DNA from: Gordius sp. MW1
Lineage: Eukaryota > Nematomorpha > Gordioida > Gordea > Gordiidae
Assembly (NCBI GenBank): GCA_964036665.1
Contig: OZ038528.1
Location: forward strand, 23,547,245 to 23,611,244
DNA length: 64,000 nucleotides
Direction of reading: 5' to 3'
Below are positions 1 to 64,000 of this stretch, piece after piece (the stretch's first letter is position 1; the number at the start of each line of letters is the position of its first letter). A model generated the notes under the pieces. That model was not told where the DNA came from and did not search any database. It was given only the letters and a program-made list of their open reading frames with translations. A program made the position numbers and the translations under genes.

Positions 1-2156
1 AATATGCCACGGCACGATAAAGCTGTTAAACTAGCTCCATCCCCTGTCATAAAAGTATATATTTAATTAATCAAAGCCAATGCATGTATCTCAAAGGAGC
101 CTAGGAAAGTCAAAGAATTTAGAGCTAAATGTATACAATTATGTTAAATTAGAATATGTTTAATTAATCAATTGAATGCTCAATAAAATACGAAGTGTTT
201 TCATATTATTTGAAATGCGCAAATAAAAAATCACAAATTTAGAATAGGTTTATTATCAAGTAAATACTAAATGTTTTACCTTTTTTTAAATAACGCAACC
301 TTAAAGGTCTATCTAGAAATCTCGATACAAATGTCCTTAATACATTAGGCAAAACTTAATTATTAAAATATTATGTCACGGACGGTCATTAAATTTATAA
401 ATAACTGACGAGTGACAGATTACTTTAAAATTTAATTAGAAATGTTTTATACTTTGGTCACAAAGATCACTCAATTAAAATATATGATGAATATGAATAT
501 TTTAATAATGTAATAATGATATACGAATTTAATACAATTCTGGTGACTGAAATAATTGTGAGTGTTATAAATATTTGGAAAACGTTTAAATTGAAAACTA
601 CATATGTTTACACTAACTTTATTTCAAAATAAATCCTAAGAGATAAGCCAAATTTGGGCTGTTGCCAGCTGAGTACATCTTACTCCTTAAAGGTGCGTAT
701 AAGGCCACTGATACTTAATCCGTTTATTTTGTTTAAAAACCTTAAGACTTCTCGAGCATTAATATAAAAAGCAATTTTTGAAGTTTAATTATAATATAGA
801 TGAGAATACTGTAAAATATTTTGCTTGCGTGTTAAAATTTATTTCAAATGTATAAGTGTAAAAAGCGGGTCATATAGTATTATTCATCAAAAAATTACGA
901 ACACCTCATAGACAATCCTGCCTACGACACTGCCATGAGTATATATGTATATATTTAGATATTTGTCTGTGCCATATAAAGTTTAAAAATTTAGCTTTCC
1001 CATCTCAGCTGCCTGGCTCTACATCATGTACACCAATTAAGCGACTAAATAAAAGGCACAATTTATCATAGCAAATGTTGAGAGGTCATACCTCATTAGT
1101 AGTCTTATTATGTTTACATCAACAACTTATACTACAACATAATTATATAACATCAACTATGGGGACACCACGGGGTGTAATTAATTTAATCGCTATCTAC
1201 CCTCTCTCTGCATCAAAATATGATGATTATGATAATATTAACGTCCACGCCATTGTAATTACTAGCAATCATTATGACCCTGTTTTTGGTCATCGTGAAT
1301 CAATTGTCAAAGTATAGGGCTTTGGATAACCGTCTTTTTTGCACCAAATCGAGTCGTTAACTGCGAGAAAACTAAGGCGTCCACCTTATCTATGCCCAAT
1401 CTTAGGAGCATAATTTACCGGTTTTATAACGTCAATCATATTGCTTATTGCCACTTCCATCTTGAAATTGGTTAAGTTAGCTTTTGCCACTTGTGCGGCC
1501 CACCAGAGATGAGGCTCTGGACTTCCCTGGGGAATTTGTGGCAGGCGCCATGCTTAAATTGTGTAACGAGTACTCCATTTAATACTAATGCGTTTTATGC
1601 ATGATCGGTTAAGAGCGATGTGACAAAGTTGTAAATAAATTATTATCTTCCCCTTTTTGGCCGCGCTGTCGCCATGAATATATCAGCTATTGAGATAAGA
1701 AAAAAATATTTTTATGGGGGAAAGAGGGTAAGAAATGGCAATGCTAGCCAATGAACCATAGGCAAGGGAACAGCATGATATGGCTTTCATTCGATTGAGC
1801 TCCTATGCAACAGAGTTTAAAAACATCTATATATCTAATATAAACCGGAATTTATTTCTATCGACATCACGCTAAAAAACTTGATAAATTTATAAGCCAT
1901 AGTAACGCGAACAAATATATTATAGTGGACATAAGATAGAAAGGTTTGTTAATTTTAAGATACTTTAAATATTCTCATAGATCACAAAAAGATTAAGTTT
2001 AATAGATGGCAGGGTTTCGGAAGGCCTTTTTGTTAACCTTACCCCGCCTAAAATTTTAAAATTGTTAACCCAAACCCAATTGGATTCTGTTTTAAGCAAC
2101 CCCTGAAGGACACTGACTGGGAAATTCAAAAGTTTATGAAATCCTATCAATATAGC
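1..2156. other. AT-rich intergenic DNA, no gene recognised
   Basis: I see only short chance reading frames without recognisable protein motifs, and no clear RNA gene. Base composition is the same as in the other non-coding parts of the window. Confidence 0.5.
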
Positions 2157-2281
2157 CATGGGCGTAGCCAGGTTTTGGATTAGGGGGGGGGGGGGGGGCA
2201 AAACGTTAATTTCAATTAGGGGGGGGGGGGCAAAACATATTTTTTTTAATTTTTAAGGCACCTCCCCTGGCTACGCCCATG
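2157..2281. mobile_element. Family A small DNA transposon (hAT-like MITE)
   Basis: The element starts CATGGGCGTAGCCAGG and ends with the exact inverse. Its interior holds two long G runs. It is flanked by AATATAGC on the left and AATATAAC on the right, an 8-base target duplication with one mismatch. It carries no coding capacity. The 8-base duplication points to mobilisation by a hAT-type transposase. Confidence 0.85.
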
Positions 2282-2289
2282 AATATAAC

Positions 2290-3039
2290 ATTCCATGTAA
2301 CATGTCAAAGATCATTGCCCTTATTTCCTATGATCTAAGCTCCTAATTAAAAAAAAATCGTCAGAATGCCAGATATGACACAATTAGATGGCTCGACGAT
2401 GACAATTTGTCACGGCAAAGTGATGACAAGCTTTGCGTGAAACAATTATAACGAGCAATTTTTGAGAGAATACTCCAGAAATCCGCTTACTTAACTTATA
2501 TCAAAATAATTAAATCTGGGAGCCAACTCCAAAAATTAATCGATTGAGTCAATTTTTTAAAATATGGGTTAAACTTGATTCCACAAACTTTAAATTTGGG
2601 ATTGAGGCAAATTACGTTTTGTAGACCATTTTTATTCCTATTTTACAAAATAAAATGTATGTTTAAAATAAATAATCATGCTCGATTGCTCATTGATTTA
2701 ATATCTTTTAGCATATAACATACATAATTATTTGGAAATAAACTTTTATCGGTTAAAAAAAAATTAAAAGATTTTTTGATGAGATGTGCTTTAAATAAAA
2801 CTTTCACGAAACAGGTTAAGCATTTCGTGCTCGTTATGGTCTTACTAAACTTGATTATTTTGGTCGAATATAACATACTTTTTCCCCATTTCTAACGCAA
2901 TCGCATCATCAGAGCGTTTTAATAATCAACGCTCTAGCTCAAATTAAGTTATAATTTTTTATGCAAAGTGGTCCTAAAATGTGCTTCTTAACATTTAACC
3001 CAGGAACAAAATTCAAAGACACCTACCATTTAATATTTG
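2290..3039. other. AT-rich intergenic DNA
   Basis: No gene or clear repeat seen. Confidence 0.4.
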
Positions 3040-3430
3040 ACAACCTTTTTTTCTGACCTTTATATATTTCGAACGCTGACCCATTAGCTCTACCGGAAGC
3101 ACGCAAAACTCATAAATTCCTTCTAAAATTTTTATCCCTATCGTGGCTTCCTGTTCCGCCACTTTTGGCAAACAGGCATTAGCCTTCTTCAAATTGATAG
3201 GAAAGAGATCTCCCAAAGGAAAATACTCAGCAAGTTTTCTTTTGCGCCCAAAAAATAGGAATTTTAATACCCAAATACAATTATAAGGCTTTTTCCGACA
3301 CCTGGCCTCTGGTGCTCGATAAAGATGAAGAGTAGTCACGCTTTTTATTTATTCGATAGTGTTTTATATTTTTCATATATATAGATTTTACCTAATAAAG
3401 GTTAATGCTGGATTTCTCGACAGAAAAAAA
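3040..3430 (+). pseudogene. 5'-truncated 3' end of the RLE-type non-LTR retrotransposon
   Basis: Read on the + strand, this encodes pieces that align with the last roughly 100 codons of the 958-codon ORF at 19865-22741. PIVASCSATFG corresponds to an out-of-frame stretch of that ORF near 22535, and KIGILIPKYNYKAFSDTWPL corresponds to KIGIFIAKYNFKSLADSWPL. The pieces lie in more than one frame, so the copy is broken at homopolymer runs. The stop after DKDEE at about 3345 is followed by an AT-rich tail and an A-rich stretch near 3424. Loss of the 5' part is typical of aborted target-primed reverse transcription. Confidence 0.75.
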
Positions 3431-4374
3431 AACAAAAATTATTAAGATCAAAACATTAAAATTCTCTATTTTATGGGAAAAAATATAAAATTTTTGACAA
3501 GGTAAAATATTGGTTGTCCGATGCTAGACTCGAGCACACAGACACATTTAATTAGATTATATTGTAAGTTGTGTGGGGATGGAATCTATAATTGGTCGTC
3601 CAATCAGTGTGTCGAATACATACATTACTCATTGATCGAAATCGATAAATAACCTATAAAACTAATCAATAATTTGTGAAATAATCTCTTTTGTGCTGTC
3701 ACAACGAATGCTGGGTGATGAGGGGGGACAGCTAGGGTAGCCTGCCTGCTGTGTAGAGTTACAAATGGCCCTTCATAAATACAGCTATTTAGGTCATCAT
3801 TATTAAGAAAAGCCAACACACACTCATAACGACCTCATTTTATCACACATTGCCCGACCTTATTGTAAGCTTATAGGTTTCACATAAAAAAAATTTAGAG
3901 TTTTCTTTTAAGAGCAGTTAATAATAGGGGTGTTTTGTTTAGTGAATTGTCGACAAAGCTGATGTACAAAGGCCCATTAAAGTTTTGTATGCAGATTGTG
4001 AATGTTATTTAAAATTAATAATGCATAATATTTCAAAAAATATTATTAAAATTTAAGCACTCTGCAAATCAACAAATTTGTTATAAAAACTTTTTTATTT
4101 TCAATCGACAAAAGATTACAAAGGGAATATTTTTTTAACACGATTTTCATACAATGATCAATATCCGTTTTTTATATTTTCTTAATTTTATTTGAATATA
4201 GATTTGTGACCCATCAAACACAATATGCGTGATCTTATAACAACCTTATTATTGTTTAGACTGACTTAATTAAATTTTGCTAAAAACAAAAATTTAAAAA
4301 GTATGTTTAAAAAAAACTTTTTATCTTTAAAATTTTCCATTTTCTAGGTGTAAGCGGCTATAAAGCAATGTAAT
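3430..4374. other. AT-rich intergenic DNA
   Basis: No gene seen. The reading frames are short and unremarkable. Confidence 0.4.
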
Positions 4375-4528
4375 CATGAGCGCAGCCAGGGGGTGGTAAG
4401 AAGGGGCGGCTGCCCCCCTCTAAGTCCAAAAATTTATTTAACTTTAATATAGTCATTTTATAAAATTATTAATTGCCTCTCCTTAAATCATTATTGCCCC
4501 CTCTAATTCCATCCTGGCTACGCCCATG
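4375..4528. mobile_element. Family A small DNA transposon
   Basis: The ends are CATGAGCGCAGCCAGG and CCTGGCTACGCCCATG. The interior has the family hallmarks GGGGCGGCTGCCCCC and TTGCCCCCTCTAATTCC. Flanks AATGTAAT and AATGTTAT form an 8-base duplication with one mismatch. It is non-coding. Confidence 0.85.
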
Positions 4529-4631
4529 AATGTTATAATTGTTAGCATACCTTCGCTTATCGCTTCCTCATATACTTTTTTACTCGATTAGATAGACCTG
4601 CTTAGCCAGCAGGTCATTTTTAAATTGTACC

Positions 4632-4783
4632 CATGGACGAAGCCAGGCAGGGGAAGGGAGGGGTGGCTGCCCCCTTTTAAATCCAAAAAATATTTAAAAT
4701 TTAAAATGATTATGGGTAAAATTTCAAAATAGTTATAATTATTCTCTTCCCTAAACCATTATTGCCCCCTTTTAACCTGACTA
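4632..4783. mobile_element. Family A copy, degraded right end
   Basis: The left end CATGGACGAAGCCAGG and the internal GGTGGCTGCCCCC and ATTGCCCCC blocks match the copy 100 bases upstream. The right terminus has decayed to CCTGACTA, and no target duplication can be recognised. Confidence 0.65.
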
Positions 4784-6352
4784 TCTACTTTTAATATATT
4801 ACTTTATGAGCAATTATAACAAAATGATAAAGAAAATTTAATTTACGTATATCAGTTAAAAGCAAAAAACAAATTAAATACTGGTTATATTAAATTATTA
4901 CTAGGCTTAAACTTGGTGTAAAAACGCAACAAAGAAAGATTATTGAATTTAAATCGTAATCTAGTATAAATTTTGTCAATAGGCTTTTATGATAAATATA
5001 ATTGGAACTTTAAATTAAGATACTTTTAAGTTTGATTATTTTTGCCAATAAATAATACAAAAAATTGTCTATACTTTTGTAAAAAAAATTTGGCCTAAAC
5101 CTAAAATTTTGGAGATATCAAATATTCTAAAGCGCATGCACGATTAACGTAATTATAACGATTAAATCATATTTTAAGAATTAGTAAATAAGTTATAATT
5201 GTAAGCCAAGTGGCAAATTTTTTAAAGATTAAATTCATATCAAAACATCAAGTCGTACCCAATAGGGATAGCACTAAAGATGAAAGAATATGTGAAGGGG
5301 TGTTTTAAAATATCGCCTTTATAAAAGGAAAAAGTGATGGTCGTTCATTAGATATGAGAGATTTTTATCCCATTAAATTTTTGGTAATATATCCAGCCTA
5401 AATAGCAAATCCTGTGGGTGAGGGGTTAAACCTGGCGTAGTTATAATTGAGTGTCAGAGGGGGGAGGAGGGGGGTCTTAGTTGAAACTAGGTTTGGTGAG
5501 ATTATGTACACATCATGATTACTGCAAAAAGGGGTAGTGGCTCTTGTGTGGCCCTTTCTAGATCATTTAATTCCGATATCACAACTTTGTATGGGGTTGT
5601 GGCCGTCCCTTAAAATTAATGTAACAATCGATAATAATCATATGGACTCGAAGTTGGGGCATTCATTCATGCCCATAAGATGATCTCGAGATCGGAATGG
5701 GTCATCGGGCTACGCGCTTTAAACCTTTTCATATTTCGGTGGATTATAGATCTAAGCACATTGTAGAGGGACAGTAGATTATTGATAAAATGGCGACGCA
5801 ATTAAATCGCGCGAAATTAATTGCCATAACTTGACGGGACAATATGGGCGGGGGGGGGAGGTGTATGAGCCCTTTAGTGGTTAAATTCTGTAGACTGGGG
5901 AAGAGCGGAGAGACTATTTAGAGAAGATGTTAGGGGTTTAGGGTTTAGGTCCGTAAAAAAAGTAATATCATATAATATGAGATGATGTAAAAATGAAATA
6001 TTTGAGGTATCCATAAATGGGGGTGGGTGGGTGTGGGTAATAATGGAAATATATAATATATATAATGAAAGGAACACTCTTTGGGAGAGGGCAGTGGGGA
6101 AGGAGACAAAGATATCGTGGATAAAAATCGATAAGTAAGTAAGTAGTAGTATATATATATATACAACCCACTGAAATTTAGTGTGGGACCGGGACAGTTT
6201 CGGCTTTTCTTTTTACTACCACTGACTGTTTCCTGATAGAGAAGTGATCAACATAGGTATGGACACTAAGTTATTGCGAAAATTTAGCAAGTTTTACCTG
6301 AGGAATAAGGGATTAAAACAAAATTTGGATCATAAATTTTGTGACACAAGTA
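4784..6352. other. Intergenic DNA with G-rich and simple repeats
   Basis: No gene is seen. It holds G-rich patches near 5455-5480 and 5830-5855, three TTTAGGG-like units at 5929-5949, and a TA dinucleotide tract around 6145-6162. The minus-strand open frames between 5874 and 6171 are reads through the low-complexity purine tract and look non-coding. Confidence 0.45.
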
Positions 6353-6548
6353 GTGTTGTAGAAACGGCTGGGTTTTGTTTAAAACGACCTTTTGTTTTTC
6401 TAAGACTAAGGGTCGCTTCTGGTCTATTCTTCAAATTTCAACTAAGCCTATAGGTTGAATTAGAAAAGCATACCAAAAAAAAGCATCGGTTTGTTTATGT
6501 TTAGTCGACTAAACCTAAAAATCGACCAAACAAAACCTAATGCAGCAC
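6353..6548. mobile_element. Family B small DNA transposon (TA target site)
   Basis: The left end GTGTTGTAGAAACGGCTGGG and an eroded right end finishing GCAGCAC are each bordered by TA. The interior has the family motifs TCGACTAAACC and ACTAAGCCTATAGG. Other copies start near 34077, 34791, 59226 and 60065. TA flanks fit a Tc1/mariner-type mobiliser. Confidence 0.7.
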
Positions 6549-8404
6549 TAATAAAAAGCCTTTTAAAATTGCAAAAGGTAAGAGACATTCTAAGGAAACG
6601 TGGACGTTAAAGGAGTTGTATTATAGCAAGTTTTTTTAAAAAACTATTATTAAACTAAATAATCTTGTTGTTAACTGAGCCAGTTTAGGGTAATTGGGTT
6701 GATTTTATTTAAAAAGGTAAAAACAAAAGATAAGTTTAATTCTAAAGTTTTACTAAATGTTGATTAAATTTGTCATTGTCCGCGATATGTGACGCAAATC
6801 ATTTGAGCAATACTTTCAAAAGGGAGGAGAAGGGATAGGGAAAATTTTCATTAATTGACAAATATAAAGTAAAATAATACAAGGCTAATTTGGCACATGT
6901 CTTTAACGTCCTCTAAACAATTCTGCATCACTTGTGTAGAAAATTGCACAAGCACTTAATTTTTAATGTCAGGTTTGGACATAAAATTAAAATTTTGGAG
7001 GAGCCAGCGGGTTGAAAATGATATTGAAAGAGATTCAAAATGCTTTAATGAATTTAATATGTTTTAAAATAAAAAATTATGTCATATAGGCCTTAACTAG
7101 TCTTTATTACAGAATATAACTATATTGATATAAATAGAGGACATAGTTATTATATTCATCCCAAATTGATTATACTTTAGAATCTGCGCGAATTTTTAAA
7201 AATAGAGTTTTTTTTTAAATTTAAAGGGAAAAATATATTTCTAATTATAAAACTAATATTTGTCAATAACATTTTGACCATTTGGTAAAGGAGTTTTACA
7301 TCACACCGTTTATTAATTATAATTTGTATGCTCTTCACAGTTTTCATATAAAAAGAAGAGGTATAAATATTAATTTGTACAGTAACCATATAGTGTATTA
7401 TGCAAATATGTTTGAACATGACAAAAATAAAGTTTATCCTCAAACTACAGTTTATATATTAAAGGATTTGTATATTATTACAACATAGTAATAGTGACTG
7501 ATATTTGTCTTTTTATTCAATAAATTACTAAATTAAAGATTTATAATTTATCCAGGATAGAGCCTCCATCCTCATATTACGTGATATAATTGCGAATGGA
7601 ATGGAATTGGACAAATTTTGTTAAGTGTTTTTATGTCGGCAACATAACGCCGACAGTAATATATTTTCCATTATATATTAAGCCTTTGGTTTTGCATGAT
7701 TTGGCCTTCAATAAATCCGTTCCATTACAATTCAATTTATTTTGAAGGCACATTTTGGATTTAGTGATATCGCTTTATTAATTATACCTTGAACAATATT
7801 TTATATATTTAACGTTATCTGAAAAAGGACAGAGTTAAATTGTCGATTTTGAATTTTAATTTGACTGTTAAAAATCAATCAACATTAAAAATTAACGGTT
7901 TTATTCAAAATGAGCTTGAAATCCGTTTTTCCCACATGTTAAGTCTCATAAATAGGTTCAAAATTGCATAAATAAGCGTTTGCCCTTTTTAAAAATGTAT
8001 AGGGCAATAACAAATATATCAAATACAAAAATAAAACATCCAGGTTGTAAAACCAACTTAGGTTTTACACTAAAAGAAATATTTTTCTATCCTGATTAGT
8101 TTTTGAATTATTTTAAATATTTACTATCGATATATTGCCAAATTGCACCGTCTTGAACTTCCCCTCTTAAATACTATATTGGTGTGTGTGTGTGCTGTTA
8201 TTGGAACTATTGCTATAAGCGTCACTCTCTGTCTCTGCTTTCTATCTTTTATGATATCACTCTCCTTCCCACCCTTCCCCCCTTTTCTCTCTCATTCCAT
8301 TTGCTTAAAATTATGTTTTACTGTCAAAGATTTTAACTATTAATGTAAACTTAAGCAGGAGGAAATATTTAATAACAGACTATTTACCTCTCCCCCCTCG
8401 CAAA
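6549..8404. other. Intergenic DNA, no gene recognised
   Basis: It is AT-rich with short chance frames. A short GT repeat occurs near 8182-8193, followed by a pyrimidine-rich tract at about 8220-8300. Confidence 0.45.
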
Positions 8405-11350
8405 TTTTATTCTTCTTTATCAGTCATTTGGTCCCACAGTCGTGGGGTTTGTTTTGACAAGTTTCTTCCACCTTGACCGGGTGAGTGCCATGTCTTGACT
8501 AGTCTCTTTAGTTTTCATAACTTTATCGACTTACCATACGTCATTCGTGTCCCTTCTTAGTAAATACCCATACCACCTTAGCCGATTTTCGTTAATCATG
8601 TCCGCCATAGGTTGAATACCTATTTTTGTTATGAGAAAGTCATTCGTCATATGCTCGAGCTTAGTATACCCCAAGCTCCACGTATTATTCTCATCTCTAT
8701 GGCTTGTAATAGCTTTCATTCCGTGGTGTTTTATGCCCTTAATCACTTCCATAGAGTAACACCGGTCTACGATGGATTTGTAAACTTTGCTCTTCAACCA
8801 TATTGGCATTTTCTTGTCTCACATTACACCGGATATATTTCGCCATTTAAGGCATTCTTTTTGGATCCGGGCATTGACTTCTGCTGCGCGACCTCCCTCT
8901 TGATGTACCATGGAGTCGAGGTATGTAAACCTGTCTAATTTTGGGTACTTTAGATGGTCATCCAACGATGGGCTGCCTGTAACGTTCATTTTCATGTATA
9001 CCGTTTTCGTTCGTTGACCTTTAAACCATAGCCAGCTAAGCGCTTTGACCACTTTTCGGCTTCTTCGAATACTTTCGCCTTTTTTTCCTCGCATAGTACT
9101 GTATCATCGGCATATTGCACACACCATGGCGATGGCTTTTGAATGTCTCTCGTTATCGAGTCTATAATATTAAACAAAAAGGAACTTAAAACAGACCCTT
9201 AATGTAATTAAATTTTGACCCGAAAAGATTTAGAGTCTCTAACTGTCGTCCTAACGCAAGAGTTTGATGCTTCATATGTATTTTTCATAAACGTATATAT
9301 GCGTCTGGGATATTTTGTTTTTTCAGGCACCACCATATTAAATCAGGGACCGTGTCATAAGCTTTATCCAAGTCGATAGAGACCATATGTACGTTTCTTC
9401 TCTTTTCACCATATTAATCCATCATTTGTTTTAGTGCGATGATTGGATCGATTTGGGATTTGCCGGCAACAAATCCGAATTGGTTAGCCGATATTTCCAC
9501 CTCGTTTTCAGCCTTGTCACTAAGATCGTTTCCATAAGCTTCAAAGAGTGGCAAGTTAGCTTAATACCTCTATAATTGCCACAGTCCTGAGGGTCTCCTT
9601 TGCCTTTAAATAAAGGTATAATGTGCTGCTCTCCATTAATTCGGAATTCGCTCTTCTCCAATATGTTGTTAAGGAGGTTTGTCATGGTCGTTACTCCTTC
9701 TTCACGACATCCAAGCAATGCTCCCAGAGGTTTCCATCTGGGCCATTAGCTTTTACTTTTTGCATCTTGTTCATTCGTATCCTAACTTCATCCTTCTAAA
9801 AGGGTTCAACTATACTTATTTTTTCTCAATATCGGGAAGGGAATCTTTGTCAAGTGCAATATTCAAGTTTCTTAAAATATCCTCTCCACCTTTTATTTAA
9901 TTCCTTTGGCTTGAATAAGGTTTGACCCTTCTCGTTTTTGACTATTTTAAAAACTCCGATATCGCGACTTTTTCTTCTCCCATATCTTGGCCAATTTTCA
10001 TATAAGCCTATCGCCCCTTTATGATCCAGTTTGTTTGCAATCTCGGTGTACGCTGAATTCTTCGCTAGTGCAAAGGCATTTTTCGCGGCTCTCTTTGCGT
10101 CCCTATACTCTTGGTAATCCTTCGACTTTTTTGATTTATGCCACAGTCAATATAAATTTTTCTTTCTTTCGATAACCGATTGATCCCACACCCTAGGTCC
10201 CTATTCATAACTTTGCCTCCTTTGTTGTGTCATAGAACACGAATCGTTATCCTTTATATACTTAGTTAGCGTCTCCCAATCGTTGTCTACGTCCCTTTGC
10301 AACTTCCTTGCACCCAAGAGTAAGGAGGCTTTTTGATGGTATTATTCGTTCGTCGATATATCCTTTAGCCTTTAGTATCAAAATCGAAGGTCATAAACCT
10401 TTTTTCTTACGGTAAATACTTTTTTGTCAAGATCCATAACAGTTGCCTGGCGATTTCTTCTCCCGGTATTGCTTGCAATCCTTGATACTCCATATGTCCT
10501 TTCGCCGTACGAGCAGATAGTCAATTTAACTAAAAGGCTTCCCCTTCTATTAGTAACAATATAATCTTCGCGTTTTTGAAAATAGGTGTTAACGATCGCC
10601 ATGTCGTATGCCTGGGATACTTGGAGAAGTTTTCCCCTTCTTTATTCTTCGGACCATGCCCATAGCCTCCATGATTGCGTTCATATCCAAGGCGATCTTT
10701 CCCTACGTGAGTGTTGAAATCTGCCCCAATAATTAGCCTTTCTTCCTGTCCTATTCCTTGTACTTTTTCCAATGAATCGAAGAATATGTCTTTTACTAAT
10801 TCCATACACCCAATTTGGGGGGGGGCGCACACGAAAAAACTGTTAAAAGGCCCCCTTGATCTGCAATCTTCACCCACATTAGCCTGTCTGAACAACGCTT
10901 GACTTCCACCACCTTGTCCTTCAACAATTCGCTTAGTACGATACCGACCCATTTCTAAGATTTGGTGACCCATTGTAGAATAATTTGTATCCTTCTCGTA
11001 ACTCCCGGGCTTTAGTTCCGTTCCACCTCGTCTCTTGTAGGCAGGCGATGTGTACTGCTCTTCCCCGTCCCACATTCCAGCACGTTATTAGCATTCTTTC
11101 CACAACTAATTTCCTTAACCGTCTTCGTTGTGAGTTGGGCAGTAACCCTAGTGTATTTTTCATATTGCACGGGCGGGGTATGTAGTGCGCGTCGTTTGTG
11201 GAGGACCTAGCTTTCTGTTGTAAAATTTTGTTTGAAACTATCATGATTTTGGAGTTGTTTTTATAGCCGATTTCCAATCTGACGCCAACCCTCCACTTTT
11301 TGCATACGGACTTGGGACCATCGTAAATAGTGTTCTCCCCCTCCCAATAA
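8405..11350 (-). pseudogene. RTE/BovB-type non-LTR retrotransposon, decayed copy
   Basis: Read on the minus strand this is an endonuclease plus reverse transcriptase polyprotein broken by stops and frameshifts. The 5' part (about 11100-10600) has apurinic-endonuclease-like motifs: TCWNVGRG, CLQETRWNG, and GADFNTHVGKDRLGYERN. The RT part has FKGKGDPQDCGNYRGIKL near 9600 and the catalytic box VQYADDTVLC near 9110. The 3' part has RLRWYGYLLRR near 8560. This motif set matches the RTE group often annotated as craniofacial development protein 2-like. The 3' end (TGATAAAGAAGAA inverted) is near 8405; the 5' boundary is approximate. A second copy at 17018 and a 3' fragment at 34995 align with it. 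Confidence 0.85.
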
Positions 11351-12310
11351 ATTTAACAGACATATCATTATTTATATGTATGTTCGCCGATTTGTTAAGG
11401 GAAAGAACTGAATGTCTAGCGCAATGCACTATTATAAATAAGGGCTAGGTTAAATCTCAATATAATTTTGAATCAATTAAAAATCTATTTTTTTTGACTT
11501 TTTAACTCCGAGTTTGTTGGTTTTTCGGCATAAATGGTTTATTTTTGGATTTTTGTCAATTTGTTGCTGCATTATACATCTGTAAATAGGGGCGAAAACG
11601 CTTTTCTCGCAACGCTTAACCCAACTATTTCAAATAATTGACAAATATCAAACAAATTAGTTTTTGCCACGAAAACACTATCAAAATCTGTAAACATATT
11701 CCCAGTTAATCTCACAAAACCATTATTTGTTGTCCAGTTTTAAAATTTAATCTTTAAGAATTAATGACCACACTAGTTTTTGAATCTAACAAAACCTGCT
11801 AGGCAGAGAACATCAATCTACCTACTTAATATTATATCGCTTTACATATTTTATATATTATAATTTTAATTTAACCCTCACTTTGTTATATTGGTAACAT
11901 TTAATAAAAAATTTATATTTAGCCATAACAAGAATGTTTCAGTGGTGTAGCTCGGGTCTTGGCCCCTTCAGCCCCCCCCCCTAAGTAAAAACCCGGCTAA
12001 CTTGCCCCCCCAAGCAATTTTCTAAGTTATCTAAACTCAATTAATAATAAGATAAATCTTTAATTGAGCTAAGCGACCTATTTTAACTTTTCGCTTTTTA
12101 TTATTAACACTCAATGAAAAGGCAAGCAATTAAAACTTAACATATTTTTAAAACCCTTAGCTCCAAACAACAGTTTAAGATTGGTGCATTACCATTGGTC
12201 ATTTTGCAAAAATTGAAATATTTCTTGTCAATATACCGTTCCCATTTTGAGTTTTAATTTATTTGTATAAACTCACTATACGCCATAAAATTTTATGTTG
12301 CCTTAAATAA
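11351..12310. other. Intergenic DNA with a CAGTGGTGTAGC-type element remnant
   Basis: No gene is seen. About 11941-12022 begins CAGTGGTGTAGC and has a C run followed by CCCGGCTAACTTGCCCCCC; it looks like a decayed copy of the family A variant that is intact at 63633. Confidence 0.4.
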
Positions 12311-13180
12311 CACAGCTGTACAAATATTGACTTTGTGATTGTATCCCGCAATCCGACCAATAATTCTGATAGAGAATTTTGCGCTGAAAAATAATATGTT
12401 TTTAGTTTTTTTCTACGATTACCAGTTTTTTAGATAAACGAGGTTGAAAGTGCCAAAAATGCCCTTTTAAGCTTTTTTGAGGCTATATTGCCACGGCATT
12501 TTTAATATTTAGGGAAAATAGTAATATATTCATGTATTTTAAAGTTTCATCTGTAGGTCCATTCTTATATTTTTTCATCCCTTATATTCAAATTTCGCGT
12601 TTGCGTAAACCTTCTCCTTATCAAAATTCGTCCCACTATGTCTGGAAAAAGGAGTTCATTAAAATTCATACTGCGTACGCGATGTTTACTAACACATATC
12701 TCTCTCCCTTCACCTAATCTCCTCTCTTTCTCCTCCACTCCCGCCCCCTTCATGTGTGCTTGGATAGATATGGGGGCGGGAGTGGAAGAGATGGAGAAAG
12801 GGAGAGAGAGATGTGTGAGTAAACAGCGCGTGTGTAGTATGAACTCTAATGTACTCCTTTTTCCATAGCGGGGCGAATTTTGATAAGGGGAAGGGGTTTA
12901 CGTAAACGCAATAAATATAAGGGTGATATAAAAAAAAGAATGGACCTATAGATGAAACTTTAATCTACATTAATATATTACTATTTTCCGCTAAATATTA
13001 AAAATGCCGTGGCAATATAGCCTCAAAAAGGCTTAAAAAGGGCATTTTTGGCACTTTTAACTTCGTATATCTAAAAAACTGGTAATCGTAGAAAAAAACT
13101 AAAAACATATTATTTTTCAGCTTAAAATTCACTATCAGAATCATTGGTCGGATTGCGAGATATTTTTTTGTAGACCTGTG
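12311..13180. mobile_element. 870-base foldback element (near-perfect palindrome)
   Basis: The left arm (12311 to about 12745) is repeated in inverse in the right arm (about 12768 to 13180), with a spacer of only about 25 bases. The outer ends are CACAGCTGTACAAA and TTTGTAGACCTGTG. Paired blocks include CCGCAATCCGACCAAT (12347) against ATTGGTCGGATTGCG (13143), and CCACTCCCGCCCCC against GGGGGCGGGAGTGG at the centre. Arms differ by scattered substitutions and small indels, so this is an old insertion rather than an assembly mirror. It has no believable ORF. No clean target duplication was found. Confidence 0.8.
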
Positions 13181-13186
13181 TAATCC

Positions 13187-13215
13187 TTCAATAACAAAGC
13201 TTCGTTGTTATTGAA
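13187..13215. other. Perfect 11-bp hairpin
   Basis: TTCAATAACAA, a 7-base loop, then the exact inverse TTGTTATTGAA. It lies 6 bases outside the right end of the 870-base palindrome. Function unknown. Confidence 0.6.
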
Positions 13216-13469
13216 ATATATACATTATTCATTATAAATAAAATTTTATTTTATTGCAGGTAATTTTGCTTAGTAATCGAGAGCCGAGCTTTTGCTTTAA
13301 AAAATCATATTACCCGGGACGGGCCTTTATATAACCTAGCGGGCTTGGGCCTGGCATAGATATAAGTGAGGCCGGCTAGAAGCCCGAAAATCATTTAGAT
13401 TTTTTTGTATATGATAAAGTATAAAGAAGTGTGTTTTTTCTGTTATTAAGTGTAAATTGACAATGAATA

Positions 13470-15320
13470 TCTAATATATAAAATTTGTCACGGTGTTCGT
13501 AGTTAAACTCCTCCGAAACGGCTTGACCGATTTTTATAAAAATTCCTGCGAATATTTGGTAGGTCTGAGAATAGGTTTTAAACTATTTTTTAAACCTCTA
13601 AGTGATAAGACGGTCAAGTTTTTTTATTTTATACTTTTTGACACTTAATAAAATGTCAATCAAACGCAACCTCATGACGTCAAACCTGTAAAATCCAACA
13701 ATGTAAATAATCTTTCATATATAAAAAGGACTGAAGTATTCTATTTATTAAAAATATTCTTTTATTAACATATCCGCAATAATATTTGGCTCCGCGCGTT
13801 GCTGGATATATTTGAATGAGTGGCAAATGCGAGGATTAGCACATGCTCACATTTTGATTTAGTACATCGACAAATGAAGACATCGATAGTTTAATTTATG
13901 CAGAAATTTTAATCCGTGTACTGATGAATTATTGTTTGATATTGTTACTACAATAATCATGGTTCATGTGGATATTTTAATCGATCATTGCCGTCGTGTA
14001 TATACAGTGAATACAAGGCAGACTGAGTTCTTTCAACTGCGACTGTTGTTGGTTAATCGCACCGGCTCATTGTCATTTCACGATATATGTAAAGTAAATG
14101 GACAACACAATCTAGCGTATAAATAGCATGCCTTACATTTAGCTTGCTAGAAGACGACAACCATCGAGACAGTATTCTTACTGAAGCAGCATTAAACTGT
14201 ACAGGAACACAAATTAGTCTAATATTCGCAATACTGTTGACTGCATGTTTACCACCCCGAGCACAAACGTTGTGGTATAAGCAAAGATTCAATGACGGAT
14301 CATGTCGACATCCTTCAAGGTGCAACGATCTAACGTAATCATTCAGTGACGCAATGTATAATGAAGGCTTTTGATAGCTATAGGATCTTTGCATTGTCAT
14401 TGCCAATTTTAAAATTAGTCATTTTGGTATAAGTAAACCAATAGATGTATCTGATTTACTCAACACTGATATGAGTCTTGAACTGCAGTACAATACTTTA
14501 GAAATGGCAGCGATTGTTCCTCGCAATGTCCCACCACTAACTCATGAACAAAAAACCATTTACGACCGCATTATGTTGAGAGTTTCGGCAGGACAAGGGG
14601 TTTCTTTTTTTGGATGCATCAGGTGGAACTGGCAAAACATATCTCATTTCGATAATTCTTGCCGAGATACGATACAAAAATGGCATCGCATTGGCCGTGT
14701 CATTTAAATATTAATGAAAAACTCGAAGTCACCATTTTTAAATGGCAAGTTCCGAGTTGCATATGTGTGCTGCCACGAATTCTTATGATTCCCACATATG
14801 TGCCGATTGAATTCAAACGCATTAAATTTCCAATTAGGCTGGCATTCGCAATGATAAACAATAAGGCGCAAAGCCAAACAATGTCTATTTGTAGCTTAAA
14901 ATTTGCCACACCATGCTTTTCTCACGGACAACTATATGTGGCATGTTCTCGCGTGGGTAAACCATCCAGTTTGTTTGTGTTGACTAACGACGGATTACCT
15001 AAAAGTATTGTATACTTCATCGCACTTAGAGATTGATGATGAATTTTTAATCGTAATAATTTGATGTATATATAGGTATCAAAAATGGTTTAATAAAGTA
15101 TAAAGAAGAAATTTATATATGATTAGTGTATTGTCATTTTATAGGCCAACATTGTCACAACGCTCCATTCTTATTTCAATCATAACCACATACCCATACA
15201 CTGATAGTATTTTCTATAAATAAGCTAACCCAAATTCTTTCATATATTTCCTATTGATAGGTACCGATTATTTAGTAAATATGAACTAAGCCAAAGCAAC
15301 GCTTGACCGGGCTCAGCTAG
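13470..15320 (+). mobile_element. Helitron, internally deleted
   Basis: It starts TCTAATATATAAA and ends GGGCTCAGCTAG, with A immediately before and T immediately after, as expected for Helitron insertion between A and T without duplication. Inside are decayed pieces of the Helitron Pif1-type helicase in the + orientation. The same 3' terminus (GCCAAAGCAACGCTTG then CAGCTAG) recurs at 15471 and, inverted, at 47494 and 37764. At 1.85 kb it is far shorter than autonomous Helitrons, which also need a Rep domain that is not seen here. Confidence 0.8.
13932..15036 (+). pseudogene. Helitron helicase (Pif1-like) remnant
   Basis: Recognisable pieces appear in order: LLLVNRTGSLSFHDI (about 14046), LEDDNHRDSILTEAALNCTG (about 14145), FAILLTACLPP (about 14224), TLEMAAIVPRNVPPLTHEQK, then a Walker A box GGTGKTYLI near 14619. 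That box is reached only by a frameshift in a T run at about 14605. A deletion then joins directly to the C-terminal helicase motifs FPIRLAFAMINNKAQSQTMS and GQLYVACSRVGKPSSLFVLT (14836-15000). Everything between the Walker A box and these motifs is missing, so no active helicase is possible. Confidence 0.85.
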
Positions 15321-15334
15321 TAAAATAATATATT

Positions 15335-15471
15335 TCAATAATATAACATTATATTTTTTCACATCATAAACTTTTACAGATTACCCAAAATTTTTCATTT
15401 ATGTTCGATTAATTCAATTATTTAGCTAATTGAGGACTAAGCCAAAGCAACGCTTGGTCGGGGACAGCTAG
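15335..15471 (+). mobile_element. Helitron 3' end fragment
   Basis: It ends GCCAAAGCAACGCTTGG then GGACAGCTAG followed by T, the same terminus as the Helitron just upstream. It aligns over about 120 bases with the inverse of 47494-47615. Confidence 0.7.
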
Positions 15472-17017
15472 TAATATTATATTTTTCTCATTGTTAATTC
15501 ATTCAGCAATATCAAAGCGCGCAATTAAAAATGATAAATGTTAAATAGAGTATATATATACAATAAGTCCACCCAATCCCCTTTAAAAATTTTGAAATAT
15601 TAGGTAAGCTAATTAAATATTTTAATAAATATTATTTTTTGCATGATTATTGTTAACATCTGTTATATATATTGTTTTTTTACTTTGTTAAAAATATCGA
15701 ATGTGACGATTGATCTAGAGAGACACGTTGAAGGTTTCTAATTTCGATTGCTCATGTGTAAGTCGAAGCTAAGAGGGGAGATCAATAATTTGGGAACATA
15801 ATATTCATATAGAAGTAAAGAGGTACAAGTTCAGTGAATTTAAAAAAAATTACACAAAGGAATAGCTGATTGTCAATTTGAACAAATGGCTTACTAAAAA
15901 TTTTGTTTAAATCGCCGTTGACCTATCGCCACTGGTGTGAAATTTAGGTTCGGCCCCCACAAGAGAAAAATGCTAGCTGCCATTGGTTATATTATGCTAA
16001 TAAAAGAAATGGTCAGTCCTTAAACTTTGCACATAAAATATATTAAGATATGTCGGACAAGTTAGTGTAAAAAATAGCCGAATCGGACTTAAGACAATAG
16101 TTTGACTAGGCAACTATTTAAATTATAACAATAGCGATAATGATGAATTAAACAATATTGTTAAATTATGTTAAATAACGATGTGTTATAAGTGTAAAGC
16201 TAAATCAACTGCAATACTATTATTTATTTGCGGCTATTCATTTTTTGTAGACACATTGTCTTTTAAATTTGGGATGAGTCAAAAACAGGTCAAATATTTG
16301 TTAAGCAACAAATTTATAAAACTAAATATGCATGAAATATAAAAAAATTATTTGCACACGTTTTTTGCGCACGTTACCATTTGAATGTATAATATCGTGT
16401 AGAATATATTTCATTAGAGTACTAAACAAGTAATGTTTTATAGCCTAATAATAGATTTAAAGCTAGCCCTTGATCAGACGATAACTAATTATTCGGAATT
16501 CAACGTATGTATGGAATATATAAAAATATAACTGTCCGGATGGCATTGATCATAATGTATTTAATAAACCTCACTGGTATATGCAAGCCAAGGTCAGTTA
16601 AAAGAATTTACTTGTTAGACTCAAAAATTAATAAACTTTAAATTTTAATGAATTGCTATTTTATGCAGTATGATTCAAATAAGATCGTTCCCGCAAATCA
16701 TTGTTTCACACTAAAATTATAATTACTTAAGTAAAAAATGTTTCTTCTCAATTTTATATGCAGTAAAATAAATATATATTTTTAAAGTCCAAGCTTATGT
16801 TGATAGCCGGTTCAGAATTAAAATCTATTTGGATATCAAAAACCTTTATAACACACTCTTCTCGCCCCCGGCACAAAATACATTAAGCCAATATCTTCTG
16901 TAAACCTAAATAAATAACGACTTAGCAAAAACGAGCCTCTAAAAGCTAGCCTAATAAAACATTTTTTGTTGTCAGAGTCACATTAAGTCATTTAATATAT
17001 TATTAATTAAACGCCAA
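15472..17017. other. AT-rich intergenic DNA
   Basis: No gene or clear repeat recognised. Confidence 0.4.
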
Positions 17018-19412
17018 TAGGGCATCCTCCACAAACGACGTACACTGCATATCCCGCCCGTGCAATGTGAAAGGAAATTAGCTGTATGAAATGCGAATAA
17101 CATGCTGGATTGTGGTAACGTTGACAGGAAAGCGCATCCATGTCAAACACACGCTAAAAAGAAGATAGGTACTCAGCACCTGCCTACGAGAGATGAGGAG
17201 GAATTGCATAAAAGCTCAGGAGTTAGGAGAAGGATAAAAGCTATTCCACAATTGATCAACAAATCGTAAGAACTAACGGGGGCCTCCTAACCATTATGTG
17301 CGCCTATGGTCCCCCAATTGGGTGTATAGAATCAGAAAAAGACATGTTCTTTGACTCATTGTAAAAGGAAATACAAGTAATAGGACAGGAAGAAACGCTA
17401 ATTATTAGGGCGGAATCTAACGCTCACATAGGGAAAGATCGCCTCGGGTATGAACGCAATCATGGGGGCTATGGGCATGGCCTGAAGAGGGTTAAAGGAG
17501 AAAAACTTCTCGAAGTATCCCAAGCATATGACATGGCGATCGATAACACCTATTTTTAAAAAAGCGGAGATCATATTGTGACTTATAGAAGTGGGAAGCG
17601 TTCTAGTCAAATTGACTATATGCTCATATGGCGAACGGATCTACGGTAGTGTTGTGTTGGAGCGCGTGTTAAGCCAGCGCTTTAAAAGGATTATACAGAC
17701 TTACTACCATCACCATTATAAGAGTTCATCGTGAGATGCGCTTCCCTAGTGTAAGGTTCCTTTTTTTACTAATTCCCTCCCCCATGGTCCTAAATGGTAG
17801 ATAAAATTACTATGGGGCGAGCGCTCTTATTTTTATAAAACCACATGTGCCATATTTTCTAGTTACATTAACCATCACATTGATGTAACAAATAAGGCAT
17901 GAGGGGGAAGGGGTACCTTGACACACCGTGTTGTGACAACAACAACTATCTAACACCCCCTAAGCATATATCTAATGGTCCATCAGGGTCTATATGAAAA
18001 TATAATACACTAGTGATCGGGTTGCAACACACCCACACTAAATATTTTCACAAGAAAAGGATAATAAGAATGTGGGTGTGACTCTTTTATTTAAACTAAA
18101 ATATCAACTCAGCAGATGAAAAGGTGGAAAGAATAATTCAAGGAATTTATAAATACTGTGAATGACAAAAATTCCCTTCTCGATATTGAGCAAAACATAT
18201 GTATGTTCGAACCGAAGCCGAAGTTAGGACACAAATGAACATGCTGGAAAAGTTGCTCGGATGCCATGAAGAAAGAGTCACCACTATGACGAACCTCTTT
18301 AAGTAGATATAGTTAGATGAAGAAATTTTAACAATCCCATATTCAAAGACAAAGGAGACCCTCAGGATTGTGGCAATTACAGACGTATCAAGCTAACTTG
18401 CCACTCTTTTATACTCATGGAAAGGATCTTGGTAACAAGGCTGAAAAACAAGGAGGAAATATCAGCGAAGCAATTCAAATTTGTGGCCGGCAAATCCACT
18501 ATCAACCCGATCTTCCCCCAAAAATAAATGATGGATAACTAGGGGGAAAAGAGAAGCAGCCTATGGCCTTTATGGACCTAGAGAAAGCTTATGGACACGG
18601 TCCCTCGCGAGTTAATATGGTGATGCTTTTAGAAAACAAAATATGATGCATTTGTACGGCTTATAAATTACAAAGCCTCACGTGCGCTAGGACGGCAATT
18701 GGGGACTCTAAACCTTTTCGAGTTGAAATTGGATTACATCAAAAATCTGCTTTAAGTCCTTTTTTATTTATCATAATTATGGGGACGATAACGAGAGACA
18801 TTTAAAAGTCATCTTCTTGGTGTATGCTATATTAAGAGACTTAGGATAAAGTATTAGATGAAGATGAAAAGTGGTCAGAGCGCATAAATGGATATGATTA
18901 AATGTTCAGCAATCGAAAAACGGTATACATGGAGTGAATAGGCATTCCATCGCTAGATGGCCATCTAAAGTACGCAAAAGTAGACAAATTTACATACCTC
19001 CGCTCGATGCTACATCAAAAGGGAGGTTTCGCCATAGAAGTAAATGTTCAGATCTAAAATGATTTAAATGAGTATATCCAGTGTAATGTGCGACAAGAAA
19101 ATGCCATTATAATAGCAAAGCTTACAAATACCGGATGATCGATGTTACTCTATGGAAGTGAAACATGGGCCCTAAACGATGAAAGTTACTATATGACGAA
19201 TGACTTTCTCAGGACAAAATGGGTATTCAATCTATGGTAGACTTGATTAACGAAAATTGGTAAAGGTGCTATGGGCATATACTTAGAGGGGAGAAGAATG
19301 ATGTAAACCGAAAAGTACTGGACATGGAGCTACCAGAGAAGAGAAAAAGAGGACGACCTCTGTCACGTGGAAAGGGCAAGTGGATAAAATAAAGAAAACT
19401 AAGAAGATATCA
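17018..19412 (+). pseudogene. RTE/BovB-type retrotransposon, second decayed copy (5' part)
   Basis: Collinear with the inverse of 8405-11350. It starts with TCCTCCACAAACGACG (inverse counterpart near 11190). It includes the endonuclease block GKDRLGYERNHGGYGHG near 17430, the RT block GDPQDCGNYR near 18355 and a YYMTNDFL block near 19190. Many stops and indels are present. The copy is interrupted at 19412 by a later retrotransposon and resumes at 22849. Confidence 0.85.
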
Positions 19413-22400
19413 CGCCTAAAATGGCGGAAAAAAGGAAAACAACATAATCATCTTGGAATCTATACAAATTAGTATATATCCCTCAAAGGATTTGGAAAAA
19501 GTTGCCGTTATCGGAAGTTCTGCACGAAAATTACATTAATTCTTATTATGCACTACAAACGGAATCCTCTACTATTTACCTAGAAATTCTTCATGTATCA
19601 CTTATCTATTAACATTGGTACATTACTTATCCCTATTTTATTAACATTCATAGTTCTTTTTACAATACATATTTAGGCCTAAATTTATATACATAAAAAT
19701 AAATATTAAACATAAGTCCACATACAATGCAACAATCACCTTTTTCATACACATATTATCCTTAAAATGTTCAGAGGTTTTTTTTATAAAACTAATATCT
19801 ATATAATTTATATATATCTCAATAATGGTTCACCAAATGCTTTAATTCCTAAAATAAGTTAAAAATGGTTTCAACTAAATCCTTTTGTTGTACATGCAAA
19901 AAACTTATTAGCCTCAAAAAAAATAACTGTTTTATAATACATGGCCACCCTTCTGCTCGTTGTATCTCCTCTGGGAAATTCCCACCTGCTAGCCCTCTTA
20001 TTCCACCTCTTGCCTCCATAATAGAGGATGCTCCTCATAATGCCCCTTGCTCGTCCAACTCAGATACTCAATCCTTAGACAGCCCCATTATTACCTCTTC
20101 TTTGGACTATTCTTGGAGTGATTCTTTTTTAGCCTTAACCTTCCCCAATACTATTTCAAGAATCCCTAGGGGAGCTCGCCCGGCTTCTCAACAGTTTTTA
20201 ATCAACCTTATAACTTCCATAACAAACTCTCCCTCAAATCTTACTAACTGGGATAAACTTTTCAGGCTTACCTTTCACACCTTATATGTAAGAGGACCCA
20301 ACGCTGAAAATCTGTCCAAACATATTAAAGACTCCTTTTTAAATTTCAATATTGATAATATTTTTAAAAATACCCCCCAGCACAAACAATCCCCAAACTC
20401 CTCCACTGCCAAGCAAACTGCTAAACTAATTTCTAAAAAAATTGATAACTTTAACCCCAAAAGTGCTCTAAGAATATTTTATGACAATGACTCAATTGCT
20501 CCTTACTCCCTTGATTCATACCAACAACTCAAATCTAAACATCCCCCATCCTCATCGGCAAATCGACTCCCTACCTCAGCCTCTTCCATAAAACTAGACT
20601 CATCCGACATTCGGGAAGCCATCAATTTCTTTCCCATCGACTCTGCAGCAGGCCTTGATGGTTTCCGCCCTGTTTATTTACAAGACCTGATTAACCTCCA
20701 AAATGTGAGCGCTGCAATTTTACTCAACTCTATAACGTCCCTATGCAATTCAATTGTCAACGGTAATATTCCTACCGAAATAATCCCTATATTGTTCGGC
20801 GCTAAACTCATCGCTATCAAAAAACCTGATAATTCGGTGAGACCCATTGCTATTGGCAGTGTTTTTCGACGTATAATATCAAAACTCATTTGTAAGACAA
20901 TCAAATCCAGTTTAAGCGACAAGTTAATTCCTCATCAATTAGGATTTGGGGTTAAAGGCGGCTGTGAGGCTGCCAGTCACGCTGCGCGGATAAGTCTAAA
21001 ACAAATTCCATCCAATCACTGCATGGTTAAACTGGACTTTGCCAATGCTTTTAATAATATTCGCCGAGAAACGATAATAAATACCTTCATTGATGAGTTT
21101 CCAAAGTTTTCAAATTACATCAGTTTAAGTTACGGTTGTATATCAAAACTAAAGTTTGGGGACTTTTTAATTGATTCGGCAGAAGGTATTCAACAGGGAG
21201 ACCCCCTAGGTCCACCTCTGTTTTGTCTTGGGATCAAAAATTTAACTGAATCCCTCTCAAACCAATGCTCATTATCATTAAACGTCTGGTACCTGGACGA
21301 TGCTACCTTATGCGGCCCTCCTGAAGAAATTTCCAAGGCCATTCTTTTAATCCAACATTATGAAACCTCCCTAAACTTGAGATTGAATATCTCTAAATGC
21401 GAGATATATCAGTGCCCGGATACCAACAAATTTCCCATTTTTAAGCCCTTTTTAAAAGTTGAATTGATGAGTTTTACTCATCAAGGCTCTCCAATAGGTG
21501 GGCAAATCGCCTTAAAAGAATTTTTACATAGCCACTTATCAACTCTTACATCGAAGATGGATATTCTTAATACCCTCCCCAAACACCACGCATTTTATAT
21601 CATTAAAAACTATTTCAACATCTCAAAAATTCAACACTGCTTCCGGTCCTCTTCAGCCTTTTTATTGCCCGAGATTTTAAAAAGCTACGATAGCTTCATG
21701 AAGAATACTTTAGAAGCAATTCTTAATATCAAATTCAGCACTTCCTCGTGGCTCCAAGCCTCTTTACCTACTAAAGCTGGCGGCTTGGGCATACGCCCAG
21801 CTACCTCAATTTCGTTAGCTGCGTTTATCTCTTCTTATAAATCTGCCCAAAGATTGATCGACCGTTTAATCACAACAAATGAGGATCCGTCGTTTGAAGC
21901 CCTAGACGTCTGGTCAGCCAACGTCAACCCAGGGACCCCCTTCCCCATAACCTCTAGACAAAAGGATTGGGATGCTGGCCTCGTATCGCGCTCCGTTGAT
22001 TACCTCTTATCGAGTTGCGACGCCCGCCAGCACTTCAACCTTAAATCTTTAGTTTTTGACGGATCGGGTCACGAGTGGCTTGAAGCTTATCCTAGCTCAC
22101 TTTCTGGATTGATGTTGGAGGACCCAGAGCTAGCATACGCCATCGCCCTCAGACTAGGAATTCCCTATTCAAAGGAATATTCCTGCCGCAACTGCTCCCA
22201 GAGCATAGACATTTATTCAAGGCATCCCCTACACTGCCTTTACAATAAATTTAAATACATAAGGCACGAAAAGGTGAATAGCCTTATCCAAGCCGCTTTT
22301 AAAAAAGCCAACATTCCCTCCGTTTTAGAGCCGTCAGACCCTTCGTTGGAGGGAAGGATGCGACCAGACGGCTCTACCCTTATCCCTTGGCAAAATGGTC

Positions 22401-22848
22401 TACCCCTTAAATGGGATTTCACCTGCATAGACATTTTCGCCCCCTCTAACCAAAACTACAACGCTTTGACTCTCGCCGAACACCGCAAAACGGTAAATAC
22501 CAGGCCCTCCTACCATCTAATATCTTTACCCCTATCGTTGCCTCGTGTTCTGGGACTTTTGGTCCGGCCGCCATTAAGCCTTTTAAAGAAATCAGCCGTC
22601 GCTGCCCGCCCTCTAAATATTCCACTAATTTTTTACTTAAAACAAAAAATTGGTATTTTTATAGCTAAGTACAATTTTAAATCCCTGGCCGACAGTTGGC
22701 CACTTTTACAAGATGACACATGCGACATTTTTGAATCATAATATTTTTATTTTGTTTTACATCCGCTATATTTTTCGAATTTTGACACTTCGTTTTTATA
22801 ATGTTCTTACGTTCAAATAAACAATATATACATTTAAAAAAAAAAAAA
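19413..22848 (+). mobile_element. Non-LTR retrotransposon with RT and restriction-like endonuclease, inserted in an RTE copy
   Basis: Both sides carry AGATATCA (19405-19412 and 22849-22856), a perfect 8-base target duplication. The element begins CGCCTAAAATGGCGG, has a 5' leader of about 450 bases, one long ORF, a short 3' leader and an A tail of about 13 bases. Removing it joins AAGAAGATATCA to AGACATGGCCTC, which restores the RTE sequence seen uninterrupted at 35152-35175. This shows insertion by target-primed reverse transcription into an older element. It has no LTRs and no separate gag-like ORF. Confidence 0.92.
19865..22741 (+). CDS. Retrotransposon reverse transcriptase / PD-(D/E)XK-like endonuclease
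   Basis: A 958-aa single-ORF polyprotein. Near the N-terminus Cys9, Cys11, Cys22, His26/28 and Cys33 could form a zinc finger. RT motifs follow: GLDGFRPVYL (263-272), PIAIGSVFRRI (327-337), KLDFANAF (389-396, first catalytic Asp 391), IQQGDPLGPPLF (442-453) and YLDD (477-480). Next come a CX2C-X9-HX3C finger (774-791) and RPDG (833-836) with WD at 850-851, the layout of restriction-like endonucleases of R2-type elements. No apurinic endonuclease domain is present. The ATG is the first in a long open frame preceded by in-frame stops. Residues about 875-924 are read in the wrong frame (see findings), so the C-terminus may be damaged. Assignment to RT is secure; the exact clade is not. Confidence 0.93.
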   Translation: MVSTKSFCCTCKKLISLKKNNCFIIHGHPSARCISSGKFPPASPLIPPLASIIEDAPHNAPCSSNSDTQSLDSPIITSSLDYSWSDSFLALTFPNTISRIPRGARPASQQFLINLITSITNSPSNLTNWDKLFRLTFHTLYVRGPNAENLSKHIKDSFLNFNIDNIFKNTPQHKQSPNSSTAKQTAKLISKKIDNFNPKSALRIFYDNDSIAPYSLDSYQQLKSKHPPSSSANRLPTSASSIKLDSSDIREAINFFPIDSAAGLDGFRPVYLQDLINLQNVSAAILLNSITSLCNSIVNGNIPTEIIPILFGAKLIAIKKPDNSVRPIAIGSVFRRIISKLICKTIKSSLSDKLIPHQLGFGVKGGCEAASHAARISLKQIPSNHCMVKLDFANAFNNIRRETIINTFIDEFPKFSNYISLSYGCISKLKFGDFLIDSAEGIQQGDPLGPPLFCLGIKNLTESLSNQCSLSLNVWYLDDATLCGPPEEISKAILLIQHYETSLNLRLNISKCEIYQCPDTNKFPIFKPFLKVELMSFTHQGSPIGGQIALKEFLHSHLSTLTSKMDILNTLPKHHAFYIIKNYFNISKIQHCFRSSSAFLLPEILKSYDSFMKNTLEAILNIKFSTSSWLQASLPTKAGGLGIRPATSISLAAFISSYKSAQRLIDRLITTNEDPSFEALDVWSANVNPGTPFPITSRQKDWDAGLVSRSVDYLLSSCDARQHFNLKSLVFDGSGHEWLEAYPSSLSGLMLEDPELAYAIALRLGIPYSKEYSCRNCSQSIDIYSRHPLHCLYNKFKYIRHEKVNSLIQAAFKKANIPSVLEPSDPSLEGRMRPDGSTLIPWQNGLPLKWDFTCIDIFAPSNQNYNALTLAEHRKTVNTRPSYHLISLPLSLPRVLGLLVRPPLSLLKKSAVAARPLNIPLIFYLKQKIGIFIAKYNFKSLADSWPLLQDDTCDIFES

Positions 22849-23000
22849 AGATATCAAGACATGGCCTCTACCAGATTAAAATGGAAGAAATTAATCAAAA
22901 CAAACACCACAACTGTGGGACCAAATACTGATAAAGGAGAAATAAAAATAAATAAAGCAGAAATGACATATTACATTGATTACAATGCTAAATATAGAAA
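22849..23000 (+). pseudogene. RTE copy 2, 3' tail separated by the nested insertion
   Basis: GATATCAAGACATGGC and GGGACCAAATACTGATAAAG align with the 3' ends of the RTE copies at 8405 (inverse) and 35155-35250. It continues the copy that stops at 19412. Confidence 0.85.
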
Positions 23001-23669
23001 ATTTTCTACAAACTGGATGATTTAAGTATATGAGGTCTAGACATTTAGATGGCCTACCTGAAATTTTCATCGGAGTTTTTTAGTTAATGTGGCTTAGATG
23101 GTAAAACCAATGGTAAATATGACTCTCATTAAAAATTAAAGAGTTAATTTATATCATTTTCGAAAAGACATATTATAATAGTATTATAAATTAGGTACAA
23201 ACAGCTGTAAATAACATTTATATAAAAAATAAAATTTAAATTTTGAGCTTATATTCACAACTTTGATGGAAAATAGGCAGATTAAAACGTCTGATAAGCA
23301 TTTATGGCTCAGTTGCAAACAAATGTTTGTAAGGTTTTGTCTCAAAATTTTTAATTGTATTATAAATAATTTATTTAAAATTAAAAATCATTAAATTATT
23401 TTCAAAAGAATAGCTTATAATATTTTATTTATAGCTGCATAGTCAAATAAACAAAACTGGCCAGTTATCAGCTGAGATTTTTACACCATATATGCGCATG
23501 TAAGGCAACTGCCCTAAAATATAATAATCAGTTTTCCAGAATAATGTGCAATATAATATTAGAGGTTATGATTTAATTTATTTGTATAGGTGTTAAAATA
23601 ATTCAATAACAATGACTCTTTATTGAAAAATCAGATGCAATCCATTTCAAACTCAAACATCTTTATACC

Positions 23670-23900
23670 TTAAGCTTCGTGTTAGGACAACTTTGGTAGG
23701 CAGGCGTTAGTTTATTTAAGAAGTTAGGAAGAAGTTCGCCCCCCCCCCTTTTATAATTCCATCATACCCTTAAATAAAGGCCTGTTATAGCCAAATACAA
23801 TTTTAAAGCGTTTGCGGATTCTTGCCAATTATAGAATGCCATCATCTTGTTGATTTTATTTTTTATATCAGAAGAGTAGAAAATTTAAAAGACGCATTTT
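23670..23900 (+). pseudogene. 5'-truncated 3' end of the RLE-type retrotransposon
   Basis: In shifting frames it reads pieces such as FGRQALVY, then IAKYNFKAFADS (near 23790), which matches IAKYNFKSLADS in the long ORF. A C run near 23738 breaks the frame. It is a third family member in the window, lying 820 bases downstream of the full-length copy. Confidence 0.65.
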
Positions 23901-25460
23901 GTTTCGTAAGTTTTTTATGTATTTGTTTTGATTGGCCCAGTAAATTAGGTAAGCGATTATTACTATACCCGTCCCGCTATAATTGAAAATTTGTTTTTGG
24001 TTTTTAAAGCATTTAAGCAATCATACAAATTTTTTCCCTATCTGCTTACCTAAAGATATGAATTTATAAAAATAAGCAAAAATTATTGTTTAAGAATACA
24101 TTTTTGATTTATTAAAACAACTTTTTTCTTAAATTTTTTGCACATAGAGGCAAGACTAAATTATTTATTTTGACTAATGGTACACATAGGTCTTATCTAT
24201 AAACCAACCATCCATTTACTATAAAGATTATTTATAAATTTCTCTCATTAATATTTTAACCACTTCAGTATTATTTCTTTATACTAGTGAATTGCATTAA
24301 AAATTGATGGAAGAATTTCTAGAATGTAATTTAAAAGGACAAGCAATTCACAATTTGTAAAATATATTTTCCTTTCTTTTAAATTCAACTACTAACAAAT
24401 ATAAGAGTAAATAATTTTGGATTTTACATGAATGTCTAAATTTGTATTAAAAAAACCTTTTGGGCTACATAAAAAATAATCTATTACTTAACCTAATAGA
24501 CTAAAGAGCCTATTATTCAAATATTTGAGTTTAAATCTAGTATAGAATCAACAAATTAATATTTGACTATTAGCCAGATTTATATTTGGAATTACAATAA
24601 CATATGTTATTCCAAATATGATTCACAGGATAAAACATCTAATAATATTTTGGCATTTCTCACAATATGAATAAATCGTTTTTAATTAGCCCTCTATAAA
24701 TCATTATCAAACGTTTTGACCTTTTATAACTCAAATCCTGACCACTATTAATATTTGAAAATACAAGGGCTACGCGTAAAAATTCATGTTAAACAAGGTA
24801 TTTTTATTAATTTTTCACTTTCTTAAATTCAACGCTCTATTTATGGGTAATAAAGGTATTTAATCATTATAAAAATTTATCAACATCTGATATGTAATTT
24901 TATACTAACAATTTTAATTAGTTGTTAATTCGTATTGAGGTAGACATTAAAATTAATTATAAATTGCAATACAAAACAAAAAAGCATAGTTTTAGCGAGT
25001 TTTCGAACATGAACATTAAATATAATGGATTCATGCAAAATTCATTAAAGTATTTGATCGTTTTCCATGATGTATAATATATTTTAGCCTTCGCTTTTAA
25101 AACATCATTAGTTTTACTAATTACTAGGATCAAAAATGGTCAGTTGATAAATAAACAAATATTTGTCATGAACATAACAAGTTACAATGAGAGAAAACTA
25201 ATAGAAACAAGTCGCTTGAAAGAAAATGATGAATAGCGCATTTATAATTAGATGTATGATAAAGCTACAAAATGATGCCCCTTTTTCCATTATTTAATGC
25301 ATTTATTAATGAAACTGCTATGACATTTATAAGATGAAATTGGAACAAAATGTTGCAAGGTCAAAGGCTTTCCATCCTAACCCGACTAAGAAATTAATTA
25401 AATGTATTACTTAAAATTGGGCCAAAAGCATATACTTCTAGCATAATATTAATAAGGGTT
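23901..25460. other. AT-rich intergenic DNA
   Basis: No gene or clear repeat recognised. Confidence 0.4.
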
Positions 25461-25705
25461 ACGCATATTGGCATAGTAAAAGGGAGTCAGAAAGGGGCAG
25501 CAGGCTCCCTTTTAAATCAAATTTGCTTAATTTTAATATAATTTAAGATACCAAAATAAATTTACTTACAATTTTTCTAATTCATATCCTGTTAAGGCCC
25601 ATGCTTGTGATTATCCCCCCCCCCATCCTGGGTGAGGAAGAAGGGCCCCGGTTGATGAAGAGGGTAAAAGGGGGGGGGGCAATCACCGGGACAAAAGGGG
25701 GGGGG
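25461..25705. mobile_element. Decayed family A remnants with C and G runs
   Basis: TTGGCATAG, GGGGCAGCAGGCTCCC and a right end near GGCCCATG (25600-25606) resemble an eroded family A copy. It is followed by a C run (25616) and two G runs (25670, 25697) each followed by GCAA, the family A interior pattern. Boundaries are uncertain. Confidence 0.45.
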
Positions 25706-25764
25706 GCAAAGTTTTTAATTTATTTGTGATATAATATGAGCAAATATTTAAAGTCACTAGCTCG

Positions 25765-25985
25765 TAACATTATTAACTCTGCTATCTGCTCGAGTTTCTG
25801 CTCGGGCAATCTGCTCAATGATTGAACAAATTTCGCTGTTTCGACTCGCCGCTTGAGCATTTTTATATGCTACTGCTCTGCCTAGTGCACGAGAGCACAG
25901 ATTGTGCTAACGCGCATATTAAACAACTCAGAGGGCGTGCTCGCGTTTGGAGTTGAGCAAATTAGCAATTTAACAACTCTAGTAA
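25765..25985 (+). repeat. Dispersed repeat shared with the TMEM144 upstream region
   Basis: TCTGCTATCTGCTCGAGTTT, a CTCGGGCAATCTG block, TTAAACAACTCAG and AATTTAACAAC appear in the same order and spacing at 56546-56765. No coding capacity and no obvious terminal repeats. Class unknown. Confidence 0.75.
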
Positions 25986-26630
25986 AAAGGTTAATTTTAT
26001 TGACTTTAATAGACGCAAAGGAATTATTTACAAACAAATTTATTATGAATCCAATTATATTTAACAACTCTCATTAAGTTGACCTCTTCACTAATTGATT
26101 AAACAATACTACTACATGATATTGTCAAAAAATATCAGAAAAATTATATTAGAAAGTCCTTGAACTATCATTACGGGATCGCTGTTGCCAAGGCTAAAAT
26201 TGAAATGTCAGGTAAATCTTTGGTTTATCGATATTTACCAATATTAAAGGTCAATCTGTTAAATTAGGTTAATAATAACCCTTAGCTACTGTGTTAGGCA
26301 AGTCAACGTTTGAGGATAATAAATATACAGCATTTAAAAGCTGGACTTAATAAGAAATTTTGTGAGTGACTTGAGATTTTAATTTTGAACAAAATTTCAA
26401 ATAGTCTCTAATTGGATTTCAAAGCTGTGTTAGTTTGAGTATAAATAAAACTACAAGAAGCTGCTTTATATATTATGATATTTAAAAAAGCCTTTTAAAC
26501 CTTTATTAAGAATATTTTTAATTAAGTGATATAATATATAAAAAGTTTATTTAGACTAACGTTTTATAATGTTCTTAATTATTTAAAGGGTACCCAACAT
26601 TTTGTTACAATATCAGATGATTTCTAAAAG
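25986..26630. other. AT-rich intergenic DNA
   Basis: No gene recognised. Confidence 0.4.
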
Positions 26631-27061
26631 GTAATTATAGACATATAATTTGGATATCACTATTTACACCCTTCATTATAATTTGAATATAAAAGGGACA
26701 TTCAAGATGCTATTTGAATACCTTACGATTTAACAATGTTATTCATATTAACCTCTATTAAACTAATGCTTAACGATAATACAACACCCTAACTTTTGGT
26801 TATAATAAACGAGAACAAATTATTGTGCTCAGTAATTAATTCCTTTTTTTGCTGAGTAGAATATTCAAATGCTCATTAGAATAAACAAATGCTCAGTAGA
26901 ATAATTTAATGATCAGTAGAATAATTAAATGCTCAGTAAATAATTTAATGTTCAGTAATTTAATTATTTGTTTAGTAAAATATTCATTTGTTCAGTTTTT
27001 ATTCAAATCTTGCTCAGTATTTTTTTTATTTATGCAAAGTAACTAAGAATTAGTTTTTAAA

Positions 27062-27140
27062 ATAAAATCCTAGAGCGAGATTCGAACCCAAGATATCTAA
27101 GTAAGTGTCTTGCGTGTTTCCCATGGAGTCAAGTGCTCGC
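27062..27140 (-). other. tRNA-like segment inside the foldback-like element
   Basis: On the minus strand it contains GGGTTCGAATCTCG, a good match to a tRNA T-arm / polymerase III B box, preceded at about 50 bases by GCGAGCACTTGACTCC, which could be an A-box relic. It does not fold into a convincing complete tRNA. A similar segment occurs at the same relative place in the element at 36912. Confidence 0.45.
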
Positions 27141-27251
27141 CTGAAAATTGGTTTATATTTGTTTATATGTTAATTAAAATAAATTTTATTTTATAAACTA
27201 CCTCCTCCAAGTGCAATTGTCCATCGTTTTGTAAACAATATATTTGCAAAC

Positions 27252-27378
27252 ATGTCGTTGGGTTGGCAATTAAACTTAAATTCTGAACCACCTAAAGGAG
27301 CCAAAAGTGTGTCTATAGGGCAAAAAAGAAAACGAGGCAGACCCTCAAAGGCTAAATCAGCCTTTATTGTTCAGTATG
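27252..27378 (+). CDS. Possible first exon with AT-hook
   Basis: Forty-two codons from ATG end at GG with a consensus donor GTAAGT (27379). The protein has a basic AT-hook core, KRKRGRPSKAK (residues 25-35), which binds the minor groove of AT-rich DNA in known proteins. It lies inside the foldback-like element. No matching second exon is recognised before the right-hand array, so it may be a transposon gene remnant, a captured host exon, or chance. Confidence 0.4.
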
Positions 27379-28804
27379 GTAAGTTTAGACTATTTAACAT
27401 TGATTATATAACAAATTTTAGGTTTTTGAAATTAAAGTTGTCTCGAGCAAAATTTGTCTATTTTTAATTTTAAATTGTTAATTAGTATTATTTATCTGTG
27501 TTTGTAAATATTTGTTATTATATTCAAATAAAATTTTATATTTTCTCTTTATAAAGTTTAAGATTGATAAAACTCAACAAATTTGCAAAAAAATACACCA
27601 TAAACATGTAAAATTTAAGAAGGGAAAGGCAGAGCATTTTTGAATGGGAATTATAGGTCATTACTTTTCATAGCTTTTTTTAATTTGCCATTATTTATTT
27701 GAAGGGAGAGAAAGGAGGACTAGGGAAAAAATTCAAGACACTGAGATACCTTATAACCTTTAAAAATTTAACAATCAGGCCTTCAATCAATTTAATTTAG
27801 CCAAAATAAACTACTTCAATTTCCACACACTCAATTTATTTTTACAAAATATTAGTGCTAAATAGATTAAGATTGAGTATTATTTAATTTACTGAGCATT
27901 TTTTTAGCAGTTTCGATTTATAAATGAGCAATATTAAGATTATTTACTGAGCATTTTCAAATTTTTTACTGAGCATATTAATAAAGTACTGAGCATGTTT
28001 TACTGAGCATTTTTGATTTTTTTACTGAGCATCATCCATAATAAACTTACTCCATATTTAGTAATAAAGTAGACTTAAACCTCTACATTGGTGACTCCGT
28101 TTTTTCGGGGGAGCCGAATTTTTTTTATTCCTCCCCCCAGAATATTTATAACCCCAGGTCTGCGTTAGTAACCTCGCATTACAGGAGAGCCGATATTTTT
28201 TTAAATTCTCCCCCTAAACAATGTCTTCTGCAACGTCTGCCGAAATTGGAATTGTCCCCTACTCATCACGGCCATCACAAACAAGTCAAAACAAACCTTT
28301 ACGGCCTTTAAGAGCAAAGACTACAATTTCGGCCATACAATGCATGACATATAACAGCTACTGTTACCAGCATTTTCCTCACCACTGATCTATTTAACCG
28401 ATGGAAGACTGCGATTTTAATATAGATACGTCTGATCGTGACATGTCAAGATATTGGATAGCAAAACAACTACCAACCATCATTCACACCTCAACCATCA
28501 CACGCAAACACTAACTTCATTTACCTCATACTTTTATTTTTTTGCACTCCACGCAAATAGGAGGGGGGTAATATAGTATTACCTAATTAGAATATTGGTA
28601 ATATCACTATTCACACCCTTCTAATTTGAATATACAAAGGACATTGAAGTTGATATTTAAATACCTTACGATTTAACAATGTTATCTAGATTAACCTCTA
28701 TACAATTATATATAAACTAATGCTTAACGTAATAAAACACTCTAACTTTTGGTTATAATAAACTTACTCCATGTTTAGTAATAAAGTAGACTTAAACCTT
28801 TACA

Positions 28805-29600
28805 GACATACTAATAATTTTGATTGAAATATAATTAAAGACAAAAATAAAAGCAACTCAAAAAAAATTTCCTTTCATTTTAAATGATTTTTTTTAATTA
28901 AAATCAATATTATTTTTAGACATATTTGATACAACATTCAACTTGATTATAATCATGACAAAATGGCGGTATCTACTTGTTGAAAAATTATAAGCTGTTC
29001 AGCAGTCTAGGGTTTTATTAGTCTATGATTATATTACAGCTTAAATTATAAATGAAAAAGTGGTTTAATAATTTAGAATATTCACAACCTATATTAATAA
29101 TAACCATTTTGGAGGTTTACCTTGCTTTTTTGAGCAGATAAACTGGTTAGATTAATATTAATATGAGGAAAGAGCAACATCAAAAAGCATACCATAAATA
29201 TAATAATTTATTAAATAATTAATGGTTGATTATAATAATTTGTTTCTCATGAATTAACACTATATTATATGTTTTTCTTAGATGGAAATATTATAAAATA
29301 AGTTGTTTTTGCTAGAAATTTTATAAGGTGAATAGCTGTTGATAAATGAAAGTAGATATACCTCATATTGTACAAATTATAAAAGATTTTAATGACACAA
29401 ATATGTTTAATAATAGATTATTATTTGTATACCTAACTTTTATTTCTACCCCTAAATATTAACTGCTATGCAATTTATGGACTCGTTTTTGGTTGTTCGT
29501 CCGTCCTGTCCAACTTGTAATTTCTAATACATGCTGTGGAAACTTTTATTTATTTATATATTAATAATTGATTGACGCACTCTAAATTTTTATTATGTCA
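28805..29600. other. AT-rich intergenic DNA
   Basis: No gene or clear repeat recognised. Confidence 0.4.
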
Positions 29601-29608
29601 GAGAGAAG

Positions 29609-29879
29609 CATAGGCGTAACTAGGATTTCCTCAAGGGGAGGGCGGTTATAAAATTTTCAAGGTGCAATTTTTTTGACTATTTTTTGGATAAAAATGTCTT
29701 TTTCCCTAAAAGTTTAAAGTGATAATAACGTAAAAAATAATAAATACTAAAAGTAAAATTCCAACAAATATTTATTTTTATTAAATATAATATAAAAATT
29801 ATATAAATTGAAAATAATGGGGGGGGGGGGGGGGGGGGGAAGGTTCTAACCCGAAAACCACCCCCTCACTACGCCAATG
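29609..29879. mobile_element. Family A-like DNA transposon, 271 bases
   Basis: Ends CATAGGCGTAACTAGG and CACTACGCCAATG are flanked by GAGAGAAG on both sides (29601-29608 and 29880-29887), a perfect 8-base duplication. The interior has a G run of about 21. It is non-coding. The long G run may be variable in length. Confidence 0.88.
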
Positions 29880-29887
29880 GAGAGAAG

Positions 29888-30577
29888 ACAACACTTATTC
29901 AAATTGCATTTGTTTAATGAACCATAATTTACAAAAACCATAAATTTTTATTGCCTCTTCACAGCTACTAGAAGGTTACTATGCTTTATTTGCATTGCAC
30001 AAATAAAAAACGTTACGTTCATGTGATTTATATTGGCTTTCAAATTACTATAAAACATTTTTCCAACAAGTAATTTTATGATTTCAAACATTTAATTTAA
30101 TATTTTGATTTGTTTATTGTCGCTATACTATCAGTTATTGAGTCTGAAAGTTATAAATATAATAAATTATCATCAATTTATAAAAGTGTTTTTAAATCGA
30201 ATTATGACAAAAGTAAATGCTATGTCTTACAACCCATTTAGCATTTATAAATTTATATATTTTTACTATATATTTATAGTATTTTATTTAAAAATTCATT
30301 TAAATGTAAATGCGATCATAAATTTTCGTTTGAAATTCACAACTATTTTTAAATACGAGATAAATAAATATATAATCTATAGTGACAATTATAACTCATA
30401 GAATATATTTATGTAAAATTCTTATTAAATGAACACGTTTTAATATTAAAGTTGACGAACAATTAAATTAATACATGAAAGTTGCCTTTCTCTGTTTTTT
30501 GAGTGTTTTGATATTAATATAAACTCACATGTTATGATTTTGCAAATCAATGGATAATGAATCAAAAAATTAAACTA
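29888..30577. other. AT-rich intergenic DNA
   Basis: A 98-codon frame at 30105-30401 is composed almost only of I, K, N, F and Y codons expected from AT-rich DNA and is not believable as a gene. Confidence 0.45.
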
Positions 30578-30585
30578 AAGATATA

Positions 30586-30734
30586 TGAGCTTATGCAGGA
30601 TTTAAATTAGAGGGGGGCAAAAAGGATTTAGGGAGGGGCAAAATGATAATTTTTTCGAATTTTAACAATTATTATATCAAATTTTAAAGAATATTTGAAT
30701 TTAGACTCCCTGCCTACCCCTGGCTACGCCCATG
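30586..30734. mobile_element. Family A DNA transposon, eroded left end
   Basis: Interior AATTAGAGGGGGGC and GATTTAGGGAGGGGC plus right end CCTGGCTACGCCCATG. Flanks AAGATATA and AAGATACA give an 8-base duplication with one mismatch. Confidence 0.8.
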
Positions 30735-30742
30735 AAGATACA

Positions 30743-32978
30743 TATAAAATATTTTTAATACAACAAACTTTATTAAGAACTTAGGTGTTTTCAAAAAACA
30801 AATGAAATAAAAACATCACAATTTCTATTTGTTAAATATAATGATCAATCAAAAAACGACAATTAAGGATCCCAAGGGATTAATTTAAATGTTCAATAAA
30901 AAATCGGTAAATTGACCTACTGTTTTTTGAAGACAAGTTGCTGTTTAGACCTAAAGTAAATTTATTATTATTGCTATTTTTTATTATTTCTATAAAACTA
31001 ATATTATAAAATAAAAATAAATTACAAAATTGTCCAAATAATTATATATAAAAGCAATTTATATTAATAGAAAACACTTAATTGTTGAAGTAATCGATAT
31101 CTGTTCAAAATATTATACTAGAATAAAAAAAAATTGAACCAGTTAACATGTATCATTTTAAAAATTTGGCAAAAAAGCATTAAATCATCATAATATGATT
31201 GAAATATTTAAACATAAAATTTTAAAAATTAGGATTACGCAACAAACAATAAAAGAAATTCTGTTATTAAAAAAATTAACACATAATGTAATTTCAAAAC
31301 AAATTTAATACTATATAACAATAATAATTATCTTTAGAACAAAAAATAATAACAATTAATAACAAAATTTTTCAATTTACTTAACTTTAGTGTTTTAAAT
31401 GTTAAATATTGTTTATCAATACTCAAAAAGAATTGGTAATAATTAAGTGGTGTCAACAATATTACCGAAGATTTTGATAAATAATTGGCAAAAATTGTTG
31501 TAATTTAACGTTGAATAGCAAAAAAAATATTATAAATAAAATTATTTATCATAAGCTATTGGACCCTCGTAAAATTTAGAAGTTTCTAATGCATTACAAA
31601 AAAGGTTTTTTAAAAATCATTTAAAAACTATTAAAATGACCGAGCTTTTGACTGGCTAAAGTTAATCTATTCAATGACCATTATCAGATTCCTTTACTAT
31701 TAGATATTAATTTCATTTACTGATACAAATAAATAAATTACTTTGGTAAACAAAATTAGAATTTAAAAAAAAAGAAAAAGATTTTAAACCTTACAAATAA
31801 ATAAATGAATGAATAGATTTTACCTCTTTAGTAGTACAGCAGAACATTATTCGGAATTGTCCTATTTTTTCAGAGGATTGCTTAGAGTCAAAGAATAATA
31901 ATAATTTATTGTATATTTCACCTTTATTGTGAATTAACCAAGGTACGTGTATGATCAATAATACACCTTGGCTTAGGTAACCTTCTCATATTACGAATGA
32001 AATTGTTTCCTTGTTAATGGATTTACACTCAAATGGCCGGCTTTTAGCTAAATCAACGGTTAACATTGATTTTTTTATGATTTCTTTATGATTTTTTTCA
32101 TTAAAATAACCAATTTGTGAGGATTTTAAATATTTTAAATGCTCAAATTTCGTGTAAATTTGCATTTATCGTCTAATTTGGAGGACGGATTAGATAGAAA
32201 AAGGTATTGGGAAATTGCAATGTACTATCAATTAGGGGTTGGGGGGGAAAGAATATAAAGGCATTACATTATTAATAAGAAATCAATTTATATCATCTCT
32301 TTAAGCCCGCGGTATAAAAAAAATTTGGAAATATTTATAGCCCTTACAATCAAAATATTGGAAAGTATGCATTAATTTGTCGATCAAAATAATTCGCTAA
32401 AATTTTTTGATAAAATTTTGATATATAACTAAACTTTATAAAAACTCGCAAAATTGCTATTGAATAACTATATTTTATTTTTATTTTTAATAAATATTAA
32501 CAAAAAAACGTCAAAACAGTATAGTTTTAATTTATTTTTACTGAGACATATAATATGTGTTTCTTTCTTTCATATCACCCCCCAACTAAATTTAGACCTA
32601 TTGGCTAATTCACACCTTAGTCTTTTTACACACCCAAATAAAATATCGATCCAATCTAATTTATATTATGGAAGAGCTCTAAGCCCCCCATATAAATTAA
32701 AATCCTATGAGAGGGGGAAATTGTCCCTGTTTGCCCCTCCCACCTCTTCCGCGCCTGGAATAGAGGAAAAGGATTGTGGAGAGTTAATTAATATATTAAT
32801 TAATTTTTTTTCACATATTTCGTCTAAAATTGCTTTATACAAGTATTTTTATGTGATTTTTAATTAATTTTTATATGCGCGACTTATTACTTATACTGAA
32901 CTGATATAGACTTTAATTAAAATACTAATTGAGTAAAACCGTATCACACTTTTCTTCGGGGTCTTAATTAATTAGTCT
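30743..32978. other. AT-rich intergenic DNA
   Basis: No gene is seen. An imperfect hairpin CCAAGGT ... ACCTTGG spans 31939-31971, with a short AT-rich loop. The 137-codon frame at 32454-32867 has no recognisable motif. Confidence 0.4.
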
Positions 32979-32986
32979 ATATTTAA

Positions 32987-33138
32987 CATAGGCGTAGCCA
33001 GCATTGGAATTAGAGAGGGGCTAATGATTTAGGGAGGGGCAAATTGTTAATTTTTTGATATTTTAGCCATAATTTTACAAATTTTTGGATCTAGAAGGGG
33101 GCAACCGCCCCTCTTTACCCCCCTTGGCTACGCCCATG
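32987..33138. mobile_element. Family A DNA transposon with perfect 8-base duplication
   Basis: Ends CATAGGCGTAGCCAGCATTG and TTGGCTACGCCCATG. ATATTTAA occurs on both sides (32979-32986 and 33139-33146). This copy best shows the family structure: GGGGC blocks at the left, GGGGGCAACCGCCCC at the right, about 152 bases, no ORF. Confidence 0.92.
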
Positions 33139-33146
33139 ATATTTAA

Positions 33147-34076
33147 TGTACATATAAATTATTAGTATTTTGATTTTAAACAGTATATAAATCAACCAAT
33201 AGCTTGAGTTCAACTCGATTTTTAGTTTTCAATGGTTATAAAGGAATTTATATTATAGCAATAAAATCAATAACATATAGCAATTGTGAATAAAAGACAT
33301 TTTTACTTGCCATTTAATTAAATTAGAAATACTATTGATAAATACTATCTTAACCTCTTTAAACTTCCGCTTTTTAAAATCGCTAACTGACACTTCCACT
33401 AATGGCATTTCAAACGCTTTAACCCGCATTAGGAACCGCAAAATAATTGAATTTATGAAAAATAATAATTATTTATAACTCGAACCAAAAAATTTTGTGG
33501 TTTATAAAAATTTACATTACCAAACCATATAAAAAATTAAAATTTTTATAAATAGATGATAAAATTAGTGTTGTTTTTATTAAATAAATATTAAAGTTAT
33601 GAATAAAAATTTTGGTGTTTTTTTTCTTTTTACCAAGCAAAATTGAATTAAAAATCCCTAATGGATAACTTTCTATATTTTGTATAATCTATAAAGTCTT
33701 CGTTATTTATGTAGATTAAAAAAATATTTAAAAATTTTTAAGTAAATACTATATAACAAATTTTAAAAAAAACTAAATTATTCTCGTAAACATACAATTC
33801 ATATTATATAAATTATAAAAATGAAAATTATTTAAATTCATTTTGTTAATAATAAATCTTATATACTTCGTAGGGTAGTGTGTGTATGTACGTTTTTATG
33901 TTTCCTTTTAATCATGAAATCTATTGTTAATCTTTTAAAACTTAAACAATTGTAAATAATTGCTATAAGTCTAGACCATTCAAAACATATTATGAATTAT
34001 TGATTTTTAAAATGTTTTTATTGGTAATTCCTTAAAAAATTTCATATCCAACCTTTAATTAATAAATTAGCATTTA
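33147..34076. other. AT-rich intergenic DNA
   Basis: No gene recognised. Confidence 0.4.
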
Positions 34077-34397
34077 GTGTCGTGTAAACTTCTGGGTTTG
34101 TTTGGTCGACCTTTTATTTAATAAAAACTAACGGTCATGGGCATAGCCAAGGGGGGGGGGGCATGGATCCAAAAAATTGTTAAAATTTATTGGTTATGGC
34201 TAAAATTTCAAAAAATGATCATTTTGCCCCTCCCTAAATCACTATTGCCCCCCCCCCTCTAATTCCAATGCTGGCTAAGCCAATGCTAACGGTCGACTAT
34301 GGTGTGTTTTTCAAATTTTGACTAAGCCTAGAGGTCGACTAAGAAAAACAGACCAAATAGCTTTGGTCCAAACAAAACCGAGCAGTTTTTGAAACAC
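34077..34397. mobile_element. Family B DNA transposon containing a family A insertion
   Basis: The left end GTGTCGTGTAAACTTCTGGG is preceded by TA, and TTTGGTCGACC lies inside. The right part has AAACAAAACCGAGCAGTTTT and ends GAAACAC at 34397. The copy is split at 34135/34286 by a family A element with its own duplication. Confidence 0.7.
34136..34285. mobile_element. Family A DNA transposon nested in family B
   Basis: Ends CATGGGCATAGCCAAGG and GCTGGCTAAGCCAATG. CTAACGGT is found on both sides (34128-34135 and 34286-34293), a perfect 8-base duplication. Removing the element restores an uninterrupted family B sequence (AACTAACGGTCGACTA). Confidence 0.92.
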
Positions 34398-34790
34398 CAT
34401 TTGCAGTACTCTAAACCAAATTTTTATTTAATAAATTTATGGGTAAAATAATATTGATTAAAAATAGAATACAAATAGGGCATGCAATTAATTTTATCAT
34501 GGCCTCATAATCTAAATTAAATTTAATCATTTTTTCCAATTAAAAAATAATTATTTACATCCTAAGGGTAGCGTGATGGAGAGGTAAATACAAAAAAATT
34601 TTAATATCGATATAATATTTAAAATATTTATTTTTAATTTTCTTGATTTGTTTCTGCAAAAAATAAATTTATAATTTTATAAAACAATAATAAATTGGTT
34701 TGTTAATTTTATTATTCATAGTCGTTCACATACTTTATAATAAGAACCTTCTGAGAATTCATTTCTCTAAATAAGACTCTATCTATACTA

Positions 34791-34930
34791 GTGTTACGAC
34801 TGGGTTTTGTTTGGTCGACCTTCGGTTTTCATTGACTAAATATAAACAGACCAAATGTTTCTGGTCGGTTTTTCTTAGTCGACCTCTAGGCTTAGTCGAA
34901 ATTTAAAAAGCAAACCCGAGTCGAGCCTTA
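34791..34930. mobile_element. Family B DNA transposon, right end eroded
   Basis: Begins GTGTTACGACTGGGTTTTGT after TA, with TTTGGTCGACCTTCGG and the inverse motif TTAGTCGACCTCTAGGC inside. The right terminus is not recognisable. Confidence 0.65.
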
Positions 34931-34994
34931 GTCTTGCTCAAAGGCTAACTCAAACATAGGGAAATTGATTGTAGGCTTTAATCTGAAAATAAAT

Positions 34995-35290
34995 TTTTGT
35001 AATTAACAGTTGAGGTGGTATGGTGGACATAAAGAACGGAAACGAATGATATAAGTCTCAAAATGTACAGGACATGGAGTGGAGGTATGGGGGAAGAGAG
35101 GAAGAGACGACCTCGTGTCACGTGGAAAGGGGAAGTGGACAGAGTTATGAAAACTAAGAAGATTATCAAGACATGGCACTTACCCGGTCAAGATGGGAGA
35201 AATTCATCAAATCAAACCTCACGGCTGCGAGACCAAATACTTGATAAAGAAGAGAGCTTATTACTATAAATTCAAACGGGAATATTAAAA
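34995..35290 (+). pseudogene. RTE/BovB 3' fragment
   Basis: Encodes LRWYGGHKER in one frame and RGRDDLVSRGKGKWTEL in another, then AAGATTATCAAGACATGGC and ACCAAATACTTGATAAAGAAG. It aligns with the ends of the copies at 8405 and 17018. It is 5'-truncated. Its intact AAGAAGATTATCAAGACATG stretch is the reference that shows the insertion site at 19412. Confidence 0.82.
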
Positions 35291-35808
35291 AACAGAATAT
35301 TTACTAAAGCAAATTTTATTTTGAAATTCTTAATAAATCTAATGTCGAATTCATATGGGATTCTTGGTACTATTTTTGGCGAATAAATAAATTTTACAAG
35401 GTATTACACGTCTGGGGATAGGCAACAGTCTCAATAAATGTAAATATTTTTCAGTCAAAATTGGCTAGGGATTTGTTTAATATAACTATTGTTCTATATA
35501 TGTATTTCGCCTTATAATTATCGAATTAATAGAGCACTAATATTTGTAAATTCATTTAAACCTCACTTATCTATCTATTAGGAATACTAATTTTCAATAG
35601 CTCTCCCTCCTCCACGTTACATGCTTTTTATTATTGTACCTAAATAAAGAAGGCCAAATTAACATTTTACATTAACTTTATTGCACTAATAGCACAAAAT
35701 TAAAGTGTTACACTTTGTTTCGACAGTTTTGTTAATTTTATACACCTCTAAAACTAGCGTTTAATTATTTTATTAGAAGTATTTAACAGTTTTAGAAAAT
35801 AATTTACA
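35291..35808. other. AT-rich intergenic DNA
   Basis: No gene recognised. Confidence 0.4.
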
Positions 35809-35816
35809 TAGCATTT

Positions 35817-35941
35817 CAAGGGCGTAGCCAGCATTGAAATTAGAGGGGGGGGGCAATAATGATTTAAGGAGGATTTTTCGAAATTTTTGGATTTAGAGGG
35901 GAGCAGCCGCCAATCCCTGCCTCCCCTTGGCTATGCCCATG
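35817..35941. mobile_element. Family A DNA transposon
   Basis: Ends CAAGGGCGTAGCCAGCATTG and CTTGGCTATGCCCATG with an internal G run and GGGGAGCAGCCGCC. Flanking octamers match only partly (5 of 8), so it is probably older. Confidence 0.75.
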
Positions 35942-36565
35942 TATCCTTAGTTGAAATACTTGACGAAAAGGGTAGATTGAGGCTAGTAGTAACCTGGGAT
36001 ACTTTAATCTTTTCAATTATTTTCAAAAACAATAATTATAAACTCATATTTTTTAACCATATGTGTATTTTGTCATAAAGTATAGGTCAAAGAATTTTCC
36101 TCTGGAAAAGATAAAAATTAAAAATCTTATAGAGGAAAACGTTTTTTTTGAGGGGGGGGGGCTATTAGTAGTCTTGACAAAATTTGTATTTTGCACATAA
36201 TTTTTTGTTGGTTATATATTTTAAACTAATTTTATCTTATAAAGGGATAGTTTTTCTATAACAACGTCTGAATAAATTTTTATTTGCAATATATCATGTT
36301 AATTTATTAATCGTTTAAAAAATTATAGAAGTTGGGGCTAGTCGAAGAGGGCTAGTGCTATCTTTTATCTTACCATATAAAGACAAAAAAATTTCGTTTA
36401 TTAAGTTAACTTAGTGTAATTTGGAAAAAACAGATTACGCTTATACATGAATAAACTATTTAAAGAGTTTTTTCATTGCAGAATCTGTCTTTTATGGGTA
36501 CATAAGTTATATTGTCATCTTGACCCTTTTTATTTGTATTATGTATAATAGAATATAATTAGAGT
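35942..36565. other. AT-rich intergenic DNA
   Basis: No gene recognised; a G run lies at about 36152-36161. Confidence 0.4.
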
Positions 36566-36746
36566 TGTTAAAGTTCATCTTAGATATGAACTAATTCAAG
36601 TTCATAGTTTAATTTGAAAAATAAATTAATTTAAGTTCATATTTTTTCAAAAGTTACTAGTTCAAGTTCATCCAAAAAAAACAAGCTAGTTCATAGTTCA
36701 AATTTTACAAAATGTACTAGTTCAAGTTCAGTTCATCATAGTTCAG
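36566..36746. repeat. Irregular AGTTCA-rich repeat
   Basis: Roughly a dozen AGTTCA/AAGTTCAT units (for example TAGTTCAAGTTCATC) alternate with AT spacers. It looks like a degenerate tandem array; origin unknown. Confidence 0.55.
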
Positions 36747-36911
36747 TTTTTTTTAATATTATAGAAATATAATCCAGTTGAACAACGTTTATCTGATCTA
36801 AAATTAGTTTTTTAATCTAAGTCCAATCAGCAAATATACATTCTATGGATCAAATTTTATTTGATGATGGAGTTTAATTATGGGTGTTATTTAAATGCAT
36901 AATGAAAAATT

Positions 36912-37746
36912 CCATAATGCTCAGTTGTTTGTGCTCAGTTTTTAATTCAACTTGCTCAGATTTTTAATTAAAAATGTTCAGTTTTTTTTATGCTCAGATT
37001 TTAATTAAAAAGTGCTCCGTTTTTTTGTAAACAAATGTTCAGTTTTTTTTCAAAAAAAAAATTCGTTTTTTTTCAAAATATGCTCAGTTGTTATTAAATC
37101 ACTAAATCTAACCCTAACCCTTGCCTATATTACATTTTGCCTATATTACATTTTGCACAGAAGTGTTATTGAGCTGTGGAAACGCTAGAGAGCTTTAATA
37201 ATAATTATAAATTATTCATTTAAATCGCGTATTTATAAAAATTATTTTTATCTGTGGAAACCTTAGAGAGCTTTTATAATCGTTGTAAGTTATTACTCTA
37301 TTTGTATAATAAAAATTGTCTATATTAAGTACATAAATCAAAGTATATTAAAAACAAACAAAATGATGCCTTTAATAATCATTTATTAAAATAATATATA
37401 TAAATCTAATAAAATGTTATAGCTGCTATATATAAGTGATATAACCAAAAATATTTTGAGGTGTAATAAGCTCAGTGGATTGAACGACTGACTAGCAGCT
37501 TCAATAGCTCGTACCTTGCAGGTTCGATACCCGCACCTATCTCGTTTTAATTAAAAATTAAAACCACTTTGCATAATAAAACTTGGCAAGTATTATTAAT
37601 CTCTGAGCAAATAAATAAAAATCTGAACATTTAATAAAAAACTTAACATTTAATTCAAAACTTGGCAAATTGAATAAAAAACTTGGAAAATGGCAATTAA
37701 AAACTTTGCACTTTGAATAAAAAACTATGCAAAATAATTTGTTCTC
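36912..37746. mobile_element. Second foldback-like element with TGCTCAGT arrays
   Basis: The left array (36912 to about 37090) has diverged TGCTCAGT/TGTTCAGT units. The right array (about 37600-37746) has inverse units decayed to CTGAGCA, CTGAACA, CTTGGCA and CTTTGCA. It ends AATAATTTGTTCTC, the exact inverse of the other element's terminus GAGAACAAATTATT. A tRNA-like segment lies next to the right array, in the same relative place and orientation as in 26811-28037. No convincing target duplication was found. Confidence 0.72.
37460..37540 (+). other. tRNA-like segment inside the second foldback-like element
   Basis: TAAGCTCAGTGG resembles a polymerase III A box and GCAGGTTCGATACCCGC resembles a T arm / B box, about 40 bases apart. 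AGGTG at the start can pair with CACCT at the end as in an acceptor stem. D and anticodon arms are imperfect, so I call it tRNA-like rather than a tRNA gene. Confidence 0.5.
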
Positions 37747-37763
37747 AATAATTAATATAATGC

Positions 37764-37840
37764 ACTAGCTGTGCCCAGCCAAGAGTTGATTTGGTTCAGC
37801 CATTATTATTTGACTAAATGATTAATACGTGTTTATAGGG
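37764..37840 (-). mobile_element. Helitron 3' end fragment (inverted)
   Basis: CTAGCTGTGCCCAGCCAAGA preceded by A is a diverged inverse of the Helitron terminus at 15320. Confidence 0.5.
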
Positions 37841-37999
37841 AGATTATGATTGGGTACAGGTTATATGTTATATGTAAGGGATTTTAGCCCTAAAATTTAT
37901 TTTGTAAGGGCTTAGCTGCCACCCAATTTAATTCAGATTCGGCTACGTTCATAAAATGGTTTTAATATTTATTGATTATGAGAGATAATCAGAGGTCAG

Positions 38000-38400
38000 A
38001 TTGATTTAAACTTTCTTTCCCAGACCCAGCCATGTCTGATTTTATAACTAAGCTGTCCGTCCGGTCTCGCCAAAACTTTTCTAAGTGTTCGCCCAGCCAT
38101 GTCCTAACTACCCAAATCCCCGGCCCGAAATGATGTTTATAACATTTTTTAACATTAATATTGTTATGTAAAAAATTATTAACCAAGATTAACAAATATT
38201 TACGTACGATCAAATTAGAAAGCGACACATTAATACACAAAAACAAAATAATACATTAATAAAAATATCATTGAGAAAAATTTGCCCGAATCTTTCCCGC
38301 CTGGGCCGCACAAAAATCTAAATTTATGGCAGTTGCTCGGCCAGACACGGCCCGTCGCCAGGCGGAAGGTTCGAGTAGCGGGCCGGGCAGGGCTTTTTTG
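38000..38400. other. Locally GC-rich repeat-like DNA
   Basis: Blocks such as CCCGGCCCGAAATG, GCCTGGGCCGCAC and GCGGGCCGGGCAGGG stand out from the AT-rich surroundings and resemble the G+C-rich patch at 60255-60375. No coding signature seen. Confidence 0.35.
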
Positions 38401-39764
38401 GTCTCTGCCAGAGATATTACTCTTTTTTCCTTTCTTATAAAAATTAATATAAATATTTAATTAAAATTATGACTAAAATATCTGCAGAATTATTTTTTTA
38501 CCTATGCTTTAATCATAATCAATTGTGTGCTCCCCCTCCCCTCCTCGACTCATACTACAAATCTTTGCCAGTTATTTAACATATAACTCTTAGTAAAGAG
38601 AGTGCTTTATACTAAAATAATTAAGTTCAGAGACATTCATATGGATATGGTTGTTTAATCTTACAAATTTCCTAATTTGAGATAACTAAAAACAAACTTA
38701 TACACTTTAATAGTGTTTGTGGCTAACAAGCTAGTTAGAAGGGAAGTAAGGGCATATGGGTCCTGTCCTATTAAGCCCAAAACTTCTCTATTCTTTAAAA
38801 AAATTGGGTCAAAGGATTAAAGACTTCCAGAATTCTTTAAATAACTGATCTTCTTTGTCTTAAATTCTGGCTCTACCCTTGACTGCACTTAATAAAAATG
38901 TAAAAAGGCGCCTATAAACTATTAACAAAAAATATTACATATTATACATATGGCAAACTGCACTGCAATCCAATGCTTATATAAATTTTTTTAGGATATA
39001 TATTAAAGGAATGAGCAATTAAAATGTTTTTTTCAACTGAAAAACGCTGAGTAATTAAATTATAAACACATTTAGTATTATTTAATATTTTTGGTTGCAA
39101 AAGGGATAAATACGATAGCTTAACAAGATCTCATATATTGGACGTAAAATTAAGTTTCTAAATGAGGAAATAATATCATTTTAAATAAAATGATGAACCA
39201 CTTTAAATAAATTAGAGCTTTAGTATATACGAATATTATATTTAAGTGTAATTTAAAAATATTCGATAAAAATGTCCAATATTCAAAAATTGGCATATAC
39301 ATATAAGATCACTCAGTAAAACTAATAATGAAACCAGTTCTTGATATAAGACTATCAGTCTAGGCATAATTAGGTTTCACCGTTCATCCATTTTTATACG
39401 CAATGGATCCTTAGCCGACTAATAAATCGAATCAAGAATATTTAACCGGATTCTTATTTTAATATCTCAAATTAAAAATTCTTTGTAAATTTTAAATATT
39501 ATTTACTTCTTTATAGTTCAGGTTATGCACATATGTTAAAGATATTATATTCTCCCCAGCTTTTGAATATTATCAACTTCAGACCTGACCTTAAATCAAA
39601 TTGCAACCTTTGTTAAAGCAATAAAATCTTTATTTTGCAATATAAGGGACGTAATTACAAGTTTTAAGTTTGGCAAAACTCAACTGTATGCCGTTGTTAA
39701 AAAAAATTTCAAATAATCTGTGAACTGCCCATTTGTAACCATAAATATCCAGCTGTTTGTGCAA
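38401..39764. other. Septin upstream region
   Basis: AT-rich; no gene recognised. The septin promoter and 5' untranslated region must lie here, but I see no distinctive element. Confidence 0.4.
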
Positions 39765-42700
39765 ATGTCAGCTGCCGACGTTAAAGTAAGCATGGTATAT
39801 ATTAATTTAACAAAAATTTAGTCCTCAAACACCGATGGATCAAGCTACGTTGGATTTGCAAATTTACCTAATCAAGTGCACAGGAAGTCTGTCAAGAAGG
39901 GTTTTGAATTCACTCTTATGGTTGTAGGTACCAATAAATATCTAATACCATTATATACATGGATTTAGGTGAATCTGGTTTGGGCAAGAGCACTTTAATA
40001 AATAGTTTGTTTCTTACAGATTTATACCCTGATAGAGCAATACTTTCTGCAGCAGGTATTTATATTATTGTTGTTAATAATCTTTCAAAGAAAAAATGAA
40101 ACAAACCTTAAAGATTGAAGCATCATCTGTAGAAATTGAGGAAAGAGGGGTGAAACTTAGATTAACTGTAGTAGATACTCCAGGATTTGGTGATGCTATT
40201 GATAATACTAATTGGTAAACTAAATTTTTTGAAAATCATGACTTTTGTATAGCTTTGAACCAATACTGAAATATATAAATGACCAATTTGAACATTACCT
40301 GAATGATGAGAGTGGATTGAATAGAAGACATATAGTAGATACAAGAGTTCATTGTTGTTTTTACTTTATTAACTCAATAGGACATGGGTGAGAAATAATT
40401 TTTAAAATATCCATATTCAAATATTTTAGTTTAAAACCATTGGATATCGCCTTTATGAAGCAACTCAACAATAAAGTCAATATAGTTCCCGTGATTGCCA
40501 AAGCAGATACTTTGACCATTAAAGAATGCACTATTCTTAAAAATTCAGTAATATTTATTTATAAACTAACAATCGATTGAATGCTTTTTAGCAAATATAA
40601 ATAGTATACTGATTATTTAAATTTCCAATAAAACATAATATATTAGTAAGGGGTCAAAATGTAATATTTTTTGTTTATATAATTTATATTATTTGGGCCA
40701 TTCCAAGTTGAATCGTCAAAAAAAGACGATTTTCGACCGACCATTTCAGATCGGGATAATTTTTGGTGAGGGTGTAGGCCTCATTTATCAGAGTATTTCT
40801 AAAAAATTTAGCCATTTTGGGCCAATAATTTTTAAATTATGGACGTTTAAAGGGCCAAAATCACATGTGGAGCGTTCTATGGGTTTTAATAATTTTGTCA
40901 TATTTTTGAAAGTAATGGCGCTATTCAATCAAATTTTGGTGCATTCTCAAAAAATTAAATTTTCACCAAAAATATTATAGATGGCGGATAAACTTAAATT
41001 TTCATCTTGCTTTTGCACAATTCCAATTATTCGAGTTTGAAAATTAGATCTTAAATTTTTTTATTGATATAGGGGTAGGCTAAAATAAATGTAAGGTTGG
41101 AAAAAAAATAAATATTAACATGATGGCAAAATTGTTCAAATATTATTATTTTTGTACTGATAATCCATTCTAAAAATATAAAATTTTGGCGGGATCAAAG
41201 GTGTTTAAAAAACATTGCTTGCTAGTTGTGACCATTTTTTATTTTAATTAAAATTAAAGTTATTTTTAAACTGGTTACTTGCCCATCGCGTAGATAAAAC
41301 TTCAATTTTTAAGTTTATTTTTATTCAAATATATTTATTTATCATATACTCTTTAAAAATTTGCAATTTGATGAAAAACAAACATCATAATATGTTCTTG
41401 TGATAATTGATTATACCGCCATCTATAAATATTTTTGGTAAAAATGTAATTTTTCGAAATCTTGACCATCTCTAGCCGAACCTAGACTTTTTATGATTGA
41501 AATATGATAATGGGTCATAAAGGAGTGCACATTGTGAAATTGGTGATTTCATATGATGAACAAATAGGTTTTTATGATTTTTCACTAATTTGACCATAAA
41601 TTAACAAAAGTTTGGGGTTTTTTGCTAAATTATTTAGATAGAAAATTTTTTTAGGAACAAAAGCACCAAAATTTGATTGAATAGCGCCATTACTTTTAAA
41701 AAATGACAATAATAGTAAAATCCATAGAACGCTCCCGAACGTGATTTTGGCTCTTTAAACGACCATAACTTAAAAGGTATTGCCCCATAATGGCTAAAAT
41801 TTTCCGAAATTACTATAATACATAAGGCCTACACCCTCACCAAAAAAATCCATATCTGAGATGGTCGGTCGAAACCGTTTTGATTTGTCTTGGAATGGCC
41901 CAATTATTTAATATTTATTTCATGTTTAATATTTTAAGGTATTGAAAGAATTAGTAGAGAATGGCATACACATCTATCAAATGCCCGACTGTGAGAGCGA
42001 TGAAGACGATGATTTTAAGGAACAAGTTAAACTGTTAAAGGTAAAATGTTTATATCTCATTTTATTTTGCACCAATTTTAAATAACTTTCTATAATAAAG
42101 ATGCTTTAGGGCAATGTCTAAGTATATCTTGATTTAATTTCTTGTATTCTGCTATGAATTTAGTCATGGTCAAATAACTATAACGTTTGAACATTTTGAA
42201 TTAAAATTACCAAATGTTTTTTAATACTGAATATTATTTATTTATATTTTACTGAGCATTTCTTGTAAAAACTACTGAGCATTTTTCAAGTTTATTTACT
42301 GAGCACATTAATAAAATAATAGCACATCTTACTGAGCACATTAATAAAACGATAAGCACATCTTGCTGAACATTTTTGAATTTTTTACTAAGCATTTAAA
42401 TAACATTACATTATATAATAATATTTTTAAGGGTGCGGTTCCTTTTGCCATCTGTGGGTCTACCCAAATGATGGAAACTAAATCGGGCAAAAAAGTACGT
42501 GGACGAATGTACCCCTGGGGTGTGGTCGAAGTCGAAAACACGCTCCATTGCGATTTCCTCAAACTTAGGACGATGTTGATGTAAGTTTATTTTTTAAATT
42601 TCAAAGCGACAAAAGTGTTAAAGTTAGCTACTTGTTTAAGTTAGAAGCAGACGAAGATTGCTTTTGGTATGTTCTCTACCTTTATTGCCTTTATTTTGTT

Positions 42701-44349
42701 TTAAACTCATCAAGCATTACAAAAATGGGTATTGTTCTTAACATTATTTCAAAATTTGCTAAAAGGTATTAATATTTATTAAACATTTGTACAATTTTTA
42801 TTATAAATTTAAATTTTTTACGCCTCGTTTTACATATCTGATATTATTCTGTGCTGGTTAGCAAATGTGCAAGTTTAAATTTAAACCTTGCCTAATTTTA
42901 ACCAGCCTCGTTATTATTAGTGCATCGCACTTGCATTTAACTCAAATAATGTGTATAACTATGAGAAAAATCAAGTCACATAGCAATTTATTAACGATTT
43001 ATAGTAACTTTGCTTGTTGATTTTTCAAATACAATGACCTATTATCATTAAAAATACATGTCTATCTAATATATTAAACAGGCTTAAATTTGGATTGTTA
43101 TACAATAAAAGAAACGTTTTTGTGGCTATTATTTTGACTTCTACGCTAAAAATAAAATTTGTCCTTTAATAATCACCTTAGAACGCACATGCAAGACCTT
43201 CAAGAGGTGACGCACGATTTACACTACGAAAATTTTAGATCGCTAAAATTGCGGAAGACTAGCAAGTAATTCCAAATTGTAAACCGGTTTGTAAATGAGT
43301 TGCTGCGCGTCGGAATTTAAATTATAAGCCCCTCTATAGCTAATTTCATAAGTAGGCCTAAAAACTAGCTCGACCCTATTTTAAAAAATAAACTAGAGGG
43401 CTTTAAAAAAAGTAAATTTCTCAATCTAATCCTATGTTTTATCGACTTAAAGTTTTTTGTTTAATACCCATCGATTTTTTGGTGTTTTAATGCTTTTTTA
43501 AACTATTTTTATGAGCATTATTTGTCTAAGTTCATACGTTTAAGAAGGCTATGGGCTTAATAGCACGTTTTGTTTTAGTAAATTATTGAACATTTTTGAG
43601 GATTATTAAGTTCAAAACTTCGCACTTTAAAATCAAACAACATTTAACTTCTATTTTCCAGTTATTTTCGATATTAATTACCTAAAAAAGTGTTTAAAAT
43701 TGCGAACATGTGCTAATATAATTACGATGATAATCAAGTCCCTTTTTATTTGAAAGAACTGTTTTATGTACAAATAAACCTAACCTATTTCACTTAGCGA
43801 GGAAACACAAAACGTAACCGACGAGAAAGACGCGATTCTAAAGCAAAAAGAAATTGAAGTATTAAATCATTCATATATTTATTCATTTTAATTATATTTT
43901 CTAATTTTTGAGCAAAATATTCGGTAACCCCAAGTTGCATAAATTAGATTTTAAGGGGCTCAAGACTTATAGTTTGGTAAAATTAATTATCACAAATTAT
44001 TTAGTGTGGGCTTTAGATTTATGTATTGAATAAATAAGATTTGATATTTAAATTAGTATAAATTTAATTTCCTATGCGTGATCATGTTAAACAAATAAAT
44101 ATATAGAATACTTGGTCAATATTTAAATTTTAGTTTCAAAAGTTTGGTTTATATTTTACTTTACACAATATAACGATTAGGTTATAATAAAAAATTACCT
44201 TTGAGAAAGTATTGAATATTATACTTTGAGTAAATGATAAAATATTCAATAACAATTAAATAAAATTTTGAACTGTGTTTTTATAGTTGAAGGAAATGCA
44301 AGAGATGTTGGACAAGATGAAACAAAAGATGGCTTTAGCCAGTTCGTAA
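39765..44349 (+). CDS. Septin, SEPT2/Sep1-type GTPase
   Basis: A filament-forming GTP-binding cytoskeletal protein acting at the cell cortex and cleavage furrow. Eleven exons rebuild 349 aa: 39765-39785, 39822-39927, 39969-40055, 40091-40214, 40253-40387, 40430-40547, 41939-42040, 42432-42580, 43182-43265, 43798-43858, 44287-44349; every junction is GT-AG and in phase. Visible motifs: P-loop GESGLGKST (43-51), switch DTPGFGD (100-106), AKAD (181-184), the septin-unique PWG region (259-261), [17 protein letters not shown], and a C-terminal heptad-rich segment (about 310-349) ending [14 protein letters not shown]. The HMQDLQEVT block and tail place it with SEPT2/Drosophila Sep1; length fits (SEPT2 is about 360 aa). 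Its first five introns are only 35-42 bases. Intron 6 holds a 1.2 kb inverted-repeat element and intron 7 a TGCTCAGT array. Confidence 0.95.
40695..41901. mobile_element. 1.2 kb inverted-repeat element in septin intron 6
   Basis: It begins GGGCCATTCCAAG and ends CTTGGAATGGCCC. Arms of about 300 bases mirror each other, for example GTGAGGGTGTAGGCCT (40768) against AGGCCTACACCCTCAC (41826). A further mirrored block, ATAGATGGCGG against CCGCCATCTAT, lies deeper inside. Flanks TATTATTT and AATTATTT form an 8-base duplication with one mismatch. The open frame at 40693-40980 falls in one arm and is not a host exon. Confidence 0.85.
42253..42400. repeat. Isolated ACTGAGCA array in septin intron 7
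   Basis: Six to eight ACTGAGCA-type units spaced by about 20 AT-rich bases, the same as the right-hand array of the foldback-like element at 26811-28037. No opposite array is nearby, so this is one arm left behind or a truncated insertion. It ends about 30 bases before septin exon 8. Confidence 0.75.
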
Positions 44350-45246
44350 AAAGTTGTCTGCGAATTTCGACACCTGATATTGCCAAAGAAAATCTTACTG
44401 TGTTACAAATCAAACCATTCAACGCATTTAACAACATTTCATATTTATTTTTATTCGCACTTTTCTGACTACTTTAAGCACTTAATAATCAAATTTATAA
44501 TCATCAAAACCTCTTATATTAGTCTTAACATTTTTACATACATTTATTATTGCACGTATTATAACCCTTTTTGTGAGACCACTAACGTATTATTGCAAAT
44601 TTATGATTTATTACCAAAAAAAATTTATTAAATTGAAAATTCTCTACAACAAACCAAGTAGGAGCGAGACGAGGGTTTTAAAGATTTTTATTAAAACACC
44701 TAAAGCCTTAACTCCCTCCCCCCCCCCCCGATTTTAGAATTGATTTTGTACTAATTAACCAAAAATTTATAACAATAATCAAAATTTTACAAATTTTACC
44801 CGTGTTGTATCATGAATAAATCTATATATCATATACGTCGTAATTCCGTATAACAATTGAAATAAACAAATGACGAGCCCCACGTAAGGCGTTTCACGAT
44901 TATTTATAAAAAACCCATGCATTTATAACTATTATGATCATCGCCTAATAATAATACTATAGACGGGCGAACAGCTCTTTTTTGCATTGAAGTAGTTTAT
45001 TGAGCAACTTTGACCGACATTTTATGTGATTTTTTTTTTGGTAATGGCAAAATTTATGGGAGTAAAAAAATAATGAAGGAACGTTAAAGTGTTGAGTTTA
45101 TCAAACATGGTGGCCTACACGCTTACTTAATAATTATCAACAGCTGTTTGTGCCAATCTATATGCGTAATATTAATCTACGATACAATAATCGATCCCAT
45201 AGATACGATAAATTAATAAAGCTTGTTCGTATGCTAAAAAAGCCCT
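44350..45246. other. Convergent intergenic region between septin and ALG6
   Basis: It must contain both 3' untranslated regions. A C run lies at 44708-44729. No gene is seen. Confidence 0.5.
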
Positions 45247-48200
45247 TTAAGCGATCTTTTTGCGGGACGACCAATTGCACTCGCTTGTGAACAGCTGATA
45301 GTTGAAATAGACTAAGTAGTAGATGAAGTGAACAAAGGCGTATCCGCATATGACTACTGCCCAAAGGTCTGGATACTTGAGGGGCGGGGCTATAAGATGA
45401 CAACATAGGCACAGTCCCATCCCCATCCCCGCGGAAATTTTGTACTGTGGGGGGTAAAAAACAGAATTTTAAAAATTGTATTTAACGCGAAGTTTATCTA
45501 GAGTGCAATTAAATTTTTGCGGCCAAATAACTTTCGGGTTCTCAGGGTTTAAAGTAGCAAATTTATATAATATATATTCCTAGGTTTAAACGAAGATTTA
45601 AAAATGCATGATTATTAATAATAAAAGTTTAAGATAAATACAACTATAAAACAGTAACTCATTTAATAGTCAATCTCTTCAAATATGAAAACGCATTTTC
45701 CATTTTTAATCAAAAACGACGAAAGAAACTTTATTGCTACAATGAAAGGGTACAACCTAATCTTATAAATATCATTGGTATCTAATTTTTATGCAATTAA
45801 TGATGGGTTTGGAACAAAAATTGTTCCTAATTAAGTGTACCTTTTTTCCGCCAAATTAAACTAAGCACAATGTAATACTAATAATAATCATAGTAAAATA
45901 ATTAAGAAAAACTATTTTAATAGGTGAAACGCCATCAATAGAGATACATAATTTTCTTTTTACATTTTTAGACTTATATGGGTTCTTTCCAAATTAATTT
46001 CATAATACTAGGCTTCACCTTTTGATAATAGTTACTTCCTATCAATATTTAACATGTATATTTTGTGCATAGGTGAAGTGCACATTTCAAAATGGCGGAA
46101 AAATAAGGTACACAATTTACCATTTGAAACATATATATGTCATGCATGAGCAGTCTATTTTAAAAAATACAGAGGGGGCACAGGCCCACAGCTAAGTAGC
46201 TAGGCGATCCACTAAAATATTGTAATTAGAGGGGGGGCGGTTAAGTTTACTTTTTTAAAATATAATTAAAAATAAATGATTTACCAAAAGTTTTTTATGT
46301 TTAGAAAGGGTATCCCTGTGGTTGGTGTAAGCTGAATTTGCAAAAAAGTTCAACCACTCTTGGGTTAAAATGGCGAAATAAGCTAGTGTCATGGCGTAAA
46401 AGGGAAGTTGCAAATTGTCTTTCGCGAATAACGGATACATGCTATTCGTAAAATTAAGCATATAAAATATTAGGTTGTATTCAAAAGAAAACACGAATTG
46501 GATTATTTTAATTTTTAAAAAAGTATTATAAAATTATAGAAAGAAAAGTAAACCTGACGCAAGAAATCAATAAAAAGTTGAGGCACGAATAAGGGTATTC
46601 TGGTAGCAAAAGCAGCATGGGTCTATAAATCAAAAATAGAAAATTGCATAAAATTATGGCAAAAAAATCACATTTTTAAACAAAACGTTTGCAATTAATA
46701 ATTACTCGGGCCTTCGGCCCTCGTGGGAAGGGGGAGAAGGGAAGGGGAAGGAGGGGAAGGGAAGGGGGGACGACTCATCTATACTCCGTATAAATATATC
46801 ATATTTGCTATGCAATTTATGGGCGAGAAAGGTGGGAAGGGGCGAGAATGCCCTAGGGGGTATTAAATGCCTAATGATTAATAAATTATTTATACAAATT
46901 TTTCATTTAATTAAAAAAAATTGCCCTCTCCGTGATTCGAATTCGAACCCACATCAGTAGAGGTAGCCTTTGTAGGGGCACAGGGAACCATATAAGTAGA
47001 AGTATAGGCCTTTGTAGGGGAGGGCATAGAGTAATTATCGTTATTAACCAATTGAATTATTCATTACTAATTCTTTTTTAGGGGAAAAGGTCATACTTTG
47101 GTTTTTTTAACTAATGGGTGTCAAAGGTTGTTAATATGAGAAAAGCGAAAATACCCTAAAGAAGAGGAAATTATAAGAAAATTAAATATAAAACGATATT
47201 CTTGATAAGTGAATATTTTTTTAATTTATAACTATAACGAGCTTATCAAATTAGAGGTAAACTTGAGATTTAAGTGTTTTAAATTAATTTTAACAATGCT
47301 TTGTTAATTGCTATTATAACATTTTTGGTTAGTTCGCCCATTTTATTTTATTATTCCTTTTAAATTATATTTCCAACCCTCCTCCCTCAATTAATAACTT
47401 CTGTTCAATACATCTACCACCTCCCCCACTCCTATATTAATAATTAAAAATAATACGCGTAATATTAATTTTGGCTTTGATATTTAATAATGACTAGTTG
47501 TGCCCGGCCAAGCGTTGCTTTGGCGTAGTTCTTAATTAGCTAAATAATTACTATGAATTAATAAAACATTTATGAAAAATTTTGGGTCAATCGTTTATGA
47601 TGTAAAAAAATATAGGAAAAGGCATAAAGGCCTGCAAAGTCACTTTTTTTCAACCCGAACTCGAAAGCGTTTTTAAATTTTCAACCCGATTCACCACTTG
47701 TTCCAGGATCCTCTCTTCCTTATTTTTAAAATAACATATGGATGTATGTATGTACGTATTGTGTCTAGTCACGTGTTTAGTAAGGCTTTTTTTAATACAA
47801 TAAAATATTTAAAATATTACGCAAAATTATAAATAAAGAGTAATGAAAAGAAAATTGAATTATAATATAATGGACTTGCGGCGTAACAAGTAGCGACATG
47901 CAATAGCTCGGCTATTGCCTGTTACAACCGCGCATTTAAAAATGTCACAGGTATCATAATGATATCTCAAATAATTTACAGGTGCTAAATTAAAACTTTT
48001 TTAACCACATTTTGGCCAATGGTCATTTTTTTCCATTGGTCAGCAGCCAGCGGACAGTCTATAAATACATAAGAGTCAAAAAAAAACGAAAAAAAAATTT
48101 CAAATCACATTTTGGCCAATGGTCATTTCCATTGGTCAGCAGCCAGGACACGGTAAAAGTGGATATAAATTCATAAGAGTCAAATAAAAAACAAAAAAAC

Positions 48201-51200
48201 AAATTTCGAATCACATTTTGGCCACTGGTCATTTTTTTCCATTGGTCAGCAGTCAGGACACGGTAAAAGTGGATATAAATTCATAAGAGTCAAAAAAACG
48301 AAAAAAAAAATTTTTTTTCCATTGGTCAGCAGCCAACGGACGGCCAAAAAGACATATTATCTGGTATTAACAAGAACAATCATAATAGTCAAAAAAAACG
48401 AAAAAAATAATTGCAATTCCCATTTTGGCCAATGGTCATTTTTTCCCATTGGTCAGCAGCCAACGGACGGCCAAAAAGCCATATTATCAATGGTATTAAC
48501 AAGAACAATCATAATAGTCAAAAAAAACGAAAAAAATAATTGCGATTCACATTTTGGCCAATGGTCATTTTTTCCATTGGTCAGCAGCCAACGGACGGCC
48601 AAAAAGTCTTATTATCAACGGTATTAACAAGAACAATATATAAATTTAAACAAAAAAATAAAAAAAAAATTTGGCCTCTCCGGGATTCGAACCCACATCA
48701 AGAGAGGCATAGGCTTTTGTGAGGGGGGGGCATAGGGACCCATATCAGTAGAGGCATAGGCTCTACTAGGGGAGGGCATAGGGTAATTGTCAATGTTAGT
48801 CAAAAAAAACGAAAAAAATAATTTTCGAATCATACTTTGGCCAGTGGTCATTTCATTCCATTGGTCAGCAGGCAACGGACGGCCAAAAAGTCATAATAGC
48901 AATGGTAGTAACAGGAACAATCATAATAGTCAAAAAAAACGAAAAAAAAACTTGGATTCATATTTTGGCCAATGGTCATTTTTTTCATTGGTCAGCACCC
49001 AACGGACGGCCAAAAAGTCTTATTATCAATGGTAGTAACAAGAACAATCATAAGAGTCAAAAAAAACTCCGGGATTCGAACCCAAAAACTAGTTAAATTA
49101 ACAAAAAATAAGAGTAAAGAACGAGACAAGACATTCTGTGCAAGACAAGACATTCGGTGCAAGACATCAAGACATTCGGTGCAAGACAAGACATTCAATG
49201 CAAGACAAGACAAGACACCGAACAGCGTTACAAACAAAATGGAAAGCGAGCCCATAGATTGCATAGCATTTAATTAAATAGAGGCACAGGGACCCATATC
49301 AGTAGATGCATAGGCCCTTGTAGTGGAGGGCATAGGGTAATTATCAATGTTAACCTATTCAAAAACGAAAAAAAAATTTCGATTTATTTGGCCAATGGTC
49401 ATTTTTTTCAATGGTCAGTAGCCTGCGGACGGTCAAAAAGTCATATTATCAATGGTATTAACAAGAACAAAATATTAATTTAATTAAATATATGCATTGG
49501 AGGGTAAACGGACGGACATCAACGGACATCAACAGACAACCAAAAACGAGTCCATAAATTGCATAGCAATTAACATAATAATGATAAAAAAGACTTCTTT
49601 TAAAAGCAATATTTAGATTTTTTTAAATATAATCTCAATAAAAAGGAAAACAGTCATAATTATAGATTTTTAATTTTTTAAGCTTTACCCTAAATTAACA
49701 TAAAAGTAAATTTTATCGTCTGCCTTTAATAAATTTAGATTCAACTGGTTAAATTAAGAACGATTGTTCATATTGACTTGACATACACGAATAAATTAAT
49801 AGTCAACCTAAACTTACATAGCCACAAGTAGGATAGTTTTCTCGTGAACTTGAAAGGAAAACAGGAAAAAAGCCAAAGATGTGTTGACCTAGCAGAGTAT
49901 ATTTCAAATTAATTAATTAAATATCAAAAATATTTTGTCTACCAGTGCTAACTTCAAAACTTCTAAGTTTGGGTTAAACAAACATTTTAAAAATGATGGC
50001 ATTGATCCAGCCAATGTGAGGAGCAAGCTAAAATAAAATTTAATCAAGTATATCATCATTAAATTATAATTTGACCAAAATAATTATTCACAAATTTTAC
50101 GATATAATTATTTAATTTACATCATAAAAGACAAATCAATCATTTTAAAACCTAAGCTAGAGTGGTAGGTCAGGTTGCTATTGACCTAAAACTTTGGATA
50201 CATTATAAATTTTCCTTTTTAGCATTTGTGATGTGCATATTTATTTTAATAAAAATGTATACAATTATAATTATATTTATTTAGGTCATTTCAAGAAATA
50301 AAAAAGTAAATTATTTATGAGTAATATAATTATAATAAAAGCATCAAATTTTAGATAAAGAATATAATAATTTGTAAAGAGGGCTGTAAAATTGCATATT
50401 TTGGGAATGCAAATATTATACCTGATTATTACTAGTTGATTTTGTTGAAAAATTGATTTGATTTTTACAACAATTGATATTGTACACCAAAAATTAGCAA
50501 CTTTATCCTATTTCAAAATTAAAGTTTTTACTTTATCAAACCATACTTCATAAAGTCCTCTATTGAATGGAAACAAACGTGCTATCACACTTTTAAATGT
50601 TTCCATATCCCAAACAAATGGGTACCAACATATTAAGAATGTTACAGCTGTGGCAACACTTATTTTAATGAGTAAAAGCCATCTAAAAAATACAAAATAT
50701 TTGAATAAAATGTATACCCATGTTGTGTTTTGGTTGTTTCAATTCTTTTAGCATTTCCCAAATCATCATTTGATATCAAAGTACTATGCAACTTTGATTT
50801 CTGAGAACTATTGCTCATAAAATCTTTCAAGCAATAGCCTAGTAAATAAGCAAATATAGGGAGGGCATGGTACAATTCCATCTGTTTGTAGTTTAGGGAA
50901 AGGCTAAAGACTACAGCAGCCAGAGATATATAGTCCATTTTAATAAAAATCAAGGCCCATATAAAAAGACCAAGACTAATGCAATTGTACCTAATTAAAT
51001 AAATAAAAAAAGAAACTTAGTTTACTGGAAATGGCCATGATCAATGAGTATTAAACCAGGGTACAAAAGATTTAAGAAAACAATTGTGATCTATAAAATT
51101 AATTATTTATTTAATTAAACCATACCCAATTTGTTTTTGATTCTTTGGAGTATAAATACCAATAAAAAGTCACAGCAGTAAAATATAGAAGGAGATCAGC

Positions 51201-51685
51201 TATTAAAACTAACAAGCATTAAAAAAAATGATTAATAAAAAACCTGTGTATCTCATGAATAGTTTATGCTCTTTATTTGTGATACCATGAGAAAGCCCCA
51301 ACTCAACCCATTTTGGTTCAATTTTTTTTGAACTAAAATCCATTTAAATTGCAAACAAAATAATTACTAATGTCCCAATAAAAAACTATGGTAGGCAGTT
51401 AATGGAGGATAATCTAAACCCCAATATAAAAGATCATTTGAACTTGTGTTCCTATACCTAAAGGGCATTTAGTATTCTCAAATGTTATAAAACCATTCAT
51501 CAATCGGCAAGTTGTAGGTTATTTCCATCCAATGTCTTTGTGCTTCAAAATCACCATACATGGGAGGTTTATTATATCCTAAGGGTTTATATTTTAATAA
51601 AAAACAAGATACCTGAGTATTCATTCAAAGATACAAGCCACCTAATTAGGATATTAAGAACTATTACTAAAAATAAATATATCAT
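45247..51685 (-). CDS. ALG6: ALG6, dolichyl-P-glucose alpha-1,3-glucosyltransferase
   Basis: Adds the first glucose to Man9GlcNAc2-PP-dolichol in the ER lumen during N-glycan assembly. Fourteen exons (5' to 3' on the minus strand) give 514 aa: 51685-51613, 51578-51494, 51451-51368, 51332-51244, 51199-51126, 51090-51026, 50990-50718, 50682-50547, 50507-50422, 50027-49943, 49888-49818, 46622-46554, 46441-46285, 45444-45247. All junctions are GT-AG and in phase. Family signatures: [24 protein letters not shown] (Asp34 sits where the catalytic base of yeast Alg6 is reported), [61 protein letters not shown] and PLFAKDN. It is strongly hydrophobic, as expected of a multispan GT-C enzyme. The tail ends KKIA, a KKxx ER-retrieval type. 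Introns 1-8 are 34-44 bases; intron 11 is 3.2 kb and carries a minisatellite. Confidence 0.96.
46160..46250. mobile_element. Possible family A remnant in ALG6 intron 13 region
   Basis: GAGGGGGCACAGGCCCAC and AATTAGAGGGGGGGCGG resemble family A interior blocks. No intact ends are visible. Confidence 0.3.
46704..46780. repeat. Hairpin followed by purine-rich tract
   Basis: GGGCCTTCGGCCC forms a compact hairpin and is followed by about 60 bases of G/A on this strand. It lies in ALG6 intron 11. Confidence 0.5.
47494..47620 (-). mobile_element. Helitron 3' end fragment (inverted) in ALG6 intron 11
   Basis: CTAGTTGTGCCCGGCCAAGC and GTTGCTTTGGC are the inverse of the Helitron terminus; about 120 bases align with 15335-15471. 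A precedes CTAG as expected for the insertion rule. Confidence 0.7.
48674..48708 (-). other. tRNA T-arm-like hairpin in the minisatellite
   Basis: GCCTCTC pairs perfectly with GAGAGGC around CGGGATTCGAACCCAC, whose inverse GTGGGTTCGAATCCCG is a canonical T arm / B box. Related copies occur at about 46922-46960 and 49070-49082. No D or anticodon arm is seen, so it is a fragment of a tRNA-derived repeat at most. Confidence 0.5.
49125..49215. repeat. Short tandem repeat AAGACATTCGGTGC
   Basis: AAGACATTC(T/G)GTGC with ACAAG spacers is repeated about five times within the minisatellite region. Confidence 0.7.
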
Positions 51686-52340
51686 GGCAACGCGATAAAT
51701 TATAAATTTAAAAATTAACACATGGACTGTGTTGGTAATTAATACAACTAGGAAAATTAAAGATTTTTAGGAAACATAGAGGGTAATATCTACTAAATTT
51801 CTATGTCTATTTATATTTGACAGACACAGAATTTAATACAAATTTTATAATACTAAAACTATAAAATTTAATTATCTGTACTTTAAATTTATTTATAGTT
51901 TTAATATGCAATTTCTTTTGAAGATGTTATATCAATTAATTGGTCCACGTCGCATTAACTCCTTATCAAGTTTCTGTATTTAGGTTTGATAGTTTGCAAT
52001 TTTTAATTTTTTAAAATTTATCACTTTTCAGTAATTTTAATAAGTCGGCAGAAATTTTTATTTGGTATAACAATTTTTTAAAAATCGAAAAGTTATCCCG
52101 CCGAGACAATCTCGTACCGAGATTATTATAATCGCACCTGAAACAAGATGAGTGTTTGCTATCAAACCCGAGACTAGATTGAAGCAGTACAAAGCGTTTA
52201 CCCAGACCATGGAAGGCGTTGTTCGAGCCCGCTTCGAAAAATATAGAATTAAACCCGAAAATAAAAAAATAAAAAATTATTAGACAATTAATCACAAATT
52301 TTGAGTACAAAAATATTTCTACTATGTTATTTATGAATAA
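51686..52340. other. ALG6 upstream region
   Basis: No gene is seen. The ALG6 promoter should be here; the hAT element starts 663 bases upstream of the ALG6 start codon. Confidence 0.45.
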
Positions 52341-52348
52341 ATACCATC

Positions 52349-53736
52349 CAGGGTATCTTTCAGGAAAAATGCTCCGGGGGGGGGGGGGTATTTTCAACTT
52401 CCGGGGGGGGGGGTTAAAAAAATTTTAATTGCTAAACCATTTTGTATAATATTTACAGATTTTTATTGGTGATATAAGTGATACATCATGTTTTAATAGC
52501 TTTCCTCTTTCTCCTGTCGCTTTTCTGTAATTTGTAAACGGGACATTAATGAACACACCCTTTGTTTTTTGTTGAATAAATAAATTGTTTTTGTTGTAAA
52601 GAGAACAGACAGAGCATAAAGACCCACTTAAGGCTTCATCAAAAATTAGCCATTTGTATTTAGATGTCCATGAAATCATAAATTTATATGATGGTTTAAG
52701 TTTTAAGTTTTGCCCATGTTTTTCACTTTCAGAGACTGAGCAATTAGTAAAGCTGCCAATACACTCATCTTTATCAATATATATTAATAAAATAAAAACA
52801 ACTTGCATAATTTTAATTACCAGCATTTTTATCATAAGAAAAAGAAGAGACAGGTTTCCCCACTCCAGCAGCATTACAATTTTCATCTTGACTTAAAACA
52901 AAATATATATAATATTTCTATATTAAAACCAAAATTTTTCTTGCCTCTTTCAGAGTTCAAGTAAATTTCACTGCGGGAAGCAGAAAAATATCTGCCTTTA
53001 GCTTATATATATTTTAAATATCTAATGTTTAAAAATAATTACCATATTTTCCTTTAAGTAAGGGATAGATAGAGTTTTTTTTAATTCAGTCCCATCTTTA
53101 CCTATTACAAACAAACATATTCACGTCTTATTTTATATAAACACAAATACCCATACATAATTAAAATTATTCCAAATTAAATCATATTTACCATCTTTTT
53201 TATTAGGCTTTTCCTTTTTACTAAATTAGTGTAAAAGAGTACTTTTATATATACCAGACACCTGCAATTCAAAATACGCATATTATTACAATAAAAAACA
53301 AACAATAGAATCTATTATTAATAATAATTCTTTTTAAGTTTATAAGTAAGATAGTGATTTAATAATTCTAAAAGCATTTATTTATGTTTATTTACCTACT
53401 TATTGATATTTTTTAATTAAAGAAAATTTATAACTTTCAAGATTGTAAATTAGGGTTCACATATGTTAAAAAATGATGTCTATGAATAATTTCCACCTGA
53501 TTTGTAAAAAAATTTAATTTCCCCAATTTTATATTTTTTTTATTGACAAATTAAAATAATTTATTGAATTTCAATTTTAGCCTATTAATATAATTTATGA
53601 CTTCATGATGGAACTTGAGTTCATGCTTCCTTCAATCAAAACTCTCCGGGGGGGGGGGATATTTGAAATTGCCCGGGGGGGGGGGGGGGGTAATACCCCC
53701 CCCCCCCCCCCGGGCTCCCCCCTGAAAGAAACCCTG
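52349..53736 (-). mobile_element. hAT DNA transposon, internally reduced
   Basis: Ends are CAGGGTATCTTTCAGG and the inverse of CAGGGTTTCTTTCAGG. ATACCATC lies on both sides (52341-52348 and 53737-53744), a perfect 8-base hAT-type duplication. Long G/C runs sit just inside both ends (52376-52415 and 53647-53712). The interior holds a transposase remnant on the minus strand. At 1388 bases it is too short for a full hAT transposase of 600-plus residues. Confidence 0.92.
52425..52893 (-). pseudogene. hAT transposase N-terminal remnant (TTF-type zinc finger)
   Basis: The minus strand encodes KPSYKFMISWTSKYKWLIF, then GSLCSVCSLY and FTNYRKATGERGKLLKH, the arrangement of the TTF-type zinc finger found in ZMYM1/52-kDa-repressor-like hAT transposases. 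A short intron is likely: the 5' exon (about 52892-52822, reading SQDENCNAAGVGKPVSS) has donor GTAATT, and the acceptor is before DECIGSF. The dimerisation and catalytic regions of a hAT transposase are absent. Confidence 0.7.
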
Positions 53737-53744
53737 ATACCATC

Positions 53745-55440
53745 TTATTATAAGTGTAGGCATTATTTTTATAATTAGCAGGCTTTTAAAATATATCTTG
53801 TACCAACTTATTTTTCAATTTAAAAGTTTTATAATTAAACCGTGCTTGAATGAATTATTAATAGAGCAGTTATGTTAATAAATAAGAACTAGTAAAACTA
53901 ATAGTTCTGTTTTTAAATAAACAGCAACTTTTTGGATCATAATTTTAATTTTAAAGTTATCGGTGTACCTACAACTCTACTTTTTTAATTCAACCTGAAA
54001 CCGACAGGACCCGAAGACATTTTTAATTTTGCAACCGAATCCGACCCTTGGAGGCTTCTGCATACAATATCTTAATATTATAGCCTGGTTAGAATTAGTG
54101 AGGGTTTAGGCAGTCATCTTTGAGGTTGTATATTAAGACATAATGCTACTCATTTTGTTGATTCTAAAACTTAGTTTTAACTCATAGACTTATATCAAAT
54201 AATAAAAACCCTAAAAGAAAAAGAACTTATGCTAGGCGAAGTAAATTTGAAACTAAGCTGAAATTTGTCAAAATTATATAAATAATAACTATTTCTATGT
54301 ATTAATATGTTATGGCTAAATATTAAGACCAGCTATAAAATATTTCCATTATCTGCTTTTTGTCATAGCCGACATTTTTTAAACAATTGTAAAACAATAC
54401 AAAGATAGCACTAAAATTGAATTGTTTTAAATTGATGTTTTGTAAATTAATCTAAGTAAATAATTAGTCTGCTCTGTTTATATTTTATAGGTTAATATAT
54501 AGAAATGTAATAAAAGTTTCTACTTTTAATTATAATTGATACTATTGTACATTTATGCAATGCGTGAAATAATTAAGTTTTAACTGAATTCTGATCGAAA
54601 AATTAAATGAATCAATATTAAAATATACTCCGGATGCTTGTGCAAATATACTTACCTGATCCATAGATATGTTTGATAATGCAAGTTCTTAAAACAATCA
54701 TCTGTGCCTTTTTTGGTTAGCTCTTAGGTGCTTATATCTATAGTGAAATCATTATGTCATATATGTGAATAAAACGATTTCTATACCATTATCTACAGAT
54801 ATTATTTCTATGCAGTGACCTAGCTAGCATTTTTCCCTTAGGGGGGGGGGGTCCAACTTAAATTTCTAACCAGTGGGGTGGAGCCAACGGCAATTTAAAA
54901 TTATTTTCCATACTCCTTTATCTATTTTTTTCAGAATTTCTTAAACTCATAACTTTTAAGTCCCTTTTAATATTAAGGTCCTAATACTTAGATTTTTCCT
55001 CTTATCCTCAACTTACACTGCAACTCTCTTATTAAATCAAACATCCTGTATGTAGGTTACAAATGCTGCAAGTTCCTTTTCTTTAGAAAAATAACTGTAA
55101 TCAGTCACTTTTATTTCGGAGGAACCTTAACTATAGTTAGTTACATTAATTTTTTAACCATTTAGCTAAAGTTTGAGTTACTTTTTATGAGATATAAAAA
55201 ATACGTCTAGTTTGTGATCATCGCTTTAAATTTAAATTTTCTTCGCGGAATAAATTTAAACATTTAAATGCTATTTCGAATAGATAATCCATCCTATTCG
55301 AAAATTACAAGTATCAAAATTTATTATTTTCGTAAATATGATTTATGAATAAATATTGTAAATAATTAATTTTTATTAAATTTACATCAAAATTTGGATC
55401 ATTCTGTCATTTGGTATTACATAATTATAATAAAATATTG
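53745..55440. other. Intergenic DNA between ALG6 and TMEM144
   Basis: No gene is seen. About 53990-54055 has ACCCGAAGACATTTTTAATT units like those at 61700-62680. About 54814-54890 begins GCAGTGACCTAGCTAGC with a G run and may be a decayed CAGTGGCGTAGC-type element. Confidence 0.4.
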
Positions 55441-56545
55441 ATGAAGGTTATTGAATTATTTATAGGAGGGAGAGGGTGGGAGAAGGGAGAAAATGAGAAG
55501 GGACAAAAGGGGAGAGGTGGAAAGAATGCAAGGGAGACAAACTTCTTTATTTATTATTTATGATATATCATGAGCTGATTTTTAAAGTTACTTTTATATC
55601 AGGACAATAAACAAAATTATATTTTTATTATTCCACCAATTTGTAATAACCCGATTCTTCACAATAATAATTTATTTCCACAATCTTCTAACAAATAAAA
55701 TCTTTCTTCGTATCTCCAAATTTTTAACAGTGATAATGACTTTTTCAATATGATAATAATCGTCAAAAAAAATGAATCCCTTATAGCCGGCGAAAGGGGG
55801 GTAGCGATGTAAGAAAAAACTTTACCAAGAAAAATTCGAATTTACTTTATTAACGCGAATACGAATAAATATTTACAACAATAAAGGAGATATTAAAAAG
55901 GAAAAATTATAATATTCGGGAAAATTACATTAAATGAGGGGAATACGTAGGGATTGGGGACAATTACAATGGTTTGAGAAAAAGTACAAAGTTTGAGGAA
56001 AATTTACAAAGATTAGGGGAGAGATTGGGGAAAATTTGGGCTTGATGGAACGAGCAATGCACTGGAAATCTTCAGACGGGGCTGCACGATGAAAAGCAGA
56101 TTGCTAAGTTAAGTATAAAAAGTAAAAGTAATTAAAAAAGAGAGCTTCAATAAAACTTAGCCACATCCGCGTTGAGGTTATCCCGCGGTAAAAGTGTCTT
56201 TCTATGACCAATTTCTTTTTCTAATTAGAAGAATGCACAACCATTCTTTAAACCTTTTAAGTTACAATTAATTAAACAAATCTAAGTAAGATCAAAATAT
56301 ACCGCGTACTTTAAAACATGGTATACAAAAACGTGGTAACGTGGCCCGTATTCTCGCGTGTATTATAAATAGCATTTTTTGATGAATCGTAAAATGACAG
56401 TACGCGCGTTTTACAAAAATAGCATATCTTTTATGGCTTTTTACAAATAGGAGGAGGAGGAAAAATCGACGATGATTAACGCAAAATGGGGGGCGGGGGA
56501 TAAATTAAAATAATATCAAATCAGCATACATATGTGCTACAGTCT
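55441..56545. other. Intergenic DNA with polypurine tract
   Basis: About 55465-55540 is almost pure G/A. A further G/A-biased stretch of about 150 bases (55930-56050) has repeated GGGGAAAATT and TTGAGGAAAA. No coding signature. Confidence 0.45.
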
Positions 56546-56765
56546 AACATGTAGTCTTCTATCTGCTATCTGCTCGAGTTTCTACTCGGGCAATCTGAAC
56601 AGATTTTGCTGTTGCAACTTCTCCTTTCGAACATTTTTACATGCTACTATACTGACTCGTGCACCGAGTAGCACGCATAGATTATGCTATACCCGCTTGC
56701 TAAACAACTCAGTGTGTGTGCACGCGTCTGAAGATAAAGCAAGAGAACAATTTAACAACACTACA
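56546..56765 (+). repeat. Dispersed repeat directly upstream of TMEM144
   Basis: Second copy of the repeat at 25765-25985, same orientation and block order (CTGCTATCTGCTCGAGTTTC, CTCGGGCAATCTGA, TAAACAACTCAG). It ends about 109 bases before the TMEM144 start codon and so probably lies in its promoter or 5' untranslated region. Confidence 0.75.
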
Positions 56766-56873
56766 AAATTATTAAATTTTAGTATTGTTTTTAATTATGT
56801 ATTTGTAGTCTATGAGACACCCACCCACGGATCACCTGTTATGCAATTTGACTTAATAAAAATAAAATGAGAA

Positions 56874-59800
56874 ATGTACTATTCGTCTGGAAATCAGCCT
56901 TTATATGCCGGTTACATTGCCTGTTTCATATCTGTAGTTTTCTTTGGAAGTAATCTAGCTCTTATCAAAAAGCACAATACAGGAGATGGTAGATTTATTT
57001 GAATTTAAACATATCACTAGTTTTTTCTAATTATTGTAATTGATGGGTGTGATTAAGGTTTAAATAGACAATGATATGCTTTCTGGTTTATAAAGGGAGG
57101 ACAAAATGATAATTACTTAAAACAAGTATAATTGTATTTATAAAAAAGAATACTAGTGGTTGTAAATGCCTTCCCCCTCCCATTCCCTCATCACACAGAC
57201 GATGATCTATAGCATTTTGTTTATGATTTGGAATTTTGTAATACTTTTTTTGCTTTTTTATCATAAATTTTAATTAGCTTGCCTATATCAGTTTTAAGAT
57301 AACTATAAGAATATATTTCATATAGGGTTTTTCTTCAATTGGGTTTATTGTTCAGCTATATGGATAATAGGTCTCATTGTGAATATGATAGAAGGCAGCC
57401 CACAGTTTTATCCTTTAGCTATGGTTGGAGGATTACTCTGGGCAACAGGTAATTCCATGAGTACTTAAATTTTAATAATGAGTCTAATCTTTGTTGTATG
57501 GTGTTTTGATATATGTATACTTTGAAACCATTTAGAAAATGTTTATAATTTATTAATGTAATGAAAATGCTTCAATATGTCATTCAAAATTATAGATATT
57601 TTATGTAGGTACTCAGGCATACTAAAGTGTATGCAAAATAAATAATTACTTAAAAGGATAAAAATTGTTAGACCAAATTAGGAAAACCTATAAATGTCAG
57701 TCATTTATTTAAAAAAAAATTAGAAACGTGAGAAGCTACCAATTTTCTTTTTTTCTATAACTGCCAAATTTAAGCCAATATTTGAAACATTTAATTATAC
57801 TCTACTTGTTCACTTGCCAAAATATATTGAACCTGGATTAATACTTTTTAACCACAAAAAAATCAATTTTATCAACGGTAAAACTCAAGAAATACATTTT
57901 GTATATAATCAACTCCTTTTTATTTTTTTCAGATATATATAGATAAAATTATAATTTCAATGGCAACTTTCCATCTACTCTTTTCTCAAATAATTGGTCT
58001 AATAACCATAGATCTAAAAACAAGTTATTGTCAAACATAATCTTTTTAAAGTGATTTTGAGGATTATTAATCCAAGTTCAAATAAGATAATTTTTTTTAA
58101 ACCACTTGTTGTTTGTTAGCCAATAATATAATGTAGGAGAAATTGATGATGGAAAAGTAAATATATTTACAAATCTTAAACCCCTAATAAAAATTGTGCC
58201 TCACTTGAAGTTTTCACATTTATCCTCTAAAATTTGGTATTTTTCATCTTAGGAAAGCCATTCAAAGTTAAAGGATCTCTTGCTTTCCAAAATTCAAATT
58301 ATAAAATAGGCCTACATAATTTTTAAAAAATGTAGAAATTTAATAATCATACATAAACATATAGGTGGCTTATGCGTTAGCCTGATACTACGCTGCATTG
58401 GACTAGGGTTAGGAGTTTGTATATGGGCAACCTTCAATTTGATCATTGGATGGGCTTGTGGAAGGTGAGTTATGTGTAATTTTTTTAAAATTAAATGTAT
58501 GTAATTCTTTTTAAATATATAGGTTTGGACTGTTTGGCCTGCATCCTCGCCTTCCCCAGTATGAAGCCCTGAATTATTTGGCTTGTCTCTTATCGGTCGT
58601 GAGGTAGTTTATTTGCATTTAATATTGACGTTTTTCATGCATTTGAATGACTTTCCTCTATGGGCATAGCCAGGATTGGATACAATCATGATTTAGTGAG
58701 GGGCAAAATTTTAATTTTTAGTAATTTTAGATGTAATTATATTAATTTTGAAAGATTTTTGGATTTGGAGAGCCTGGCTACGCCTATGATTTCCTCCATT
58801 ATAAAAAGCAAAAAAATATTTCAAAGATTAAAAATGTACTAAAATTGAATATAATTTTATTGAGACTTTCTAGAAAGGGTTTTTGGCTAGGAATACCTTC
58901 GATGTTTGAAAATTAAAATTAGGTTATTTTAACTAAAAACTTGGATTTTTTTTGTTTTTCCTCTGAACGTTTTTAAAGAGTAAAGAAGAGATAAGAGTTG
59001 GGACTATTAAAACTTTTAAAATTTATTTTTATGCAATTTTAAGCACCATAAAACTTGGCAAACGGTTTCATGAAAGTTTTTATGGTACTCTAGAGACCTT
59101 GTTAATAGGCTTTTTGACTTTTCCTATATTACGTGCCAAATACTAGGCAATTAATCATTTCAGATTTGTCAATTTAAATCAATCAATCAAATATTACATA
59201 TTTGGCACTACGATGACCCTTTTTAGTGTTGTAAAAACGGCTGGGTTTTGTCTGGTCTTTTTTCAAATTTAGACTAAGCCTAGTGGTCGACAAAGAAAAT
59301 AAAGGTTTAACTAAGGCTTACTGTCTACTTTGGTCTGTTTTTCGAATCTCGACTAAGCCCAGTGGTCGAGATAATTGAAATAGACCAAACCAAGCCTATA
59401 TACATTTAGTCGACTAAAACCAATGGCCGACTAAACAAAACCCAGCCGTTTTTACAACACTAATCTTATCTAATATCAACTTTTTCTCATTTCTTTTTAA
59501 AATAGATTATGTATAATAATTTTTAAAATTTTTGATGGTAAAGTAAATATTTGTTTAATCTATAATTTAACTCGTTTTTCTAGTTGTTAAATTAATTTAG
59601 AACTCATAAATTTGCCAAAAATGGGGGTTGGGAGGAATCCTGGTTTTATAACGCTCTAACTAAATTTTTGGTTGTAGTACTGGTAAAATTGTAATATAAA
59701 ATTATAAGCATCAAATGTCAGTCATAAAATTTAAAGCAGAATAAATTGCTGTCTTACAAAAACAAAGTTATTGCTAATTAAAGCTTGGGTTGGGATCATC

Positions 59801-62800
59801 TGGCGTTTTTTTAAAACTTCGGTTATTCCAGCTCAGATATTTAATGATAACTATTACTCTTTTGCTCTAATTTTTATTATTTGTTTGTTTTGTTTTAAAT
59901 GACTTGATTTAATATGCATTGCCTAATATTACTATGATTATAGACTGAATTCCTAGTTTATTGTGCCATAAAGCTGCAAAAGCCAATGTGCGACTGACTT
60001 TAAACTCAAAGATTCGTTTATTTGACTAATTTAAGATTCGAGATTTTTTATCTTCTAGAATGAAGTGCTGTCAAAATGGCTGGGTTCTGATTGGTCGACC
60101 TTTGGTTTTAGTCGACCAATCATAAACAGACCAAAAGTTTGACAAAGTCTATTTGATTAAGAAAAACAGATCAAAAAATCTTTGGTTTGTTTATGTTCAT
60201 TCGACCAAAACCAATGGTCGACCAAACAAAACGCAGCCGTTTTTACAACACTACTAATACCTGGCGGACAGGTCAAGAAGCTCCCATAATTTGGGCATGG
60301 CTGGTGGATACTGATTAAGATAGGCGGGCGGGCGGGTTCGGGCTGACAATTTAATCGAAAAATCGGGCCGGGTTCGGGCAAAATGCATTTGATATCGAGG
60401 ATCACTTAATCTTTTCATCGCATAAAACCAATTTTATGTTTATTGCTCTCTAAAGGGTCCTTAAACATGAGTCCTATTTCCCCAATCATATGTATATTTG
60501 GGTTAGATTGATTATGTTCGAAGTAGCTTGTCTTTTATTATAATTTTTGTATATGCCATATATTTGCTGCCTCGAGTCATAATATTACGACTTAGTCACG
60601 TACCTTTTAACTTCGATTTTGCTTTTTTGTTATGGTTAGGGGGGAATTGACCCCTACTTGCTTCCCCCCCCCCCTTCCACCTTTTCCTTAAAGTTCAATC
60701 TTCTATTTTTGCAATTCCCTGTGGATATTGATATTACTAAAAGCGAAATCTTATAGCATAGGCAGGATTGAAAATAGAACGGGGGGGGGGGCGGGATAAT
60801 AATTATTAAGTAGAGAGGCAAAATGATAATTTTTTGTAATTTTAGTAGTAATTATATTTAATTTTAACAAAAATTTGGATTTAGGGGGGGGGCAGCCGCC
60901 CCTCCCTGCCTTCTTCTGGTTACACCCATGCAAATTTAGAAATATTTAGCATACAAATAAGATATATAATCGTCTCCTTAATTTGATGATTATGATGATA
61001 ATTTAACGGTTTTGAGCTTGAAGCACATGAGCTTTGTGTTTTTAAAATTTTTTGTTGTTGATTTAATTCATATTTTGAAGTTTCTTTTCGGCACTTGAGC
61101 CTAAAATAGGGTTTTAGCGTTTCATTTAATCGCCAAAAAAAATTATAAACATCTTTACCAGAAGACTCACAACTCATAAGCTTGTCAAATGGTCAAATGT
61201 AGGTTTTTTTCAAAAATGTCCTCTCTGTTTGGTCGTTTAAGTATTTTACGCCATAATATTATAATGGTTGTAAATGAAGTATAGTCATCACATGCCTCTA
61301 GGCGACATTATCTCTAGTTTGATATTGGTTTGGTACTACTAATAAAATAAACATTTTTAAGTTAAAGTCGAATCGACATTGCCAAGTAATATTTATGTGG
61401 CCTTTTGAGACCCTAGCTCGATTAGTGAATAAATTAAATGTTCACCTAAATGCTTATATAACATCTGAAATAAAGTAAAATATTGCCCAAAAACTCATTT
61501 TTCGGACGCGGTTTCATTTTTAATAAGGTCTCGTATCCCTTCATAATTAATTAAATAAATATTTTTACCTCCACATTCTTTAAAATTGTACATGTGTAAT
61601 ATAGCTATTAAATAGTCCTTTTCTACATCTTGTACTTATAAACACCTAAATATCCGTACTAATTTCGTTATTTGCATCAGCTAGAGAACTGCAATGTCAC
61701 TATTTTCAACCCGACTCGACCCGATTTTTTTTTCTTAATTTTCAACCCGACTCGACCCGAAAGCATTTTAAATTACTCGAACCCCACCCGACCCGAAAGC
61801 ATTTTAAAATTTTCCACCCGAACCCGACCCAACCCCACCCGAAAGCTTTTAAAATTTTTTAACCGAATCCCTTCCGAACGTGTTTCAAATTTTGGTATCC
61901 AACGCGGGAGTAAGAAAAATTGCGGTGTGCATGGGCGTAGCCTAGGGATGGCAGGGACGGGCGGCTGCCCCCCTAAATCTAAAAAATCGTAGATATTTTA
62001 TCAAATTATGGCTAAAATTAAAAAAAAATGGTTATTTTGCCCCTCCCTTAATTATTATTGCCCCTCATTGGCAAAGTGCGATTTATGAAACTAATTGTTA
62101 CCACAGATTTTGATTACTAAATTTATTTAAATGATTTATTAAAGAGATATAAAAATATGATAGCATCTACTACATCGGGTCACATTTAATTTGAAATATA
62201 TACTTTTGCAAATGAATTATTTAATAAATTTAAACTTACTTTTATTTGTTTTAAGAATATATATTTTTGTGGTTTAAATTAATAACTACCACTTCACACT
62301 ATCTAAATGCAATTTAAAAATATTATTTTGTGATGTTTTTTACCATTCACGAGTCAAATTTAAATTTGCGTCCAAATTAAAAAGGATCAGTTAAAAAAAA
62401 TAAAAGGAATTTTTTGAACTGAATGAATAATCTTCAATTATACATTTCGATATTAATTAAAAAATATTATACATAATAGCTTTAATTTAAAAAATATGTC
62501 CCGTGTATTTTGCAATGTAAGATTCATAACCTTTGACCCGACACTTTAAATCCAACCCGACCCGAAAGCATATTAAAATCTTCACCCCGGACCCGATCCG
62601 AAAGCATTATAAAATTTTTAACCCGAACCCGATTCGAAGACATTTTTAAAATTTTTAACCCGTTTCGGGTCACCCGTGCAGTTCTCTAGTATCAGTATAT
62701 ATATAATTTTTTAGCTATTAATGACCTTACTCCCCCCCCCCCCACACCATCCTTATATCTTTTAAAACGGCAACAAAACTTTATAGACTTAATAACAACG

Positions 62801-62969
62801 TCCCATACCAATTTTTAGCGCCGTGTTTTACCTGAGTGTCAAGACAAGCTACGATTACAGCGTAGAGACGCAACCCTTGAATCAAGTAGATCTCGGCCCT
62901 GAAAACACAAACGATTCAAATTTCCCTACTACCACATCTACAACTACTACTATTGCTAACGAAGATACT
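56874..62969 (+). CDS. TMEM144: TMEM144-like multispan membrane protein, 5' exons (partial)
   Basis: Five exons are supported: 56874-56988, 57326-57448, 58365-58464, 58523-58603 and 62819 to about 62969, all GT-AG and in phase; the gene continues beyond the window. The ATG chosen gives MYYSSGNQPLYAGYIACF. Family signatures follow: FFGSNLALIKKHNTGDG, FFFNWVYCSAIW, QFYPLAMVGGLLWATG, IGLGLGVCIWATFNLIIGWA and GRFGLFGLHP, covering the first TM segments of this drug/metabolite-transporter-fold family. Exon 5 enters the polar loop after the first half of the protein (SAVFYLSVKTSYDYS then a Thr/Ser/Asn-rich stretch). Its donor is probably GTAAGT at 62970, although the frame stays open to 63185. Substrate unknown. 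Intron 4 (4.2 kb) is packed with DNA transposons. Confidence 0.88.
58659..58788. mobile_element. Family A DNA transposon in TMEM144 intron 4
   Basis: Ends TATGGGCATAGCCAGG and CCTGGCTACGCCTATG. Flanks CTTTCCTC and ATTTCCTC are an 8-base duplication with one mismatch. Confidence 0.82.
59226..59460. mobile_element. Family B DNA transposon, intact ends
   Basis: GTGTTGTAAAAACGGCTGGG at the left and its exact inverse at the right, each bordered by TA. The interior has repeated (T)GGTCGAC and ACTAAGCC(TA)GTGGTCGA motifs. This is the best copy of family B. Confidence 0.88.
60065..60251. mobile_element. Family B DNA transposon
   Basis: GTGCTGTCAAAATGGCTGGG at the left and GCAGCCGTTTTTACAACAC at the right, followed by TA. 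TTGGTCGACC and GGTCGACCAAAC lie inside. Confidence 0.8.
60255..60375. other. GC-rich patch
   Basis: GGCGGGCGGGCGGGTTCGGG and CGGGCCGGGTTCGGGC stand out in AT-rich DNA and resemble 38280-38400. Probably a repeat remnant. Confidence 0.35.
60757..60930. mobile_element. Family A DNA transposon in TMEM144 intron 4
   Basis: Internal G runs, GGGGCAGCCGCCCC and an end TGGTTACACCCATG; the left end is shortened to CATAGGCAGG. No clear duplication. Confidence 0.7.
61681..62690. mobile_element. 1.0 kb element with CTAGAGAACTGCA ends and CCCGA-repeat interior
   Basis: CTAGAGAACTGCA at the left and its inverse TGCAGTTCTCTAG at the right. ATCAG flanks both sides (61676-61680 and 62691-62695). Subterminal regions on both sides hold tandem CGACCCGAAAGCATTTTAAA-type units of about 30 bases (61710-61880 and 62540-62670). 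A family A copy is nested inside at 61930. Confidence 0.75.
61930..62073. mobile_element. Family A copy nested in the CTAGAGAACTGCA element
   Basis: CATGGGCGTAGCCTAGG, GGGCGGCTGCCCCCC and TTATTGCCCCTC match the family. The right end is eroded. Confidence 0.7.
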
Positions 62970-63185
62970 GTAAGTTGTCCACCTTCGCCCACCAGTCTCG
63001 TGATTACTTTATCATCACGTGACCACGAAGTCCCCGACCAATCGCTTGACGCCACGTCGATTAAGTCAAAGCATCAGGTGATGATAGAACGCGGCGCAAG
63101 GGGTTACGAAATAGATCGTCTGCTTTCTTCCCCTTCTCCTCCTCTAGCACAACCACCAAATAATACACCAATCTTAAACGTTTAG

Positions 63186-63624
63186 CAATTATATTCTTCA
63201 TCATACTAATCAACTCATTTTTCAATTTCTTTCGTCGCCCTTTTTCTACGATTTTAAAGTAGTTCTCAATAGTGGAGTAACACTATTGAAAACACTTTGA
63301 AGTTGGAATATGCCTGATATTAATGAATTTAATATCTCCCCTATTTGCTTTCTTTCGTTTCTCTTTTCTCATTTTCATTTATCCTTATCTATTGGTGTAG
63401 TTTTCATATTTCTTTCAAAATAGTGCTTGCCTCAATTTCGCTGCCCATCATATGCCTATATTTAGGTTGTCCAACTGATTTATGTAATTGTCCAGTCTTT
63501 AAATATATTAAGGAATAGTCTTAAAAATAATCTTAAACAAATTTGACATTTTGATCTGCCAATTATGTTTCGTATTTTTTTAAATGGAGATTTCACCTTT
63601 GCATGCCTGCCATTATATTTATGT
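63186..63624. other. Probable TMEM144 intron, no exon recognised
   Basis: Pyrimidine-rich and AT-rich DNA. I see none of the conserved downstream TMEM144 segments here. Confidence 0.4.
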
Positions 63625-63632
63625 CCATAAAT

Positions 63633-63784
63633 CAGTGGCGTAGCCAGACGGGGGGGGGGAAACGAGAAATCCCCCCCCCCCCCCCGAAAAAAAAATATCA
63701 AATGTTTATATTGTGTTTTTAAATAATGTTACAAAAAAATTTATAATTTCCCCCCCCCCAGAGAAAATCCTGGCTACGCGCCTG
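63633..63784. mobile_element. Family A variant (CAGTGGCGTAGCCAG) with perfect 8-base duplication
   Basis: Starts CAGTGGCGTAGCCAG and ends CCTGGCTACGCGCCTG. CCATAAAT lies on both sides (63625-63632 and 63785-63792). Long G and C runs inside. A typical small hAT-type element. Confidence 0.92.
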
Positions 63785-63865
63785 CCATAAATGCTTTGAT
63801 GTGTGAATTATTGGATTTTCGTTGGCTTATTATTATAATTTTAAGTTTTCTTAAATTTCTAACAG

Positions 63866-64000
63866 AAATATCTTACCCCTATCTACACGTTCATCGACGG
63901 TGGCTTCAAATTGAAAAAGAGACTTATGTAATTATTATTTTTATCTCAAAATAATACATTGTTTAAAATATTTCAGCAATTTTTTGACCTATACGCCTTT
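63866..64000 (+). other. Possible exon pair at the window edge
   Basis: CTAACAG precedes an open stretch 63866-63927 that in one frame reads YPYLHVHRRWLQIEKETY and meets a GTAATT donor. A 49-base intron with TTTCAG acceptor then leads to QFFDLYAF at 63977-64000. Intron size fits the short introns elsewhere. I do not recognise the peptide; it could be TMEM144 continuation, another gene, or chance. Confidence 0.25.

Follow-up and report, generated by a model that had tools for sequence, protein, structure and literature searches.

A foldback-type transposon in Gordius sp. MW1, very probably a decayed non-autonomous MULE derivative, and the tRNA-promoter-like block it shares with a nearby copy

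A stretch of 64,000 nucleotides of Gordius sp. MW1 DNA (contig OZ038528.1), referred to here as the window, contains a transposon with foldback-type ends at 26811-28037 (element 1). It is very probably a decayed non-autonomous DNA transposon of the Mutator (MULE) superfamily, most similar to the Phantom/Tm1/Muta group. The element is largely ordinary. Its unusual point is a tRNA-promoter-like block, which is shared with a second copy nearby (element 2).

Element 1 is 1227 bases long and is inserted in an old LTR element, within its 5' LTR. It is flanked by a perfect 9-base target duplication, ATAATAAAC, at 26802-26810 and 28038-28046. The same bases are present in the 3' LTR at 28755-28763, identified as the empty target site by alignment of the two LTRs. 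Upstream of the insert the two LTRs align with 131 matching bases, 15 mismatches and 16 positions in gaps. From the duplication onward 49 of 56 positions were identical. Element 1 is a genuine insertion with exact borders. An earlier note on this DNA had proposed a foldback-like element whose boundaries are exact and which duplicates 9 bases at its target. The duplication and the empty site support this, and the window contains another copy that shares the terminus. It had also reported an uninterrupted comparison allele. The 3' LTR is indeed uninterrupted at ATAATAAAC, but the position given (28773-28781) was too high by 18 bases. The host LTR element spans 26651-28810 and only around 500 bases separate its LTRs. 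TTGGTGACTCCG adjoins the 5' LTR and is taken by us to be a possible primer-binding site. The host appears to be a miniature non-autonomous LTR element.

The ends of element 1 are terminal inverted arrays of a short repeat placed around a distinct middle, which is the foldback arrangement. The left array (26826-27018, plus strand) has nine TGCTCAGT units with at most one mismatch, as determined by unit search and a tandem repeat finder. The right array (27891-28031, minus strand) has seven by unit search. The units point inward from both ends and are spaced at around 20 bp, in agreement with the opposite-facing arrays noticed previously. Counting both strands, the window contains 18 exact copies of TGCTCAGT (7 plus and 11 minus), whereas 40 dinucleotide shuffles contained 0.75 on average. 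Seventeen of the 18 fell into three clusters, namely element 1 (n = 10; four on the left facing plus and six on the right facing minus), 36918-37088 (n = 3) and 42251-42338 (n = 4). The single copy outside the clusters was at 52735. The outer termini of element 1 are asymmetric. The left outer motif GAGAACAAATTATTG (26811-26825, plus strand) has no inverted counterpart at the right end, where inspection of the sequence showed GGATGA, read inwards on the minus strand (28032-28037).

Element 2 (approximately 36913-37746, minus strand) was recognised by the shared terminus and its arrays. It is opposite in orientation to element 1 and more eroded, with an imprecise left border (36907-36918). The first 14 bases of the left outer motif of element 1 recur at its outer end. 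The terminus GAGAACAAATTATT is exact there, and this is its only other occurrence in the window with both strands counted. Taken alone the terminus match had an E value of 0.16 in a window-wide BLAST; it carries weight because GAGAACAAATTATT is located precisely where an array ends on its outer side. In element 2, eight units with no more than one mismatch make up one array (36918-37088). The second array is eroded; a single such unit is left at 37602, and the remainder is visible as tandem repeats. The perfect 9 bp duplication of element 1 falls within the 8-11 bp of MULEs. No convincing target duplication was found for element 2, the best candidate matching at 7 of 9 bases. The terminus also matched three stretches of viral contigs. 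None of the three contained a TGCTCAGT unit in the viral DNA covered, and the matches were taken as chance. A double unit search of the viral contigs gave 15 matching stretches.

The interiors of element 1 (27040-27890) and element 2 (37080-37600) were scanned with Pfam in six frames. A SWIM zinc finger remnant, CNCPSFCKQYICKHVVGLAI, was identified in the translation of 27206-27277 on the plus strand (PF04434). It lies in a short frame and is a zinc finger of a MULE type, with a score of 20.2 bits that is narrowly above the cut-off of 19.6. Taken by itself such a score is modest, because the scan of element 2 produced an unrelated match below threshold with an E value of 0.0009. Ten translations taken as controls from elsewhere in the window matched no family at E values up to 1. 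Across all six frames of the 64 kb the pattern CxC..C[KR]H was present a single time, at the SWIM remnant, compared to a mean of 0.01 in 100 shuffles. A looser SWIM pattern occurred twice in the window, at the remnant and at 13872. An AT-hook stretch (KRKRGRP) is located 46 bases downstream of the SWIM remnant at 27324-27359, on the plus strand and in a different frame. Its Pfam AT_hook scores of 15.1 and 13.7 bits were below the cut-off of 17.4. The AT-hook core [KR].?RGRP was found three times in the window compared to a shuffle mean of 0.05. One other core, at 19348, falls in a separate reading frame which is presumably the end of a retrotransposon protein. An NCBIfam search gave a single irrelevant match (E value 0.15), and a PDB search with the SWIM piece gave no match at E values up to 1. 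Viral pattern matches numbered 62 for the AT-hook frame and eight for the SWIM frame, none of which was confirmed by tblastn. Neither a DDE nor a FLYWCH domain was found in the scanned interiors; for DDE this is expected of a non-autonomous derivative. MULE membership rests on the SWIM remnant together with the ends.

The SWIM and AT-hook stretches are most likely not cargo but the C-terminus of a MULE transposase belonging to the element itself, disrupted by a frameshift. Insect MULE transposases often have a SWIM finger followed at the end by a tail like KRKRGRPxKAK. The two stretches were read as the 3' end of a transposase gene because SWIM is a MULE finger type and is C-terminal in Muta6. 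The same region had previously been described as an AT-hook reading frame at 27252-27378 with the donor TATG/GTAAGT, and both are present as claimed. Its description as a cargo exon is not favoured, since the SWIM remnant lies directly upstream in another frame and makes the C-terminal end of a MULE transposase more likely. In a Pack-type element, the AT-hook frame would have been captured from a host gene as its first exon (ATG 27252, donor 27379) and would be cargo that could be expressed as a chimera. The ATG, the open frame and the donor are all in place for this, and pieces of host genes are carried by other animal TIR elements and by MULE derivatives, the latter as described in PMC5225508. 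However, the ATG at 27252-27254 is out of frame with the SWIM motif, where it straddles the codons for His and Val, and SWIM is a domain of MULE transposases. The Pack-type explanation is considered unlikely. It is possible that a SWIM and AT-hook gene end was captured, for example from a MULE-derived host gene. If the transposase reading is correct, as is most likely, the apparently foreign AT-hook 'exon' is a relic of the element's own transposase, and through it the element can be linked to the Mutator superfamily without recourse to a complete copy.

The tRNA-like block is located just inside the left array in element 1 (27070-27140, minus strand) and just inside the right array in element 2 (37459-37545, plus strand), in the same relative place and orientation. 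Being minus/left in element 1 and plus/right in element 2, it reads outward to the GAGAACAAATTATT end in both. In the element 1 block the B box runs downwards from 27088 and has one mismatch, and the A box has two mismatches. In element 2 the B box is exact at 37521 and the A box has one mismatch. The three mismatches of element 1 were equalled by 7 of 1000 shuffles of the block and by 172 of 1000 shuffles of the whole element (both strands). The total of one mismatch in the element 2 block was equalled by none of 1000 shuffles. No tRNA was predicted at either block by Rfam at E values up to 10, or by ARAGORN at the default and 90% thresholds. A tRNA-like segment had been proposed for element 1. 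The A and B boxes are there, on the minus strand from 27088, but they are weak in element 1 alone and neither program called a tRNA at these thresholds. At a threshold of 80% ARAGORN made 20 calls across the window, two of them on the minus strand over the element 2 block. These were given no weight because the strand is wrong for the block. The mitochondrial code gave 16 calls, one at 37518-37585 on the minus strand, which was likewise discounted. Array units with one mismatch were seen within the A box of the element 2 block (37469) and within the AT-hook stretch of element 1 (27368, plus strand). Both are possibly chance coincidence, as GCTCAGT is also a common core of the tRNA A box.

The whole arms of elements 1 and 2, block included, aligned at 116.8, and the highest score among 200 shuffles was 83.5. 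When the inner blocks free of arrays were compared (27032-27165 and 37440-37580), the score was 43.3, which was reached by none of 2000 random window segments (maximum 40.2); the opposite-strand control alignment was 21.5. The tRNA-like parts alone aligned at 33.8, a value reached by 4 of 500 shuffles. The block was probably already in the common ancestor of both elements, to go by these alignments. An origin from a tRNA is likely for the block of element 2 only. Any function of the block is speculation. One such idea is a MULE foldback family in which an A/B-box block derived from a tRNA is retained just inside one arm because it does some work there, such as serving as a TFIIIC site that keeps the end open or insulated. 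The basis for this is that two strongly diverged copies share the block at the same place and in the same orientation, and the idea is given quite a low probability. Conservation of the block across the family would make it unusual, as a promoter block of Pol III type maintained within a cut-and-paste transposon. No foldback element with a tRNA-like block was found among the matches listed in the literature, in titles and abstract openings, which is not proof of absence.

The Phantom group was reportedly first described by Marquez and Pritham in 2010. SWIM is listed as a finger type in Phantom and many other MULE groups (PMC6446971). Phantom elements resemble element 1 in their 8-10 bp duplications, their SWIM or FLYWCH fingers and, in aphids, a minisatellite near the transposase gene (PMC6446971), whereas the elements described here have no DDE domain in the scanned interiors. 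The combination of features had been considered unlike known elements, but Tm1 and Muta1 share this anatomy. Tm1 of Meloidogyne is a Mutator/Foldback family with asymmetric 7-bp outer motifs, GGA, 1-9 units which are mostly 14 bp, and duplications of 8-10 bp in 45 of 53 elements (PMC3169594). It resembles element 1 in its short outer motifs, which are asymmetric and lie beyond the inverted part, its unequal unit numbers at the two ends and its 9-bp duplications (PMC3169594). The majority of Tm1 elements are non-autonomous and one class carries an extra non-coding block, a histone hairpin, compared to the tRNA-like block here (PMC3169594). The unit core of Tm1 is TTCAGTA (units of around 14 bp) compared to CTCAGTA here, and neither its outer motif nor its unit sequences as described are those of element 1 (PMC3169594). 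The Tm1 transposase has an N-terminal FLYWCH finger while element 1 has a C-terminal SWIM remnant only (PMC3169594).

Muta1 of Aedes aegypti has nine 12-bp subterminal repeats and more than 300 putative non-autonomous derivatives, around 20% of which contain pieces of host genes (PMC5225508). Muta1 and the other Aedes MULEs resemble element 1 in 8-9 bp duplications, short subterminal tandem repeats, the type 2 foldback class, many non-autonomous derivatives with variable interiors and the C-terminal SWIM of Muta6 (PMC5225508). The 12-bp units of Muta1 are separated by spacers of 3-4 bp and its terminal motif is palindromic, compared to a spacing of around 20 bp and other termini in element 1 (PMC5225508). 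Inverted arrays at both ends of an unrelated middle are also described for Tetris of Drosophila virilis, which has duplications of 8-10 bp but repeats of around 220 bp (PMC4079207), and for Galileo, which differs in that its transposase is of the P superfamily (PMC3169594). A foldback element could be moved by the transposase of another superfamily, such as the P-type of Galileo, in which case the SWIM match would be due to chance or capture. The foldback structure arises in several superfamilies, according to PMC3169594 and PMC4079207, and the catalytic domain is absent from the scanned interiors. However, the 9-base duplication and the SWIM remnant fit a MULE, and mobilisation by another superfamily is regarded as very unlikely.

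A third array, at 42251-42394 on the minus strand, was identified by its units and by BLAST to the right array of element 1 (E value 1e-12). This solo array is flanked by septin-like exons, the joined translation of which gave a Septin-1 chain as the best match (E value 2e-35). It does not have the terminus GAGAACAAATTATT and no partner array was found nearby, as might be seen if the arrays were ordinary satellite DNA and not transposon ends, but that reading is refuted for element 1 by the empty site, is opposed by the exact 9-base duplication and by two elements with facing arrays and a common outer terminus, and is almost certainly wrong.

A MULE derivative of this kind would have arisen when a parent encoding a transposase underwent internal deletion. 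Only the end of the gene would remain, as the SWIM finger and the AT-hook tail, now in different frames, and the element would therefore make no transposase. It would be cut and pasted with a 9-base stagger by a MULE transposase that is encoded elsewhere in the genome and binds the repeated units. The length of the arrays may change by slippage or unequal exchange. The block just inside the GAGAACAAATTATT arm would go back to the common ancestor of both copies, and is probably a piece derived from a tRNA (SINE-head-like) that was captured or inserted.

Further repeats were noted in the window. A separate inverted-repeat element at 40695-41903, in the septin-like gene region, has arms at 40731-40945 and 41660-41874 which are 86% alike. 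By eye its ends are GGGCCATTCC/GGAATGGCCC and its flanks are TATTATTT and AATTATTT. An open frame of 962 amino acids with a reverse transcriptase domain (RVT_1, E value 7e-20) is located at 19853-22741 and is apparently an intact non-LTR element. A complex tandem array with units of around 110-127 bp is located at 48003-49483. Long hairpins at 12717-12805 and 60068-60247 gave sub-threshold matches to many microRNA families, and these are more likely to be small inverted-repeat elements than microRNAs.
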